The notes under the pieces: model-generated
Database searches by the model: none
What the model was told of the DNA's origin: nothing
What the model saw: the letters and a program-made list of their open reading frames with translations, nothing else
Program-made: the position numbers and the translations under genes
Source: Actinomycetota bacterium
GTDB lineage: Bacteria > Actinomycetota > Acidimicrobiia > Acidimicrobiales > Ilumatobacteraceae
Assembly (NCBI GenBank): GCA_016871395.1
Contig: VFYV01000015.1
Span: forward strand, 1 to 45,208
Direction: 5' to 3'
Length of the DNA: 45,208 bases
Shown here: positions 1-45,208 of the stretch, piece by piece
Numbering within the stretch: the first letter of the stretch is position 1
Layout of the letters: each line of letters starts with the position of its first letter

Positions 1-296
1 ACATCCCGCCGTTGTTCGACAACTGGCACGGCTTCGACATCCTCGACCGCAAGCGCGTGGTTCGCCCGCGCGAATCGATCGAATGGACCCGTCGCATCGT
101 GGGCGAATGCGGCATCTTCGCTGGCATCAGCACCGGCGCGGCTCTGGCCGGTGCGGCCAAGGTGGCCTCGGAGATTGAGGAAGGCACCATCGTGTTCATC
201 GTGTGTGACGGGGGTTGGAAGTACCTGTCCACCGGGGCCTACACCGACGATCTCGACGAGGCCGAGGCCCGCGCCGAGAAGATCATCTATTTCTGA
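1..296 (+). CDS. Cysteine synthase family protein (CysK/CysM-like), 3' end only
   Basis: Partial gene: the reading frame is open from base 3 and stops with TGA at 294-296, so about 97 C-terminal residues are visible. The segment GISTGAAL followed by a beta-strand and GWKYLST matches the C-terminal end of PLP-dependent O-acetylserine sulfhydrylases (fold type II), where the glycine-rich stretch helps to hold the PLP phosphate. The family makes cysteine from O-acetylserine or a related acceptor and sulfide. The lysine-bearing N-terminal half lies outside the window, so substrate choice (CysK, CysM or cystathionine-synthase-like) cannot be decided. Confidence 0.85.
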   Translation, partial: IPPLFDNWHGFDILDRKRVVRPRESIEWTRRIVGECGIFAGISTGAALAGAAKVASEIEEGTIVFIVCDGGWKYLSTGAYTDDLDEAEARAEKIIYF

Positions 297-348
297 CCCT
301 TCGCCGGGCCAAGATTTTTGCTCCTCCCCGCACAGGTAGAGGGCGGTC

Positions 349-354
349 TACCGT
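349..354 (+). promoter_or_regulatory. Putative -10 box of the nuclease/helicase cassette
   Basis: TACCGT lies 10 nt before the ATG at 365. It fits the TAnnnT boxes seen ahead of other operon-first genes here and would start transcription within a few bases of the start codon. A weak AGG (358-360) is also present. Confidence 0.4.
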
Positions 355-364
355 TCAGGTTGAT

Positions 365-1453
365 ATGAATCCCGTTCCGGTGCCCTTTCCCGCCAACCGG
401 CGCGACACTCGTCGACGTTTCGAACAATGGGTCAAACACCCCGGCTGCGGCGCGAACCTGGTATCGGCGGTGCACAACGTCAAAATGGGTGCCGTCGCCC
501 GACGCGAGAACCCGAACGCGCCCCGCGAGGGACAGTCGGCCTTCGCTCTGGCCCGCGGGCGTCGGTTCGAGGCCGGGTTGGTGGCGAATAACGGCGAGCG
601 CCTGCGGTTGGCGATGGTCAGGCAGGAAATGTTCGATAGTCCCAACCCCCGATTTCTCGATTTTCGCATCTCCATCAACGGCGGTCCGCTGACCGACATT
701 GATGATGCCATCGCGCACACCGAGAAGTTTTTGCGGGTCCTGGCCGACGATCCTTCTTTCGAAGGGGTGGTATCGAGCGCCTCCTTACGCATCCCCAAAG
801 GTGTGATGCTGCCGGAAGCCACTCTGATCATCGACGCCCTGGCGGTGCGCTCCGTCGATGGACGACCCCATGTCTCGGTGGGTGAGATCAAGACCTACGC
901 TGATCGCGGTGGTCACACCTCGAAGACCGATTTGGCGCACGCTCGCGCCCAGATGGGGCTGTACGTCCATGCCTTGGGTTTGGTGCTCGATCAATGGGAC
1001 TTGTCCGACAAGATCGCGGTTTCCTTCGTGGGGTTCCTGGTCCTCACCAATCCCGGGTCGAACAATCCGGTCGTGCGGGTCGGCGAGGACCTGCGCTATC
1101 AGGCCGAGCGAGCGCGTAAGGGATTCGAACTCATGGAGGCCGCGGCGCACGATCTGTCCGAACTGGTGGGCGACGACGACGGTGACGGACCCGCCGATTT
1201 GTTCGACATGGTGCTGGCCGCACCGACGTCGTTCGCCGATGTATGTCCGTCGTTCTGCGAACGCGCACCGGCCTGTCACGCCAAGGCGCTGACCGAGGGC
1301 GACGGTGCCGTCCTCGGCGACGATGTCGCACGGTTCCTGAATGGCCTGTCTCTGCACCGGGCCGACGAGCTCATGGGCGGTGCTCGTGCTCGCAACGAGA
1401 TCGAGCGCGATTTCGTTCGCCGCATGAGTCGACCCTTGGACGGTGCGCCGTGA
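365..1453 (+). CDS. Cas4/RecB-like PD-(D/E)XK nuclease with Fe-S cysteines
   Basis: A 362-residue protein with the PD-(D/E)XK nuclease core: D157 in IIDAL, then E174-I-K176 in VGEIK, then Q196 and Y200 in the downstream helix, the arrangement of RecB/Cas4-type exonucleases. Three C-terminal cysteines (C294-x3-C298-x5-C304) plus an isolated N-terminal C28 match the iron-staple pattern in which a 4Fe-4S cluster clamps the nuclease fold (AddB, Cas4, Dna2). Expected activity is metal-dependent cleavage of DNA ends or single strands. The ATG at 365 was chosen because it follows a -10 box and the longer open frame upstream overlaps the preceding gene. The stop overlaps the next start (GTGA at 1450-1453), implying translational coupling. 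No cas1/cas2 or CRISPR array is nearby, so CRISPR adaptation is not supported. Confidence 0.75.
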   Translation: MNPVPVPFPANRRDTRRRFEQWVKHPGCGANLVSAVHNVKMGAVARRENPNAPREGQSAFALARGRRFEAGLVANNGERLRLAMVRQEMFDSPNPRFLDFRISINGGPLTDIDDAIAHTEKFLRVLADDPSFEGVVSSASLRIPKGVMLPEATLIIDALAVRSVDGRPHVSVGEIKTYADRGGHTSKTDLAHARAQMGLYVHALGLVLDQWDLSDKIAVSFVGFLVLTNPGSNNPVVRVGEDLRYQAERARKGFELMEAAAHDLSELVGDDDGDGPADLFDMVLAAPTSFADVCPSFCERAPACHAKALTEGDGAVLGDDVARFLNGLSLHRADELMGGARARNEIERDFVRRMSRPLDGAP

Positions 1454-2955
1454 GCAACGAACTCCGAACAACCCGTCGACTACTGGCCTGGCACGAAGGA
1501 CACCCGCTCCCTCGTGGCGAGAAGGTCAACCTGCACGTCGGTGACGACGACGAGATCATGTGCCTGTCGTTCGTGCGCATGGGTGGCGAGTCGCTCCCGT
1601 GGGGGGTCGTGTTCGCCCGCCCGCACGAGGAACCGCGGTTGTTCACGGTTCCCGACCCCCGCGACCGCGACATGGTGGCCGACATGATGGTCGAGGTAGG
1701 GCGGGCCTTGCTCGCGCATTTCGGGCACCCGAATCACGCCCCCGATGTCGACGGAGCGAGCGCAAGCTACGAGTTTCGTCAGCTCTGGTTGCCGGCGACG
1801 TCGCACCTCGAGTTGCTCCATTCGCTTGCGTTCGCCTACGCGCGCACGCGGCGCGACCGTCCCGACGTGCAGGTGCTGCGAGATCTCGGCAATCTCGCCA
1901 ACTGCCTCTACGTCGAGTCCCAACGGCCCGGTCAGCAAACGGTCATGGTCGCTTCGGTCGCCCTCGTCACGGCATTCGACTTCCCGACCTCACCAGTGAG
2001 GCAGGCCCACCTCGGACATCTTCTGGCATGGCTCGGTCGCGAAAAGACGCGTGACTCGCGCCTGCGGGCGGCGACTCTGGCCGAGCAATCGTCGGTAGCG
2101 ACAGCGCTCGACCCCGAATTCGAGCGCCGATATCTTGCGCCTCTCGTCGACGAATGGAATACGCCGCTTCGCGAGCAACGGGCGACCGCGGGCAAGAAAG
2201 TCGCGTCGAAGATCGCGGGCGTGTTGGGTGATCAGTTGCGGCATCGTCATTCGTTGACTATCGAGGCCGTGGCGCGGCTGCGTCGAGATCCCCGCGGCCC
2301 CAACACGGGCCTGGCCGAACTCGTTCGTGTGAGCGTCGACAAGTTCCGACGGGTGTGGTGGGAGCACGTGCTGCGCGAGAAGAATGGCGACCCCGACAAG
2401 CGACCTTTCTGGCCGGGTTTGCGGGGGGATCTGAGTGCGCAACAGGCCGCGTTCGCCTTCCAGCAAAGGGTCGCAGCCGATCGGCTCGCGATGAGCGCTC
2501 TCGTCCACGGTGACCGCGAGTTGCAGAACGAGGAACTTCTGCGCGGGCACGGAATTCGAGCCAAGGTGATCTCGGTCGACGGCGGCGGTTCGCGTTGGGC
2601 CGTCGCGTTCGACTTTCCGGATCTCCCCGACGTGAAGGTGGGCGGGACGCTAGCCATCGCTGGTGCGGCCAAACTGTTGGTGAAGGTGGTCTCAGTGAAC
2701 CTCGACGATCGACAAATCGTCGTGGCGCCGCAATGGACGGGAGCGAAGTATCCCTCGGGTCCGATGTCGAAGCGAGCGGGCGATCCGACCTGGCGGGGAC
2801 GTCGCATGGTTCTGCTCGAGGACTTTCCGGCCGCACTCACCGAGCGGACGAGCTTGCGCGTTCACGATCGGGCCGAGAGCGGATTCGACATACTCGATTA
2901 CTTCCAACGGCCGGTGGCGGTCGAAGTTGACCTGGACGAAGGCGACGAACAATGA
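1450..2955 (+). CDS. Unknown 501-aa protein of the nuclease/helicase cassette
   Basis: No family is recognised. The GTG start at 1450 overlaps the preceding stop. The first 270 or so residues are mostly predicted helical with some strands, rich in Arg, Leu and Ala; residues 290-365 are helical and contain a Trp-rich stretch (RVWWEHVL). Residues 366-430 alternate short beta strands with glycines, resembling a small beta-barrel. UPF1-like helicases carry such a barrel (domain 1B) just before the Walker A segment, and the next gene starts almost at its Walker A motif. One reading, which is inference, is that this protein supplies the accessory N-terminal part of a split helicase. No catalytic motif, signal peptide or membrane segment is seen. 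The stop overlaps the next ATG (ATGA at 2952-2955). Confidence 0.6.
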   Translation: MSNELRTTRRLLAWHEGHPLPRGEKVNLHVGDDDEIMCLSFVRMGGESLPWGVVFARPHEEPRLFTVPDPRDRDMVADMMVEVGRALLAHFGHPNHAPDVDGASASYEFRQLWLPATSHLELLHSLAFAYARTRRDRPDVQVLRDLGNLANCLYVESQRPGQQTVMVASVALVTAFDFPTSPVRQAHLGHLLAWLGREKTRDSRLRAATLAEQSSVATALDPEFERRYLAPLVDEWNTPLREQRATAGKKVASKIAGVLGDQLRHRHSLTIEAVARLRRDPRGPNTGLAELVRVSVDKFRRVWWEHVLREKNGDPDKRPFWPGLRGDLSAQQAAFAFQQRVAADRLAMSALVHGDRELQNEELLRGHGIRAKVISVDGGGSRWAVAFDFPDLPDVKVGGTLAIAGAAKLLVKVVSVNLDDRQIVVAPQWTGAKYPSGPMSKRAGDPTWRGRRMVLLEDFPAALTERTSLRVHDRAESGFDILDYFQRPVAVEVDLDEGDEQ

Positions 2956-4292
2956 GCGCGGTCGTTCGTGAACTTCGCTCGTTCGTCGCGGGGTCCGGAG
3001 TCGTCGCGGTGGTCAAGGCTCCACCGGGTTCGGGCAAGACCCGAACGCTGGTCGAATCACTGGAAGCCGGCATCAAGAAGAGACTGCGCATTCTGGTAGC
3101 GGCTCAGACCAACAACCAGGTCGACGAGATCAGTGATCGCATCGCCGAGCGCTACTCCGATCTGTCGGTCGTGCGTTTCGCGAGTTCGGGTTATCCCCGA
3201 CCACCCGGAACGCATCCGCGCGTGGTCTACATCGAACGAACGAGCTCCATCCCCGACGGGCCGATCGTGATGGTTGGAACCGTGGCCAAACTCGCGCTCT
3301 CGAGTTTCGACGGCGACTTCGACATCTTGTTCGTCGACGAGGCCTGGCAGATGGCGTGGGCGGACTTCCTCACCATTCGCCAGTCCGCCGATCGCTACGT
3401 CTTCATCGGCGACCCCGGTCAGATCCCCCCGACAGTGTCCATCGATGTCGACCGTTGGGAATCGTCCGATCACGGCCCCCACCTCGCGGCTCCCCACCTG
3501 ATCATGGCCAACCCACAATTGGCGTCCGTGCGCACCGAATTGCGGTTGCCGACGTGCCATCGCCTGCCCTACGACTCGGCCCGTCTTGTCAATCGCTTCT
3601 ACGACTTCGAGTTTGACAGTCAGGCCAAGCCGGGTGAGAGGTTCGTCAGAGCCGTCAAGCGTCCAGCCGCCGCTGCCCTCGCGGACGATCTACTCGATCG
3701 AGCGCTCGACGCGATGTGGGCGCACCGTTGGCCGTCGACCACAGCAATCATCCAGTTGCCGACGCCCGACGGCGGCCTGCCGGCGGGCACCGACCTCAAG
3801 TTGGCCCAGTACACCGCCGAGATTGTCGCCCGGCTCATCGCTCGTCGGTGTGAGGTATCGACCGATTCGAGTGAAAAGAACGCCCCGCGGTTGTTGCGGC
3901 CGCTCGACATCGGCGTCGTCTCGACGCACAACCTCATGAACACTGCCGTGCACAAAGAATTGCTCAAGTTCTCGCCCAAGTTCGCGGACGTGCGGGTCAC
4001 CACCCCCGAGCGTTGGCAAGGATTGCAGCGACCCGTCATGGTCGCGGTACATCCGCTCTCGGGTGTGAGGTCCCCCTCGTCGTTCGACCTCGAGACCGGT
4101 CGGCTCTGTGTCATGGCCTCGCGCCACCAATCTGCGTGCTTCTTCGTCACGCGCGATCACGTCGCGGCGACCCTCAACGATCACCTTCCGCTCGCCGATC
4201 AGGCACTCGGTTGCCCAGACGCGGTGGGCAAGGGTCACGCCCTTCACTCTGATTTCCTCGAATACCACCGCGAAAGGAACCTCGTTGTCTGA
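2952..4292 (+). CDS. SF1 (UPF1/Dna2-like) helicase
   Basis: A 446-residue ATPase with SF1 motifs in order: Walker A APPGSGKT (23-30), motif Ia around 50-60 (AAQTNNQ), Walker B FVDEAW (127-132), motif III GDPGQIPP (153-160), motif IV around 197-206, motif V around 349-362 (ERWQGLQ) and motif VI with arginine-finger candidate R391 (ASRHQS). The DEAW box and GDPGQ motif point to the UPF1/Dna2 (SF1B) branch, so 5'-3' movement on nucleic acid is expected from the family. Only about 22 residues precede Walker A, so the usual 1B barrel is absent and may come from the upstream gene. The protein is coupled by overlap to both neighbours. Confidence 0.85.
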   Translation: MSAVVRELRSFVAGSGVVAVVKAPPGSGKTRTLVESLEAGIKKRLRILVAAQTNNQVDEISDRIAERYSDLSVVRFASSGYPRPPGTHPRVVYIERTSSIPDGPIVMVGTVAKLALSSFDGDFDILFVDEAWQMAWADFLTIRQSADRYVFIGDPGQIPPTVSIDVDRWESSDHGPHLAAPHLIMANPQLASVRTELRLPTCHRLPYDSARLVNRFYDFEFDSQAKPGERFVRAVKRPAAAALADDLLDRALDAMWAHRWPSTTAIIQLPTPDGGLPAGTDLKLAQYTAEIVARLIARRCEVSTDSSEKNAPRLLRPLDIGVVSTHNLMNTAVHKELLKFSPKFADVRVTTPERWQGLQRPVMVAVHPLSGVRSPSSFDLETGRLCVMASRHQSACFFVTRDHVAATLNDHLPLADQALGCPDAVGKGHALHSDFLEYHRERNLVV

Positions 4293-6204
4293 CCAGAAAA
4301 TCCACATTCCCGTGGGAGCGACCGGTGACGGGCGTTTCACGACCGCGTGCGCGCACCGAGAGGTGAATAATCGGAACCACGCGTACGACGATCTCGCGCG
4401 CACCGAACCGAGCGCGTTCGCCCAGCTACTCATGGAGAAGGGTATCGAACACGAGGCCATGGTGTACGAGCGACTGGAGGTCGCTCACGGCGTTGTGCGA
4501 CTCCCCGCCATGAGCGCTCCCGCGTTGATCAAGGACACCGATTCGGCGATGGTCAACGGAGCGCGCATCATCATGGGCGGAGGGCTGCCGATCGTTTCCG
4601 GTCGCTCCGGTAAACCCGACATCTTGATCCGTGTCGACGCGCCGAGCACGCGGGCAGCATGGGGATACGTCCCCGTCGACGTCAAGAGCCATCGAGGATT
4701 CAAGGGCACCACCAAGGCTCGTCAATGGTTGGTCGGATCGATTGAGTCGCCATTCCTGCACGACGCGACAACTCTGGACGAGATCGGCACCCCTTTGCTC
4801 GACGACTCACTGCAACTGGCGCACTATTGGCGCATGCTCGAGGAGTCGGGCTGGATCCCGCGGGTTGATCCTGTTGGCGGAATTTTCGACGTCGACGCCC
4901 GTCTCGTCTGGCGCCGTCTCGACATAGCGCTCTGGAAACACGAACATCCCGTTACCGAGATCACCCAACAACGGAGCGCTCTCGAGATCCTCGATCTTGA
5001 ATGGGAGTTCCGTTGGAATGCGGTGACCCGCATGCTCGACGGATCCGATCCGACGACCGAACCGATCCTCCACGGGAACTGTGCGACGTGCGAGTGGAAG
5101 AACGTCTGCTACGAAGAACTCGACGCCTCCGAACACGTGTCCCTCGTCGCGGGGGTGACCAAGGCTCACGTGAAGAAGTTTGCGACCATCGGGGTGCGAA
5201 CCCAGAGTGAGTTGTCTCGTCTCGACGTCCGTTCAGCCGCCATGTTCGATCGGGCCAAGTCGCGTGGCGTCGACCTCGGAAAGATTCGGGTCCTCGCGAG
5301 CGAGCACCCGAACCCCGACGATCCGGTCAGCGTCCTCACCGGTCGGAGCAAGAAGACGTTGGAGTTCCTGACTGCGGAAGGCTTCGTCACGGTGTCCGAT
5401 CTTTCCTGGCTCGAGCCCCGGCTCGCCACGATGCCCTGGTTCGCTCACGTGACCCGACGAATCGACGGTGCGCGCGTCCGATTGCACCCGGATGGTTTGC
5501 CACATTTACCGCGGGACGAGCGAATTCCAGTTGTGCCACGCGCCGACGTCGAAATCGACGTTGACATGGAGAATTCCGACGTGGTCTACCTGTGGGGGAC
5601 CAACGCGACCGTTCGTGACGGTGTATCCGCTCCGGCGAGCGTGCGACCCGGCTACCGACCCTTCCACACGTTGGCCGGCGGGCACGTCGACGAACCGGGG
5701 GCCTTCGTGACGATGTGGAATTGGATGCACACGGTTATCGCCGAGTGTGACCACCAGAACGCGACCGTTCGGTTCTACTGCTACACCGACGCCGAGAACA
5801 CCAAAATGCACGAGATCGCCTCCCGATGGCTCGACTTCCCGGGTATGCCTGACCACGAGGCCATCGACGCTCTCTGTGCGACCGACCACTGGGTCGACCT
5901 CAAGGAGACGGTCGAGGGTCTCGTGTGGCCCACGGATTCGTTGAGTCTGAAGGAAGTGGCCCCGTTGGCCGGGTTCTCCTGGCGTGACGAGGACGCCGGT
6001 GGTGATAACTCGATCCTCTGGTACGAGATCGCGGTGACGACCGATGACGACTCCCAACGTCGTGAGATGAGCGAGAAATTGCTCCGTTACAACGAGGACG
6101 ACGTGTTGGCCACCAAGGTGTTGCGCGAGTGGCTGGACGACGGCCTCAACGGACGTGGTCCGGTGTTCCCGAGCGTCGTGACCTTGGACGAAATGTTCGC
6201 TTGA
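4285..6204 (+). CDS. TM0106-type RecB-like nuclease fused to RNase H-like domain
   Basis: A 639-residue protein. The N-terminal part holds a PD-(D/E)XK nuclease (D112 in GKPDIL, D132-V-K134, Q177, Y181) followed by C266-x2-C269-x5-C275, with C22 as likely fourth Fe-S ligand. Residues about 285-380 look like helix-hairpin-helix DNA-binding segments. The C-terminal part resembles an RNase H-like 3'-5' exonuclease, with acidic D427-M-E429 and a final YNEDD motif (602-606). Family members are often single large proteins ending in a UPF1-like helicase; here the helicase is a separate upstream gene. The TTG start at 4285 was chosen because GAAAGGAA (4272-4279) sits 5 nt before it. It overlaps the helicase gene by 8 nt. 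Confidence 0.75.
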   Translation: MSDQKIHIPVGATGDGRFTTACAHREVNNRNHAYDDLARTEPSAFAQLLMEKGIEHEAMVYERLEVAHGVVRLPAMSAPALIKDTDSAMVNGARIIMGGGLPIVSGRSGKPDILIRVDAPSTRAAWGYVPVDVKSHRGFKGTTKARQWLVGSIESPFLHDATTLDEIGTPLLDDSLQLAHYWRMLEESGWIPRVDPVGGIFDVDARLVWRRLDIALWKHEHPVTEITQQRSALEILDLEWEFRWNAVTRMLDGSDPTTEPILHGNCATCEWKNVCYEELDASEHVSLVAGVTKAHVKKFATIGVRTQSELSRLDVRSAAMFDRAKSRGVDLGKIRVLASEHPNPDDPVSVLTGRSKKTLEFLTAEGFVTVSDLSWLEPRLATMPWFAHVTRRIDGARVRLHPDGLPHLPRDERIPVVPRADVEIDVDMENSDVVYLWGTNATVRDGVSAPASVRPGYRPFHTLAGGHVDEPGAFVTMWNWMHTVIAECDHQNATVRFYCYTDAENTKMHEIASRWLDFPGMPDHEAIDALCATDHWVDLKETVEGLVWPTDSLSLKEVAPLAGFSWRDEDAGGDNSILWYEIAVTTDDDSQRREMSEKLLRYNEDDVLATKVLREWLDDGLNGRGPVFPSVVTLDEMFA

Positions 6205-6216
6205 TAGTGGCGTCCA

Positions 6217-7050
6217 TCAACGCCCCACGATCAGGGTCAGCAGTCCGATCACCATCACCAGTGACGAGATGAGGCGCCGAGGACCACTGCCCTCTTTGAG
6301 AACCCTCCAGCCGATGAGGGCGGCGAACACCACGCTGGACTCCCGCAAAGCGGTGACGTATCCCACCGGGGCGCGTCGCACCGCCAGTAACACCATCCAG
6401 TAGGTCACCAAAGAGATTGCGCCCGTCACCACGTACTGGTGCCACATGGAGGGCACACTCGCCCGCATCTCTTTCCAACGTCGGCGGAGCACGCCGTGAA
6501 CCGTGGTACCGATGCCACCGGTGACGAAGATGGACATCGCGTACGCGCTCCCCGTGGTCGATCGCGAACCCTTGCTGTCGATCACCGTGTACGTTCCGAT
6601 GAGCGTTGCCACCACCAATGCGGGCCACACAAGGCTCCACCGCACGTGTCCGGACAACAGCACCAATCCGCCAACCACCACTAGAATGCCGATCATGGAG
6701 ATCGCCGACAGACGGTCCGACAGGAACAGCACTCCGCCGATGGCGGCGAACAACGCTCCCGCGCCGCGAGCGATGGGGTAGGTGACGCTGAAGTCGGCGA
6801 CGTCGTAGGTGTGTCCGAGGCGTCCGAAGTAGAAAGTGTGGACGACACCGCTCGCGGCCGCCCAACCCCACGCGCTCCAGCCGAGGTCGCCTGACAATGT
6901 CGCCGCCAAGGCGTAGGGAAATCCGATCACCCCACCGGCTACGCACATGCCCCACAACGCCAACCAGCGGTCCGCGGATTGTTTGACGCGTAGGTTCCAG
7001 CCGGCGTGAAGCACGGCGGCGCCCAGTGCCAGAGCGGTGGCGACGAACAC
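6217..7050 (-). CDS. EamA/DMT-superfamily transporter
   Basis: A 277-residue integral membrane protein with about ten hydrophobic helices in two repeats, the usual size and architecture of EamA drug/metabolite exporters. The second repeat carries the typical R-E-S-S/V-V-F-A-A segment near its end (helix 9). Substrate cannot be inferred. The GTG start at 7050 lies 5 nt downstream of the Dabb gene stop, so the two are co-transcribed; a longer open frame upstream only overlaps the Dabb gene and is arginine-rich nonsense. It converges with the nuclease cassette with only 12 nt between the stops. Confidence 0.8.
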   Translation of the reverse strand: MFVATALALGAAVLHAGWNLRVKQSADRWLALWGMCVAGGVIGFPYALAATLSGDLGWSAWGWAAASGVVHTFYFGRLGHTYDVADFSVTYPIARGAGALFAAIGGVLFLSDRLSAISMIGILVVVGGLVLLSGHVRWSLVWPALVVATLIGTYTVIDSKGSRSTTGSAYAMSIFVTGGIGTTVHGVLRRRWKEMRASVPSMWHQYVVTGAISLVTYWMVLLAVRRAPVGYVTALRESSVVFAALIGWRVLKEGSGPRRLISSLVMVIGLLTLIVGR

Positions 7051-7055
7051 GCGTC

Positions 7056-7373
7056 TCAGGAACCGTCGGGAACCGCAAACTGGATGGAGGCACGAGTGTC
7101 GATGAAGGGTGCGGTGTACGTCTCGATGAAAATCTTGTGATCGGGGTGGTCTCGATAAACGAAGTAGTCGTCGATACTGTCGAACTCGGCCGTGACGCCG
7201 TAGTCGTAGGTGCCGGGGTTGACGCCCAGGTTGGCGCCGAAGTGGTACGAGCGGATTTGAGGGATTTTGCGTCGAAGTTCGGCCAATGCCGCAGTGGTGC
7301 GCTCGGCATGGTCCGTGGGCGTATCCGGTTTCCAATTGAAAAGAACGATGTGGCGGATGCGTTGTGCGGACAT
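7056..7373 (-). CDS. Dabb (stress-responsive A/B barrel) domain protein
   Basis: A 105-residue single-domain protein. The opening RHIVLFNWKPDT, the central YHFGANLG and the late YRDHPDHK segment match the dimeric alpha/beta barrel (Dabb) family, small dimeric proteins related to ferredoxin-like folds, some of which are polyketide cyclases; most bacterial members have no known substrate. It is the first gene of a two-gene minus-strand operon with the EamA exporter and has a leaderless-type promoter. Confidence 0.8.
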   Translation of the reverse strand: MSAQRIRHIVLFNWKPDTPTDHAERTTAALAELRRKIPQIRSYHFGANLGVNPGTYDYGVTAEFDSIDDYFVYRDHPDHKIFIETYTAPFIDTRASIQFAVPDGS

Positions 7374-7379
7374 GACACC

Positions 7380-7385
7380 AATCTA
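7380..7385 (-). promoter_or_regulatory. Leaderless-type -10 box of the Dabb gene
   Basis: On the minus strand TAGATT is followed by a 6-nt spacer and then the ATG at 7373. No Shine-Dalgarno site is present. Confidence 0.55.
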
Positions 7386-7456
7386 AACCGCCGTCTCGAA
7401 CCTCGGGGTATTCACCGTGGTGAGCGCCATGCGAGGAACAATCGGCTGATTTCTCG

Positions 7457-7462
7457 TAGCCT
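7457..7462 (+). promoter_or_regulatory. Leaderless-type -10 box of murI
   Basis: TAGCCT is followed by 7 nt and the GTG at 7470. No Shine-Dalgarno site is seen. Confidence 0.55.
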
Positions 7463-7469
7463 CTGCGAC

Positions 7470-8312
7470 GTGAGCGCCACCGCCGACATCACCGGACCCA
7501 TCGGTCTGTTCGACTCCGGATTCGGGGGTCTCACGGTGGCCCGCGCGGTCATCGACCTGCTACCGAACGAGGATGTCATTTACATCGGTGACACCGGCCG
7601 GTATCCGTACGGCGACAAGAACCCCGACGATGTGCGCGTCTACGCCCGCGAATTGGCCTGGAGTCTGGTGCGTGACTTCGGGGCCAAGGCCATTTTGGTG
7701 GCCTGCAACACCGCCGCGGCCGCTCTTCCGGTGCATGCGTTGGAAGCCGAGTTCGCCGCCGAGGGAACGAGCGTTCCGATCCTCGGGGTGATCGAACCCG
7801 GCGCGCGCGCCCTCGTGCACTCCACGCGTTCGGGGGACATCGGTGTCATCGGCACCATCGGCACCATCGGGTCGGGGGCCTACGACCGCGCCGTGTCCCG
7901 AGCGGCGATCGGGGCCACCGTTCGACTCACCAGCGCCGCGTGCCCCGGTTTCGTGGAGTTCGTCGAACGTGGCCGCACGACGGGACCCGAGGTCCTTCTT
8001 CTCGCCGAGCGCTTGCTGGCACCCATTCGCGACGCCAAGGTGGACGCGCTGTTGCTGGGTTGTACGCACTATCCCTACCTCGCTCGGGTGATCACCGAGG
8101 TTCTCGGAAGCCACGTCGTCTTGGTGTCCTCGGCCGATGAGACCGCGTTCGCCCTACGCGAGCAACTGAGTGACATGGGACTGTTGCGGTCGGACGGCCA
8201 TCGGCCCCGTCATCGATTCATGTCCAGCGGGGACGTCTCGTGGTTCGAGACCCTCGGGCAGAAACTGCTGGGCCCCGAATTGGTCGACGCCGAGACCTGG
8301 ACCCCACGCTGA
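7470..8312 (+). CDS. murI: Glutamate racemase
   Basis: A 280-residue cofactor-independent racemase that converts L- to D-glutamate for peptidoglycan. The two catalytic cysteines are visible: C79 in VACNTA and C198 in GCTHYP. The N-terminal [10 protein letters not shown] motif (D15, S16) and [11 protein letters not shown] are also family hallmarks. Length is normal. The GTG start at 7470 is supported by a -10 box 7 nt upstream; the longer open frame upstream is antisense to the Dabb gene. It is followed by rph and rdgB, a grouping common in actinobacteria. Confidence 0.95.
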
Positions 8313-8367
8313 AGACGAACGATCTATCTCGATCACGACCGACACCACGACGAGCAACGGAGAAGAC

Positions 8368-9132
8368 ATGAGCAGCACCGGACACCGCGCCGACGGACGC
8401 CTCCACGACGAACTTCGTCCTCTGTCGTTCGAGCGTGATTTCACCGAGATGGCCGACGGCAGCGTGCTGGTGTCGTTCGGTCGCACGCGCGTGCTGTGCA
8501 CCGCCAGCATCGACGAGGATGTGCCGCGCTGGATGAGGAACAGTGGAAAGGGCTGGGTGACCGCGGAATACTCCATGCTTCCGGGTTCGTCCCCCGAGCG
8601 CGTCGACCGCGAAGCGGCCAAGGGCAAGCAGAGTGGTCGAACCGTCGAAATACAGCGACTCATCGGCCGCAGTCTGCGTGCCGCGTGCGACATGCACCTG
8701 TTGGGCGAGCGACAAGTCGTGGTGGACTGTGACGTGTTGCAGGCCGACGGTGGTACGCGAACCGCCTCGATTTGTGGCGGCTACCTCGCGCTCCACGATG
8801 CCCTCACCCGACTGGTGCGGTCGGGGGCCATCGCGCGACATCCGCTCACCTCGTTGTGTGCCGCTATCAGCGTGGGCATCGTCGGCGGATCACCCGTGAT
8901 CGATCTTCCCTACGTCGAGGACAGCAGTGCCGAGGTCGACATGAACGTCGTGATGCTCCGTGACAAGGTCTCTGGTCAGGCGCGCTTCGTCGAAGTTCAG
9001 GGCACCGCCGAGGGCATGGCGTTCACGCGGAGCGAGTTGGACTCCTTGCTCGGTTTGGCCGAGAACGGACTGGGCGAAATCTTCGACCTGCAGTTGCAAT
9101 TGATCGCCAGCGAGCCCGCACGGCGCTCGTGA
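8368..9132 (+). CDS. rph: Ribonuclease PH
   Basis: A 254-residue phosphorolytic 3'-5' exoribonuclease that trims tRNA 3' ends using phosphate. The family opening (R-x-D-G-R near residue 7, [10 protein letters not shown]), the ARG-rich [17 protein letters not shown] segment and the [14 protein letters not shown] motif are present. It forms a hexamer in the family. The ATG at 8368 is preceded by ACGGAGAAG (8357-8365), a plausible ribosome binding site. The stop overlaps the rdgB GTG start by 4 nt. Confidence 0.95.
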
Positions 9133-9752
9133 ACGTGTCGGCGTCGCCCAACCGGCCCGTGTTGGTGTGCGCCTCGGCCAACCCCGACAAGGTCCGCGAG
9201 ATCGAACTCCTCCTTGTCGGGCTCGTCGACCTGCGTCCACGGCCCGCCGCTGTCCCCGATGTCGACGAAACGGCCGACACGTTGGTCGGCAACGCGCGTC
9301 GGAAGGCCCAAGCCGTTCGCGACGCCACCTCGATGGCGGCGGTGGCCGACGACACCGGTCTGTTCATCGAGGCCCTGCCCGGAGAACTGGGCGTGCGCAC
9401 CGCTCGCTACGCGTCGGATCAACCGCGACACGCGACCGATCCCTACCGAGCCAATCGGGACAAGTTGTTGGTCGCTTTGTCGGACATCGCCGACGCTCGC
9501 GGTCGACGGGCGCGCTTCGTCACCGTGGTGGTGGTGTCGTATCCCGACGGAACCGAACTCGTCGTCGAGGGAGAGTGCTCGGGAACCATCGCCACCGAGG
9601 AGCGCGGTGAGGGTGGCTTCGGCTTCGATTCGTTGTTCGTTCCCGATGAGGGAGATGGTCGCACCTTCGCCGAGATGTCCGACGGGGAGAAGAACTCCCT
9701 GTCGCACCGCGCTCGAGCATTCGTGGCTTTGGTCGGTGCGCTGCCGGATTGA
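9129..9752 (+). CDS. rdgB: XTP/dITP diphosphatase (RdgB/HAM1)
   Basis: A 207-residue house-cleaning pyrophosphatase that hydrolyses non-canonical purine triphosphates such as dITP and XTP to monophosphates, keeping them out of DNA. The substrate-binding SANPDK motif near the N terminus, the catalytic VADDTGLFI segment with paired aspartates, GGFGFDSLF and the final SHRARA are present. The GTG start overlaps the rph stop, giving an rph-rdgB coupled pair. It converges on the next gene with 4 nt between stops. Confidence 0.93.
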
Positions 9753-9756
9753 CCGG

Positions 9757-10824
9757 TCACCAATGACGAAGTTCCACCGGCCACACCTCGGTCACCTCTT
9801 CACCCCAGCGCGGGACCACGTGGATGTCCGCGTGGAGGGCGATGGTCGGGTCGATGTGCGCGGGTCGCACCGCCACCCGCTCGCCGATCGCCGGCAGTGA
9901 GCCGTCGTTCATCGAAAAGGTGGTGTGCTCGTCGCTGCAGAACCACACCGTCGCCTCGTCGATGTACGGGTTGCCGTGGTCCATTCCCAACGATTTGAGC
10001 CCCACGTCGATCACGGCCCAGGACCCGGAGTCGCGGGACGTGGTGGATACCGCGGTGCCCACGACGTAGAGGGCTTGCTCGAAGGGGAGTGGTTGTGCCC
10101 CGTAGCTGGAGTCCATCAACGCGTAGCTGCCGGCTTGCACCTCGTTGATTCGACCCAACACGGGATCGTCGTTGTCGAACACGTGGTAGGTGCCGGTACC
10201 TCCGGCCGAGATGATGCGACATTCCTCGCCGGTCACGTCGACCAACGAGTCGAAGGCCTCCACCAACGAACTCATGCAGGCCTTGACCTTGCGCGGCTTG
10301 TCTTCCTCGGGAACGGTCATCAGGTGACCCTCGTAACCCATCACGCCACGAACCGTCAGTCCCGCCGCCTGGGCACGTTCGGCGAGCGAGCGAGCCTCCT
10401 CGGGCGCACATCCGCAACGGGGCAGGCCCACGTTCACATCGATCAACACGTGACGCAGTCCGGCGGCGGCGGCCAGGTCGACGGTCACGGTCGAATCCAC
10501 CGCCACCGTCACCGTGATCCCGCTCTCGCGCTCGGCCGCCGCCATCGCCGCCAATCGGTGCGAATCGACGGTTTCGTTCGCCAACAGCAGGTCGCTTCCG
10601 ACACCGGCCCGAGCCATTCCGACCACCTCGAGGGGCGTGGCACAGGTGAAGGAGTGATGCCCGGCTTCCACTTGACGACGGGCGATCCCGAGACATTTGT
10701 GGGCCTTGACATGGGGACGCAACCTGGAGCCGGGACGGGCCGCCGACATGGTGGCGAGGTTCCGCTCCAGAACCTCGAGGCTCAGCACCAACGCGGGGGT
10801 GGGCAGTTCGGGCAGAGCGACCAT
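9757..10824 (-). CDS. D-threonine aldolase-like PLP enzyme (DSD1 / alanine racemase-like fold)
   Basis: A 355-residue fold-type III PLP enzyme. The RPHVKAHK motif (36-43) carries the PLP lysine, probably K40 by alignment with alanine racemase. The C-terminal metal site reads H323-I-D325. In this family D-threonine aldolases use His plus Asp, whereas eukaryotic D-serine dehydratases use His plus Cys, so aldolase-type chemistry (D-threonine to glycine and acetaldehyde) is favoured but not proven. The ATG lies 13 nt beyond the 3' end of tRNA-Leu on the same strand, so a shared transcript is likely. A weak AAAAGAG precedes the start. Confidence 0.78.
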   Translation of the reverse strand: MVALPELPTPALVLSLEVLERNLATMSAARPGSRLRPHVKAHKCLGIARRQVEAGHHSFTCATPLEVVGMARAGVGSDLLLANETVDSHRLAAMAAAERESGITVTVAVDSTVTVDLAAAAGLRHVLIDVNVGLPRCGCAPEEARSLAERAQAAGLTVRGVMGYEGHLMTVPEEDKPRKVKACMSSLVEAFDSLVDVTGEECRIISAGGTGTYHVFDNDDPVLGRINEVQAGSYALMDSSYGAQPLPFEQALYVVGTAVSTTSRDSGSWAVIDVGLKSLGMDHGNPYIDEATVWFCSDEHTTFSMNDGSLPAIGERVAVRPAHIDPTIALHADIHVVPRWGEEVTEVWPVELRHW

Positions 10825-10837
10825 GGCTCTTTTCTAG

Positions 10838-10919
10838 TGCGGGCGGAGGGACTTGAACCCACACTCCTTGCGGAACAGGAACCTAAATCCTGCGCGTCTG
10901 CCAGTTTCGCCACGCCCGC
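10838..10919 (-). tRNA. tRNA-Leu (anticodon UAG)
   Basis: An 82-nt cloverleaf read from the minus strand. The acceptor arms GCGGGCG and CGCCCGC pair perfectly with discriminator A. The anticodon stem CAGGA/TCCTG encloses the loop TTTAGGT, giving UAG (complement of 10883-10885) for the CUA codon. The long variable arm is typical of class II tRNA-Leu, and the T arm contains GTTCAAG. CCA is not encoded. Confidence 0.95.
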
Positions 10920-10937
10920 GCGTGTCGTGCGTGCCAC

Positions 10938-10943
10938 AGGCTA
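10938..10943 (-). promoter_or_regulatory. Putative -10 box of the tRNA-Leu transcript
   Basis: TAGCCT on the minus strand lies 18 nt upstream of the mature tRNA 5' end. It shares two bases with the -10 box of the divergent EthD gene on the plus strand. Confidence 0.5.
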
Positions 10944-10947
10944 CGGT
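10942..10947 (+). promoter_or_regulatory. Leaderless-type -10 box of the EthD-like gene
   Basis: TACGGT is followed by 6 nt and the ATG at 10954. It overlaps the minus-strand TAGCCT box of tRNA-Leu, forming a back-to-back promoter. Confidence 0.55.
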
Positions 10948-10953
10948 CTGACG

Positions 10954-11244
10954 ATGATCAAAGTGAGCGTCTACTACCCGTCATCGGAGGGCTCCACCTT
11001 CGACCACGACTACTACCGAACCACCCATGTTCCGTTGGCTGTCGCGGCTTGGAAGCCCACATCCACCGTCATCGACAAGGGCGTCAACGGTCCGCACGTG
11101 GCTGCCGTGCACATGACTTTCGAATCGATGGAGGCGATGGGTGCCGCCCTCGGATCACCTCTCACCGCCGAGGTGCAGGCTGATGTGCCGAACTACACCA
11201 ACATCGTCCCGGTGATGCAGATATCCGAGGTCGTCGAGGACTGA
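10954..11244 (+). CDS. EthD domain-containing protein
   Basis: A 96-residue protein with an opening IKVSVYYPS strand, a YYRTTHVPLA helix (the conserved H of EthD proteins) and the late YTNIVPVMQISEV strand. The family forms dimeric ferredoxin-like barrels and is often of unknown role; the founding EthD supports ether degradation in Rhodococcus. No partner oxygenase is nearby, so the function is open. The ATG at 10954 follows a leaderless-type promoter; the much longer open frame upstream is antisense to the aldolase and tRNA. Confidence 0.8.
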   Translation: MIKVSVYYPSSEGSTFDHDYYRTTHVPLAVAAWKPTSTVIDKGVNGPHVAAVHMTFESMEAMGAALGSPLTAEVQADVPNYTNIVPVMQISEVVED

Positions 11245-11254
11245 TTCGTTCGTC

Positions 11255-11929
11255 TCAGTCGGCGGGCGCGATGCGATAACTGCAACGGCCGTCACCAGCC
11301 AGGGCGTGTCGGGTGCGCTCGACGGAAACATCGGTGCCCAGCGCAACTCGGAAAGCCGTCAATTCGGATTCGCACAGCGAGCCACACGACTTGGCCGCGT
11401 CACTGATCGCACAGTGGTGTTCGGTGAGGATCATCGCACCGTCGCTCGCCGTCACCGCCTCGGCTCGGTAACCCTCGAGGTCGCGCTGACGAGCCAGTCT
11501 GGCCACCCGTTCACTCAGGGGTCCGCGTCCGATCGACTCGCGGTAATTCGCCGCTTGTCGCTCGCCTCGACGGGCGAGGACGCGTTCGAGAGCGTCGGGT
11601 CCGAGTTCGCTTTCGATCGCGCTCAGCAAGTCGACGACCAGATCGTCGTGGCGATCGGGGAAGGCGGTGGGGAAGACGTCGACGATCGAGGATGGACCGT
11701 CGCGATCGAGGGTCCAGTGCAGAGCTGGTCGCCCCCGATGTCGCGCATCGATCGGGTGGTCGGCGGTGTCGCGGCGAACCACCCCGTCGACCTCCAGTTG
11801 CTCGAGATGCTGTCGCATCGCGGCGTCGCTCACGCCCATCAGTCGGGCCAGGTCGGGGGCGGTGGCCGACAGGACGGTCTGAAGGTGCTCGACGATGCGT
11901 TGTTTGGTTCCACCGCCGAGGGAAGTCAC
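11255..11929 (-). CDS. SufR-like Fe-S-sensing transcriptional regulator
   Basis: A 224-residue protein with an N-terminal winged helix-turn-helix (about 8-55: TKQRIVEHL, then a recognition helix at MRQHLEQLE) and a C-terminal cysteine cluster C173-x8-C182-x3-C186, then C216 in DGRCSYRI. This matches SufR-type regulators that bind a Fe-S cluster and repress Fe-S assembly genes. No suf genes are in the window; the divergent neighbours are PLP enzymes of the cysteine synthase type, so a link to cysteine or sulfur supply is possible but unproven. The GTG start follows a TAGCCT box, and a palindrome lies in the shared promoter region. Confidence 0.8.
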   Translation of the reverse strand: MTSLGGGTKQRIVEHLQTVLSATAPDLARLMGVSDAAMRQHLEQLEVDGVVRRDTADHPIDARHRGRPALHWTLDRDGPSSIVDVFPTAFPDRHDDLVVDLLSAIESELGPDALERVLARRGERQAANYRESIGRGPLSERVARLARQRDLEGYRAEAVTASDGAMILTEHHCAISDAAKSCGSLCESELTAFRVALGTDVSVERTRHALAGDGRCSYRIAPAD

Positions 11930-11935
11930 GCCGCG

Positions 11936-11941
11936 AGGCTA
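11936..11941 (-). promoter_or_regulatory. Leaderless-type -10 box of the SufR-like gene
   Basis: On the minus strand TAGCCT is followed by a 6-nt spacer and the GTG at 11929. Confidence 0.55.
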
Positions 11942-11952
11942 CCCGAATATCG

Positions 11953-11966
11953 CAAGTGGTCACTTG
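11953..11966. promoter_or_regulatory. Palindromic operator candidate between sufR-like and PLP genes
   Basis: CAAGTG-GT-CACTTG is a perfect 6-bp inverted repeat with a 2-nt centre. It lies about 30 nt upstream of the SufR-like start codon, over the expected -35 zone, and 54 nt upstream of the divergent PLP gene. Its position suits autoregulation; binding by the SufR-like protein is inference. Confidence 0.5.
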
Positions 11967-12007
11967 GCAAATACCGGGTCCAGCACGCCTTTCGGGCGAT
12001 CCTTTGA

Positions 12008-12013
12008 CAAACT
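12008..12013 (+). promoter_or_regulatory. Leaderless-type -10 box of the cysteine-synthase-like gene
   Basis: CAAACT is followed by 6 nt and GTG at 12020. The same hexamer precedes ispG. An alternative reading uses AAAGG (12016-12020) as a ribosome binding site for the in-frame GTG at 12029. Confidence 0.4.
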
Positions 12014-12019
12014 GTAAAG

Positions 12020-13561
12020 GTGACCGTCGTGGACCGATCCTCATCTCCCGCCACTCGATTCGCCCTCGAGAACCAATTCGGGTTGGCCGATCGCGTGGTG
12101 GATTCCGGCGCCGTGTCGAACAGTGTGAAGCGGTTCCGCGAGCAGGGCATCGTGTTGCCCACCTTCGCCCAGGTCGCCGACCCCTCCTTAGTCGACCCGT
12201 CGATCGTCGCCGACGCCGATCCGCAAGGACCCGATGCCCGCAACCTGTGGCGGGTCCATTGGTACAACGACCTTCAGGGTCGTCGCACCCCGGTTCCCGA
12301 CCACGTGGTGTTGCCGGGCGAACTGACCGGAGTTCCCAATCCGATCATCGTGGTGTTCGGCGATCGTTTCCCGATGATCACCGCCCACAAGGTGTTGGCC
12401 GCCTACTCGTGTCTTGCCCCCCGCGTGGTGACCGGTCAGTTCGATCCCACGCGCCATCGGGCCATCTGGCCGTCGACGGGCAACTACGCCCGTGGGGGTG
12501 TGGCCATCAGCCGCATCATGGGGTGTCGAGGTGTGGCGATCCTGCCGGCAGGTATGAGCCAGGAGCGTTTCGACTGGCTCGACCGTTGGTGCGCCAATCC
12601 CGCCGAAGACGTCATCAAGACCGTGGGCACCGAGAGCAACGTGAAGGAGATCTACGACGCCTGCAACGAGTTGGCCACGGACCCCGGCAATTTCATCTTC
12701 AATCAGTTCTGCGAGTTCGCCAATCATCTCGGGCACTACGAGGTGACCGGTCGGGCGTTGGGTCACGTCTTCGACACCGTCCGCGCGGCGATGAAGAAGG
12801 CCGGTCGCGACATCTCCCTGGCGGCGTTCACGTCGGCTACCGGGTCCGCCGGCACCATCGCGGCCGGAGACCGCCTGAAGGATGATTACGGCGCCCGAAT
12901 CGTGGCCGTCGAAGCTCTCGAGTGCCCCACCATGCTGGAGAACGGCTACGGGGAACACAACATCCAAGGCATCGGCGACAAGCACATCCCCCTCATCCAC
13001 AACATCACGAACACCGACGTGGTGTGCGCCATCAGCGATCAGGCCACCGACGAACTGGACGTCTTGTTCAACTCGGCGGCCGGTCGCGCTTACATGGCCG
13101 ACAAGAAGGGACTCTCGACCGACCTCATCGCCGCTTTGGAGCACTTCGGCTTCTCGGCCATCTGCAACACGCTCGCGGCCATCAAGACCTCGAAGTTGTT
13201 GAACCTCGGCCCCGACGAGGCGGTCATCACCATCGCCACCGATGGGGCCGCTCTGTACCCGAGTTCGCGCGTGGCCACGGTGAGTAGCCGCTTCGGTGGC
13301 GAGATGAGTTCCGCGGACGCCGCCGAGGTGTGGGGTCGTCATCTGGGGCACGTCACCACCGAGGACATGATCGAGTGCACCGAGCGCGACCGCAACCGTA
13401 TCTTCAACCTCGGCTACTACACCTGGGTCGAGCAACAGGGGACTCCGTTCGAGTTGTTCGAGGCCCGTCGCGATCAGTCCTTCTGGCGGGGACTCCGCCG
13501 GTACACACCGCTGTGGGACGAGATGATCACCGAGTTCAACGCCCGCGTGGCAGCCGCTTGA
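12020..13561 (+). CDS. PLP-dependent cysteine synthase-like protein, substrate unknown
   Basis: A 513-residue fold-type II PLP enzyme, much longer than ordinary cysteine synthases (about 300-320). The candidate PLP lysine is K124 ([10 protein letters not shown]), followed by a substrate/phosphate loop STGN (152-155). Later segments ([26 protein letters not shown]) resemble the family core; the extra C-terminal 130 residues include [17 protein letters not shown]. The exact reaction cannot be assigned. The start may be GTG 12020 (leaderless) or GTG 12029 (preceded by AAAGG). The gene is divergent from the SufR-like regulator and followed by another PLP enzyme after 13 nt. Confidence 0.75.
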
Positions 13562-13574
13562 TCCGGTTGGGGCG

Positions 13575-14843
13575 ATGATCGACGGGTTCCGGTGCGCGTC
13601 GTGCGGGGCGTTCGTCGGCCTCGACGCCGTCGCGCCGTGGCGGTGCCCGAACGAGAACGGAGATCGCCGGCACGTCCTGTTGCGCATGGAGCGTGCCGAC
13701 GTGGGAGATCCCCTCGTGTCGGCCGATGGCGACGAAGCGAACCCCTTCATACGTTTCCGTCGCCTCATGGCGTGGCACGCGTTCGCGCTGGCGCACGGAA
13801 TGTCCGATGCCGAAACCGTGCAGTTGGTGCGCGACACCAATGACGGATTCCACACGACACCAGTTACCCGTTCGTCGTCGTTGAGCGACGAACTCGGGTT
13901 CGGCCCGACGGGGGGCGTGTGGGTGAAAGACGAGACCGGCAACGTCGGTGGAAGTCAAAAGGCCCGCCACCTGATGTCGATTCTGCTCCACCTGCGGGTT
14001 GCTGAGTCGTTGGGACTGGTGTCGTGGACGGAACCCACGCGACCGTCGCTGGCCATCTCTTCGTGTGGCAATGCTGCCATCGCCGCTGCGACCCTGGCCC
14101 ACGCCGCCAAGTGGCCGCTCGACGTTTTCATTCCGGAATGGGCCAGCGGCCTGACGGTGAGTTCACTCGAATCTCTCGGCGCCAGAATCAACCGATGCCC
14201 CCGGCGAGCCGGAGATCCTCCCGGCGATCCGACGGTGCTTCGTTTTCGCGAGGCGGTGGCCAAGGGCGCCATACCGTTCAGCGTTCAGGGTCCCGAAAAC
14301 GCCTTGTGCCTCGATGGGGGGCGCACGTTCGGTTGGGAGTTGGGGGAGTCGTTGGGTGGCGAGGGAATCGACGCGGTCGACGCTCTTTTCGTGCAGGTCG
14401 GTGGCGGTGCGTTCGCCGCCGCCGTATCCCGCGGTGCGCGCGAGACCGGTTTACGAGCCCCCCTGTTCGCGGTGCAAACCGAGGGATGCGCGCCGTTGGC
14501 GCGTGCTTGGTCCTCGGCGCGCGACGATGAAGTGATGGCCCGGCACTGGAGCGAGCACATGAGGGCCTGGGAGTCCGAGCCTCGTTCCCTCGCTGACGGC
14601 ATCCTCGACGACGAGACTTACGACTGGGTCGCCGACGTCATCGAACTGCGCACCACGGGCGGACGGGTGGTGGTGGCACGGGAACACAACGTCATTCGGG
14701 CCTCGTTGATGGCGCCGTCGATCTCGGGAATCGATGTCAGCCCCACCGGCGCGGCGGGACTGGCCGGATTGATGGAGTGTCGTTCCCATATCGACGACGA
14801 CGCCCGGGTGGTGGTGGCGTTCTCAGGGGTGAGGCGCGACTAG
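13575..14843 (+). CDS. Threonine synthase-like PLP enzyme with N-terminal zinc-ribbon
   Basis: A 422-residue fold-type II PLP enzyme. N-terminal C7-x2-C10-x13-C24 resembles the partial zinc ribbon seen in some threonine synthase homologues. The PLP lysine is K129 in KDETGNVGGSQKARH, and SSCGNAAIA (162-170) forms the phosphate/carboxylate loop. A later VGGGAFAAAV is the glycine-rich PLP-phosphate site. Threonine synthase proper would read NPTGSFKDRG, so a different beta-replacing or eliminating reaction is likely. It starts 13 nt after the previous PLP gene, indicating an operon, and its stop overlaps the convergent carbonic anhydrase stop by 4 nt. Confidence 0.7.
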   Translation: MIDGFRCASCGAFVGLDAVAPWRCPNENGDRRHVLLRMERADVGDPLVSADGDEANPFIRFRRLMAWHAFALAHGMSDAETVQLVRDTNDGFHTTPVTRSSSLSDELGFGPTGGVWVKDETGNVGGSQKARHLMSILLHLRVAESLGLVSWTEPTRPSLAISSCGNAAIAAATLAHAAKWPLDVFIPEWASGLTVSSLESLGARINRCPRRAGDPPGDPTVLRFREAVAKGAIPFSVQGPENALCLDGGRTFGWELGESLGGEGIDAVDALFVQVGGGAFAAAVSRGARETGLRAPLFAVQTEGCAPLARAWSSARDDEVMARHWSEHMRAWESEPRSLADGILDDETYDWVADVIELRTTGGRVVVAREHNVIRASLMAPSISGIDVSPTGAAGLAGLMECRSHIDDDARVVVAFSGVRRD

Positions 14844-15361
14844 CGAGCGGCGTCGACCTCGCGCAGATTTCCGTCGTCCACGTCGTAGACGAAGCCGCGG
14901 ATGTGGATCTTGTGCACGATGAAAGGACTCGAGCGCAGTCGGTCCATGCTCCGTCGGACGCTCTGCGCGGGGTCTCCGAAGGACTCGAAGTCAAACCTCG
15001 GCCGGACACCGCACTCTTTCTCGATCTGGTCCTTGAGATCGTCCTCGTTCACCTTCTGAAGCCCGCAGTCGGTGTGGTGGATGAGGATCACCTCGCGCGT
15101 GCCGAGTAGGCGTTGGGACAGCACCAGTGAGCGGATGACGTCGTCGGTCACCACACCGCCGGCGTTGCGGATGATGTGAGCGTCACCCGGGTCCAAGCCG
15201 AGAAGTCGCCCGACGTCCAGTCGACTGTCCATGCAGGCCACGATGGCTAGGTGGCGTTGCGGTGAGGAAGCCCGTCCGCGGTCGGCGAATTCAGCGGCGA
15301 AACGGCGGTTGTTGGCGACGAGTTCGTCGGTACTCGGTGTGAATTGTGAGGGGTTCGCCAC
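14840..15361 (-). CDS. Beta-carbonic anhydrase
   Basis: A 173-residue zinc enzyme interconverting CO2 and bicarbonate. Zinc ligands C43 (in CMDSRLD), H96 and C99 (in HHTDCG) are present together with the D45/R47 dyad. The length fits the compact actinobacterial and plant-like beta class. The GTG start at 15361 is preceded by a CAGAAT box 6 nt upstream, and the promoter faces that of clpP. Confidence 0.93.
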   Translation of the reverse strand: MANPSQFTPSTDELVANNRRFAAEFADRGRASSPQRHLAIVACMDSRLDVGRLLGLDPGDAHIIRNAGGVVTDDVIRSLVLSQRLLGTREVILIHHTDCGLQKVNEDDLKDQIEKECGVRPRFDFESFGDPAQSVRRSMDRLRSSPFIVHKIHIRGFVYDVDDGNLREVDAAR

Positions 15362-15367
15362 TCCGTC

Positions 15368-15373
15368 ATTCTG
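15368..15373 (-). promoter_or_regulatory. Leaderless-type -10 box of carbonic anhydrase
   Basis: On the minus strand CAGAAT is followed by 6 nt and the GTG at 15361. It deviates from TAnnnT at the first base. Confidence 0.4.
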
Positions 15374-15386
15374 CCCCGTACAGGGC

Positions 15387-15392
15387 TAGTCT
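15387..15392 (+). promoter_or_regulatory. Leaderless-type -10 box of clpP
   Basis: TAGTCT is followed by 6 nt and the ATG at 15399. No Shine-Dalgarno site is seen. Confidence 0.6.
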
Positions 15393-15398
15393 CACGAC

Positions 15399-16001
15399 AT
15401 GATTTCCGACATGGACCCCGGACGCCCGATGAATCTCGATGCCGGTGATCCCGGCCGCGCCGACATTTTCACGCGGTTGTTGAAAAATCGTGTCGTCATG
15501 CTCGGAACCGACGTCAACGACGACATCGCGAATCAACTGTGCGCGCAGTTGCTGTACCTCGAGGGTGAGGATTCCGATGCTGACATCTGGTTGTACATCA
15601 ACAGCCCCGGAGGTTCCGTCACCGCCGGCATGGCCATTTACGACACGATGCAGTTTGTCAGTTGCGACGTGGCCACGGTCTGCATGGGTCTCGCGGCGTC
15701 GATGGGTCAGTTCCTGCTCACCGCGGGCGCCCAGGGCAAGCGATACACGTTGCCCAACGCCCGCATCATGATGCATCAACCTCTGGCGGGTCTGCGCGGG
15801 CAGGCCACCGACATCTCCATTCAGGTCGAGCAACTCGGCTACACCAAGAAGCGCATGGCCGAACTGACCGCCTTTCACAGTGGTCAAACGCTCGAGCGCA
15901 TCCAGGCCGACGCCGAACGCGATCGTTGGTTCACCGCCGAGCAGGCCAAGGAATACGGATTGGTCGACAAGGTCATCTTGAAGCGCGGCGAGATCCTCTG
16001 A
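15399..16001 (+). CDS. clpP: ATP-dependent Clp protease proteolytic subunit
   Basis: A 200-residue serine peptidase that forms the tetradecameric barrel of the Clp protease. Catalytic S101 (GLAASMGQ) and H126 (MMHQPL) are present, and the INSPGGSV oxyanion loop precedes them. This is a single clpP copy without clpX beside it; actinobacteria usually carry two or more, often as a tandem pair, so this may be a standalone paralogue. The start is set by the leaderless-type promoter. Confidence 0.93.
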
Positions 16002-16026
16002 CTCGTCCCCGCAAAGGTGGCGTCCA

Positions 16027-16464
16027 TCACGGGACCGTCGTGGCGGTCGTGGGGTCCGGTCCTTCGACGCCGATGACGTCGGGCATGGCGATTCCACAAG
16101 TCGACTCCACCCAGGCTGCCACCGCTCGGGCACTGCGCTCGGCCTTGTAGGCCGCATCGGCGAGGTCCTGTCGGCTCCGCGGATCCTCGAAGTCCACGTC
16201 CTGGGCCGAGCGCAGGAGCTCGGTGACGACGTGCCAATCATCACGAATGGCCAATGGGGTGATCGCGTCCAGTTTCTCGTAGCGATCGATGAGGTCACCG
16301 ATCTCGACCGAGGATGAGAGCGGTCCACTGAGGCCGGCCACCGTCCCCGACAGTTCGCCACAGAAGCGGGCTCCGCTGCGGTCGGTGTCGCTACAAGCCA
16401 CCAACGTCGAAGCGATGGCGACGACGAAACCAACGGCCGTGAGGTGACGAGAGCGAACACGCAT
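16027..16464 (-). CDS. Small putative lipoprotein
   Basis: A 145-residue protein with a basic N terminus (MRVRSRH), a hydrophobic stretch and a lipobox LVAC ending at C24, so it is likely lipidated and held on the outer face of the membrane. The mature part is acidic and mostly helical with two further cysteines (near 35 and 127) that could form a disulfide; the end is Thr/Pro-rich. No family is recognised. It is convergent with clpP and divergent from comM. Confidence 0.65.
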   Translation of the reverse strand: MRVRSRHLTAVGFVVAIASTLVACSDTDRSGARFCGELSGTVAGLSGPLSSSVEIGDLIDRYEKLDAITPLAIRDDWHVVTELLRSAQDVDFEDPRSRQDLADAAYKAERSARAVAAWVESTCGIAMPDVIGVEGPDPTTATTVP

Positions 16465-16592
16465 GGCATGGTCAGTCTTTCAGGTCGTTCAGTGGGAATC
16501 CGGTCACCGCGTTCGACGGGTTCTCGCCGGTCGCCGCCCCGAGTCGCACACACGACGTCACGCCGGATCGCCGGTCAGAACGCGAGGTACAC

Positions 16593-18164
16593 ATGCTCTC
16601 CACGATTCGCTCAGCCAGTGTGATGGGCTCCCAGGGGGCCTTGGTCTACGTCGAGGTGCACATCGGGGTCGGACTTCCGACGTTCACCATCCTTGGGCGT
16701 CCCGACGACATCTGTCGTGAATCGCGGGACCGAATTCGCACCGCTGTGCTTTCGAGCGGGTTGCACTGGCCCTCTCGTCGCATCACGGTGAACCTGGCGC
16801 CGTCCACGCATCGAAAGACCGGCACGGCTCTCGATGCGGCCATGGCCGTGGCCATCCTCGTCGCCGACGGGCAGATTCCACCCCGGGCGGTGGATGGTCT
16901 CGCGGTGATCGGCGAACTCGGTCTCGACGGTCGTCTGAGACCGGTCTCGGGCGTGGCACCGATGGTGATGTCGTTGGTGCACGACGTCGACGTTGCTGTC
17001 GACGACGATCGCCCCTTCATGTCCTCGTTGAGTGGCGTGGTGGTCCCGATCGGCAACGTGGACGAGGCGCGCATCGCCAAACCCCCGTCGCTGCGCTCCG
17101 TACGAACGTTGCGGGAATTGGTCGACTGTCTGGTCGGCATCGGGCCTTGGCCCGATCTCCCGCCACCAGCCGCCCCCCGTGCCCACTTACCGCCGCCGGA
17201 CCTGGCCGACGTTCGTGGACAAGATGCCGCCCGTTTGGGTCTCGAACTGTCGGCCGCGGGAGGGCACCACCTGCTCCTCGTCGGCCCTCCCGGTTCCGGC
17301 AAGACGATGTTGGCCCAGCGGTTGCCGGGATTGCTCCCGCCTCTCGACGACACGACATCCCTGAACGCCACGCTCGTGCGATCAGCGGCCGGCGAGAAAC
17401 TGCCGGGGGACGGCTTGGTCACCGTGCCCCCCATCCGCATGCCACATCATTCGGCGAGCACCGTGTCCATCATCGGTGGTGGCTCTTCGTCGTTACGACC
17501 CGGCGAGGTCAGTTTGGCCCACGGCGGTGTCTTGTTTCTCGACGAGTTGGGCGAGTTCGCACCGTCGACTCTCGACGCCCTGCGTCAACCGCTCGAAAGT
17601 GGTCGAATCCGCATCGATCGCGCGAACACTCGTCTGGAACTTCCCGCACGATTCACGTTGGTGGCCGCGACGAATCCGTGTCCGTGTGGTGGTGGGACAC
17701 CGGGGACCTGTGAGTGTGACGAGACTGCGTTGTCCAAGTATCGCCGTCGCTTCAGCGGACCCCTCCTCGACCGATTCGACGTTCGGGTTCTGGTTCATCG
17801 TCCACGGGTGGATGACTTACTCGGAGAGAAGGCCGGCGAGAGAACGGCGGTGGTGCGCGAACGGGTGATGCGGGCGCGCGCGATCGCCCTCGATCGACAG
17901 GGCTCGCTGAATGCCTTTCTCGACGGCGACGATTTGGATCGCTTCGCGCCGGTGGACGAGCGGGGCATGGCCCTGCTGCGTAGCGAACTGGAGGCTGGTC
18001 GACTCACCGGCCGTGGGCTGCACCGCATTCGACGGGTGGCGCGCACCATCGCCGACAGAGAGGGCGGTTGTGAGCGCATCGACGAGGTCCACGTCGCCAC
18101 GGCGTTGGCCTTGCGGGCCCGCATCGCTCCACGGCGAGGAGACGACCGGCGACAAGAGGTATGA
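16593..18164 (+). CDS. comM: ComM/YifB-family Mg chelatase-like AAA ATPase
   Basis: A 523-residue protein. The N-terminal ChlI-type domain (about 20-160) is followed by an AAA+ module with Walker A GPPGSGKT, Walker B LFLDELGEF and the NPCPCG signature near a cysteine-rich loop. The C-terminal Mg-chelatase subdomain ends at about 510. In competent bacteria ComM is a helicase that promotes branch migration during integration of incoming DNA. The ATG at 16593 has GAGG at 16584-16587. The stop overlaps the dprA start (ATGA), giving a comM-dprA unit. The yraN gene that often precedes comM is absent. Confidence 0.9.
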   Translation: MLSTIRSASVMGSQGALVYVEVHIGVGLPTFTILGRPDDICRESRDRIRTAVLSSGLHWPSRRITVNLAPSTHRKTGTALDAAMAVAILVADGQIPPRAVDGLAVIGELGLDGRLRPVSGVAPMVMSLVHDVDVAVDDDRPFMSSLSGVVVPIGNVDEARIAKPPSLRSVRTLRELVDCLVGIGPWPDLPPPAAPRAHLPPPDLADVRGQDAARLGLELSAAGGHHLLLVGPPGSGKTMLAQRLPGLLPPLDDTTSLNATLVRSAAGEKLPGDGLVTVPPIRMPHHSASTVSIIGGGSSSLRPGEVSLAHGGVLFLDELGEFAPSTLDALRQPLESGRIRIDRANTRLELPARFTLVAATNPCPCGGGTPGTCECDETALSKYRRRFSGPLLDRFDVRVLVHRPRVDDLLGEKAGERTAVVRERVMRARAIALDRQGSLNAFLDGDDLDRFAPVDERGMALLRSELEAGRLTGRGLHRIRRVARTIADREGGCERIDEVHVATALALRARIAPRRGDDRRQEV

Positions 18165-19306
18165 CGATTTCCTCCGATGCCGCCGAACGGGTCGCTGCTT
18201 GCCGTCTCGCCGCACTGCCCCTGGTGACCGCGCGGCGTTTGCGCCTACTGCTCGCTCGGGGTCGCCCGTCGGTGATCGTCGAGCGTTTGCGGGACGGCGG
18301 TTGGGATTCTGATCAGGTCATCACCCGAATGTTGTCCTTCCACCCGTCGACGTCGGCGGGACGTTCGCTGGCCGACTTGTGGCGCGAGGCCCTGGTCGAC
18401 TCGTCGAGTGTCGACCCGCTTCCCACCGACATCGATGTCCGCGTGTGGGGGATGGCTGACTATCCGGAGTGTCTGGTCGGCGATCCGTCGGCTCCCGCCG
18501 TGTTGTTTTCACGGGGTGATGTCTCGGTGTTGAGTGGACGACGCGTCGCCATCGTGGGCACCCGGAACGCCACCGAGTACGGGCGTGGGGTGGCCCGTCG
18601 CTTCGGTTCCGAACTCGGCGAGGCCGGGGTCGCGGTGGTGTCCGGTCTGGCGCGCGGTGTCGACGCCGCCGCGCATCGTGGGGTCTTGGACTCGCGTGGA
18701 CCGGGACGCCCGGTGGCGGTGGTGGCCAGTGGGCTCGACGTCGTGTACCCGCCCGAGCACGATCGATTGTGGTCCATGGTCGGCGAACGCGGATTTCTGT
18801 GCACCGAGTCGCCGCTGGGTTCGGCCCCCGAACCCTTTCGATTTCCCCTGCGCAATCGAATCATCGCCGGCCTGTCCGAGATCGTGTTGGTGGTCGAGTC
18901 GCGACTGGAGGGCGGGTCGTTGATCACCGTGCGCGAGGCCCTGCAGCGCGGGGTCACGGTGATGGCGGTGCCGGGTGCCACCAGCACCCGCGCCTCGCAG
19001 GGCACCAACCTGCTCATTCGTGACGGCGCCCTGGTGGCCATCGATACCGACGACGTGCTGGCGGTGTTGGGTCTCGATCATCGACGGGCGACGGGACGTT
19101 TCGACCCCCGGGTGCCCGCGGTGGGAATCGACGCGCGGGTCCTCGAACTCTTCGACGCTGAACCCTTGTCGCTGGACGACGTGGCGACCCTCGCCCGTGA
19201 CTCGTGGGGTTCGTCATTCGGGGCCACCGCGGTCAGCCTGGGCCGATTGGAGGCCGCAGGTTGGTTGATCTGCACCAGTGGCTGGTTCGAACGAGCCCGA
19301 CACTGA
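18161..19306 (+). CDS. dprA: DNA processing protein DprA
   Basis: A 381-residue protein with an N-terminal SAM-like part, a Rossmann-type DNA-binding core (VAIVGTRNATEYG, SGLARGVDAAAHRG, FPLRNRIIAGLS, EGGSLITVREAL) and a C-terminal winged-helix segment. DprA loads RecA on incoming single-stranded DNA during transformation and is also widespread in non-competent actinobacteria. It is translationally coupled to comM. Confidence 0.92.
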   Translation: MTISSDAAERVAACRLAALPLVTARRLRLLLARGRPSVIVERLRDGGWDSDQVITRMLSFHPSTSAGRSLADLWREALVDSSSVDPLPTDIDVRVWGMADYPECLVGDPSAPAVLFSRGDVSVLSGRRVAIVGTRNATEYGRGVARRFGSELGEAGVAVVSGLARGVDAAAHRGVLDSRGPGRPVAVVASGLDVVYPPEHDRLWSMVGERGFLCTESPLGSAPEPFRFPLRNRIIAGLSEIVLVVESRLEGGSLITVREALQRGVTVMAVPGATSTRASQGTNLLIRDGALVAIDTDDVLAVLGLDHRRATGRFDPRVPAVGIDARVLELFDAEPLSLDDVATLARDSWGSSFGATAVSLGRLEAAGWLICTSGWFERARH

Positions 19307-19364
19307 GGTTCACGATGCGAACCGAAGAACGGTGCGACGTCGGCATCGTCGGCCATCGTGTCGG

Positions 19365-19370
19365 TACCCT
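19365..19370 (+). promoter_or_regulatory. Leaderless-type -10 box of xerC
   Basis: TACCCT is followed by GACCAC (6 nt) and the ATG at 19377, with no Shine-Dalgarno site. It supports this start over longer in-frame alternatives. Confidence 0.6.
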
Positions 19371-19376
19371 GACCAC

Positions 19377-20291
19377 ATGGTGTCCGCAGTGACCTCGGTG
19401 AGTTCGGCCGTCGACCCGGCATGGCGAGCGGCCGATTTCATCGCGTCGCTCACCGCGGCGTCCGACAACACCAAGTCCGCCTACACATCGGATCTGTCGG
19501 CCTTCGTGGCTTGGTGCGCCTCCGTGGACGCGTCCGCCCCGGCCAAAGTCGATCGCCTGTTGCTGCGTCGGTATCTGGCCCACCTTGCCGCCCGACGATT
19601 CGCCAAGCGCAGCATCGCCCGCAAGGCGGCCGCCATTCGTCGGTACTTCCGGTGGGCTCGTCGCACCGGGCTGGTGGCCACCGACCCGTCGCTCGGCCTG
19701 CGGGCTCCCGCGGGGGAGGGTCGTCTGCCCCGTGTGCTGGACGGCGCCGAGTTACGGGCCGTGCTCGAACCCGAGAGTCGCGCGGACGACTCCGAACCGC
19801 AATGGCGTCGACGACGCGACGACGCCCTGATGGAGATGCTCTATGGCAGCGGTCTGCGCGTGAGCGAGTTGTGCTCGCTCGACCTCGACGGTGTGGACTG
19901 TCGACGAGGGATCGTCACGGTGTGGGGCAAAGGTGGCAAGCAACGTCGGGTCCCGATGTCGCGAGCGGCCGTCGAGGCGGTGAAGGCCTGGATCACCAAA
20001 AGACTCGAAGTGGAGACCGACGAATCCGGCGCGGCCCTGTTCCTCAATTCTCGGGGCGGACGTCTGGGCGCTCGTGACGTTCGTCGGGTGATGGACCGCC
20101 GCAGTGCCAGTCCCACGCATCCGCATGCTTTGCGCCACACGTTCGCCACCCACCTGCTCGATGGCGGAGCCGATCTGCGCACCGTTCAGGAACTGTTGGG
20201 TCACAGCGACGTGGCCACCACGCAGAGGTACACGCACGTGAGCAAAGAGCGTCTACGGTCTGTGTACACGAACACTCATCCTCGGGCCTGA
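19377..20291 (+). CDS. xerC: Tyrosine recombinase XerC/XerD
   Basis: A 304-residue site-specific recombinase. The N-terminal core-binding domain spans about 15-105. The catalytic residues are R161 (GSGLRVSEL), a lysine in GKGGKQ (185-188), H250 and R253 (HALRHTF), H276 (LGHSDV) and nucleophile Y285 (RYTHV). Its place between dprA and the sigma factor in a housekeeping block favours chromosome-dimer resolution at dif over mobile-element integration; no attachment repeats were found. Confidence 0.9.
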   Translation: MVSAVTSVSSAVDPAWRAADFIASLTAASDNTKSAYTSDLSAFVAWCASVDASAPAKVDRLLLRRYLAHLAARRFAKRSIARKAAAIRRYFRWARRTGLVATDPSLGLRAPAGEGRLPRVLDGAELRAVLEPESRADDSEPQWRRRRDDALMEMLYGSGLRVSELCSLDLDGVDCRRGIVTVWGKGGKQRRVPMSRAAVEAVKAWITKRLEVETDESGAALFLNSRGGRLGARDVRRVMDRRSASPTHPHALRHTFATHLLDGGADLRTVQELLGHSDVATTQRYTHVSKERLRSVYTNTHPRA

Positions 20292-20296
20292 TTCTC

Positions 20297-20313
20297 GAGG
20301 GTGACCTACCCTC
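20297..20313. promoter_or_regulatory. Inverted repeat overlapping the sigma-factor -10 box
   Basis: GAGGGT-N5-ACCCTC is a perfect 6-bp inverted repeat. It contains TACCCT (20307-20312), a candidate -10 box 21 nt upstream of the ATG at 20334. It could be an operator, or a weak hairpin behind xerC; no T tract follows. Confidence 0.4.
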
Positions 20314-20333
20314 ACGAATCCGGACCAAAGGCG

Positions 20334-21110
20334 ATGACTGAATCCGACGAAAAGCCTGTTCGCACGACGCCGGCGATCGAACGCGCCTGGGTGCGCTGGG
20401 TCGAGGAACGCGACGAGCGAGCCCGAGATCAACTGGTCGTTCACTACTCCTCGCTCGTGAAGTTCGTGGCCGGTCGTGTGGCCGCCGGGCTACCTGCCGG
20501 GGTGGACACCGGAGAGTTGGTCGGCACCGGCTTCTTCGGTTTGATGGATGCCGTCGATCGTTTCGATCCCTCGCTCGGATGGAAGTTCGAGACCTTTGCC
20601 GTGCCCCGCATCAAAGGGGCCATTCTCGATGGCCTACGGGCGCAAGACTGGGTTCCGCGTTCCATCCGTAGCAAAGGACGTCAGATAGAGCAGGCGGTCG
20701 CCAAGTTGGGTAACGAGCTGAAGCGGGCTCCGACCGACGAGGAGATCGCCGTCGAGTTGGGAATCTCCGACGAGGAGCTTGCCAAGTGGTTGAGCAGTCT
20801 GTCGGTGGCCAACGTGGGACCACTCGACCACGTGGTCTCGGGAGGTGAGACCGAACCGCGGCAACTTCCCGCGTCGCGTGACGAAGGTCCCGAGGCGGTG
20901 GTCGAGGATCGCGAGTTGCGTCGGATCATGCGTGGGGAGGTTCGCAATCTTCCCGAGCGCGAACGAACCGTCGTGGCGTTGTATTACGACGAAGGAATGA
21001 CCTTGGCCGAGATCGGCGACGTACTCGGCGTGACCGAGAGTCGGGTGTCGCAGATTCACTCCAAGGCGGTCATCATGTTGCGAGCCCGCCTCGCCTCGGC
21101 AGGCTTGTGA
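20334..21110 (+). CDS. whiG: FliA/WhiG-type sigma factor (sigma-70 group 3)
   Basis: A 258-residue sigma factor with region 2 (DQLVVHYSSLVKFVAGRV, then GFFGLMDAVDRFD and FETFAVPRIKGAILD), region 3 (KLGNELKRAPTDEEIA) and region 4 (LPERERTVVALYYDEGMTLAEIG, VTESRVSQIHSKA). The sequence and position just upstream of the M23 gene and rpsB match whiG of actinobacteria, which drives developmental genes; no flagellar genes are visible. The ATG at 20334 is preferred because AAAGG (20327-20331) precedes it; a GTG at 20301 would place the -10 box inside the coding region. Confidence 0.85.
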   Translation: MTESDEKPVRTTPAIERAWVRWVEERDERARDQLVVHYSSLVKFVAGRVAAGLPAGVDTGELVGTGFFGLMDAVDRFDPSLGWKFETFAVPRIKGAILDGLRAQDWVPRSIRSKGRQIEQAVAKLGNELKRAPTDEEIAVELGISDEELAKWLSSLSVANVGPLDHVVSGGETEPRQLPASRDEGPEAVVEDRELRRIMRGEVRNLPERERTVVALYYDEGMTLAEIGDVLGVTESRVSQIHSKAVIMLRARLASAGL

Positions 21111-21163
21111 TCATCGCCGGCAGATAACGGTCGCCGAGCGACGCGGTCCGCCCACCCCGAGGC

Positions 21164-21727
21164 ATGCTGGGGATCGCCGCGCTCGTGTCCGCGTCCATGT
21201 TCGTGCCGTCAGCGCTCGGGGGCTCGGCCTCCACGTGCCTCCAGCCTCCGGTGTCGGGTCGCGTGGTGGCCCCCTACGTTGCGCCCCCGTGCCCCTACTG
21301 CGCCGGTCATCGCACTGTGGATTTCGCCAGCGTGCTCGGTGAGGCGGTGCTGGCGCCGGTCGCCGGCACCGTCGCGTTCTACGGTTTCGTCGGCGGCCGC
21401 CTGTACATCACCATTGATCCGACGGATTCACCGGTGTTCGCGCCGGGCACGTTGGTCACCGTGGGCGGGCTCCTGCTCGATGACGTTTCGGCCGAGGGCC
21501 CCAATCCCCGTCGGGGGGACCCGGTCCGACAGGGGGAGCGAGTTGGAGACGCCGGTGGCTGGCCCATCACCCTCAGCGTGCGTCGGCTCGGCTCCAATGA
21601 CCCCTATGTCGATCCCCGTCCGATTCTCGGCCGATGGCGGGTGGCCCCGCGGTTGGTACCGCGGTCCGGTTCGTGGCGGTCCCCGCCGCCCCAATGGACC
21701 TGTCCGGCCGGCACGAAGTCCCGCTAA
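21164..21727 (+). CDS. Degenerate LytM/M23-like protein, probably secreted
   Basis: A 187-residue protein with a hydrophobic N terminus ending near residue 20, probably a signal peptide though it lacks basic residues. Residues 30-155 follow the M23 beta fold ([21 protein letters not shown] with H49 and D53, [11 protein letters not shown]). Active M23 peptidases also need a downstream H-x-H, usually as LHFEVR; the matching segment here reads ITLSVR (135-140) and no histidine follows. The protein is therefore probably a non-catalytic LytM regulator or binding module. It occupies the M23 slot of the conserved actinobacterial order, just upstream of rpsB. Confidence 0.7.
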
Positions 21728-21730
21728 CCT
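21725..21730 (+). promoter_or_regulatory. Candidate -10 box of the rpsB-tsf operon
   Basis: TAACCT overlaps the stop codon of the M23-like gene. It would give an rpsB leader of about 110 nt. Confidence 0.3.
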
Positions 21731-21787
21731 GCTCAACGGCCCGGGATACGGGTCCTGATCAGCACACACCGATCGCGTCCTGTGGTC

Positions 21788-21803
21788 GGCACCCTCGGGT
21801 GCC
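21788..21803 (+). other. Hairpin in the rpsB leader
   Basis: GGCACC and GGTGCC form a 6-bp stem around a CTCG tetraloop, 43 nt before the rpsB ATG and ahead of its AGAGGAAA ribosome binding site. Ribosomal protein leaders are often regulated by their product; that is inference here. Confidence 0.4.
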
Positions 21804-21846
21804 GCGTCGGCCGGTGTCGCCAACCGCAGACACGAGAGGAAAAGCC

Positions 21847-22704
21847 ATGGCCGTCGTCACGATGCGTCAACTTCTGGAAGCACGAGTTCACTTCGGACAC
21901 CAGACCCGTCGGTGGAACCCCAAGATGAAGCGATTCATCTTCGGTGAGCGCAACGACATTTACATCATCGATTTGCAGCAGACTCTCGAGCGCATCGAGT
22001 CCGCCTACGCGTTCATTCGCGATCTGTCGGCCAAGGGTGGCGACGTGCTCTTCGTCGGCACGAAACAGCAGGCCCAAGACCCGATCGCCGACTTCGCCGA
22101 CAAATGCGGTATGCCGTACATCAACGAGCGTTGGCTTGGAGGCATGCTCACCAACTTCGAGACCATCTACAAGCGCGTCCAAAAGATGCTCGAACTCGAG
22201 CGGCTGAAGGAGTCCGGCGAGTTCGACTTGATGCCGAAGAAGGAGGCCCTTCTCAAGAGCCGAGAGTTGGCCAAGCTGCAGAAGAACCTCAGCGGTATCC
22301 GCCACATGACCCGTCGTCCCGACGCCGTGTTCATCATCGACACCAAGAAAGAGCACATCGGTGTCACCGAGGCCAACAAGCTCGGCATCCCGGTGGTGGC
22401 CATCGTCGACACCAACGTCGACCCCGACTTGATCACGTACCCCATCCCCGGCAATGACGACGCGATTCGTGCCAACGAACTCATGTCGAAGGTCATCGCC
22501 GAGGCGGTCATCGAGGGTCGCTACATCGCGTCCAAGCGCAACCCGGGCCTCGTTCCTCCCGAGCGCTCCGACGCCGAAAAGGTGGAGTTCGCCGCCGATC
22601 AGGCCAAAGCCCGCGCCGCGGCCGCGGCGGCTCAAGCCGAGCGTGAGGCCAAATTGGCCGCCGCCAAGACCGTCGTGGCGGACGAGCCCTCCGCGGAGTC
22701 CTGA
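21847..22704 (+). CDS. rpsB: 30S ribosomal protein S2
   Basis: A 285-residue S2 protein: [24 protein letters not shown] at the start, [15 protein letters not shown] and the [10 protein letters not shown] strand are hallmarks. The C-terminal 50 residues form an Ala-rich charged helix, as in other actinobacterial S2. The ATG at 21847 has a strong site AGAGGAAA just upstream; the longer open frame overlaps the M23-like gene. It is followed after 3 nt by tsf. Confidence 0.97.
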
Positions 22705-22707
22705 CCC

Positions 22708-23496
22708 ATGTCGTTCACCGCCAAGGACGTCCAGACGTTGCGCCAGTCCACCGGTGCCGGAATGATGGACTGCAAGAAGGCGCTCGAATCCAACAACGGC
22801 GACATGGAAGGGGCCAAGCAGTGGCTCCGCGAGAAGGGTTTGGCTGCCTCGGCCAAACGCGACGACCGAGAGAACACTCAGGGAGTCGTGGCCCTCTCGG
22901 TGTCGGGCAACGTGGGCGCCATCGTGAAGCTCAAGTGCGAGACCGACTTCGTGGCCGGTAGCGATCAGTTCAAGGCCGAGGCTCAGGCGTTGGCCGAACT
23001 GGTGGTCGCCAAGGGTGAAGCCGCCGTTTCGGAGCGCGCCGCCATTCTGGAGGACCTGAAGATCACGCTGAAGGAAAAGATCGAACTCGGTGAGGTCGCC
23101 CGGGTCGAAGCCGTCTCTGGCAACGTCATCGACAGTTACCAACATGTCCAAGGTGGTCGGGGGGTGAACGCGGTCCTCGTAGAGGTTGCGGACGGGTCGG
23201 CTGATCTGGCGCACGACATCGCCGTCCACATCGCCTTCGCCCGCCCGAAGTACCTCACGCGCGACGAGGTTCCCGCCGACGTCGTCGACAAAGAGCGCGC
23301 CACACTCGAGACCATCAGCCGCAACGAGGGCAAGCCCGAGGCCGCACTTCCCAAAATCGTCGAGGGTCGCATCAACGGCTTCTTCAAGGACGTGTGTCTC
23401 GTCGAACAGCCCTACGCCAAGGACGACAAACAATCGGTCACCCAAGTTCTGGGTGGCGCGAGGATCGTGCGCTTCGCCCAGATCGAGATCGGCTGA
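22708..23496 (+). CDS. tsf: Elongation factor Ts
   Basis: A 262-residue guanine nucleotide exchange factor for EF-Tu. The N-terminal UBA-like domain (VQTLRQSTGAGMMDCKKAL) and the TDFVA motif that inserts into EF-Tu are present. Residues from about 60 onward form the two dimerisation subdomains. GGAG upstream provides the ribosome binding site. It is part of rpsB-tsf-pyrH-frr. Confidence 0.97.
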   Translation: MSFTAKDVQTLRQSTGAGMMDCKKALESNNGDMEGAKQWLREKGLAASAKRDDRENTQGVVALSVSGNVGAIVKLKCETDFVAGSDQFKAEAQALAELVVAKGEAAVSERAAILEDLKITLKEKIELGEVARVEAVSGNVIDSYQHVQGGRGVNAVLVEVADGSADLAHDIAVHIAFARPKYLTRDEVPADVVDKERATLETISRNEGKPEAALPKIVEGRINGFFKDVCLVEQPYAKDDKQSVTQVLGGARIVRFAQIEIG

Positions 23497-23502
23497 TTCG
23501 AG

Positions 23503-24237
23503 ATGGGTGCGACCAAGGATCGTCCCCGGTGGAAGCGCGTCATTCTCAAACTGTCCGGTGAGGCGCTGGCCGAACCGACCGGCTTCGGACTCGACACCAA
23601 CGTGTTGCACCAGGTGGCCACCGAGATCAAGGACGTGCGTGAGAACCTGAACATCGACATCGCCGTCGTCGTCGGAGGGGGCAACTTCTGGCGCGGTCTG
23701 AAAGGTGCCGGGCAAGGAATGGATCAGGCGCAAGCCGATTTCATGGGAATGATCGCCACCGTCATGAATGGTCTGGCGTTGCAGGACGCACTTGAGCGCG
23801 TCGGACAACACAGTCGAGTCATGACCGCGGTCGAAATGCCCAAGGTCGCCGAGCCGTACATTCGTCGTCGCGCTGAGCGTCACATGGAGAAGGGACGCGT
23901 CGTGATTTTTGCCGGAGGGACGGGGAACCCGTTCTTCACCACCGACACCGCAGCGGCCCTGCGCGCCGCCGAAATCGATGCCGAGGCCATTTTGAAGGGC
24001 ACCCATTCCGGTGTCGACGGCGTGTATAGCGCAGATCCCAAACTCGACCCCCGCGCCACCCGCTACGACCGGGTCTCGCACAAAGAGGTCATCGAGAAGG
24101 AATTGCGGGTCATGGACGCCACTGCGATCGCCTTTTGCCGCGACAACCGGATCCCGATCGTGGTGTTCGATGTCAGCACACCGGGCAACATCAGATCCGT
24201 TCTGGAGGGTCAGCGCATCGGTACGCTGGTGGGGTGA
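23503..24237 (+). CDS. pyrH: UMP kinase
   Basis: A 244-residue amino-acid-kinase-fold enzyme phosphorylating UMP to UDP. LKLSGEAL at the N terminus, VVVGGGNFWRG, and GTGNPFFTTDTAAALRA are hallmark segments; KGTHSGVDGVYSADP lies in the nucleotide site. The family is hexameric and allosterically controlled by UTP/GTP. The stop overlaps the frr GTG start by 4 nt. Confidence 0.96.
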   Translation: MGATKDRPRWKRVILKLSGEALAEPTGFGLDTNVLHQVATEIKDVRENLNIDIAVVVGGGNFWRGLKGAGQGMDQAQADFMGMIATVMNGLALQDALERVGQHSRVMTAVEMPKVAEPYIRRRAERHMEKGRVVIFAGGTGNPFFTTDTAAALRAAEIDAEAILKGTHSGVDGVYSADPKLDPRATRYDRVSHKEVIEKELRVMDATAIAFCRDNRIPIVVFDVSTPGNIRSVLEGQRIGTLVG

Positions 24238-24791
24238 CCGACGACATCCTTCTCGAGGCCATCGACAAGATGGACAAGGCCGTCGGGCACGCCCAAGCCC
24301 AGTTCACAACGGTTCGCACCGGGCGGGCTAGCCCGGCTCTGGTCGAGAAACTGCTGGTGAATTACTACGGAGCCGACTGCCCGATGCAGCAGTTGGCCGG
24401 ATTCCAGGTGCCCGAGGCTCGGGTCCTGGTCATCAAGCCCCACGACCGTGGCTCCCTCGGGGCCATCGAGAAGGCCATTCGTGACAGCGACCTCGGAATG
24501 TCGCCGTCGAGCGACGGTGTCGTCATTCGACTCAATTTCCCGATGCTCACCGAGGAACGACGTCGTGACTACGTCAAGTTGGTGAAGACTATGGCTGAGG
24601 ACGGTCGAGTGGCCGTCCGCAATGTTCGTCGCGACGCGCGCAAGCAACTCGAGACGATCGAGAAGGCCGGCGACATCTCGGCCGACGAGTTGGAACGTGC
24701 CGAGAAGGAGTTGGACAAGATCACTCACGATCACGTCGAGCACATCGACAAGGCCGTGCAACGCAAAGAACAGGAACTTCTGGAAGTCTGA
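24234..24791 (+). CDS. frr: Ribosome recycling factor
   Basis: A 185-residue protein, the exact usual length, with VRTGRASPALVEKLLVNYYG near the N terminus, ADCPMQQLA, and the C-terminal helical arm (RRDARKQLETIEKAGDIS). It splits post-termination ribosomes together with EF-G. The GTG start at 24234 overlaps the pyrH stop; the upstream open frame is a shadow of pyrH. Confidence 0.96.
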   Translation: MTDDILLEAIDKMDKAVGHAQAQFTTVRTGRASPALVEKLLVNYYGADCPMQQLAGFQVPEARVLVIKPHDRGSLGAIEKAIRDSDLGMSPSSDGVVIRLNFPMLTEERRRDYVKLVKTMAEDGRVAVRNVRRDARKQLETIEKAGDISADELERAEKELDKITHDHVEHIDKAVQRKEQELLEV

Positions 24792-24812
24792 CCGGACCGA
24801 GGGGAGACAATC

Positions 24813-26216
24813 ATGAGCGATGACATGTGGCGTCGAGGATCCGGAGACGGATCGAACGATGATGACTTGGACGACTTCGGTGAACTTCGTTTCTCCGACG
24901 AGGAGGCCGATGACGTGGCCCCGTTGAGTTTCGGCTCTGACGACTCGGGGGCGTTGCCTCACTGGACCGACTCGCCATCGGCGGACCAGGCGCCCTTGTT
25001 CCCCGACGAGCGTTCCGGCGGCGCCGCGCGACCCGCTCCGCGCTCGACCGACGACGATGTCGACATTTGGGGTTCGTACTCGAGTCCGGCCCCGCGCCCC
25101 GTTCCCGACGATCCGTCCGGCTCGGTTCCGCGTACGGCCGACGCCAGTGGTGGTCGTCCGCGCGTGCGCTTGGGCGAGTCCACCGGTGGAACCCGGCGAG
25201 ACCCGACCACCGGGGCGAACACGCGGCCGATCCCGGCAACCGTCGACACCTCGGAGACCGGCCGTGGTCGGCGTGCCTCGAGCGGGGACGACCCGCAGAG
25301 CCGAACCGGAAGTGGTGCCCGGGTGCGTCCCGAGGCGCGCCCGCGTCCGGCGCGCGCCGCGCGTTCGATGGGTGGCTCCGGCGGGCGTGACATGCCCACG
25401 GCCATCGCCGTTGGCTTGCTCATGTTGGCGGTCTTCGTGGCCGCGTTGCTCTGGAGGCCGGTCGCGGTCTTGGCGATCGTTGTGTTGGTGTGTGGTCTGG
25501 CCGCCGCCGAGTTCTTCGAGAAGATCGTCGAGCGTCGCTATCGTCCGGCCACCATCGTCGGGATTGCCACTTGTGTCGCTGCTCCGTTGGCCGCCTACTG
25601 GGTCGGCGACGGCGCCCTGCCGTTGGTGCTGACGTTCGCCTTCATGGCCTCGGCCATCACCTACATCGGTGCCGAGAATGTGCAGGCCAATCCGATGCCG
25701 AACGTGGCCATCACCACGCTCGGCGTGACGTGGATCGGTTTACTCGGTGCGTATGGTGCGTTGCTGGCTGGCGCGTCGAACGCGCCCGGCCTCTCGCACG
25801 TCGGAACCGACACCTTGTTCATCGTCGCCGCCGGTGTGATCGCGAATGACGTCGGCTCCTTGTTCGTCGGTTCGGCGGCGGGCAACACGCCGCTTCGCTC
25901 TTGGATCAGCCCGAACAAGACCGTGGAGGGACTGCTCGGTGGTTCCGTGGCCACACTGGTCGTGATGTGGATCGTCAGCTTGCAGAGTGACACGTGGAAC
26001 GACATCGGGGAGGTGCTGTTGCTGGCCATCGTCGTGGCGGTCTTGGCGCCCTTGGGTGACATGGTCGAGAGCATGTTCAAGCGCAACCTCGAGATCAAGG
26101 ACTTCGGCACGATCATTCGTGGCCACGGCGGAGTCCTCGACCGGTTCGACGGATTCCTGTTCGCCCTACCCGCGTCGTACTACCTCTTGATGGTGCTTCA
26201 GCCCTACATGTCGTGA
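24813..26216 (+). CDS. cdsA: Phosphatidate cytidylyltransferase with long disordered N terminus
   Basis: A 467-residue membrane enzyme making CDP-diacylglycerol from phosphatidate and CTP. The catalytic part (from about residue 195) has 7-8 membrane helices and the C-terminal CdsA signature: NKTVEG, PLGDMVESMFKR, IKDFG and GHGGVLDRFD. Within the signature an Arg replaces the usual Pro/Gly just before GHGG. Residues 1-190 are acidic then Arg/Pro/Ser-rich, of low complexity, probably cytoplasmic and disordered; ordinary CdsA is about 270-290 residues. A strong GAGGGGAGA site precedes the ATG. Confidence 0.92.
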   Translation: MSDDMWRRGSGDGSNDDDLDDFGELRFSDEEADDVAPLSFGSDDSGALPHWTDSPSADQAPLFPDERSGGAARPAPRSTDDDVDIWGSYSSPAPRPVPDDPSGSVPRTADASGGRPRVRLGESTGGTRRDPTTGANTRPIPATVDTSETGRGRRASSGDDPQSRTGSGARVRPEARPRPARAARSMGGSGGRDMPTAIAVGLLMLAVFVAALLWRPVAVLAIVVLVCGLAAAEFFEKIVERRYRPATIVGIATCVAAPLAAYWVGDGALPLVLTFAFMASAITYIGAENVQANPMPNVAITTLGVTWIGLLGAYGALLAGASNAPGLSHVGTDTLFIVAAGVIANDVGSLFVGSAAGNTPLRSWISPNKTVEGLLGGSVATLVVMWIVSLQSDTWNDIGEVLLLAIVVAVLAPLGDMVESMFKRNLEIKDFGTIIRGHGGVLDRFDGFLFALPASYYLLMVLQPYMS

Positions 26217-26226
26217 CGGTCGGTCG

Positions 26227-27402
26227 ATGATGGGCTCGCCCAGCACTGTTCGTGTGGCCATCGCCGGTTCGTCCGGTTCGATCGGTGGACAAACTCTCGA
26301 CGTCGTGCGGGCCGAGAACGCGCGACCCGAGCGTGACGTCGAGTACGTCGTGACGGCTCTCGGCGTCGGTTCGTCAGTCGACACTCTCGTCGCCCAAGCC
26401 CGCGAGTTTCGCGTGGGCGTGGTGGCGGTGGCCGACACCGCCCGGGTGGCCGAGGTGCGTGAGGCGTTGCCCGGGGTCCGCGTGGAGGCGACCATGTCCG
26501 ACCTCGTCGCCCACGCCGACGTGGTCGTGAATGCCGTGGTCGGCTTCGCCGGCCTCGACGTGACGTTGGCGACGTTGGCCGCGGGCAAGCGTTTGGCGTT
26601 GGCCAACAAGGAATCCCTCATCGCTGCCGGGCCGGTGGTGCGGCCGTTACGGTCGACGCCTGGCGCCGAGATCATCCCGGTCGACAGCGAGCACTGCGCG
26701 ATCCACCAGTGCCTGCGTTCCACCGTTCGCCCGGGAGTGGAGGTGTCCCGCGTCGTCCTGACCGCCAGCGGAGGACCTTTTCGGGGTCGCACCACCGACG
26801 ACCTGCGGTCCGTCACGGTGGATCAGGCGCTGGCCCATCCGACGTGGAGCATGGGTCCCAAGATCACCATCGATTCGTCCACGTTGATGAACAAGGGACT
26901 CGAGGTCATCGAGGCTCACGAACTGTTCGGGATCCCGTACGACCACATCGACGTGGTGGTACACCCCCAGAGCATCATCCACTCCATGGTCGAATTCTCC
27001 GACGGCTCCACGATGGCTCAGTTGAGCCTGGCCGACATGCGGTTGCCCATCGGCTATGCCCTCGCGCATCCGCACCGCATCGCGTCACCCTTCGGGCGCA
27101 TCGATTGGAAGAACCTGCAACGACTGGACTTCGCGTCTCCCGATCGGAACACGTTCCGTTGCCTCGACCTCGCCTACGAGGCCGGTCGCATCGGCGGAAC
27201 GGCACCCGCGTTCATGTCGGCAGCAAACGAGGTGGTGGTCGATCGATTCCTCGACGGTGGCTTGCGGTGGACCCAGATCGCCGAGATCGTGGAGGAGTCG
27301 TTGCAGCGACATCAGTCACTCTCTGGACCATTGGAAGCCGCCGACATCATCGAGGCCGACCGGCGCGGGCGCGAAACTGCTCGTAGCATTCTGTCGCCAT
27401 GA
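26227..27402 (+). CDS. dxr: 1-deoxy-D-xylulose 5-phosphate reductoisomerase
   Basis: A 391-residue NADPH-dependent enzyme committing carbon to the MEP isoprenoid pathway. The N-terminal dinucleotide loop GSSGSIGGQTLDV, ANKESLI, VDSEHCAI, TASGGPFR, HPTWSMGPKITIDSSTLMN and VHPQSIIHSMVEF are all present. Adjacent ATG codons at 26227 and 26230 are both possible starts. It overlaps the M50 protease start by 4 nt; ispG of the same pathway follows that gene. Confidence 0.96.
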   Translation: MMGSPSTVRVAIAGSSGSIGGQTLDVVRAENARPERDVEYVVTALGVGSSVDTLVAQAREFRVGVVAVADTARVAEVREALPGVRVEATMSDLVAHADVVVNAVVGFAGLDVTLATLAAGKRLALANKESLIAAGPVVRPLRSTPGAEIIPVDSEHCAIHQCLRSTVRPGVEVSRVVLTASGGPFRGRTTDDLRSVTVDQALAHPTWSMGPKITIDSSTLMNKGLEVIEAHELFGIPYDHIDVVVHPQSIIHSMVEFSDGSTMAQLSLADMRLPIGYALAHPHRIASPFGRIDWKNLQRLDFASPDRNTFRCLDLAYEAGRIGGTAPAFMSAANEVVVDRFLDGGLRWTQIAEIVEESLQRHQSLSGPLEAADIIEADRRGRETARSILSP

Positions 27403-28646
27403 CCCTGTACCGATCGCTGCGCGACGAGATGATGGCCGGCGGGGCCGTGGGCGAGACCCCGGTCGACCAAGGCCCCAAGCGCTCGGTCGCGCTCACGTCC
27501 GGGCTCGTCATCTTGGCCTTGTTGGTCTGGCTCGGCGTGACGAACGTCTGGAGCCTCGTGTTGGTGGTCGGTCTGCTGGTGTCGGTTTTCCTTCACGAGG
27601 TCGGCCACTTCGTCACCGCCGGTTGGGCGGGTATGAAGCGAACCCAGTTCTTCATGGGATTCGGCCCCAAGCTTTGGAGCATGACCCGCAATGGCGTCGA
27701 ATTCGGCGTTCGCGCCTTGCCGTTGGGGGCGTTCGTGCGCATCGTCGGTATGAACAATCTCGATCCGGTCGAACCCGGCGACGAGACGGTGTCGTATTCG
27801 AGCAAGCCCTACCGTTGGCGTCTACTCGTCATCACCGCGGGCTCGATGATGCACATGATCATCGCGATCGTCATCATGATGTTCGTGTACACCACCGGCG
27901 GTCGTTATCAGGAGACCGGAGAGGTGAAGGTGTTCGCCATCACCGAAGGCTCACCGGCCGAACGCGCCGGTATCGAACTCGATGACCACATCACGACCAT
28001 CGGTGGCCGGGCCATCGGCAGTGTCGACGAATTGAGCGAAACCATCGGTGGCATCGGGGCCGGTGAGCGCGTCACGGTCGAGTTCCTCCGCGATGGGACG
28101 GCGGCGTCGGTCGATGTCACCCTCGTCGAGCGACCCTCGGAGCCCGGCTCCGGATTGGGTTATTTGGGCGTGGGAACCAACAGCTGGGGACGTTCCGAAC
28201 TGGGAATCGCCTCGGGTTTCTCCCACGTCATGGGCGACCTCTGGGGCGGGATGGGTCGCACGTTTTCTGGCATCGGCACGGTGGTGAACCCGGCCAATCA
28301 ATGGGAGCAACTCACCAACTCCGAAGCCGATCAGTCCAAGCGACCCACCACCGTGGTCGGTGTCACCAAGGTCGCCGGCGAGATCGGTGATCGTGACGGT
28401 CTCTACGGGGTGCTGGAGGTGTTGGCCTCGATCAACGTTTTCGTCGGTCTGTTCAACCTGCTGCCCCTCTTACCCTTCGACGGCGGCCACGCCGCCATCG
28501 CCACCTACGAGCGCATTCGGAGCCGAAAGGGTCGTGACTACCGGGCCGATGTCGAGAAAATGTGGCCGGCCACCGTGGTGGTCGTGTCGCTTCTGATGTT
28601 CCTCACCTTCACCGGCCTGTACCTCGACCTCACACGCCCGTTCTGA
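27399..28646 (+). CDS. Site-2 protease (RseP/Rip1-like, M50)
   Basis: A 415-residue intramembrane zinc protease. HEVGH (66-70) gives the zinc ligands and catalytic Glu, and the C-terminal LLPLLPFDGGH supplies the Asp ligand. A PDZ domain lies between (about 175-245, with GSPAERAGIELDD). Such proteases release membrane-tethered anti-sigma factors; Rip1 is the mycobacterial counterpart in the same dxr-ispG position. The N-terminal 30 residues are a cytosolic tail before the first helix. Confidence 0.92.
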   Translation: MTLYRSLRDEMMAGGAVGETPVDQGPKRSVALTSGLVILALLVWLGVTNVWSLVLVVGLLVSVFLHEVGHFVTAGWAGMKRTQFFMGFGPKLWSMTRNGVEFGVRALPLGAFVRIVGMNNLDPVEPGDETVSYSSKPYRWRLLVITAGSMMHMIIAIVIMMFVYTTGGRYQETGEVKVFAITEGSPAERAGIELDDHITTIGGRAIGSVDELSETIGGIGAGERVTVEFLRDGTAASVDVTLVERPSEPGSGLGYLGVGTNSWGRSELGIASGFSHVMGDLWGGMGRTFSGIGTVVNPANQWEQLTNSEADQSKRPTTVVGVTKVAGEIGDRDGLYGVLEVLASINVFVGLFNLLPLLPFDGGHAAIATYERIRSRKGRDYRADVEKMWPATVVVVSLLMFLTFTGLYLDLTRPF

Positions 28647-28653
28647 TTGTTGG

Positions 28654-28659
28654 CAAACT
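28654..28659 (+). promoter_or_regulatory. Leaderless-type -10 box of ispG
   Basis: CAAACT is followed by 7 nt and the ATG at 28667. No Shine-Dalgarno site precedes the start, unlike the coupled genes upstream. Confidence 0.4.
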
Positions 28660-28666
28660 GACGGTC

Positions 28667-29890
28667 ATGCAGCACGCGTCGATCATCCCTCGTCGCCCGA
28701 CGCGCAAGATTCACGTCGGCAAGGTGGCCGTCGGTGGTGACGCGCCGATCACGGTGCAGTCGATGACCATCACCAAGACCGCGGATGTCGAAGGTACCCT
28801 GCAGCAGATCTACGCATTGGCGGCTGCGGGCTGTGACATCGTTCGCTGCACCTGCAACGAGATCGAGGCCGCCGAGGGTTTGGCCCGTATCGTTCCGCGC
28901 TCACCCGTACCGGTGATCGCCGATATCCACCACCAGTACAAGATGGCGTTGGCCGCGATGGAAGCCGGGGTGCACGGTCTACGCCTGAACCCGGGCAACA
29001 TTCGCAAGCCCGAGCACATCAAAGCCGTGGCTAGTGAAGCCCGTGATCGTGGCATCCCCATTCGCATCGGGGTGAACGGCGGTTCACTAGATCCCGAGTT
29101 GTACGACAAGTACGGTGGCAAAGTCGCTCCGGAGGCGATGGTCGAGTCGGCTCTGCGCGAGATCGCCTACTTCCGAGAGGTCGATTTCGATCTCATCAAG
29201 ATCAGCGTCAAGGCCTCCAACGTCCCACTGATGGTGGAGGCCTATCGTCAACTGAGCGAGGCCACCGACCATCCCTTGCACCTCGGAGTCACCGAGGCCG
29301 GTCCGTTGCCCGGCGGCTTGTTGAAGGCCACCGCGGGCATCGCCACGCTCTTGATGGAAGGTATCGGAGACACGATCCGTTACAGCCTCACCGCTGATCC
29401 GGTCGAAGAGGCCCGTGCCGGCCGACAACTGTTGGAGGCGCTCGGTTTGCGGGAGCGCAAGAACGTGGATCTCATCGCGTGTCCGTCGTGCGGACGCGCC
29501 GAGATCGATGTCATCGACGTGGCGAACCGGGCCATGGCCGCCTTTGGTGAGCGCCAGATTCCTCTGCAGGTGGCGGTGATGGGTTGTGTGGTCAACGGTC
29601 CCGGCGAGGCCCGCGACGCCGACATTGGCATCGCCGCCGGTAACAAGCGGGGTCACCTCTTCGTGAAGGGTCGCAACGTGGCCGTGGTGCCCGAGTCCGA
29701 GATGGTCGAGGCGTTGGTGGACTGGGCCGAGTTCATTCACGAGCACGGGGTCGAGGCGGCCATCGCCCGTGCGGACACGGCCAAGGCCGAACGTGAGGCG
29801 GCCAAGGATCGTTCCGCCTTGCTGGCCGAAAAGGGTGAGGACGCCAACAACGTGAACGAACGAATCATCGAGATTCGCAAGAAGTCCTGA
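28667..29890 (+). CDS. ispG: 4-hydroxy-3-methylbut-2-enyl diphosphate synthase (flavodoxin/ferredoxin)
   Basis: A 407-residue Fe-S enzyme of the MEP pathway converting MEcPP to HMBPP. The N-terminal TIM barrel (PITVQSMT, ADIHHQYKMAL, RLNPGNI) is followed by the Fe-S domain with C272-x2-C275, C307 and E314 (MGCVVNGPGEA). The C-terminal tail after about 370 is Ala/Glu/Lys-rich and charged. The ATG at 28667 replaces an upstream open frame that overlaps the M50 gene. Confidence 0.96.
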   Translation: MQHASIIPRRPTRKIHVGKVAVGGDAPITVQSMTITKTADVEGTLQQIYALAAAGCDIVRCTCNEIEAAEGLARIVPRSPVPVIADIHHQYKMALAAMEAGVHGLRLNPGNIRKPEHIKAVASEARDRGIPIRIGVNGGSLDPELYDKYGGKVAPEAMVESALREIAYFREVDFDLIKISVKASNVPLMVEAYRQLSEATDHPLHLGVTEAGPLPGGLLKATAGIATLLMEGIGDTIRYSLTADPVEEARAGRQLLEALGLRERKNVDLIACPSCGRAEIDVIDVANRAMAAFGERQIPLQVAVMGCVVNGPGEARDADIGIAAGNKRGHLFVKGRNVAVVPESEMVEALVDWAEFIHEHGVEAAIARADTAKAEREAAKDRSALLAEKGEDANNVNERIIEIRKKS

Positions 29891-29917
29891 GCGTCGCCTC
29901 GCGGTGACGACCAACCC

Positions 29918-31069
29918 TCAGCGCGCGACATCGGACCATTCCGTGACGCGGAAGAAGGTGGCCTTGCCCCGAACCGTGAGTTCCTGCCCGGGCGCAAGGT
30001 AGGTGACTTCGCCCCGCCGGAGCATGTCGGTCGACCCCACCCCGCACAGGGACAGTTCGCGCGTGCGCGCGCGAATGGTCTCGGTCCCGTCGATTTGGTG
30101 GACCCACAAGACGAAGGGAGCCGGCGGGGTGACGTAACGCCACAGGCGACCGGCCTCGGTGCGCGCGACGGGTGTGGCGCGTAAGACGGGGTCGGGAAGT
30201 GACTCGGGAACGACGGTGGCCAACAACTCGTTCACGTCGACGTGCTTGTTGGTGAGACCACAACGCACGACGTTGTCGCTCGACCCCATCACCTCGACGC
30301 CGGTGCCTCGGAGATAAGCGTGAAGATTCCCCGGACCCAGATACAGGGCCTCTCCGGGAGCGAGCACGACGTGATTCATCAGCAGCGTGACGATCACCGC
30401 GGGATCGCCGGGGTACGAGCGAGCCAGTCGGGCCGCCCATTGCGCGCTCGCCGAATCGTGGTGGAGACAGGAGTCGATGATGTCGTTCTGCAGGATGCGG
30501 ACCTCCTCGGTCCCGCCGAACAGGTAGCGGAGCGCGTGATCGAGATCGTGATCCGCGATCAACCGCGCGAGATGCGAGGCGCTACCACCGATGGAGTGCA
30601 GCAGACTGACCGAATCGACTTCGCGGCGAAAGCCGCACAAGGCCTCGAAGGGTTCGAGGGCGCAGACGAGTTCGGGCTTGGCGAAAGGGTCGCGATAGAT
30701 GCGGCGACTGTTGCCGATGGGGATGTCGAGACGATTCTCGCGGGCATATCCGCCACGGGCCTGCTCTTGCGACGGGTGGCTTTGCAGAGACAACGGCCTG
30801 GCGGCGGCGAGGATCTTGAGAAGGAACGGCAGTTCACCCGACACCGCGGTGAGAGGAGAGAAGAGACCACCGGTGTCGTCGCTCAGGCTCGGGGAGTAGC
30901 CCCGTCGGCCCGCGTCGTCCAATTCGATCACCTTGGATGGACCGCCGAGGTGCGTCCCGAACCACAGTTCGGCCCACGGGCGACCGTCGGCATCGAGTCC
31001 GAGCAGCGACGGTATGGACGCCGAGTCCCCCCAGGGGTAGTGCTGTACGACACCGCGGACGAGTTTCAT
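29918..31069 (-). CDS. manA: Mannose-6-phosphate isomerase, class I
   Basis: A 383-residue zinc isomerase interconverting fructose-6-phosphate and mannose-6-phosphate, feeding GDP-mannose for glycans. YPWGDS at the start, SLQSHPSQEQA (metal ligands Q96, H98), DPFAKPELV and GPGNLHAYLRGTG-EVMGSSDNVVRCGLTNKHVDV are type I PMI signatures. It starts 19 nt behind proS on the same strand, so the two share a transcript. A perfect 12-bp palindrome GGTCGATCGACC (31070-31081) lies just before the ATG. Confidence 0.93.
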   Translation of the reverse strand: MKLVRGVVQHYPWGDSASIPSLLGLDADGRPWAELWFGTHLGGPSKVIELDDAGRRGYSPSLSDDTGGLFSPLTAVSGELPFLLKILAAARPLSLQSHPSQEQARGGYARENRLDIPIGNSRRIYRDPFAKPELVCALEPFEALCGFRREVDSVSLLHSIGGSASHLARLIADHDLDHALRYLFGGTEEVRILQNDIIDSCLHHDSASAQWAARLARSYPGDPAVIVTLLMNHVVLAPGEALYLGPGNLHAYLRGTGVEVMGSSDNVVRCGLTNKHVDVNELLATVVPESLPDPVLRATPVARTEAGRLWRYVTPPAPFVLWVHQIDGTETIRARTRELSLCGVGSTDMLRRGEVTYLAPGQELTVRGKATFFRVTEWSDVAR

Positions 31070-31088
31070 GGTCGATCGACCGACCTCA

Positions 31089-32882
31089 TCACCGACGCGG
31101 GTTCGCGCTGCATTGGGCCACCAACTCGTCGACGGCCGAGGTGACGGCGATGTTGCGTCGCTCGTTGGTGGCGCGATCGCGCACCTCGATCACTCCGTCG
31201 GCCAGACCCTTGCCCACGATCACGATGGTCGGAACGCCGATGAGTTCGGCGTCCTTGAATTTCACACCAGGCGACACGGTGGTGCGGTCGTCGAGCATCA
31301 CCCTGACACCTCGGGCCTCGAGTTCGCTCGTCAGACGCTCGGCCTCGGTGGCAATGATGTCGGAGCCCTTGGAGGCGATCACAACGTGCACGTCGGCCGG
31401 AGCCACCTCGCGTGGCCAGCAGAGTCCCATGTCGTCGGCCGTTGCTTCGGCGATGGCGGCCACGGCGCGCGACACACCGATGCCGTAACTGCCCATGGTG
31501 ACGACGACCTGCTTGCCGTTCTGGTCGAGCACCGTCAGGCCGAGGGCCTCGGCGTACTTGCGACCGAGTTGGAAGATGTGACCGATCTCGATTCCCCGCG
31601 CCATCTCCAGCGTCGAGTCGATCCCGCGTTCGGCGCAGGCCGGGCACGGGTCACCAGCCAGCACCTCGGCCGCCTCGATGGTGCCATCGGGCGTGAAGTC
31701 GCGACCACACGTCAGATCGACGACGTGAGTTCCCGCGGCGTTGGCGCCCGTGACCCATCGCGTACCCGGCACGACGCGCGGATCCACGACATAGCGGATC
31801 CCCGAAGCCGATGTGGTTCCGAGCATGTCGGGTCCGATGTAGCCCTTCACGAGGACGGAGTGCGCCGCAAAGTCGGCCTCGGAGAATGCCTCGGGTTCGG
31901 CCGGACCGACCTGGGCCCCGAGACGCTTCATGTCGACCTCGCGGTCGCCGGGCAGCCCGATGGCCAAGGGCTCGCGACGTCCGTCGGGATAGCGCAACAT
32001 CACGATGACGTTCTTCAACGTATCGGCGGCGCTCCACGCGCGATCGTTCCGTCGCAGATCAGCGCGGTCGTTCAACAGATCGACCAGCGTGGCGATGGTC
32101 GGGGTACCCGGGGTGTCGACCACGCGGGCGGCCGGAGCGGCGTCGATGGCGATCGATCTCGGTGTCGGAACGCGCACCGCTTCGGTGTTGGCGGCGTAAC
32201 CGCAGGCGCACCGCACGAAAGTGTCCTCACCCACCTCGAGCGGGGTCAGGAACTCTTCGCTCTTGGACCCGCCCATGGCTCCCGACATGGCCGAAACGAT
32301 GACGAAAGGCAGACCGAGGCGTTCGAAAGTGCGGATGTAGGCGGCTCGGTGATCCTCGTAGCTCTTGCCCAAGCCGGCATCGTCGATGTCGAAGCTGTAG
32401 CTGTCCTTCATGACGAACTCGCGGCCCCGAAGCAAACCGGCACGGGGACGAGCCTCGTCGCGGTACTTGGTTTGAATCTGGTAGATCACGAGGGGCAGGT
32501 CCTTGTAACTGCTGTAGAGGTCTTTCACCAGCAGGGTGAACATCTCCTCGTGCGTGGGGCCGAGAAGGTAGTCGGCACCGCGTCGGTCCTGAAGACGGAA
32601 CAAGTTCGGCCCGTACTCGGACCAGCGGTTCGTGGCCTCGTACGGTTCGCGGGGAAGCAGGGCGGGGAAGTGGACCTCTTGGAAGCCGGCGGCGTCCATC
32701 TCCTCGCGGATCACCCGCTCGACGTTGCGGTAGACGATCCAGCCCAAGGGCAGCCAGGTGAACCCGCCCGGGGCGGCCCGGCGGATGTAGCCCGCGCGCA
32801 GCATCAATTGGTGGCTCGGAACCTCGGCATCGGAGGGGTTCTCCCGCAGGGTTCGCACGAACAGGCTGGACAGCCGCAACAT
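31089..32882 (-). CDS. proS: Prolyl-tRNA synthetase (bacterial type with editing domain)
   Basis: A 597-residue class II synthetase. The N-terminal catalytic part has motif 2 ([28 protein letters not shown]) and is interrupted by the INS editing insertion (about 225-400) that clears Ala-tRNA(Pro). Motif 3 (GSYGIGVSR) and the C-terminal anticodon-binding domain follow. The ATG at 32882 is fixed by a TAACCT box 7 nt upstream; the longer frame runs antisense through the rimP leader. Confidence 0.95.
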
Positions 32883-32889
32883 TGCCCCG

Positions 32890-32895
32890 AGGTTA
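32890..32895 (-). promoter_or_regulatory. Leaderless-type -10 box of proS
   Basis: On the minus strand TAACCT is followed by 7 nt and the ATG at 32882. Confidence 0.55.
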
Positions 32896-32907
32896 GTTCG
32901 CAGCCTG

Positions 32908-32913
32908 TAACAT
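32908..32913 (+). promoter_or_regulatory. Candidate -10 box of the rimP-nusA-infB operon
   Basis: TAACAT (within TGTAACAT) lies divergent from the proS promoter. It would start an RNA near 32920, giving a leader of about 120 nt that contains two hairpins. Confidence 0.45.
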
Positions 32914-32935
32914 GCAGGTCGTCTTGAGAGGGTTT

Positions 32936-32984
32936 CCGCCGTAGGCGGGTCGACGAGGCGTGAGCGAAAGCTCACGTCTTTTTT
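32936..32984 (+). terminator. Attenuator-like hairpins and intrinsic terminator in the rimP leader
   Basis: A first hairpin CCGCC-GTA-GGCGG (32936-32948) is followed by a 10-bp stem (32956-32979; core CGTGAGC and GCTCACG) with a GAAA tetraloop and a run of T to 32984. The upstream gene proS points away, so this terminator acts on the operon's own leader. Attenuation of rimP-nusA-ylxR-infB is the natural reading, since NusA itself modulates termination. Confidence 0.75.
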
Positions 32985-33039
32985 CATCACTTGGGACGAG
33001 TCAGACACCACGACAGACGTAGGAGAGGAGAACGACGAC

Positions 33040-33690
33040 ATGACCGGCACCGACGACAGCGTCACCGACGGCGTCCACCGACTCGTTCTGCCGATCCTGG
33101 CCGATCTCGGTCTCGAGTTGTACGACCTCGAATACGTCGGCGGCACGGTGAAGGTCACCGTCGACACGCCTGCGGGGTCGCCTGGTGGCGTCGACGTGGA
33201 CCAGTTGGCCCGCGCCACGCGCCTCATCTCGCGCGATCTCGATCACGTCGATCCCATCCCCGGTCGCTACACCTTGGAGGTCTCCAGCCCCGGCCTCGAG
33301 CGCAACTTGCGCCTGCCTCGTCACTTCCGACGCGAGATCGGCAAGCAGGTGACCGTGCGACTCGCCAACGTCGTGAACGGCGAGCGACGAACATCAGGTG
33401 AGTTGATCGCGGCGTCGGAGATCGACTTCACCCTGCGTCTGGAGTCGGGAGAAGAGCGGGTCATCGCACTGGATCAGGTGGACCGTGCCCGCACCGTCTT
33501 CGTGTGGGAGGCGGCGCCCAAGCCCGTACCCGGCGCGAGGAAGGGCGCCCGGGGTAAAAGTTCGGCCTCGGGACCGCGGTCCGGAGCCGAAAAGGGCTCG
33601 GCCACGGCAGACTTGTGCGCTGACATCGACACCGATCCAGACGACCCCGATTTCGACGAAACAGACACCCACGACGACCAGGAGCCCTGA
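33040..33690 (+). CDS. rimP: Ribosome maturation factor RimP
   Basis: A 216-residue protein. The two-domain RimP fold, needed for 30S assembly, covers about residues 5-160 ([50 protein letters not shown]). The remaining 55 residues are a low-complexity Gly/Ser then Asp-rich tail, an extension beyond the usual 150-170 residues. A strong site AGGAGAGGAG (33021-33030) precedes the ATG. First gene of the nusA operon. Confidence 0.94.
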
Positions 33691-33693
33691 GTC

Positions 33694-34839
33694 ATGAGCA
33701 ACCTCGACATGAAAGAAGCGATCAAGCTGCTGGCTCAGGAAAAGAACATCTCCGAAGACACCTTGCTACAGGTGTTGGTCGACGCGTTGGCCACGGCGTA
33801 CAAGAAGCGTCCGGGAGCGGCCGAGGAAGTCGAGGTGATGCTGAACCCCGACACGCTGGAGATGAGTTTCATCGCCTACGACATCGACGAGGATGGCAAC
33901 TGGGTCAACGAACGCGACGACACGCCGAGCAAGAACGAGCTCGGTCGCATTGCCGCGCAGACTTTCCGACAGGTGATGGGCCAGCGCATCCGCGAGGCCG
34001 AGCGCGACCGCAAATTCGAGGAGTACGCGAATCGCGAGGGAGACATCGTTACCGGCATCGTCCAGCAGAACGACCACCGCTATGCGCTGCTCGACCTGGG
34101 CAAGGTCGAAGCGCTCATGCCCCAGAGCGAGCAAGTGCCCTACGAGAGGGCCGGTGCCGGCACGCGTCTCAAGGCCTACATCGTCGAAGTGCGACGTTCG
34201 GAGCGCGGACCCCAGATCGTGGTCAGTCGCACGCATCCCGGTCTGGTGAAGCGACTCTTCGAGTTGGAAGTTCCCGAGATCGCCGACGGCGTGGTCGAGA
34301 TCAAGGCTTGCTCTCGAGAGCCCGGTCACCGCACCAAAATCGCCGTTCACAGCAACGACAGCAACGTCGATCCCGTGGGTGCCTGCGTGGGCGCGCGTGG
34401 AGGACGCGTGCGCATGGTCGTGAACGAACTGAATCAGGAAAAGATCGACATCATCCCGTTCAGCGAGGATCTGGCCGATTTCATCGCCAAGGCTTTGTCG
34501 CCGGCCAAGGTCACCGAGGTTCGCCTCAGCGAGGACCGTACCCAGGCCGATGTGATCGTGCCCGACTTCCAACTCAGCTTGGCCATCGGCAAGGAGGGTC
34601 AGAACGCGCGCTTGGCCTCGCGTCTGGCGGGTGTGCGTATCGACATCAAGAGCGAGACCCAGTTCCAGAACGAGCTCAACGGCATCTTCGTCGAAGACTT
34701 CGCCGAGGGCGACTGGAAGACCAATCCGGAGACCGGGGAACAGGAATGGCACGCCGCCGACGGGTCCATCATGAGCCTCGTGGAATGGGAGCGCATGTCG
34801 GCTCAGTCGGCCGCTTCGGAATCGCCGGAGAACTCCTGA
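33694..34839 (+). CDS. nusA: Transcription termination/antitermination protein NusA
   Basis: A 381-residue protein with N-terminal RNA polymerase-binding domain (1-105), S1 domain (about 115-180, GDIVTGIVQQNDHRYALLDLGKVEA) and two KH domains (about 190-345; DPVGACVGARGGRVR and SLAIGKEGQNARLA). The C-terminal acidic repeats of proteobacterial NusA are absent, as is normal for actinobacteria. It starts 3 nt after rimP. Confidence 0.96.
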   Translation: MSNLDMKEAIKLLAQEKNISEDTLLQVLVDALATAYKKRPGAAEEVEVMLNPDTLEMSFIAYDIDEDGNWVNERDDTPSKNELGRIAAQTFRQVMGQRIREAERDRKFEEYANREGDIVTGIVQQNDHRYALLDLGKVEALMPQSEQVPYERAGAGTRLKAYIVEVRRSERGPQIVVSRTHPGLVKRLFELEVPEIADGVVEIKACSREPGHRTKIAVHSNDSNVDPVGACVGARGGRVRMVVNELNQEKIDIIPFSEDLADFIAKALSPAKVTEVRLSEDRTQADVIVPDFQLSLAIGKEGQNARLASRLAGVRIDIKSETQFQNELNGIFVEDFAEGDWKTNPETGEQEWHAADGSIMSLVEWERMSAQSAASESPENS

Positions 34840-34841
34840 CC

Positions 34842-35105
34842 ATGACCGTTTTGCCCGCTCCAATCCGTACCTGTGTGGGATGTCGTTCCCGCCGGGAACA
34901 GTCGGCATTGCGTCGTTACGTTCGCGCGGCGAGCGGCGAGGTGCGAGAGTCGCGCTCCGCCGCCGGTCGCGGAGCATGGATCTGTGCCGACTCACAGAAC
35001 TGTCTCGACCGAGCGTTTTCGACTCGGGGTTTCGACCGCGCCCTCGGCGCTCGGTCTTTCACCAAGAACACCAATTTCAGGAACCGCCTAACCATGGCAA
35101 AGTAA
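34842..35105 (+). CDS. ylxR: YlxR family RNA-binding protein
   Basis: An 87-residue DUF448 protein: RTCVGCRSRREQSAL near the N terminus and GRGAWICADSQNCLDRAF with conserved basic and cysteine residues. YlxR-type proteins bind RNA and in Bacillus influence transcription; the position between nusA and infB is invariant. It begins 2 nt after nusA; a longer open frame upstream is a shadow of nusA. Confidence 0.88.
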   Translation: MTVLPAPIRTCVGCRSRREQSALRRYVRAASGEVRESRSAAGRGAWICADSQNCLDRAFSTRGFDRALGARSFTKNTNFRNRLTMAK

Positions 35106-35113
35106 TCGACCGA

Positions 35114-35129
35114 GCCGGGTTCGCCCGGC
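35114..35129 (+). other. UUCG-capped hairpin between ylxR and infB
   Basis: GCCGGG-TTCG-CCCGGC forms a perfect 6-bp stem with a very stable UUCG tetraloop, 9 nt after the ylxR stop and 28 nt before the infB GTG. No T tract follows, so it is more likely an RNA-stability or processing element than a terminator. Confidence 0.55.
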
Positions 35130-35157
35130 CACAGAGCAACGAAGGACAGTACGTCGC

Positions 35158-37956
35158 GTGGCAACCAAGATCAAAGTAAGTGAACTCGCCAAGAAGCTCG
35201 GTATGACCAATACCGAATTGTTGGACCTCTGCAAGGCCGAGGGAGTTGCCGCCAAGACGCCCCAGTCGACTCTGGCCGATGCCTTCGTCCCGTTGCTCGA
35301 ACGAAAGGCCAAGGCCCAGGGCCTGGTGCGCGACGTTCAACCCGAAGAGACCAAGGCGACCAAAGGCCCGAAGAAGACCGCCAAGTCCGACGCCGACGGT
35401 GAAACCGACGACGGGGCATCGAAGTCGACCGCGAAGAAGGCCCCGGCCAAGACCGCCGCCAAGACGGGCGCCGTGTCCGAGGCAGAAACCACCTCGCCGG
35501 CGTCGGTTCCCGTTGTCCCGGTCGCCGAGGTGTCGACTCCGGTGGTCGAGAAGGCGCCGGTCGAATCGGCTCCGTCGGTGAAGTCCAACCGAGTGATCTC
35601 CGGTCGCGACGCCACCAAGGAGGTGCCGCGTCCGTCGGCTCCTGCGCCTCGCCCCGACACCTCCCGCCCGTCCGTCGCTCCGGCGGCATCGGGAGCGTCG
35701 GTGACCTCACCGGCTCGCCCCGCGACGCCTCCTGCCCCATCGCGCCCGACCTCGCCCCCGGGTCGCCCGGTTCCGCCACCCCCGCCGGGTCGCGCGATGC
35801 CCGTCTCGGGTCGCCCGGTTCCGCCACCGCCCAGTGGGCCGCGCACTGCGCCGCCCCCTGGGTCGCGTCCCAGCGGAGCGGGATACGGTGGACCGCGCAC
35901 GGGTGCTCCGCCGCGCCCGGGTGGTTTTGGTGGTCCGCGTCCGGGTGGTCCGCGTCCGGGTGGTGCGCCCGGTGGTTTTGGTGGTCCGCGTCCGGGTGGT
36001 CCGCGTCCGGGTGGTGCGCCCGGTGGTCCGGGTGGTCCCGGTGGTCGTCCCGGCGGAGGTGCCCGCCCCGACGGCGGCCGACGGGCCCCCCGCAGCGGGG
36101 GTCGTCGTCGACGTCGTGGTGAGGAAGAACTGCAGCCCTCGATGCAGAGCTACAGCGCCACCGGCGCGCCGGTGCCCGAGGGCACCATCGTGGTCGAGCG
36201 TGGGGTATCGGCTCAGGAATTCGCGCCCCGCTTGAATCGCACCGCGGCCGACGTGGTGTTGTTCCTCATGAAGAACGGCGAAATGGTGACCGCCACCATG
36301 ACGCTCACCGACGAGCAGATGGAACTGTTCGCCCTCGAGATCGGTGCCGAAGTGCTGTTGGTCGAGCCGGGTCAGCAAGAAGAGTTGGAACTGCAGGCCT
36401 TGTTCGATGACAGTGACGACGTCGACGAAGAGGCCCAGGTCGCTCGCCCTCCGGTGATCACCGTTATGGGTCACGTCGATCACGGCAAAACGACGCTGCT
36501 CGACAGAATTCGTGACGCCAACGTGGTGTCCGGCGAAGCCGGTGGCATCACCCAACACATCGGCGCGTACCAAGTGGACACGAGCGGCCGGAAAGTCACC
36601 TTCATCGACACTCCGGGTCACGCGGCCTTCACTCAAATGCGTGCCCGGGGCGCACAGGTCACCGACATCGTCGTGTTGATGGTGGCCGCCGATGATGGTG
36701 TCATGCCCCAGACCGTCGAGGCCATCAGCCATGCTCGCGCGGCCGGTGTGCCCATTGTCGTGGCCATCAACAAGGTCGACAAGGAGAACGCCGACGTGCA
36801 GCGGGTGTTGTCGCAGTTGGCCGAACGGGAACTCGTTCCCGAGTCCTGGGGAGGTGACACCATCTGTGTCGAGATGTCGGCTCAGCAGAACTTGGGTGTC
36901 GACGACTTGATCGAACAACTCGCCCTGGTGGCGGAAATCGAAGAGCTCACCGCGAACCCGACCGGCCGCGCCAAGGGTGTGGTGTTGGAGGCGAATCTCG
37001 ACACCGGTCGTGGTCCCGTGGCCACCATCCTCGTCGACAAGGGAACACTCAAGGTGGGTGATCCCGTCGTCGCCGGAGGTGCGTGGGGTCGCGTGCGCGC
37101 CATGATCGGCGACAAGGGTCGGCAGATCAAAGAAGCCGGCCCCTCCACCCCCGTGCAAGTACTCGGATTGTCGAGCGTGCCGCAGGCCGGTGACGAGTTC
37201 CGCGTGGCTCCCGACGAAAAGACCGCCCGCACCGTTGGTGAGGCCCGCGAACAGCGTCTGCGCGCAAAGACCCAACGTGGCGACGCCCGTGTCCAGCGTG
37301 GCGTGAAATTGGAAGATGTGTTCTCGCAGATCCAGGCCGGCGAAGTGGCCACCTTGAACCTGGTGTTGAAGGCCGACGTGCAGGGCTCGCTGGAAGCCGT
37401 CACCGAGAGCCTGAGGCGCCTCGAGCGCGACGAGGTGAAGTTGGCCTTTGTGCACCGCGCCGTCGGCGGTGTCACGGAGAACGACATCACGTTGGCCGCC
37501 GCGACCAACGCCTCCATCATCGGCTTCAACGTGCGACCCGACCGCAAGGCTCGTGACCTGGCCGAGGCCGAACACGTGGAGATTCGCACTTATGAAATCA
37601 TCTACAAACTTCTCGAGGACATCGAGGGCGCCATGGTCGGCATGCTCGCTCCGGAATACGAAGAAGTTGTCACCGGTGAAGCCGAGGTCCGCGAGGTCTT
37701 CCGCGTGCCCAAGATCGGTGCCGTTGCCGGTTGCTACGTGCGCTCGGGACAAATCACGCGCGGTACCAAGGTGCGCTTCTTGCGCGAAGGCGTCATCATC
37801 TGGAAGGGCGCCATCTCCTCGCTGCGTCGTTTCAAGGATGACGTTCGCGAGGTTCGTGAGGGCTTCGAATGCGGTATCGGTTTGTCCGATTTCCAGGACC
37901 TGAAGCAGGGCGACCTCATCGAGACATTCGAAGAGAAGCTCGTCGTTCGCACCTGA
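35158..37956 (+). CDS. infB: Translation initiation factor IF-2
   Basis: A 932-residue GTPase placing initiator tRNA on the 30S subunit. The N-terminal IF2N motif ([16 protein letters not shown]) is followed by a Lys/Ala-rich linker and a Pro/Gly/Arg-rich disordered stretch (about 150-320) containing a duplicated 17-residue unit. A second IF2N segment (about 345-400) precedes the G domain: GHVDHGKT (438-445), DTPGH, NKVD. Domains II-IV complete the protein. The GTG start has GAAGGA (35141-35146) 11 nt upstream. It is last in the nusA operon core. Confidence 0.97.
35920..36021 (+). repeat. Perfect 51-bp tandem duplication inside infB
   Basis: Two identical 51-bp copies (35920-35970 and 35971-36021), each encoding 17 residues rich in Gly, Pro and Arg. 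Each copy also contains an internal 15-bp repeat of GGTGGTCCGCGTCCG. The reading frame is kept. Confidence 0.9.
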
Positions 37957-37972
37957 CCCGGAAGGACCGTTC

Positions 37973-38626
37973 GTGTCGAATCAGAAGTCTGCCGATCTCG
38001 AGTTTTTCCTCGACCCGGTCTGCCCGTGGGCCTGGATCACGTCGCGCTGGGTGGAAGAAGTGAAGTCGCTTCGCGCCTACGACGTGCGGTGGCGCTTCAT
38101 CTCGTTGAAATTACTGAATGCGGCCAACACCGCCGATTGGTACACGGATCAGTACAAGCGCTGGCACGCCATGGGCCACGAGGCCTTGCGGGTGGCCGCG
38201 CGCATCGACGCCGAACTGGGCAACGAGGCGGTCGGGCACTTTTACACGACGGTTGGCGTCGAAGGGCACAACAAGAGGCGTCGGGACGACTTCGCCGCCA
38301 GCACCGAGTCTTTCGTGGGTGAGGTGCTGTCCCTCGCCGGATTCGACGCGGGTTTGCTCGATGCGGCCTTCGACGAGTCACTCGACGCGGTCATCGCTGC
38401 TGACACCGAAACGGCTCTCGAACGTGCGGGACGTGACGTCGGTACTCCGATCCTCACCTTCCACCCCGGTGAACCCAACGAGGGCTCGTTCTTCGGCCCG
38501 GTGATCGCTCGAATCCCGCGAGGAGCCGAGGCATTACGACTGTGGGACGCCGTCGAGATCGTGGCCACCACCCCCGGCGTGGCCGAGTTGAAGCGTTCGA
38601 ACCGCTCGGCCCCCGTTTTCGATTGA
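37973..38626 (+). CDS. DsbA-family protein, Rv2466c-like, single active-site Cys
   Basis: A 217-residue thioredoxin-fold protein with an inserted helical domain. The active-site segment DPVCPWAWITSRW closely resembles the Rv2466c mycothiol-dependent group, but the second cysteine of CPWC is Ala here (C17-P-W-A), leaving only one Cys. A single-Cys site suits mixed disulfides with mycothiol rather than dithiol exchange; this is inference. The GTG start has GAAGGA (37961-37966). It lies 16 nt after infB, where many relatives carry a small DUF503 protein. Confidence 0.75.
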   Translation: MSNQKSADLEFFLDPVCPWAWITSRWVEEVKSLRAYDVRWRFISLKLLNAANTADWYTDQYKRWHAMGHEALRVAARIDAELGNEAVGHFYTTVGVEGHNKRRRDDFAASTESFVGEVLSLAGFDAGLLDAAFDESLDAVIAADTETALERAGRDVGTPILTFHPGEPNEGSFFGPVIARIPRGAEALRLWDAVEIVATTPGVAELKRSNRSAPVFD

Positions 38627-38672
38627 CACTGCCGGAGGAATCACTCGGCCGAGAATTGTCGATGGGCTTCGG

Positions 38673-38678
38673 TAGCCT
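38673..38678 (+). promoter_or_regulatory. Leaderless-type -10 box of rbfA
   Basis: TAGCCT is followed by GACGTC (6 nt) and the ATG at 38685, so rbfA-truB can be transcribed apart from infB. Confidence 0.6.
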
Positions 38679-38684
38679 GACGTC

Positions 38685-39104
38685 ATGGCGAAGGGTCGTG
38701 CTCCGCGCAAGTCCACCGCCCACAGTTATCCGCGCGCGGTGCGCTTGGGAGAGACGTTGCGCGAGGTGCTCGCCGACGCACTGGTGCGCATCGACGATGA
38801 ACGCCTCGAGTTCGTCACCGTCACCCGTGTGGACGTGGACCCCGAGATGAACCGCGCCGTGATTTATTTCGATTCGCTGAGCGGCGAGCAGGGGGATGCC
38901 GAGATCATCGAGGTGTTGGGCGAGCACCGCATTCGCCTGCAGACGTCGGTGGCCCGGCAGGTACGCGCGCGCAAGACTCCCATTTTGTCGTTCCGCCCCG
39001 ACGAGGTCATTCGGTCCGCCGAACGCATCGAGAAGATCCTGCGCGACAACCCCAGTCCGGCGCGTGACGTGCCCCTGGACCCGGACGTCTACGACCAGAT
39101 CTGA
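38685..39104 (+). CDS. rbfA: Ribosome-binding factor A
   Basis: A 139-residue KH-like protein aiding 30S maturation. The YPRAVRLGETLREVLADAL helix, VTVTRVDVDPEMNRAVIYF strands and the RKTPILSFRPDE ending are typical. A short basic N terminus (KGRAPRK) precedes the domain. It is followed after 2 nt by truB. Confidence 0.93.
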   Translation: MAKGRAPRKSTAHSYPRAVRLGETLREVLADALVRIDDERLEFVTVTRVDVDPEMNRAVIYFDSLSGEQGDAEIIEVLGEHRIRLQTSVARQVRARKTPILSFRPDEVIRSAERIEKILRDNPSPARDVPLDPDVYDQI

Positions 39105-39106
39105 TC

Positions 39107-40060
39107 ATGGCCCGACGCAAGCCGGCCACGGTGCACGGCCTCCTGGCGATCGACAAGCCGGCGGGCATCACGAGCCACGACGTGGTGGATCGCGTGCGTG
39201 GACTGCTGAAAGAACGCAAGGTTGGTCATGCCGGAACCCTCGACCCCGATGCCACCGGCGTGCTGTTGTTGGGCGTGGGTGACGCCACGCGACTGTTGCG
39301 CTACCTCGACGTGGTGCCCGGCGGAACGATGGACAAACCCAGCACCTCGAAGACCTACACCGCCGAGGTGGTGCTGGGTACCGAGACGTCGACCCTGGAC
39401 GCCTCCGGAGAGGTGACTGCCACGCACGACATGTCCGAAACCATCGCGACAATGACGATCGAATGGGTTCAGGGGATAGTGGACGCGGCACTGTCGGGTC
39501 TCATCATGCAAACCCCGCCCATGGTGTCGGCGTTGAAAGTCGATGGTAGGAGGTTGCACGAATTGGCGCGCGAAGGGATCGAGATCGAGCGTCAGGCTCG
39601 TCCCGTGACCGTGCATCGGTTCGATGTCCTCTCGGTCGAGGCGAACGTCGTGTGCATTCGTGTGGAGTGCTCGTCGGGTACCTACGTACGCACGCTCGCC
39701 GCGGACCTCGGCCATCTCCTCGGTGGGGGAGCACACGTGCGAGACCTCCGTCGTGTCAGGGTCGGTCACTTCGACGTGGCGGACTGCGTTGTCCTCGACG
39801 TGTTGACCGCCGAGGTCATCGGCGAGTGGTTGCGGCCGGTGTCGGACTGCGTGCGTGCGTTGTCGCGAGTGGCGCCCAACGATCTCATTCGGGCGGCCGT
39901 GAAGGTGGGTCGGGTGTTGCCCGAGACCGTCTTCGACGGGAGTGGACCGGGGCCCTGGGCCGTGGTGGAGGGCGACGACGTGCTGGCGGTGTTCGAGCCG
40001 TTCGCCAACCACAAGGTTGGTGAGGGGATGGCCCGCCCCGCGATCGTTCTGAGGGCGTAG
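39107..40060 (+). CDS. truB: tRNA pseudouridine(55) synthase
   Basis: A 317-residue enzyme that makes pseudouridine 55 in the T loop of tRNA. The opening GLLAIDKPAGITSHDVV, catalytic D46 in HAGTLDPDATG, KTYTAEVVLG and SSGTYVRTLAADLG are hallmarks. The C-terminal 80 residues form a second smaller domain. It is coupled to rbfA. Confidence 0.96.
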   Translation: MARRKPATVHGLLAIDKPAGITSHDVVDRVRGLLKERKVGHAGTLDPDATGVLLLGVGDATRLLRYLDVVPGGTMDKPSTSKTYTAEVVLGTETSTLDASGEVTATHDMSETIATMTIEWVQGIVDAALSGLIMQTPPMVSALKVDGRRLHELAREGIEIERQARPVTVHRFDVLSVEANVVCIRVECSSGTYVRTLAADLGHLLGGGAHVRDLRRVRVGHFDVADCVVLDVLTAEVIGEWLRPVSDCVRALSRVAPNDLIRAAVKVGRVLPETVFDGSGPGPWAVVEGDDVLAVFEPFANHKVGEGMARPAIVLRA

Positions 40061-40120
40061 GTTCGTCGACCATCGGAGGCCGACCCCGGTGCGGCCCTCT
40101 CGGCGCAGTGCCCCTCTCGG

Positions 40121-40126
40121 TAACCT
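40121..40126 (+). promoter_or_regulatory. Leaderless-type -10 box of ribF
   Basis: TAACCT is followed by 8 nt and the GTG at 40135. Confidence 0.5.
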
Positions 40127-40134
40127 GAGTCATC

Positions 40135-41142
40135 GTGTTGATCGTCGACGACTTCTCCGTATGCCCGTGGCCGGGCGAGCGCAGCATCGTCACCATCGGG
40201 GCCTACGACGGACTTCACGTGGGTCATCGAACGGTCATCGACAAGGTGGTGGAGCGAGCCAGACGCGAGGGGTCGAGGTCCGTGCTGGTCACCTTCGACC
40301 GTCACCCGGCGTCGTTGGTGCGCCCGGAGTCGGCACCCAAGTTGCTCACCGATCACGAGCAGAAGATCGAACTGCTGCAGGGGACCGGGTTGGATGCCGT
40401 GGCCGTCGTGCCCTTCGACGCCGACCAGGCTGCCGAGTCAGCAGAGGATTTCGTGGCTCGTGTTCTGGTGAGGTGCCTCGGTGTGGCTCGCATCATCGTG
40501 GGATCGGACTTTCACTTCGGGCGAGGGCGCGCGGGCAACGTGGAGACGCTCGAGGCCCTTGGTCGACGGGACGCGGCGGGTTCGACGAACCACGATGCCC
40601 CGGTGTCTCACGACGAACCGGGGTTCGTCGTCGAGCCGCTGTCCTTGATCGCGGGACACACCGGTGTGACCGCCAGTTCGACCGAGATCCGCCGTCTGTT
40701 GATGGCCGGTGACATCGCCAACGCCAACGAGATGTTGGGACGTTCCTTCGAACTGCGCGGCGTGGTGGTCCGCGGTGATGCCCGCGGGCGAGCCATCGGC
40801 TTCCCCACCGCCAACGTCGAGGTGCCCGGGCCCATGTGCATTCCCGCTGACGGCGTGTACGCCGCCTGGTACCTGCGGCCCGGTGGAGACGTTCTCTTAC
40901 CCGCCGCCGTCAATATCGGCCGCCGGCCCACGTTCTACGAGGAGGCCCCGGTTTCGATCATCGAGGCTCACGTGATCGACAGCGGCGGTCTCGATCATGA
41001 TGAACTCGACCTGTACGGAGAGGCGGCGCGTATTCGTTTCGTCGCCCGATTGCGCGGCGAGAAAAAATTCGACGGTCTCGATGCCCTGAAGTCCCAACTC
41101 GCCCGCGACATCGCCGAGGCCCGCCGAGCCCTCTCGGCCTGA
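40135..41142 (+). CDS. ribF: Bifunctional riboflavin kinase / FAD synthetase
   Basis: A 335-residue enzyme converting riboflavin to FMN and then FAD. The N-terminal adenylyltransferase domain (about 1-190) has the TIGAYDGLHVGH nucleotide motif and SSTEIRRLL. The C-terminal kinase domain has GRAIGFPTANVE and NIGRRPTF. A typical truB-ribF arrangement, but here with its own promoter. It is convergent with fbiC, with 34 nt between stops. Confidence 0.95.
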   Translation: MLIVDDFSVCPWPGERSIVTIGAYDGLHVGHRTVIDKVVERARREGSRSVLVTFDRHPASLVRPESAPKLLTDHEQKIELLQGTGLDAVAVVPFDADQAAESAEDFVARVLVRCLGVARIIVGSDFHFGRGRAGNVETLEALGRRDAAGSTNHDAPVSHDEPGFVVEPLSLIAGHTGVTASSTEIRRLLMAGDIANANEMLGRSFELRGVVVRGDARGRAIGFPTANVEVPGPMCIPADGVYAAWYLRPGGDVLLPAAVNIGRRPTFYEEAPVSIIEAHVIDSGGLDHDELDLYGEAARIRFVARLRGEKKFDGLDALKSQLARDIAEARRALSA

Positions 41143-41157
41143 TCGAGGTGTCCTCGA
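41143..41157. terminator. Weak bidirectional hairpin between ribF and fbiC
   Basis: TCGAGG-TGT-CCTCGA is a perfect 6-bp inverted repeat between the convergent stops. No T tract follows on either strand, so termination activity is uncertain. Confidence 0.3.
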
Positions 41158-41176
41158 CCCTCGAGGCCCCGCGGCT

Positions 41177-43669
41177 TCAACTGGGCTGGATGATCTTGTA
41201 GACGGTGCTGCGTTGAGTGAGCGTTCGTCCCAGCGGTGACACCAGAGCGTCGAAGCTGTCCTCGGTCATCTTTTGACCGTGGTTCGCTCCGGCGGCACGA
41301 CTGATGTTCTCGTCCATCAAGGTGCCCCCGATGTCGTTGCAACCGGCGCGTAGCAACTGGCGCGCACCGTCCACGCCGATCTTGACCCAACTCACCTGCA
41401 CGTTGTCGATGAGGCCGTGATACGCGATGCGTCCGATGGCGTGCATCAGTACCGTCTCGCGGAACGTCGGACCGCGACGTGAACGCCTCTGCAGATAGAT
41501 GGGCGAGGCCATGTGCACGAACGGCAACGGAATGAACTCGGTGAAGCCCCCGGTCTCTTTTTGCAGATCGCGGGTGCGCACGATGTGACGGGCCCAATGC
41601 ACGGGGTTTTCGACGCTGCCGAACATGATCGTGATGTTGGAATGCAATCCGACCTCATGGGCGACGCGATGGCATTCCAGCCACTCCTCGGTGCTCACCT
41701 TGTCGGGGCACAACACCATGCGGGCCTCGTCGTCCAAAATCTCGGCGGCAGTGCCGGGCAACGATGCCAATCCGGCGTCTTTCATCCGCAGCAGGTACGT
41801 CCGCAGATCCTCGCCGTTGCGCTTGGCGCCCTCGGTGATCTCGAGGGCGGTGAAGCCGTGCACGTGAATCTCGGGCACCGCGTCCTTCACTGCCTGGGTG
41901 ACGTTCAGGTAGTAATCGCCGTCGAAGTCGGGGTGGATCCCGCCCTGCAGGGTGACCTCGGTGGCTCCCATGTTCCAGGCCTCGCGGGCCCGATTGGCGA
42001 TGTCGTCCAGGGTGAGCAGGTACGGAGTGCCGCGCAGGTTGAGCGACAAGGGCCCCTTGCTGAAGCCGCAGAATCTGCACTTGAACGTGCACACGTTGGT
42101 GTAGTTGATGTTTCGGTTGTGCACCCACGTCACCCGATCGCCGCACACCTGCTCGCGCAACCCGTCGGCATACTCGGCGATGGCACGCACCTCGGGGCCC
42201 CGTGCACGGAACAGAGCCACGATCTCGTCCACGCCCACCTCGTGGCCCGCGGCATGACCGTCGATGATGGCATGGACGCGCGACGCATCCCCGACCCGTT
42301 TCGCCGGGCGATGAGCCGTGACGATCACCGCCGGCTTGTTCTCGCTGCCCGAGTACCACGGGGTGGATCGATGACCCACCAACACCACCTCGGCGCCGTC
42401 GTGTACCACGTCGGCCGCGGTCACCTTTTCGGGCCACACCGCACCCGGATCATCGCGTCCCAGAGACTCGGCATCGCATCGATCGAGCACCGCGAAGCGC
42501 AACGCGGGATCGATCCAGCGGTTGTGAGCAGTGTCGAAATGTCGCGCCGGATCCAGCGAGATGTTGGCGATGAACTCGGGATAGACGGTGAGCCGGGGTG
42601 CCAGCACCATGCCGCGGGCCTCGGTGGTCTCTCGAAGTAGATCCAACTCGGGCCACGGGCGCTCGGGATTCACGTGGTCGGCGGTCACCGGTGAGACGCC
42701 ACCCCAGTCGTCGATACCAGCGTCGAGCAACGCACCGAAGTCGTCGCTGAGGTTCGGCGGGGCCTGCAGGTGAATCTCGGGTGGCAACACGAGACGCGCC
42801 GCGGCGATCGACCACAAGAACTCGTCGCTGGGGCAGGGTGCCTCGTTCTGCATACCGGTGCGCGGCTTGGGCAGGAAGTTCTGCACGATGACTTCCTGTA
42901 CGTGACCATGCCGGGTGTGCGACGCGGCGATGGCCTCGAGGGCCGCCAGACGATCGGCGCGGGTTTCACCCAGACCCACCAGGATTCCGGTGGTGAACGG
43001 AATCCCCAACTCGCCCGCGTACTCCAGCGTCGCCAAACGACGCGCAGGATTCTTGTCGGGTGCGCCACGGTGGCAGGCCAGATCGTCGCGCAGCGTCTCC
43101 ACCATCATTCCCTGACTGGGCGACACCGGTCGTAGCAACGCCAGTTCATCGCGGCTGAGGGCGCCGGCGTTGGCGTGGGGGAGCAAGCCGGTCTCGTCGA
43201 GCACCAATTTGCACATGGCGGCGAGGTAATCGACCGTGGACGTGTACCCGTGCGCATTCAGCCAGTCACGGGCCACCTGATACTTCTCCTCGGGGGCCTC
43301 GCCCAAGGTGAAGAGGGCTTCGTGACATCCCCGACGCGCGCCTTGCTGGGCGATGGCCAGAACCTCGTCGGGTGACAGATACGGACTCTGCAGGCGCGCG
43401 GGAGGCTGGGCGAACGTGCAGTACCCGCAACTGTCTCGACACAGCATGGTGAGCGGGATGAACACCTTGGGCGAGTACGTCACCCGACTGCCGGTGCGGG
43501 CATCGCGAATGGCCCGCGCGCGGCTCATGATCTCGTCGAGCGGGAGGTCGATCAAACCCCGACCACGTTCGCTCGGCGCTGGGGTGTTGGGCCCGTGAGC
43601 CGTCGCCACGGCGACCGCAACAGTGGAACTATTGGAAACATACGAAACACGATTGCGCTGGGGCGTCAT
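41177..43669 (-). CDS. fbiC: FO synthase, fused CofG-CofH (FbiC)
   Basis: An 830-residue fusion of two radical SAM enzymes that join tyrosine and a flavin precursor to make FO, the deazaflavin core of coenzyme F420. The N-terminal CofG half has CRDSCGYC (C77, C81, C84) and the C-terminal CofH half CTFKCRFC (C527, C531, C534). Fusion is typical of actinobacteria. The start at 43669 is preferred because GAAAGG lies 7 nt upstream; in-frame ATGs at 43690 and 43777 lack such a site and would add unsupported residues. Confidence 0.95.
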   Translation of the reverse strand: MTPQRNRVSYVSNSSTVAVAVATAHGPNTPAPSERGRGLIDLPLDEIMSRARAIRDARTGSRVTYSPKVFIPLTMLCRDSCGYCTFAQPPARLQSPYLSPDEVLAIAQQGARRGCHEALFTLGEAPEEKYQVARDWLNAHGYTSTVDYLAAMCKLVLDETGLLPHANAGALSRDELALLRPVSPSQGMMVETLRDDLACHRGAPDKNPARRLATLEYAGELGIPFTTGILVGLGETRADRLAALEAIAASHTRHGHVQEVIVQNFLPKPRTGMQNEAPCPSDEFLWSIAAARLVLPPEIHLQAPPNLSDDFGALLDAGIDDWGGVSPVTADHVNPERPWPELDLLRETTEARGMVLAPRLTVYPEFIANISLDPARHFDTAHNRWIDPALRFAVLDRCDAESLGRDDPGAVWPEKVTAADVVHDGAEVVLVGHRSTPWYSGSENKPAVIVTAHRPAKRVGDASRVHAIIDGHAAGHEVGVDEIVALFRARGPEVRAIAEYADGLREQVCGDRVTWVHNRNINYTNVCTFKCRFCGFSKGPLSLNLRGTPYLLTLDDIANRAREAWNMGATEVTLQGGIHPDFDGDYYLNVTQAVKDAVPEIHVHGFTALEITEGAKRNGEDLRTYLLRMKDAGLASLPGTAAEILDDEARMVLCPDKVSTEEWLECHRVAHEVGLHSNITIMFGSVENPVHWARHIVRTRDLQKETGGFTEFIPLPFVHMASPIYLQRRSRRGPTFRETVLMHAIGRIAYHGLIDNVQVSWVKIGVDGARQLLRAGCNDIGGTLMDENISRAAGANHGQKMTEDSFDALVSPLGRTLTQRSTVYKIIQPS

Positions 43670-43826
43670 GGGACGACCTTTCAGAGACATCACAGTCGGG
43701 AGGGCCCCGACGACACTCGGTTTTTGCCAGCGCACAACGGGAGCGCCGCGGATGCGAAAGAGCCGCGAAACCCCCATGCCCGGCAGTTCGCGTCATCGTG
43801 AGCTTCCGAGCGGTCGTACTAGAGAC

Positions 43827-43832
43827 AGGCTA
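43827..43832 (-). promoter_or_regulatory. Candidate -10 box of fbiC
   Basis: TAGCCT on the minus strand would give a leader of about 150 nt before the fbiC ATG. The 237-nt gap between fbiC and the next gene otherwise shows no gene. Confidence 0.35.
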
Positions 43833-43906
43833 CCACCCGGGCGGCCCTGAATTCCAGCGCAAGCAGATCGTGTTCGGGGCCCGCCGACTCGTCGGCGTGA
43901 CCTGTG

Positions 43907-44764
43907 TCAGTCTCGTTCCGTGAACGCCTCGAGGATGTTCTGCGTGGCCACACCCACGCGGTGGCCGGTGCGGGCGACGTAGCCCAACCGCACGCCGCTG
44001 AGAGGATCGCACACCGCGAAGAACTGTTCGTGACCATGTGTGTCGTCCACGAGCGCGGTCAAATCGGCCGAGTTCGACAACGCGTCGTGGGCGTAACGAG
44101 CGTTCAACACCTCGATGGCGACGTGATGAATGCCGGGTCCGTTGGCCTTCATGTGGTCGGCCACCGCTGGTCCGGCCTCGGCCGACACCAGCACGATCGT
44201 CACGCCACCGGAGACGAGCACCGCGATCCCCGGTCGTTCGGGATCGGTCGAAGTGGCGTGGAAGCCCAGGTTGTCGGTGAAATGTCTCAGCGAGCCGGCA
44301 AGATCGCCCACGGTGACCACCACGTGGTCGACGCGCGTCGACACGGTGTCGAGGGCGGTATGAATGTCCGACGGTGTGCCCCGACGATTGTCGCGTAGGG
44401 CCGACTTTTCGGGTGCGACGTCGGCACGGTGCCCAGCCACCTCGATGCGGTGGGTTTCGGCCAGCACGACCCGCATCACGTCCTCGACGAAGTCGGGGTC
44501 GATGCCGGAATCGATGGCCAACTGACGACGACTCTCGAGAACGTTGCGCACTCGATCGGGTTGGATGATGGGCGTGTCGCTGTGCTCCTTGAGATGCGCC
44601 ACTTCGTGGCACACCGCGATGCGCTGGGTGAGCACCGCGACCAATTGGCGATCGAGGTCGTCGATCCGCTGGCGTAGATCACCAAGGGTCGGGTTCACGG
44701 GTTGCGACTCGGCAGGCACATGGCTCGACACATTCTCAACCGTACCTTGCTCGGTGGTCGACAC
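43907..44764 (-). CDS. Chorismate mutase (AroQ) fused to a VOC domain
   Basis: A 285-residue fusion. Residues about 25-107 form an AroQ chorismate mutase, with R31, R48 and K59 matching the Escherichia coli active-site residues R11, R28 and K39. Residues 144-285 form a vicinal-oxygen-chelate domain resembling the N-terminal half of 4-hydroxyphenylpyruvate dioxygenase/hydroxymandelate synthase, with likely metal ligands H147 and H213 or H214. Chorismate mutase makes prephenate, the route to 4-hydroxyphenylpyruvate, so the two domains could act in one pathway. The GTG at 44764 gives the longest form; GTG at 44731 is favoured by a TACGGT box 7 nt upstream and would give 274 residues. Confidence 0.7.
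   Translation of the reverse strand: MSTTEQGTVENVSSHVPAESQPVNPTLGDLRQRIDDLDRQLVAVLTQRIAVCHEVAHLKEHSDTPIIQPDRVRNVLESRRQLAIDSGIDPDFVEDVMRVVLAETHRIEVAGHRADVAPEKSALRDNRRGTPSDIHTALDTVSTRVDHVVVTVGDLAGSLRHFTDNLGFHATSTDPERPGIAVLVSGGVTIVLVSAEAGPAVADHMKANGPGIHHVAIEVLNARYAHDALSNSADLTALVDDTHGHEQFFAVCDPLSGVRLGYVARTGHRVGVATQNILEAFTERD
44739..44744 (-). promoter_or_regulatory. Leaderless-type -10 box of the chorismate mutase-VOC gene
   Basis: On the minus strand TACGGT is followed by 7 nt and the in-frame GTG at 44731. It lies inside the longer annotated N terminus. Confidence 0.4.
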
Positions 44765-44882
44765 CGTTGCGATTGCTCGCTCACGGGCAACGACGAGCGC
44801 AGGTGGAGCCGGCGACGGGCCAAAGACGAGTGGCCGACCAGCGCACGACGATTGAACGATGGTTCTTCCCCGACAACGAAAA

Positions 44883-44907
44883 GGACCGGGTGCATGGCAC
44901 CCGGTCC
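44883..44907 (-). terminator. Intrinsic terminator, minus strand
   Basis: An 11-bp perfect stem GGACCGGGTGC/GCACCCGGTCC with a 3-nt loop. Read on the minus strand it is followed by TTTTCG. It ends transcription coming from the riboflavin synthase side, before the chorismate mutase-VOC gene. The stretch 44765-44882 shows no gene. Confidence 0.65.
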
Positions 44908-44962
44908 CGTTCGTACCTCGTGGTCAGCCGCGTGTCGGGCTGACTCGATCGTCAGGTCTGGA

Positions 44963-45100
44963 TCAGGCGACGCCCCACACAGCCAGGAACTGGTCGGCGT
45001 AGCCTTCCGGTCCCTTCCAGTTCTGCAGCGGGCTGCTATCCAGGCGGTCCTGGCGTTGAGGAAGTTGGCGGCGCGCCTGTCGCCGGCCGAAATCGGCTGA
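44963..45100 (-). pseudogene. Possible remnant or frameshifted short reading frame
   Basis: Minus-strand sequence between the riboflavin synthase stop and the terminator looks coding, but not in a single frame. The last 20 codons before TGA (44963-44965) have G or C in most third positions and read LQNWKGPEGYADQFLAVWGV. Upstream of about 45045 a different frame looks better (AANFLNARTAW). No start codon with a ribosome binding site is visible. It may be a decayed gene tail or a sequencing frameshift. Confidence 0.25.
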
Positions 45101-45208
45101 CTACTTCTGATACGGCTCGACCAGGCGCTCGATGTGCTTGGCCAACACGTCCATCTCCAGGTTCACCTTCGAGCCCGCGGGTCGGAAACCGAGCGTGGTC
45201 ACTTCGGC
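45101..45208 (-). CDS. ribE: Riboflavin synthase alpha subunit, 3' end only
   Basis: The last 35 codons of a gene entering from the right edge, ending with TAG (45103-45101). The frame reads VTTLGFRPAGSKVNLEMDVLAKHIERLVEPYQK-like, and VNLEMDVLAKHIERL is the C-terminal signature of trimeric riboflavin synthase alpha (VNLE-D-x-x-K/R-Y-x-E-R). The enzyme dismutates two lumazines into riboflavin. The start lies beyond the window. Confidence 0.8.
   Translation of the reverse strand, partial: AEVTTLGFRPAGSKVNLEMDVLAKHIERLVEPYQK

Follow-up and report, generated by a model that had tools for sequence, protein, structure and literature searches.

The window, by which we mean the whole stretch of 45,208 nucleotides that was analyzed, carries a cassette of four overlapping plus-strand genes at positions 365 to 6204, in the order G1-G2-G3-G4 (Table 1), as the original prediction had described. 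G1 and G2 meet in a GTGA overlap, G2 and G3 in an ATGA overlap, and G3 and G4 overlap by 8 nucleotides, with the TTG start of G4 being uncertain. The claim that the cassette sits between housekeeping genes also holds: the 5' flank is the end of a cysteine synthase gene, and the 3' flank consists of genes for a DMT-type transporter and a 105-aa product without an NCBIfam match, followed by murI, rph, and rdgB.

Table 1. Genes of the cassette and predicted structural parts of G2, by position in the window
Feature	Coordinates	Strand	Description
G1	365..1453	+	362 aa, ATG start; Cas4/Dna2-like PD-(D/E)XK nuclease, four conserved cysteines, probable Fe-S
G2	1450..2955	+	501 aa, GTG start; without accepted database match
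G2 residues 249-364	2194..2541	+	Long helices, interpreted as a stalk
G2 residues 368-457	2551..2820	+	Six-strand beta-barrel, read as domain 1B
G3	2952..4292	+	446 aa; SF1 UPF1/Dna2-like helicase core
G4	4285..6204	+	639 aa; TM0106-type RecB nuclease with Cys cluster and RNase_H_2 domain, without helicase

G3 is an SF1 helicase that matches AAA_11 with 63.3 bits, and its motif residues are invariant in all 24 rows of an alignment of the window protein with 23 of the 72 fetched sequences, except for a T/S position in Walker A. It also has a partial match to TIGR00376 (53.4 bits, under the cut-off of 348.9). Judged by its sequence, it is a motor of the UPF1/Dna2 type, with a chain that starts about 20 residues ahead of motif I (residues 24 to 30). 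The motors of AddAB, AdnAB, and RecBCD are of the UvrD type and are fused to nuclease domains. These machines share with the cassette an ATP-driven helicase and a RecB-type nuclease, but in the cassette the motor is UPF1-like and the nuclease is a protein of its own. The match of G3 to the UvrD-helicase model reaches 24.1 bits (cut-off 23) and covers residues 17 to 69 only, and Pfam finds no nuclease domain in the protein, so the cassette is not AddAB or AdnAB, as had been proposed, by the type of its helicase.

The expectation of two nucleases beside a helicase with intact motifs was likewise borne out by conservation of the active-site residues. In G1, residues D157, E174, K176, Q196, and Y200 are invariant in 37/37 aligned rows (36 of 77 fetched sequences plus the window), as are C28, C294, C298, and C304, and these four cysteines make an iron-sulfur cluster probable. 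G1 matched no model in Pfam, NCBIfam, PADLOC, or PHROG. Its AlphaFold2 (AF2) model (pLDDT 85.5) has a fold that appears closest to the Dna2 and Cas4 nucleases: the best PDB match in Foldseek is Dna2 (5ean; E 1.4e-4, TM-score 0.29 by query length), followed by Cas4 SSO0001, a DinG, MGME1, and ACE1, with AdnA and RecE just below, and the TM-scores are low throughout (0.18 to 0.33 by query length among the nucleases listed). A CRISPR adaptation module was rejected, in line with the original prediction, because G1 matches no Cas4 model, the flanking genes are not cas genes, and there are no direct repeats of at least 20 bases within 120 bases in positions 1 to 12000 of the window. A phage-borne module was rejected as well; none of 99 IMG/VR pattern matches for G1 was confirmed, and no G1 relative was found in phage records.

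G4 scores 168.7 bits against TIGR03491 (TM0106), above the cut-off of 97.45, and carries the PF13482 RNase_H_2 domain. Residues D112, K134, C22, C266, C269, C275, D425, D427, E429, D538, Y602, and D606 are conserved in all ten aligned rows, D132 in eight, and Q177 in nine. Other TM0106 proteins of the window's order usually have a helicase in the same chain, which is not part of the TIGR03491 model, whereas Pfam finds no helicase family in G4, which lies in an operon with a separate helicase. The open frame of G4 is 711 aa long, while of the 17 TM0106 frames that score best in the order, 15 measure 1078 to 1470 aa and the remaining two 849 and 675 aa.

G2 had been listed as an unknown protein of 501 aa, and it did remain without an accepted match in Pfam, PADLOC, NCBIfam, and PHROG; it probably carries the stalk/1B part that is absent from the G3 helicase, judging by its modeled fold and by a profile match of its barrel. 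In the AF2 model (pLDDT 87.0, pTM 0.87), an N-terminal part with alpha/beta and helical structure is followed by long helices (residues 249 to 278, 288 to 311, 330 to 352, and 356 to 364), the barrel, a further helix, and a disordered tail, after which G3 begins at once. The barrel profile (alignment of 38 of 73 fetched sequences plus the window) resembles the part of fused TM0106 helicases that precedes motif I, with a score of 30.4 against a maximum of 21.7 in 200 column shuffles (0/200 as good) and of 15 to 18 for the reversed, N-half, and G1 controls; the hhalign probability is only 14%, and each single match is weak. A stalk with an OB-fold is described in PMC11090510 as characteristic of the entire UPF1/DNA2-like family. 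A TetR-like regulator was rejected, since the Pfam match of G2 to TetR_C_16 (E 0.13) is under the cut-off. Foldseek searches of G2 against PDB and BFVD returned nothing at E ≤ 0.001. UPF1-like helicases (Sen1, nsp13, SDE3, and the coronavirus replicase) recur in these lists, none of them significant alone, with Sen1 at rank 20 (E 0.39).

The first three genes form a conserved unit, as the original prediction had supposed for the whole cassette. Complete G1, G2, and G3 genes follow one another in this order on the same strand at 80 of 87 loci, which are all of the loci with three full-length genes; of the other seven, six are truncated by the end of a contig, and G2 is broken in the seventh. 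The contig search contributed 79 loci from the best 80 of 135 confirmed places, so that lineage counts are not a census, and the loci outside Actinomycetota are on metagenome-assembled contigs that are possibly misbinned. G1 and G2 overlap in 76 and G2 and G3 in 52 of the 80 complete loci, counts that depend on the chosen starts, as genes in the fetched loci were called by a simple GC-frame script and some calls are wrong. Since order and overlaps recur across loci, the genes are not chance open reading frames. Distances in the three gene trees correlate with r of 0.96 to 0.99 over 16 non-Streptomyces loci, whereas 999 permutations reached at most 0.62; this test left out L007 and L017 (duplicates of L034 and L038) and the seven loci without three full-length genes. 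Gene overlap, order, and congruent trees together suggest that the products may form a physical complex.

Of the predicted co-occurrence of all four genes in relatives, the part that concerns G1, G2, and G3 is upheld across genera and phyla, but G4 is specific to a lineage. In the loci that were read, G4 comes after the trio in no lineage other than the window's genus and a sister group. An ancestral four-gene unit was rejected for this reason; G4 is a lineage-specific addition. The 8-nucleotide overlap of G3 and G4 recurs in six of the nine loci that reach G4, the window included, and the other three have 17 nucleotides.

Dna2 itself combines, as the cassette does, a Cas4-type nuclease bearing a cysteine cluster with a UPF1-like SF1B helicase, but in one chain rather than the three genes of every complete locus; moreover, no counterpart was found for the N-terminal part of G2, the cassette is bacterial, and some lineages add a fourth nuclease. 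The CnuH helicases of CoCoNuTs (PMC11090510) are UPF1-like as well, bear a stalk and an OB/barrel, and belong to a nuclease system, but the predicted barrel of the cassette is in a separate gene, and the McrB partner was not seen among the flanking genes of the window. Mokosh, Hhe, and Gabija resemble it in their SF1 helicases, in parts of the motor only; G3 matches the helicase parts of several PADLOC 2.0.0 systems, whereas at E ≤ 1 nothing in PADLOC matches G1, G2, or G4. No known PADLOC system was therefore recognized, and the set does fall outside the standard catalogs. Nor was it found described in the literature searched, including passages in PMC11090510, PMC12839542, and PMC10853773, a coverage that excludes most subscription papers and preprints.

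On balance, we favor a model in which G1, G2, and G3 make up a Dna2-like nuclease-helicase split over three subunits, with G4 as an extra, that degrades invading or damaged DNA. G3 would be the RecA-fold motor, and G2 would supply the stalk and 1B barrel, which are parts of the same chain in other UPF1/Dna2-like helicases, together with its N-terminal part. G1, as an iron-sulfur-type nuclease, would cut the strand fed by the motor; the polarity and DNA as the substrate are likewise inferences. G4, gained in the window's genus, would contribute a second nuclease of the RecB type, which shares its chain with an RNase H-fold domain that is probably an exonuclease. In the window's lineage, the likeliest role of what would be an accessory block is to break down DNA that is invading or damaged, starting at ends or gaps, and a diverged version in Streptomyces would now be part of the near-core genome. 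A motor of this family split at the 1B/1A boundary would inform how such helicases are built.

A role in repair or defense, as originally suggested, is plausible in view of both the defense-type neighbors and the near-core presence in Streptomyces-type genomes. Leaving aside Streptomycetaceae and the lineages with G4, 9 of the 11 trio loci have defense-type genes next to them. At ten such loci, Pilimelia excluded, 64 of 79 flanking proteins were tested and matched 68 PADLOC models at E ≤ 1e-20, compared with 4 for a rough control of 87 of 111 proteins from ten hand-picked windows in three of the genomes. At L006, the frame at 11830-16413 is wrong, and a UvrD gene outside the PADLOC scan was found by tblastn; at L036, the two proteins tested matched no PADLOC model and have Pfam SIR2_2/nSTAND and Schlafen domains only; L035 has no recognized defense neighbor. 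Wadjet genes adjoin a trio copy on a Streptomyces plasmid. In the window's order, the trio is patchy (4 of 148 genomes, its own included); it occupies two chromosomal sites within the window's genus, and in three genomes whose block lies at another place, cysM adjoins the DMT gene. We tentatively suggest an unnamed immune family built on a divided Dna2-like nuclease-helicase with 1B/stalk as its own subunit, which may have spread through defense islands of several phyla and on plasmids with lineage-specific partner nucleases or helicases (TM0106-type, UvrD-nuclease, Schlafen-type, and SbcCD) and been domesticated to near-core status in Streptomyces.

A somewhat doubtful alternative is a chromosomal machine for DNA repair or end processing by Dna2/AddAB-like resection, which Streptomyces would have retained and other lineages lost or relocated, with proximity to defense genes reflecting shared mobility. 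Of 121 Streptomyces-type genomes, 114 have G2, mostly in one location, and among the 57 loci that could be checked, 50 have the same mutase-like gene beside it; housekeeping fits this better than immunity. (The genus is inferred from matches of up to 95% identity to a query from a named Streptomyces locus, and the names mutase-like, MIP, and phosphatase-like were assigned by eye.) The SbcD/SbcC-type genes directly behind the Pilimelia trio (L072) and the housekeeping flanks in the window point the same way, but the patchiness, the defense-type neighbors, and the plasmid copy beside Wadjet argue against it. The cassette may thus be an overlooked defense or DNA-repair system: the former would add a Dna2-like class to bacterial immunity, and the latter an actinobacterial end-processing pathway beside AdnAB. 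The diverged trio in most sampled Streptomyces-type genomes, two of whose three proteins have no match in either Pfam or PADLOC, is a tractable gap.

It is unlikely that the cassette encodes four independent nucleic acid enzymes that are merely cotranscribed, with G2 unrelated to the helicase. Short TM0106 proteins like G4 do occur without the trio, and neither databases nor fold searches gave G2 a significant match, but the strict order and congruent trees speak against independence, as do weakly G2-like genes directly 5' of G3-like genes on actinobacterial plasmids, with no G1 among the genes tested. The substrate could be RNA, but an RNA-targeting system like that predicted for CoCoNuTs, in which the UPF1-like motor and the RNase H-fold domain would act on transcripts, is also unlikely: the UPF1-like clade includes RNA helicases (PMC11090510) and G4 has its RNase_H_2 domain, but the listed fold neighbors of G1 are mainly DNA nucleases (Dna2, Cas4, MGME1, AdnA, and RecE).

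The trio formed by G1 (a Cas4/Dna2-like nuclease), G2 (a protein without a database match) and G3 (an SF1 helicase) is conserved beyond the window. An HMM search covered 89 loci, made up of the window, a set of 9 and a set of 79 from the best 80 of 135 confirmed places, and removal of two duplicates left 87. In 80 of these, all three genes are full length and, without exception, keep this order on a single strand; G1 and G2 overlap in 76 of the complete loci and G2 and G3 in 52, counts that depend on the chosen starts. Of the seven loci without a full trio, six are truncated by contig ends, and in one fetched locus, L034, G2 is broken by two stops. Distances between the three gene trees were correlated with r of 0.989 to 0.996 over the 80 loci and of 0.959 to 0.992 over a non-Streptomyces subset of 16, compared to 0.615 or less in 999 permutations. 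Among the best 80 of 135 places, hosts by record title include Acidimicrobiia, Arthrobacter, Pilimelia and many Streptomycetaceae; other titles name Candidatus Palauibacter (Gemmatimonadota), a Planctomycetales MAG and a MAG of the candidate phylum Candidatus Eisenbacteria. Two MAGs labelled Bifidobacterium breve (L027 and L039) encode a G1 that is 56 to 57% identical to the window's Acidimicrobiia-type G1, and this label looks wrong. The run of four overlapping genes noted at the outset was borne out in the window, where G4, a TM0106-type RecB/RNase H protein, follows the trio.

Genes of the cassette in the window
Gene	Coordinates	Strand	Relation to next gene
G1	365-1453	+	overlaps G2
G2	1450-2955	+	overlaps G3
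G3	2952-4292	+	overlaps G4
G4	4285-6204	+	last gene of overlapping run

G3 matches the SF1 helicase family AAA_11 (63.3 bits), falls under the cut-off for AAA_12 and has a partial match, also under the cut-off, to the IGHMBP2 family, and its helicase motif residues are conserved in 24/24 rows. The protein starts only about 20 residues before motif I, too few to hold a stalk and a 1B domain there. PMC11090510 describes a stalk bearing an OB-fold as typical of the UPF1/DNA2-like family in general. An AlphaFold model of G2 from 39 sequences was confident (pLDDT 87.0, pTM 0.87). From the N terminus, it begins with a small alpha/beta part and a helical middle; long helices (249-278, 288-311 and 330-352) then precede a six-strand barrel (368-457), after which one helix passes into a disordered tail toward G3. 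When we compared G2 with the region before motif I of fused TM0106 helicases (long TM0106 proteins with a helicase in the same chain) from the same order, Acidimicrobiales, hhalign aligned G2 residues 354-430 to this region with a modest score of 30.4 (single-comparison P of 0.002, probability 14%), compared to a maximum of 21.7 in 200 column shuffles and to 15 to 18 for three kinds of control: profiles run in reverse, G2's N-terminal half, and G1. Foldseek searches with G2 gave no significant helicase match in the PDB (Sen1 at rank 20, E of 0.39; nsp13 at rank 50) or in BFVD (SDE3 helicase at rank 14, E of 0.12). Because position, fold and profile concur, we read G2 as a putative carrier of the motor part that is missing from G3; its alpha/beta and helical N-terminal part is left unexplained by this reading.

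G1 had zero family matches at E ≤ 1 in Pfam, NCBIfam, PADLOC (a catalogue of defence-system models) or PHROGs. In 37/37 aligned rows, D157, E174, K176, Q196 and Y200 are invariant, as are C28, C294, C298 and C304, placed, one before and three after the PD-(D/E)XK core, in the Cas4/AddB/Dna2 arrangement. The top structural match of the AlphaFold model of G1 (pLDDT 85.5) was Dna2 (5ean; E of 1.4e-4, with a low TM-score of 0.29), followed at E ≤ 0.001 by Cas4 SSO0001, a DinG, MGME1 and the Argonaute-associated Cas4 protein ACE1, and at E slightly above 0.001 by AdnA and RecE; TM-scores were low throughout. The trio probably has the anatomy of a split Dna2. G3 would be the ATP-driven motor, with barrel and stalk supplied by G2, and this motor would pull a strand into the nuclease G1; we infer these steps, as we do complex formation, polarity, substrate and the role of the cassette. 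The gene set seems to work as Dna2 does, yet one feature that defines Dna2, its single chain, was looked for and is absent, the trio being divided over separate genes. A literature search, which included passages of papers, found no published account of the trio/G4 gene set in the text covered.

The four-gene order put up for checking at the outset is conserved for G1-G2-G3 but not for G4, which among the loci read follows the trio in two groups only, the genus of the window and a sister group of that genus. There, G4 is present in 9/9 loci extending far enough beyond G3 (the overlap with G3 is 8 nt in six and 17 nt in three), and in further loci of the window's genus it occurs wherever the contig continues, with none lacking it. 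We did not find G4 in the remaining trio loci of the 87; in L018, a TM0106-like stretch of only 147 aa lies about 7.5 kb off, where the fetched sequence stops. Thus, G4 is an addition to the trio. It matches the TM0106 family of RecB-like nucleases (168.7 bits), has an RNase_H_2 domain with DEDD-like residues, and has no match to a helicase family. Its cysteine cluster (C22/C266/C269/C275) is kept in 10/10 rows and D132, the acidic residue of the second nuclease motif, in 8/10; the two rows that deviate are short TM0106 proteins of trio-less loci. A scan of 99 genomes of the order gave 17 best-scoring TM0106 frames, 15 of which span 1078 to 1470 aa, and seven other places above the cut-off, including the window, have frames of 564 to 711 aa. 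The six other short places, two of them on contigs of <7 kb, have no adjoining G1, G2 or full G3, and G4 therefore belongs to a short kind of TM0106 protein that is not tied to the trio. To the machine G4 would contribute another nuclease, the second, together with an RNase H-fold activity, and on balance we favor a split Dna2-like nuclease-helicase with G4 as an extra nuclease as the best overall reading. At L163:7944-11388 and L164:5203-9727, a TM0106-like nuclease gene overlaps a helicase gene that comes after it as a separate gene, which makes a further split TM0106-type machine.

The cassette is sparsely distributed in the window's lineage. G2 was found in 4/148 genomes of the order, including the window genome (1.95 Mb, 43 contigs, a single G3 copy), and in 9/396 genomes of a phylum sample, five of these being weak Streptomyces-type matches; one further weak match in that sample (genome G438), with neither G1 nor G3 nearby, is probably spurious. 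G3 is present in 14/24 genomes of the window's genus, many of them incomplete, and in 4/7 of the good ones. In the window, a cysteine synthase gene ends 5′ of the cassette, and genes for a DMT-type transporter, a 105-aa protein, glutamate racemase, RNase PH and RdgB lie 3′. Within the genus, the cassette occupies two sites: in L129-L131, L133 and L134 it is flanked by cysM on one side and the DMT gene on the other, and in L017, L135 and L136 it lies downstream of a gene pair that is phosphatase-like/MIP-like. In genomes G387, G649 and G646, which have the block elsewhere, cysM adjoins the DMT gene with a gap of 15 to 36 bases; in genome G639, a fragment of G4 lies at the site used in the window, and in five genomes without a detected cassette a different gene adjoins the DMT gene. 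Cassette proteins of G387 are 58% (G1), 48% (G2) and 53% (G3) identical to those of the window, compared to 88% for cysM in G387 and 80 to 83% for rph in G646 and G649. A minus-strand gene in the window (9757-10824) resembles that for 3-hydroxy-D-aspartate aldolase BhcC (162.9 bits, far under the model cut-off of 690).

Defence-type neighbours were found in 9 of the 11 trio loci outside the G4 lineages and Streptomycetaceae. L006, L007, L008, L018 and Arthrobacter L033 share a UvrD-type helicase gene convergent to the trio, accompanied in the first four by a type III Res gene (with Mod at L006, L007 and L008) and in L033 by a HEC-05/GmrSD-like gene; the helicase of L008, the only one tested, has 914 aa and a C-terminal PDDEXK_1/Cas4-like domain. 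The trio, this helicase and the restriction genes may form a composite defence locus. Other neighbours are a ZorB-like gene, a large AAA_12/MTES_1575 protein and HEC-05 (Palauibacter L031), SIR2_2/nSTAND and Schlafen group 3 helicase genes recognized by Pfam and not by PADLOC (L036), a Schlafen group 3 helicase with a type IV restriction-like gene (L037) and a type III Res-like gene (L141); none was recognized at L035, and SbcD/SbcC-type genes lie immediately downstream of the trio in Pilimelia L072. At E ≤ 1e-20, 64 flanking proteins from ten loci matched 68 PADLOC models, compared to 4 for 87 proteins from ten hand-picked control windows, a contrast inflated by counting models rather than proteins; per protein, the top 25 models listed correspond to four proteins of Res type, four of UvrD type and three of Mod type next to the trio, and to about three in the controls. 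In one Acidimicrobiia MAG (L007/L034:1304-2863 and 4169-6913), G2 and the adjoining UvrD-type gene are both fragmented, and this island may therefore be decaying.

These neighbourhoods tip us slightly toward a defence role in the window's lineage. What speaks most against a role in immunity alone is Streptomyces, where G2 is nearly ubiquitous (114/121 sampled genomes of a Streptomyces-type genus) and has a largely constant neighbourhood: at L041-L102, a phosphoglycerate-mutase-like gene is directly upstream in 50/57 loci that extend far enough, and downstream a small acidic protein is encoded in 39/52. Some of these genomes have additional, more diverged G2 copies, and on a Streptomyces plasmid a diverged trio lies directly ahead of four Wadjet genes. 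A tblastn search with G3 found 49 plasmid records, 26 from Rhodococcus and 7 from Mycobacterium. On the four non-Streptomyces plasmids inspected (L103, L104, L105 and L107; the genera are Rhodococcus, Euzebya, Mycobacterium and Xylanimonas), the motor gene is preceded by a gene for 390 to 450 aa and one for about 60 aa; three have a VWA-like gene, preceded in two by a MoxR or AAA gene. The 390- to 450-aa protein matches G2 weakly in Euzebya (27.7 bits) and marginally elsewhere (about 8 bits or less), and among 24 plasmid genes tested G1 was found only on the Streptomyces plasmid. G2-G3 may be the older pair, and the plasmid pairs are possibly a related but different system. In genome G571, two equal-scoring G2 paralogues (C1:21480-22946 and 10654192-10655658) lie near both ends of a Streptomyces-type contig of 10.7 Mb, a placement suggestive of terminal inverted repeats.
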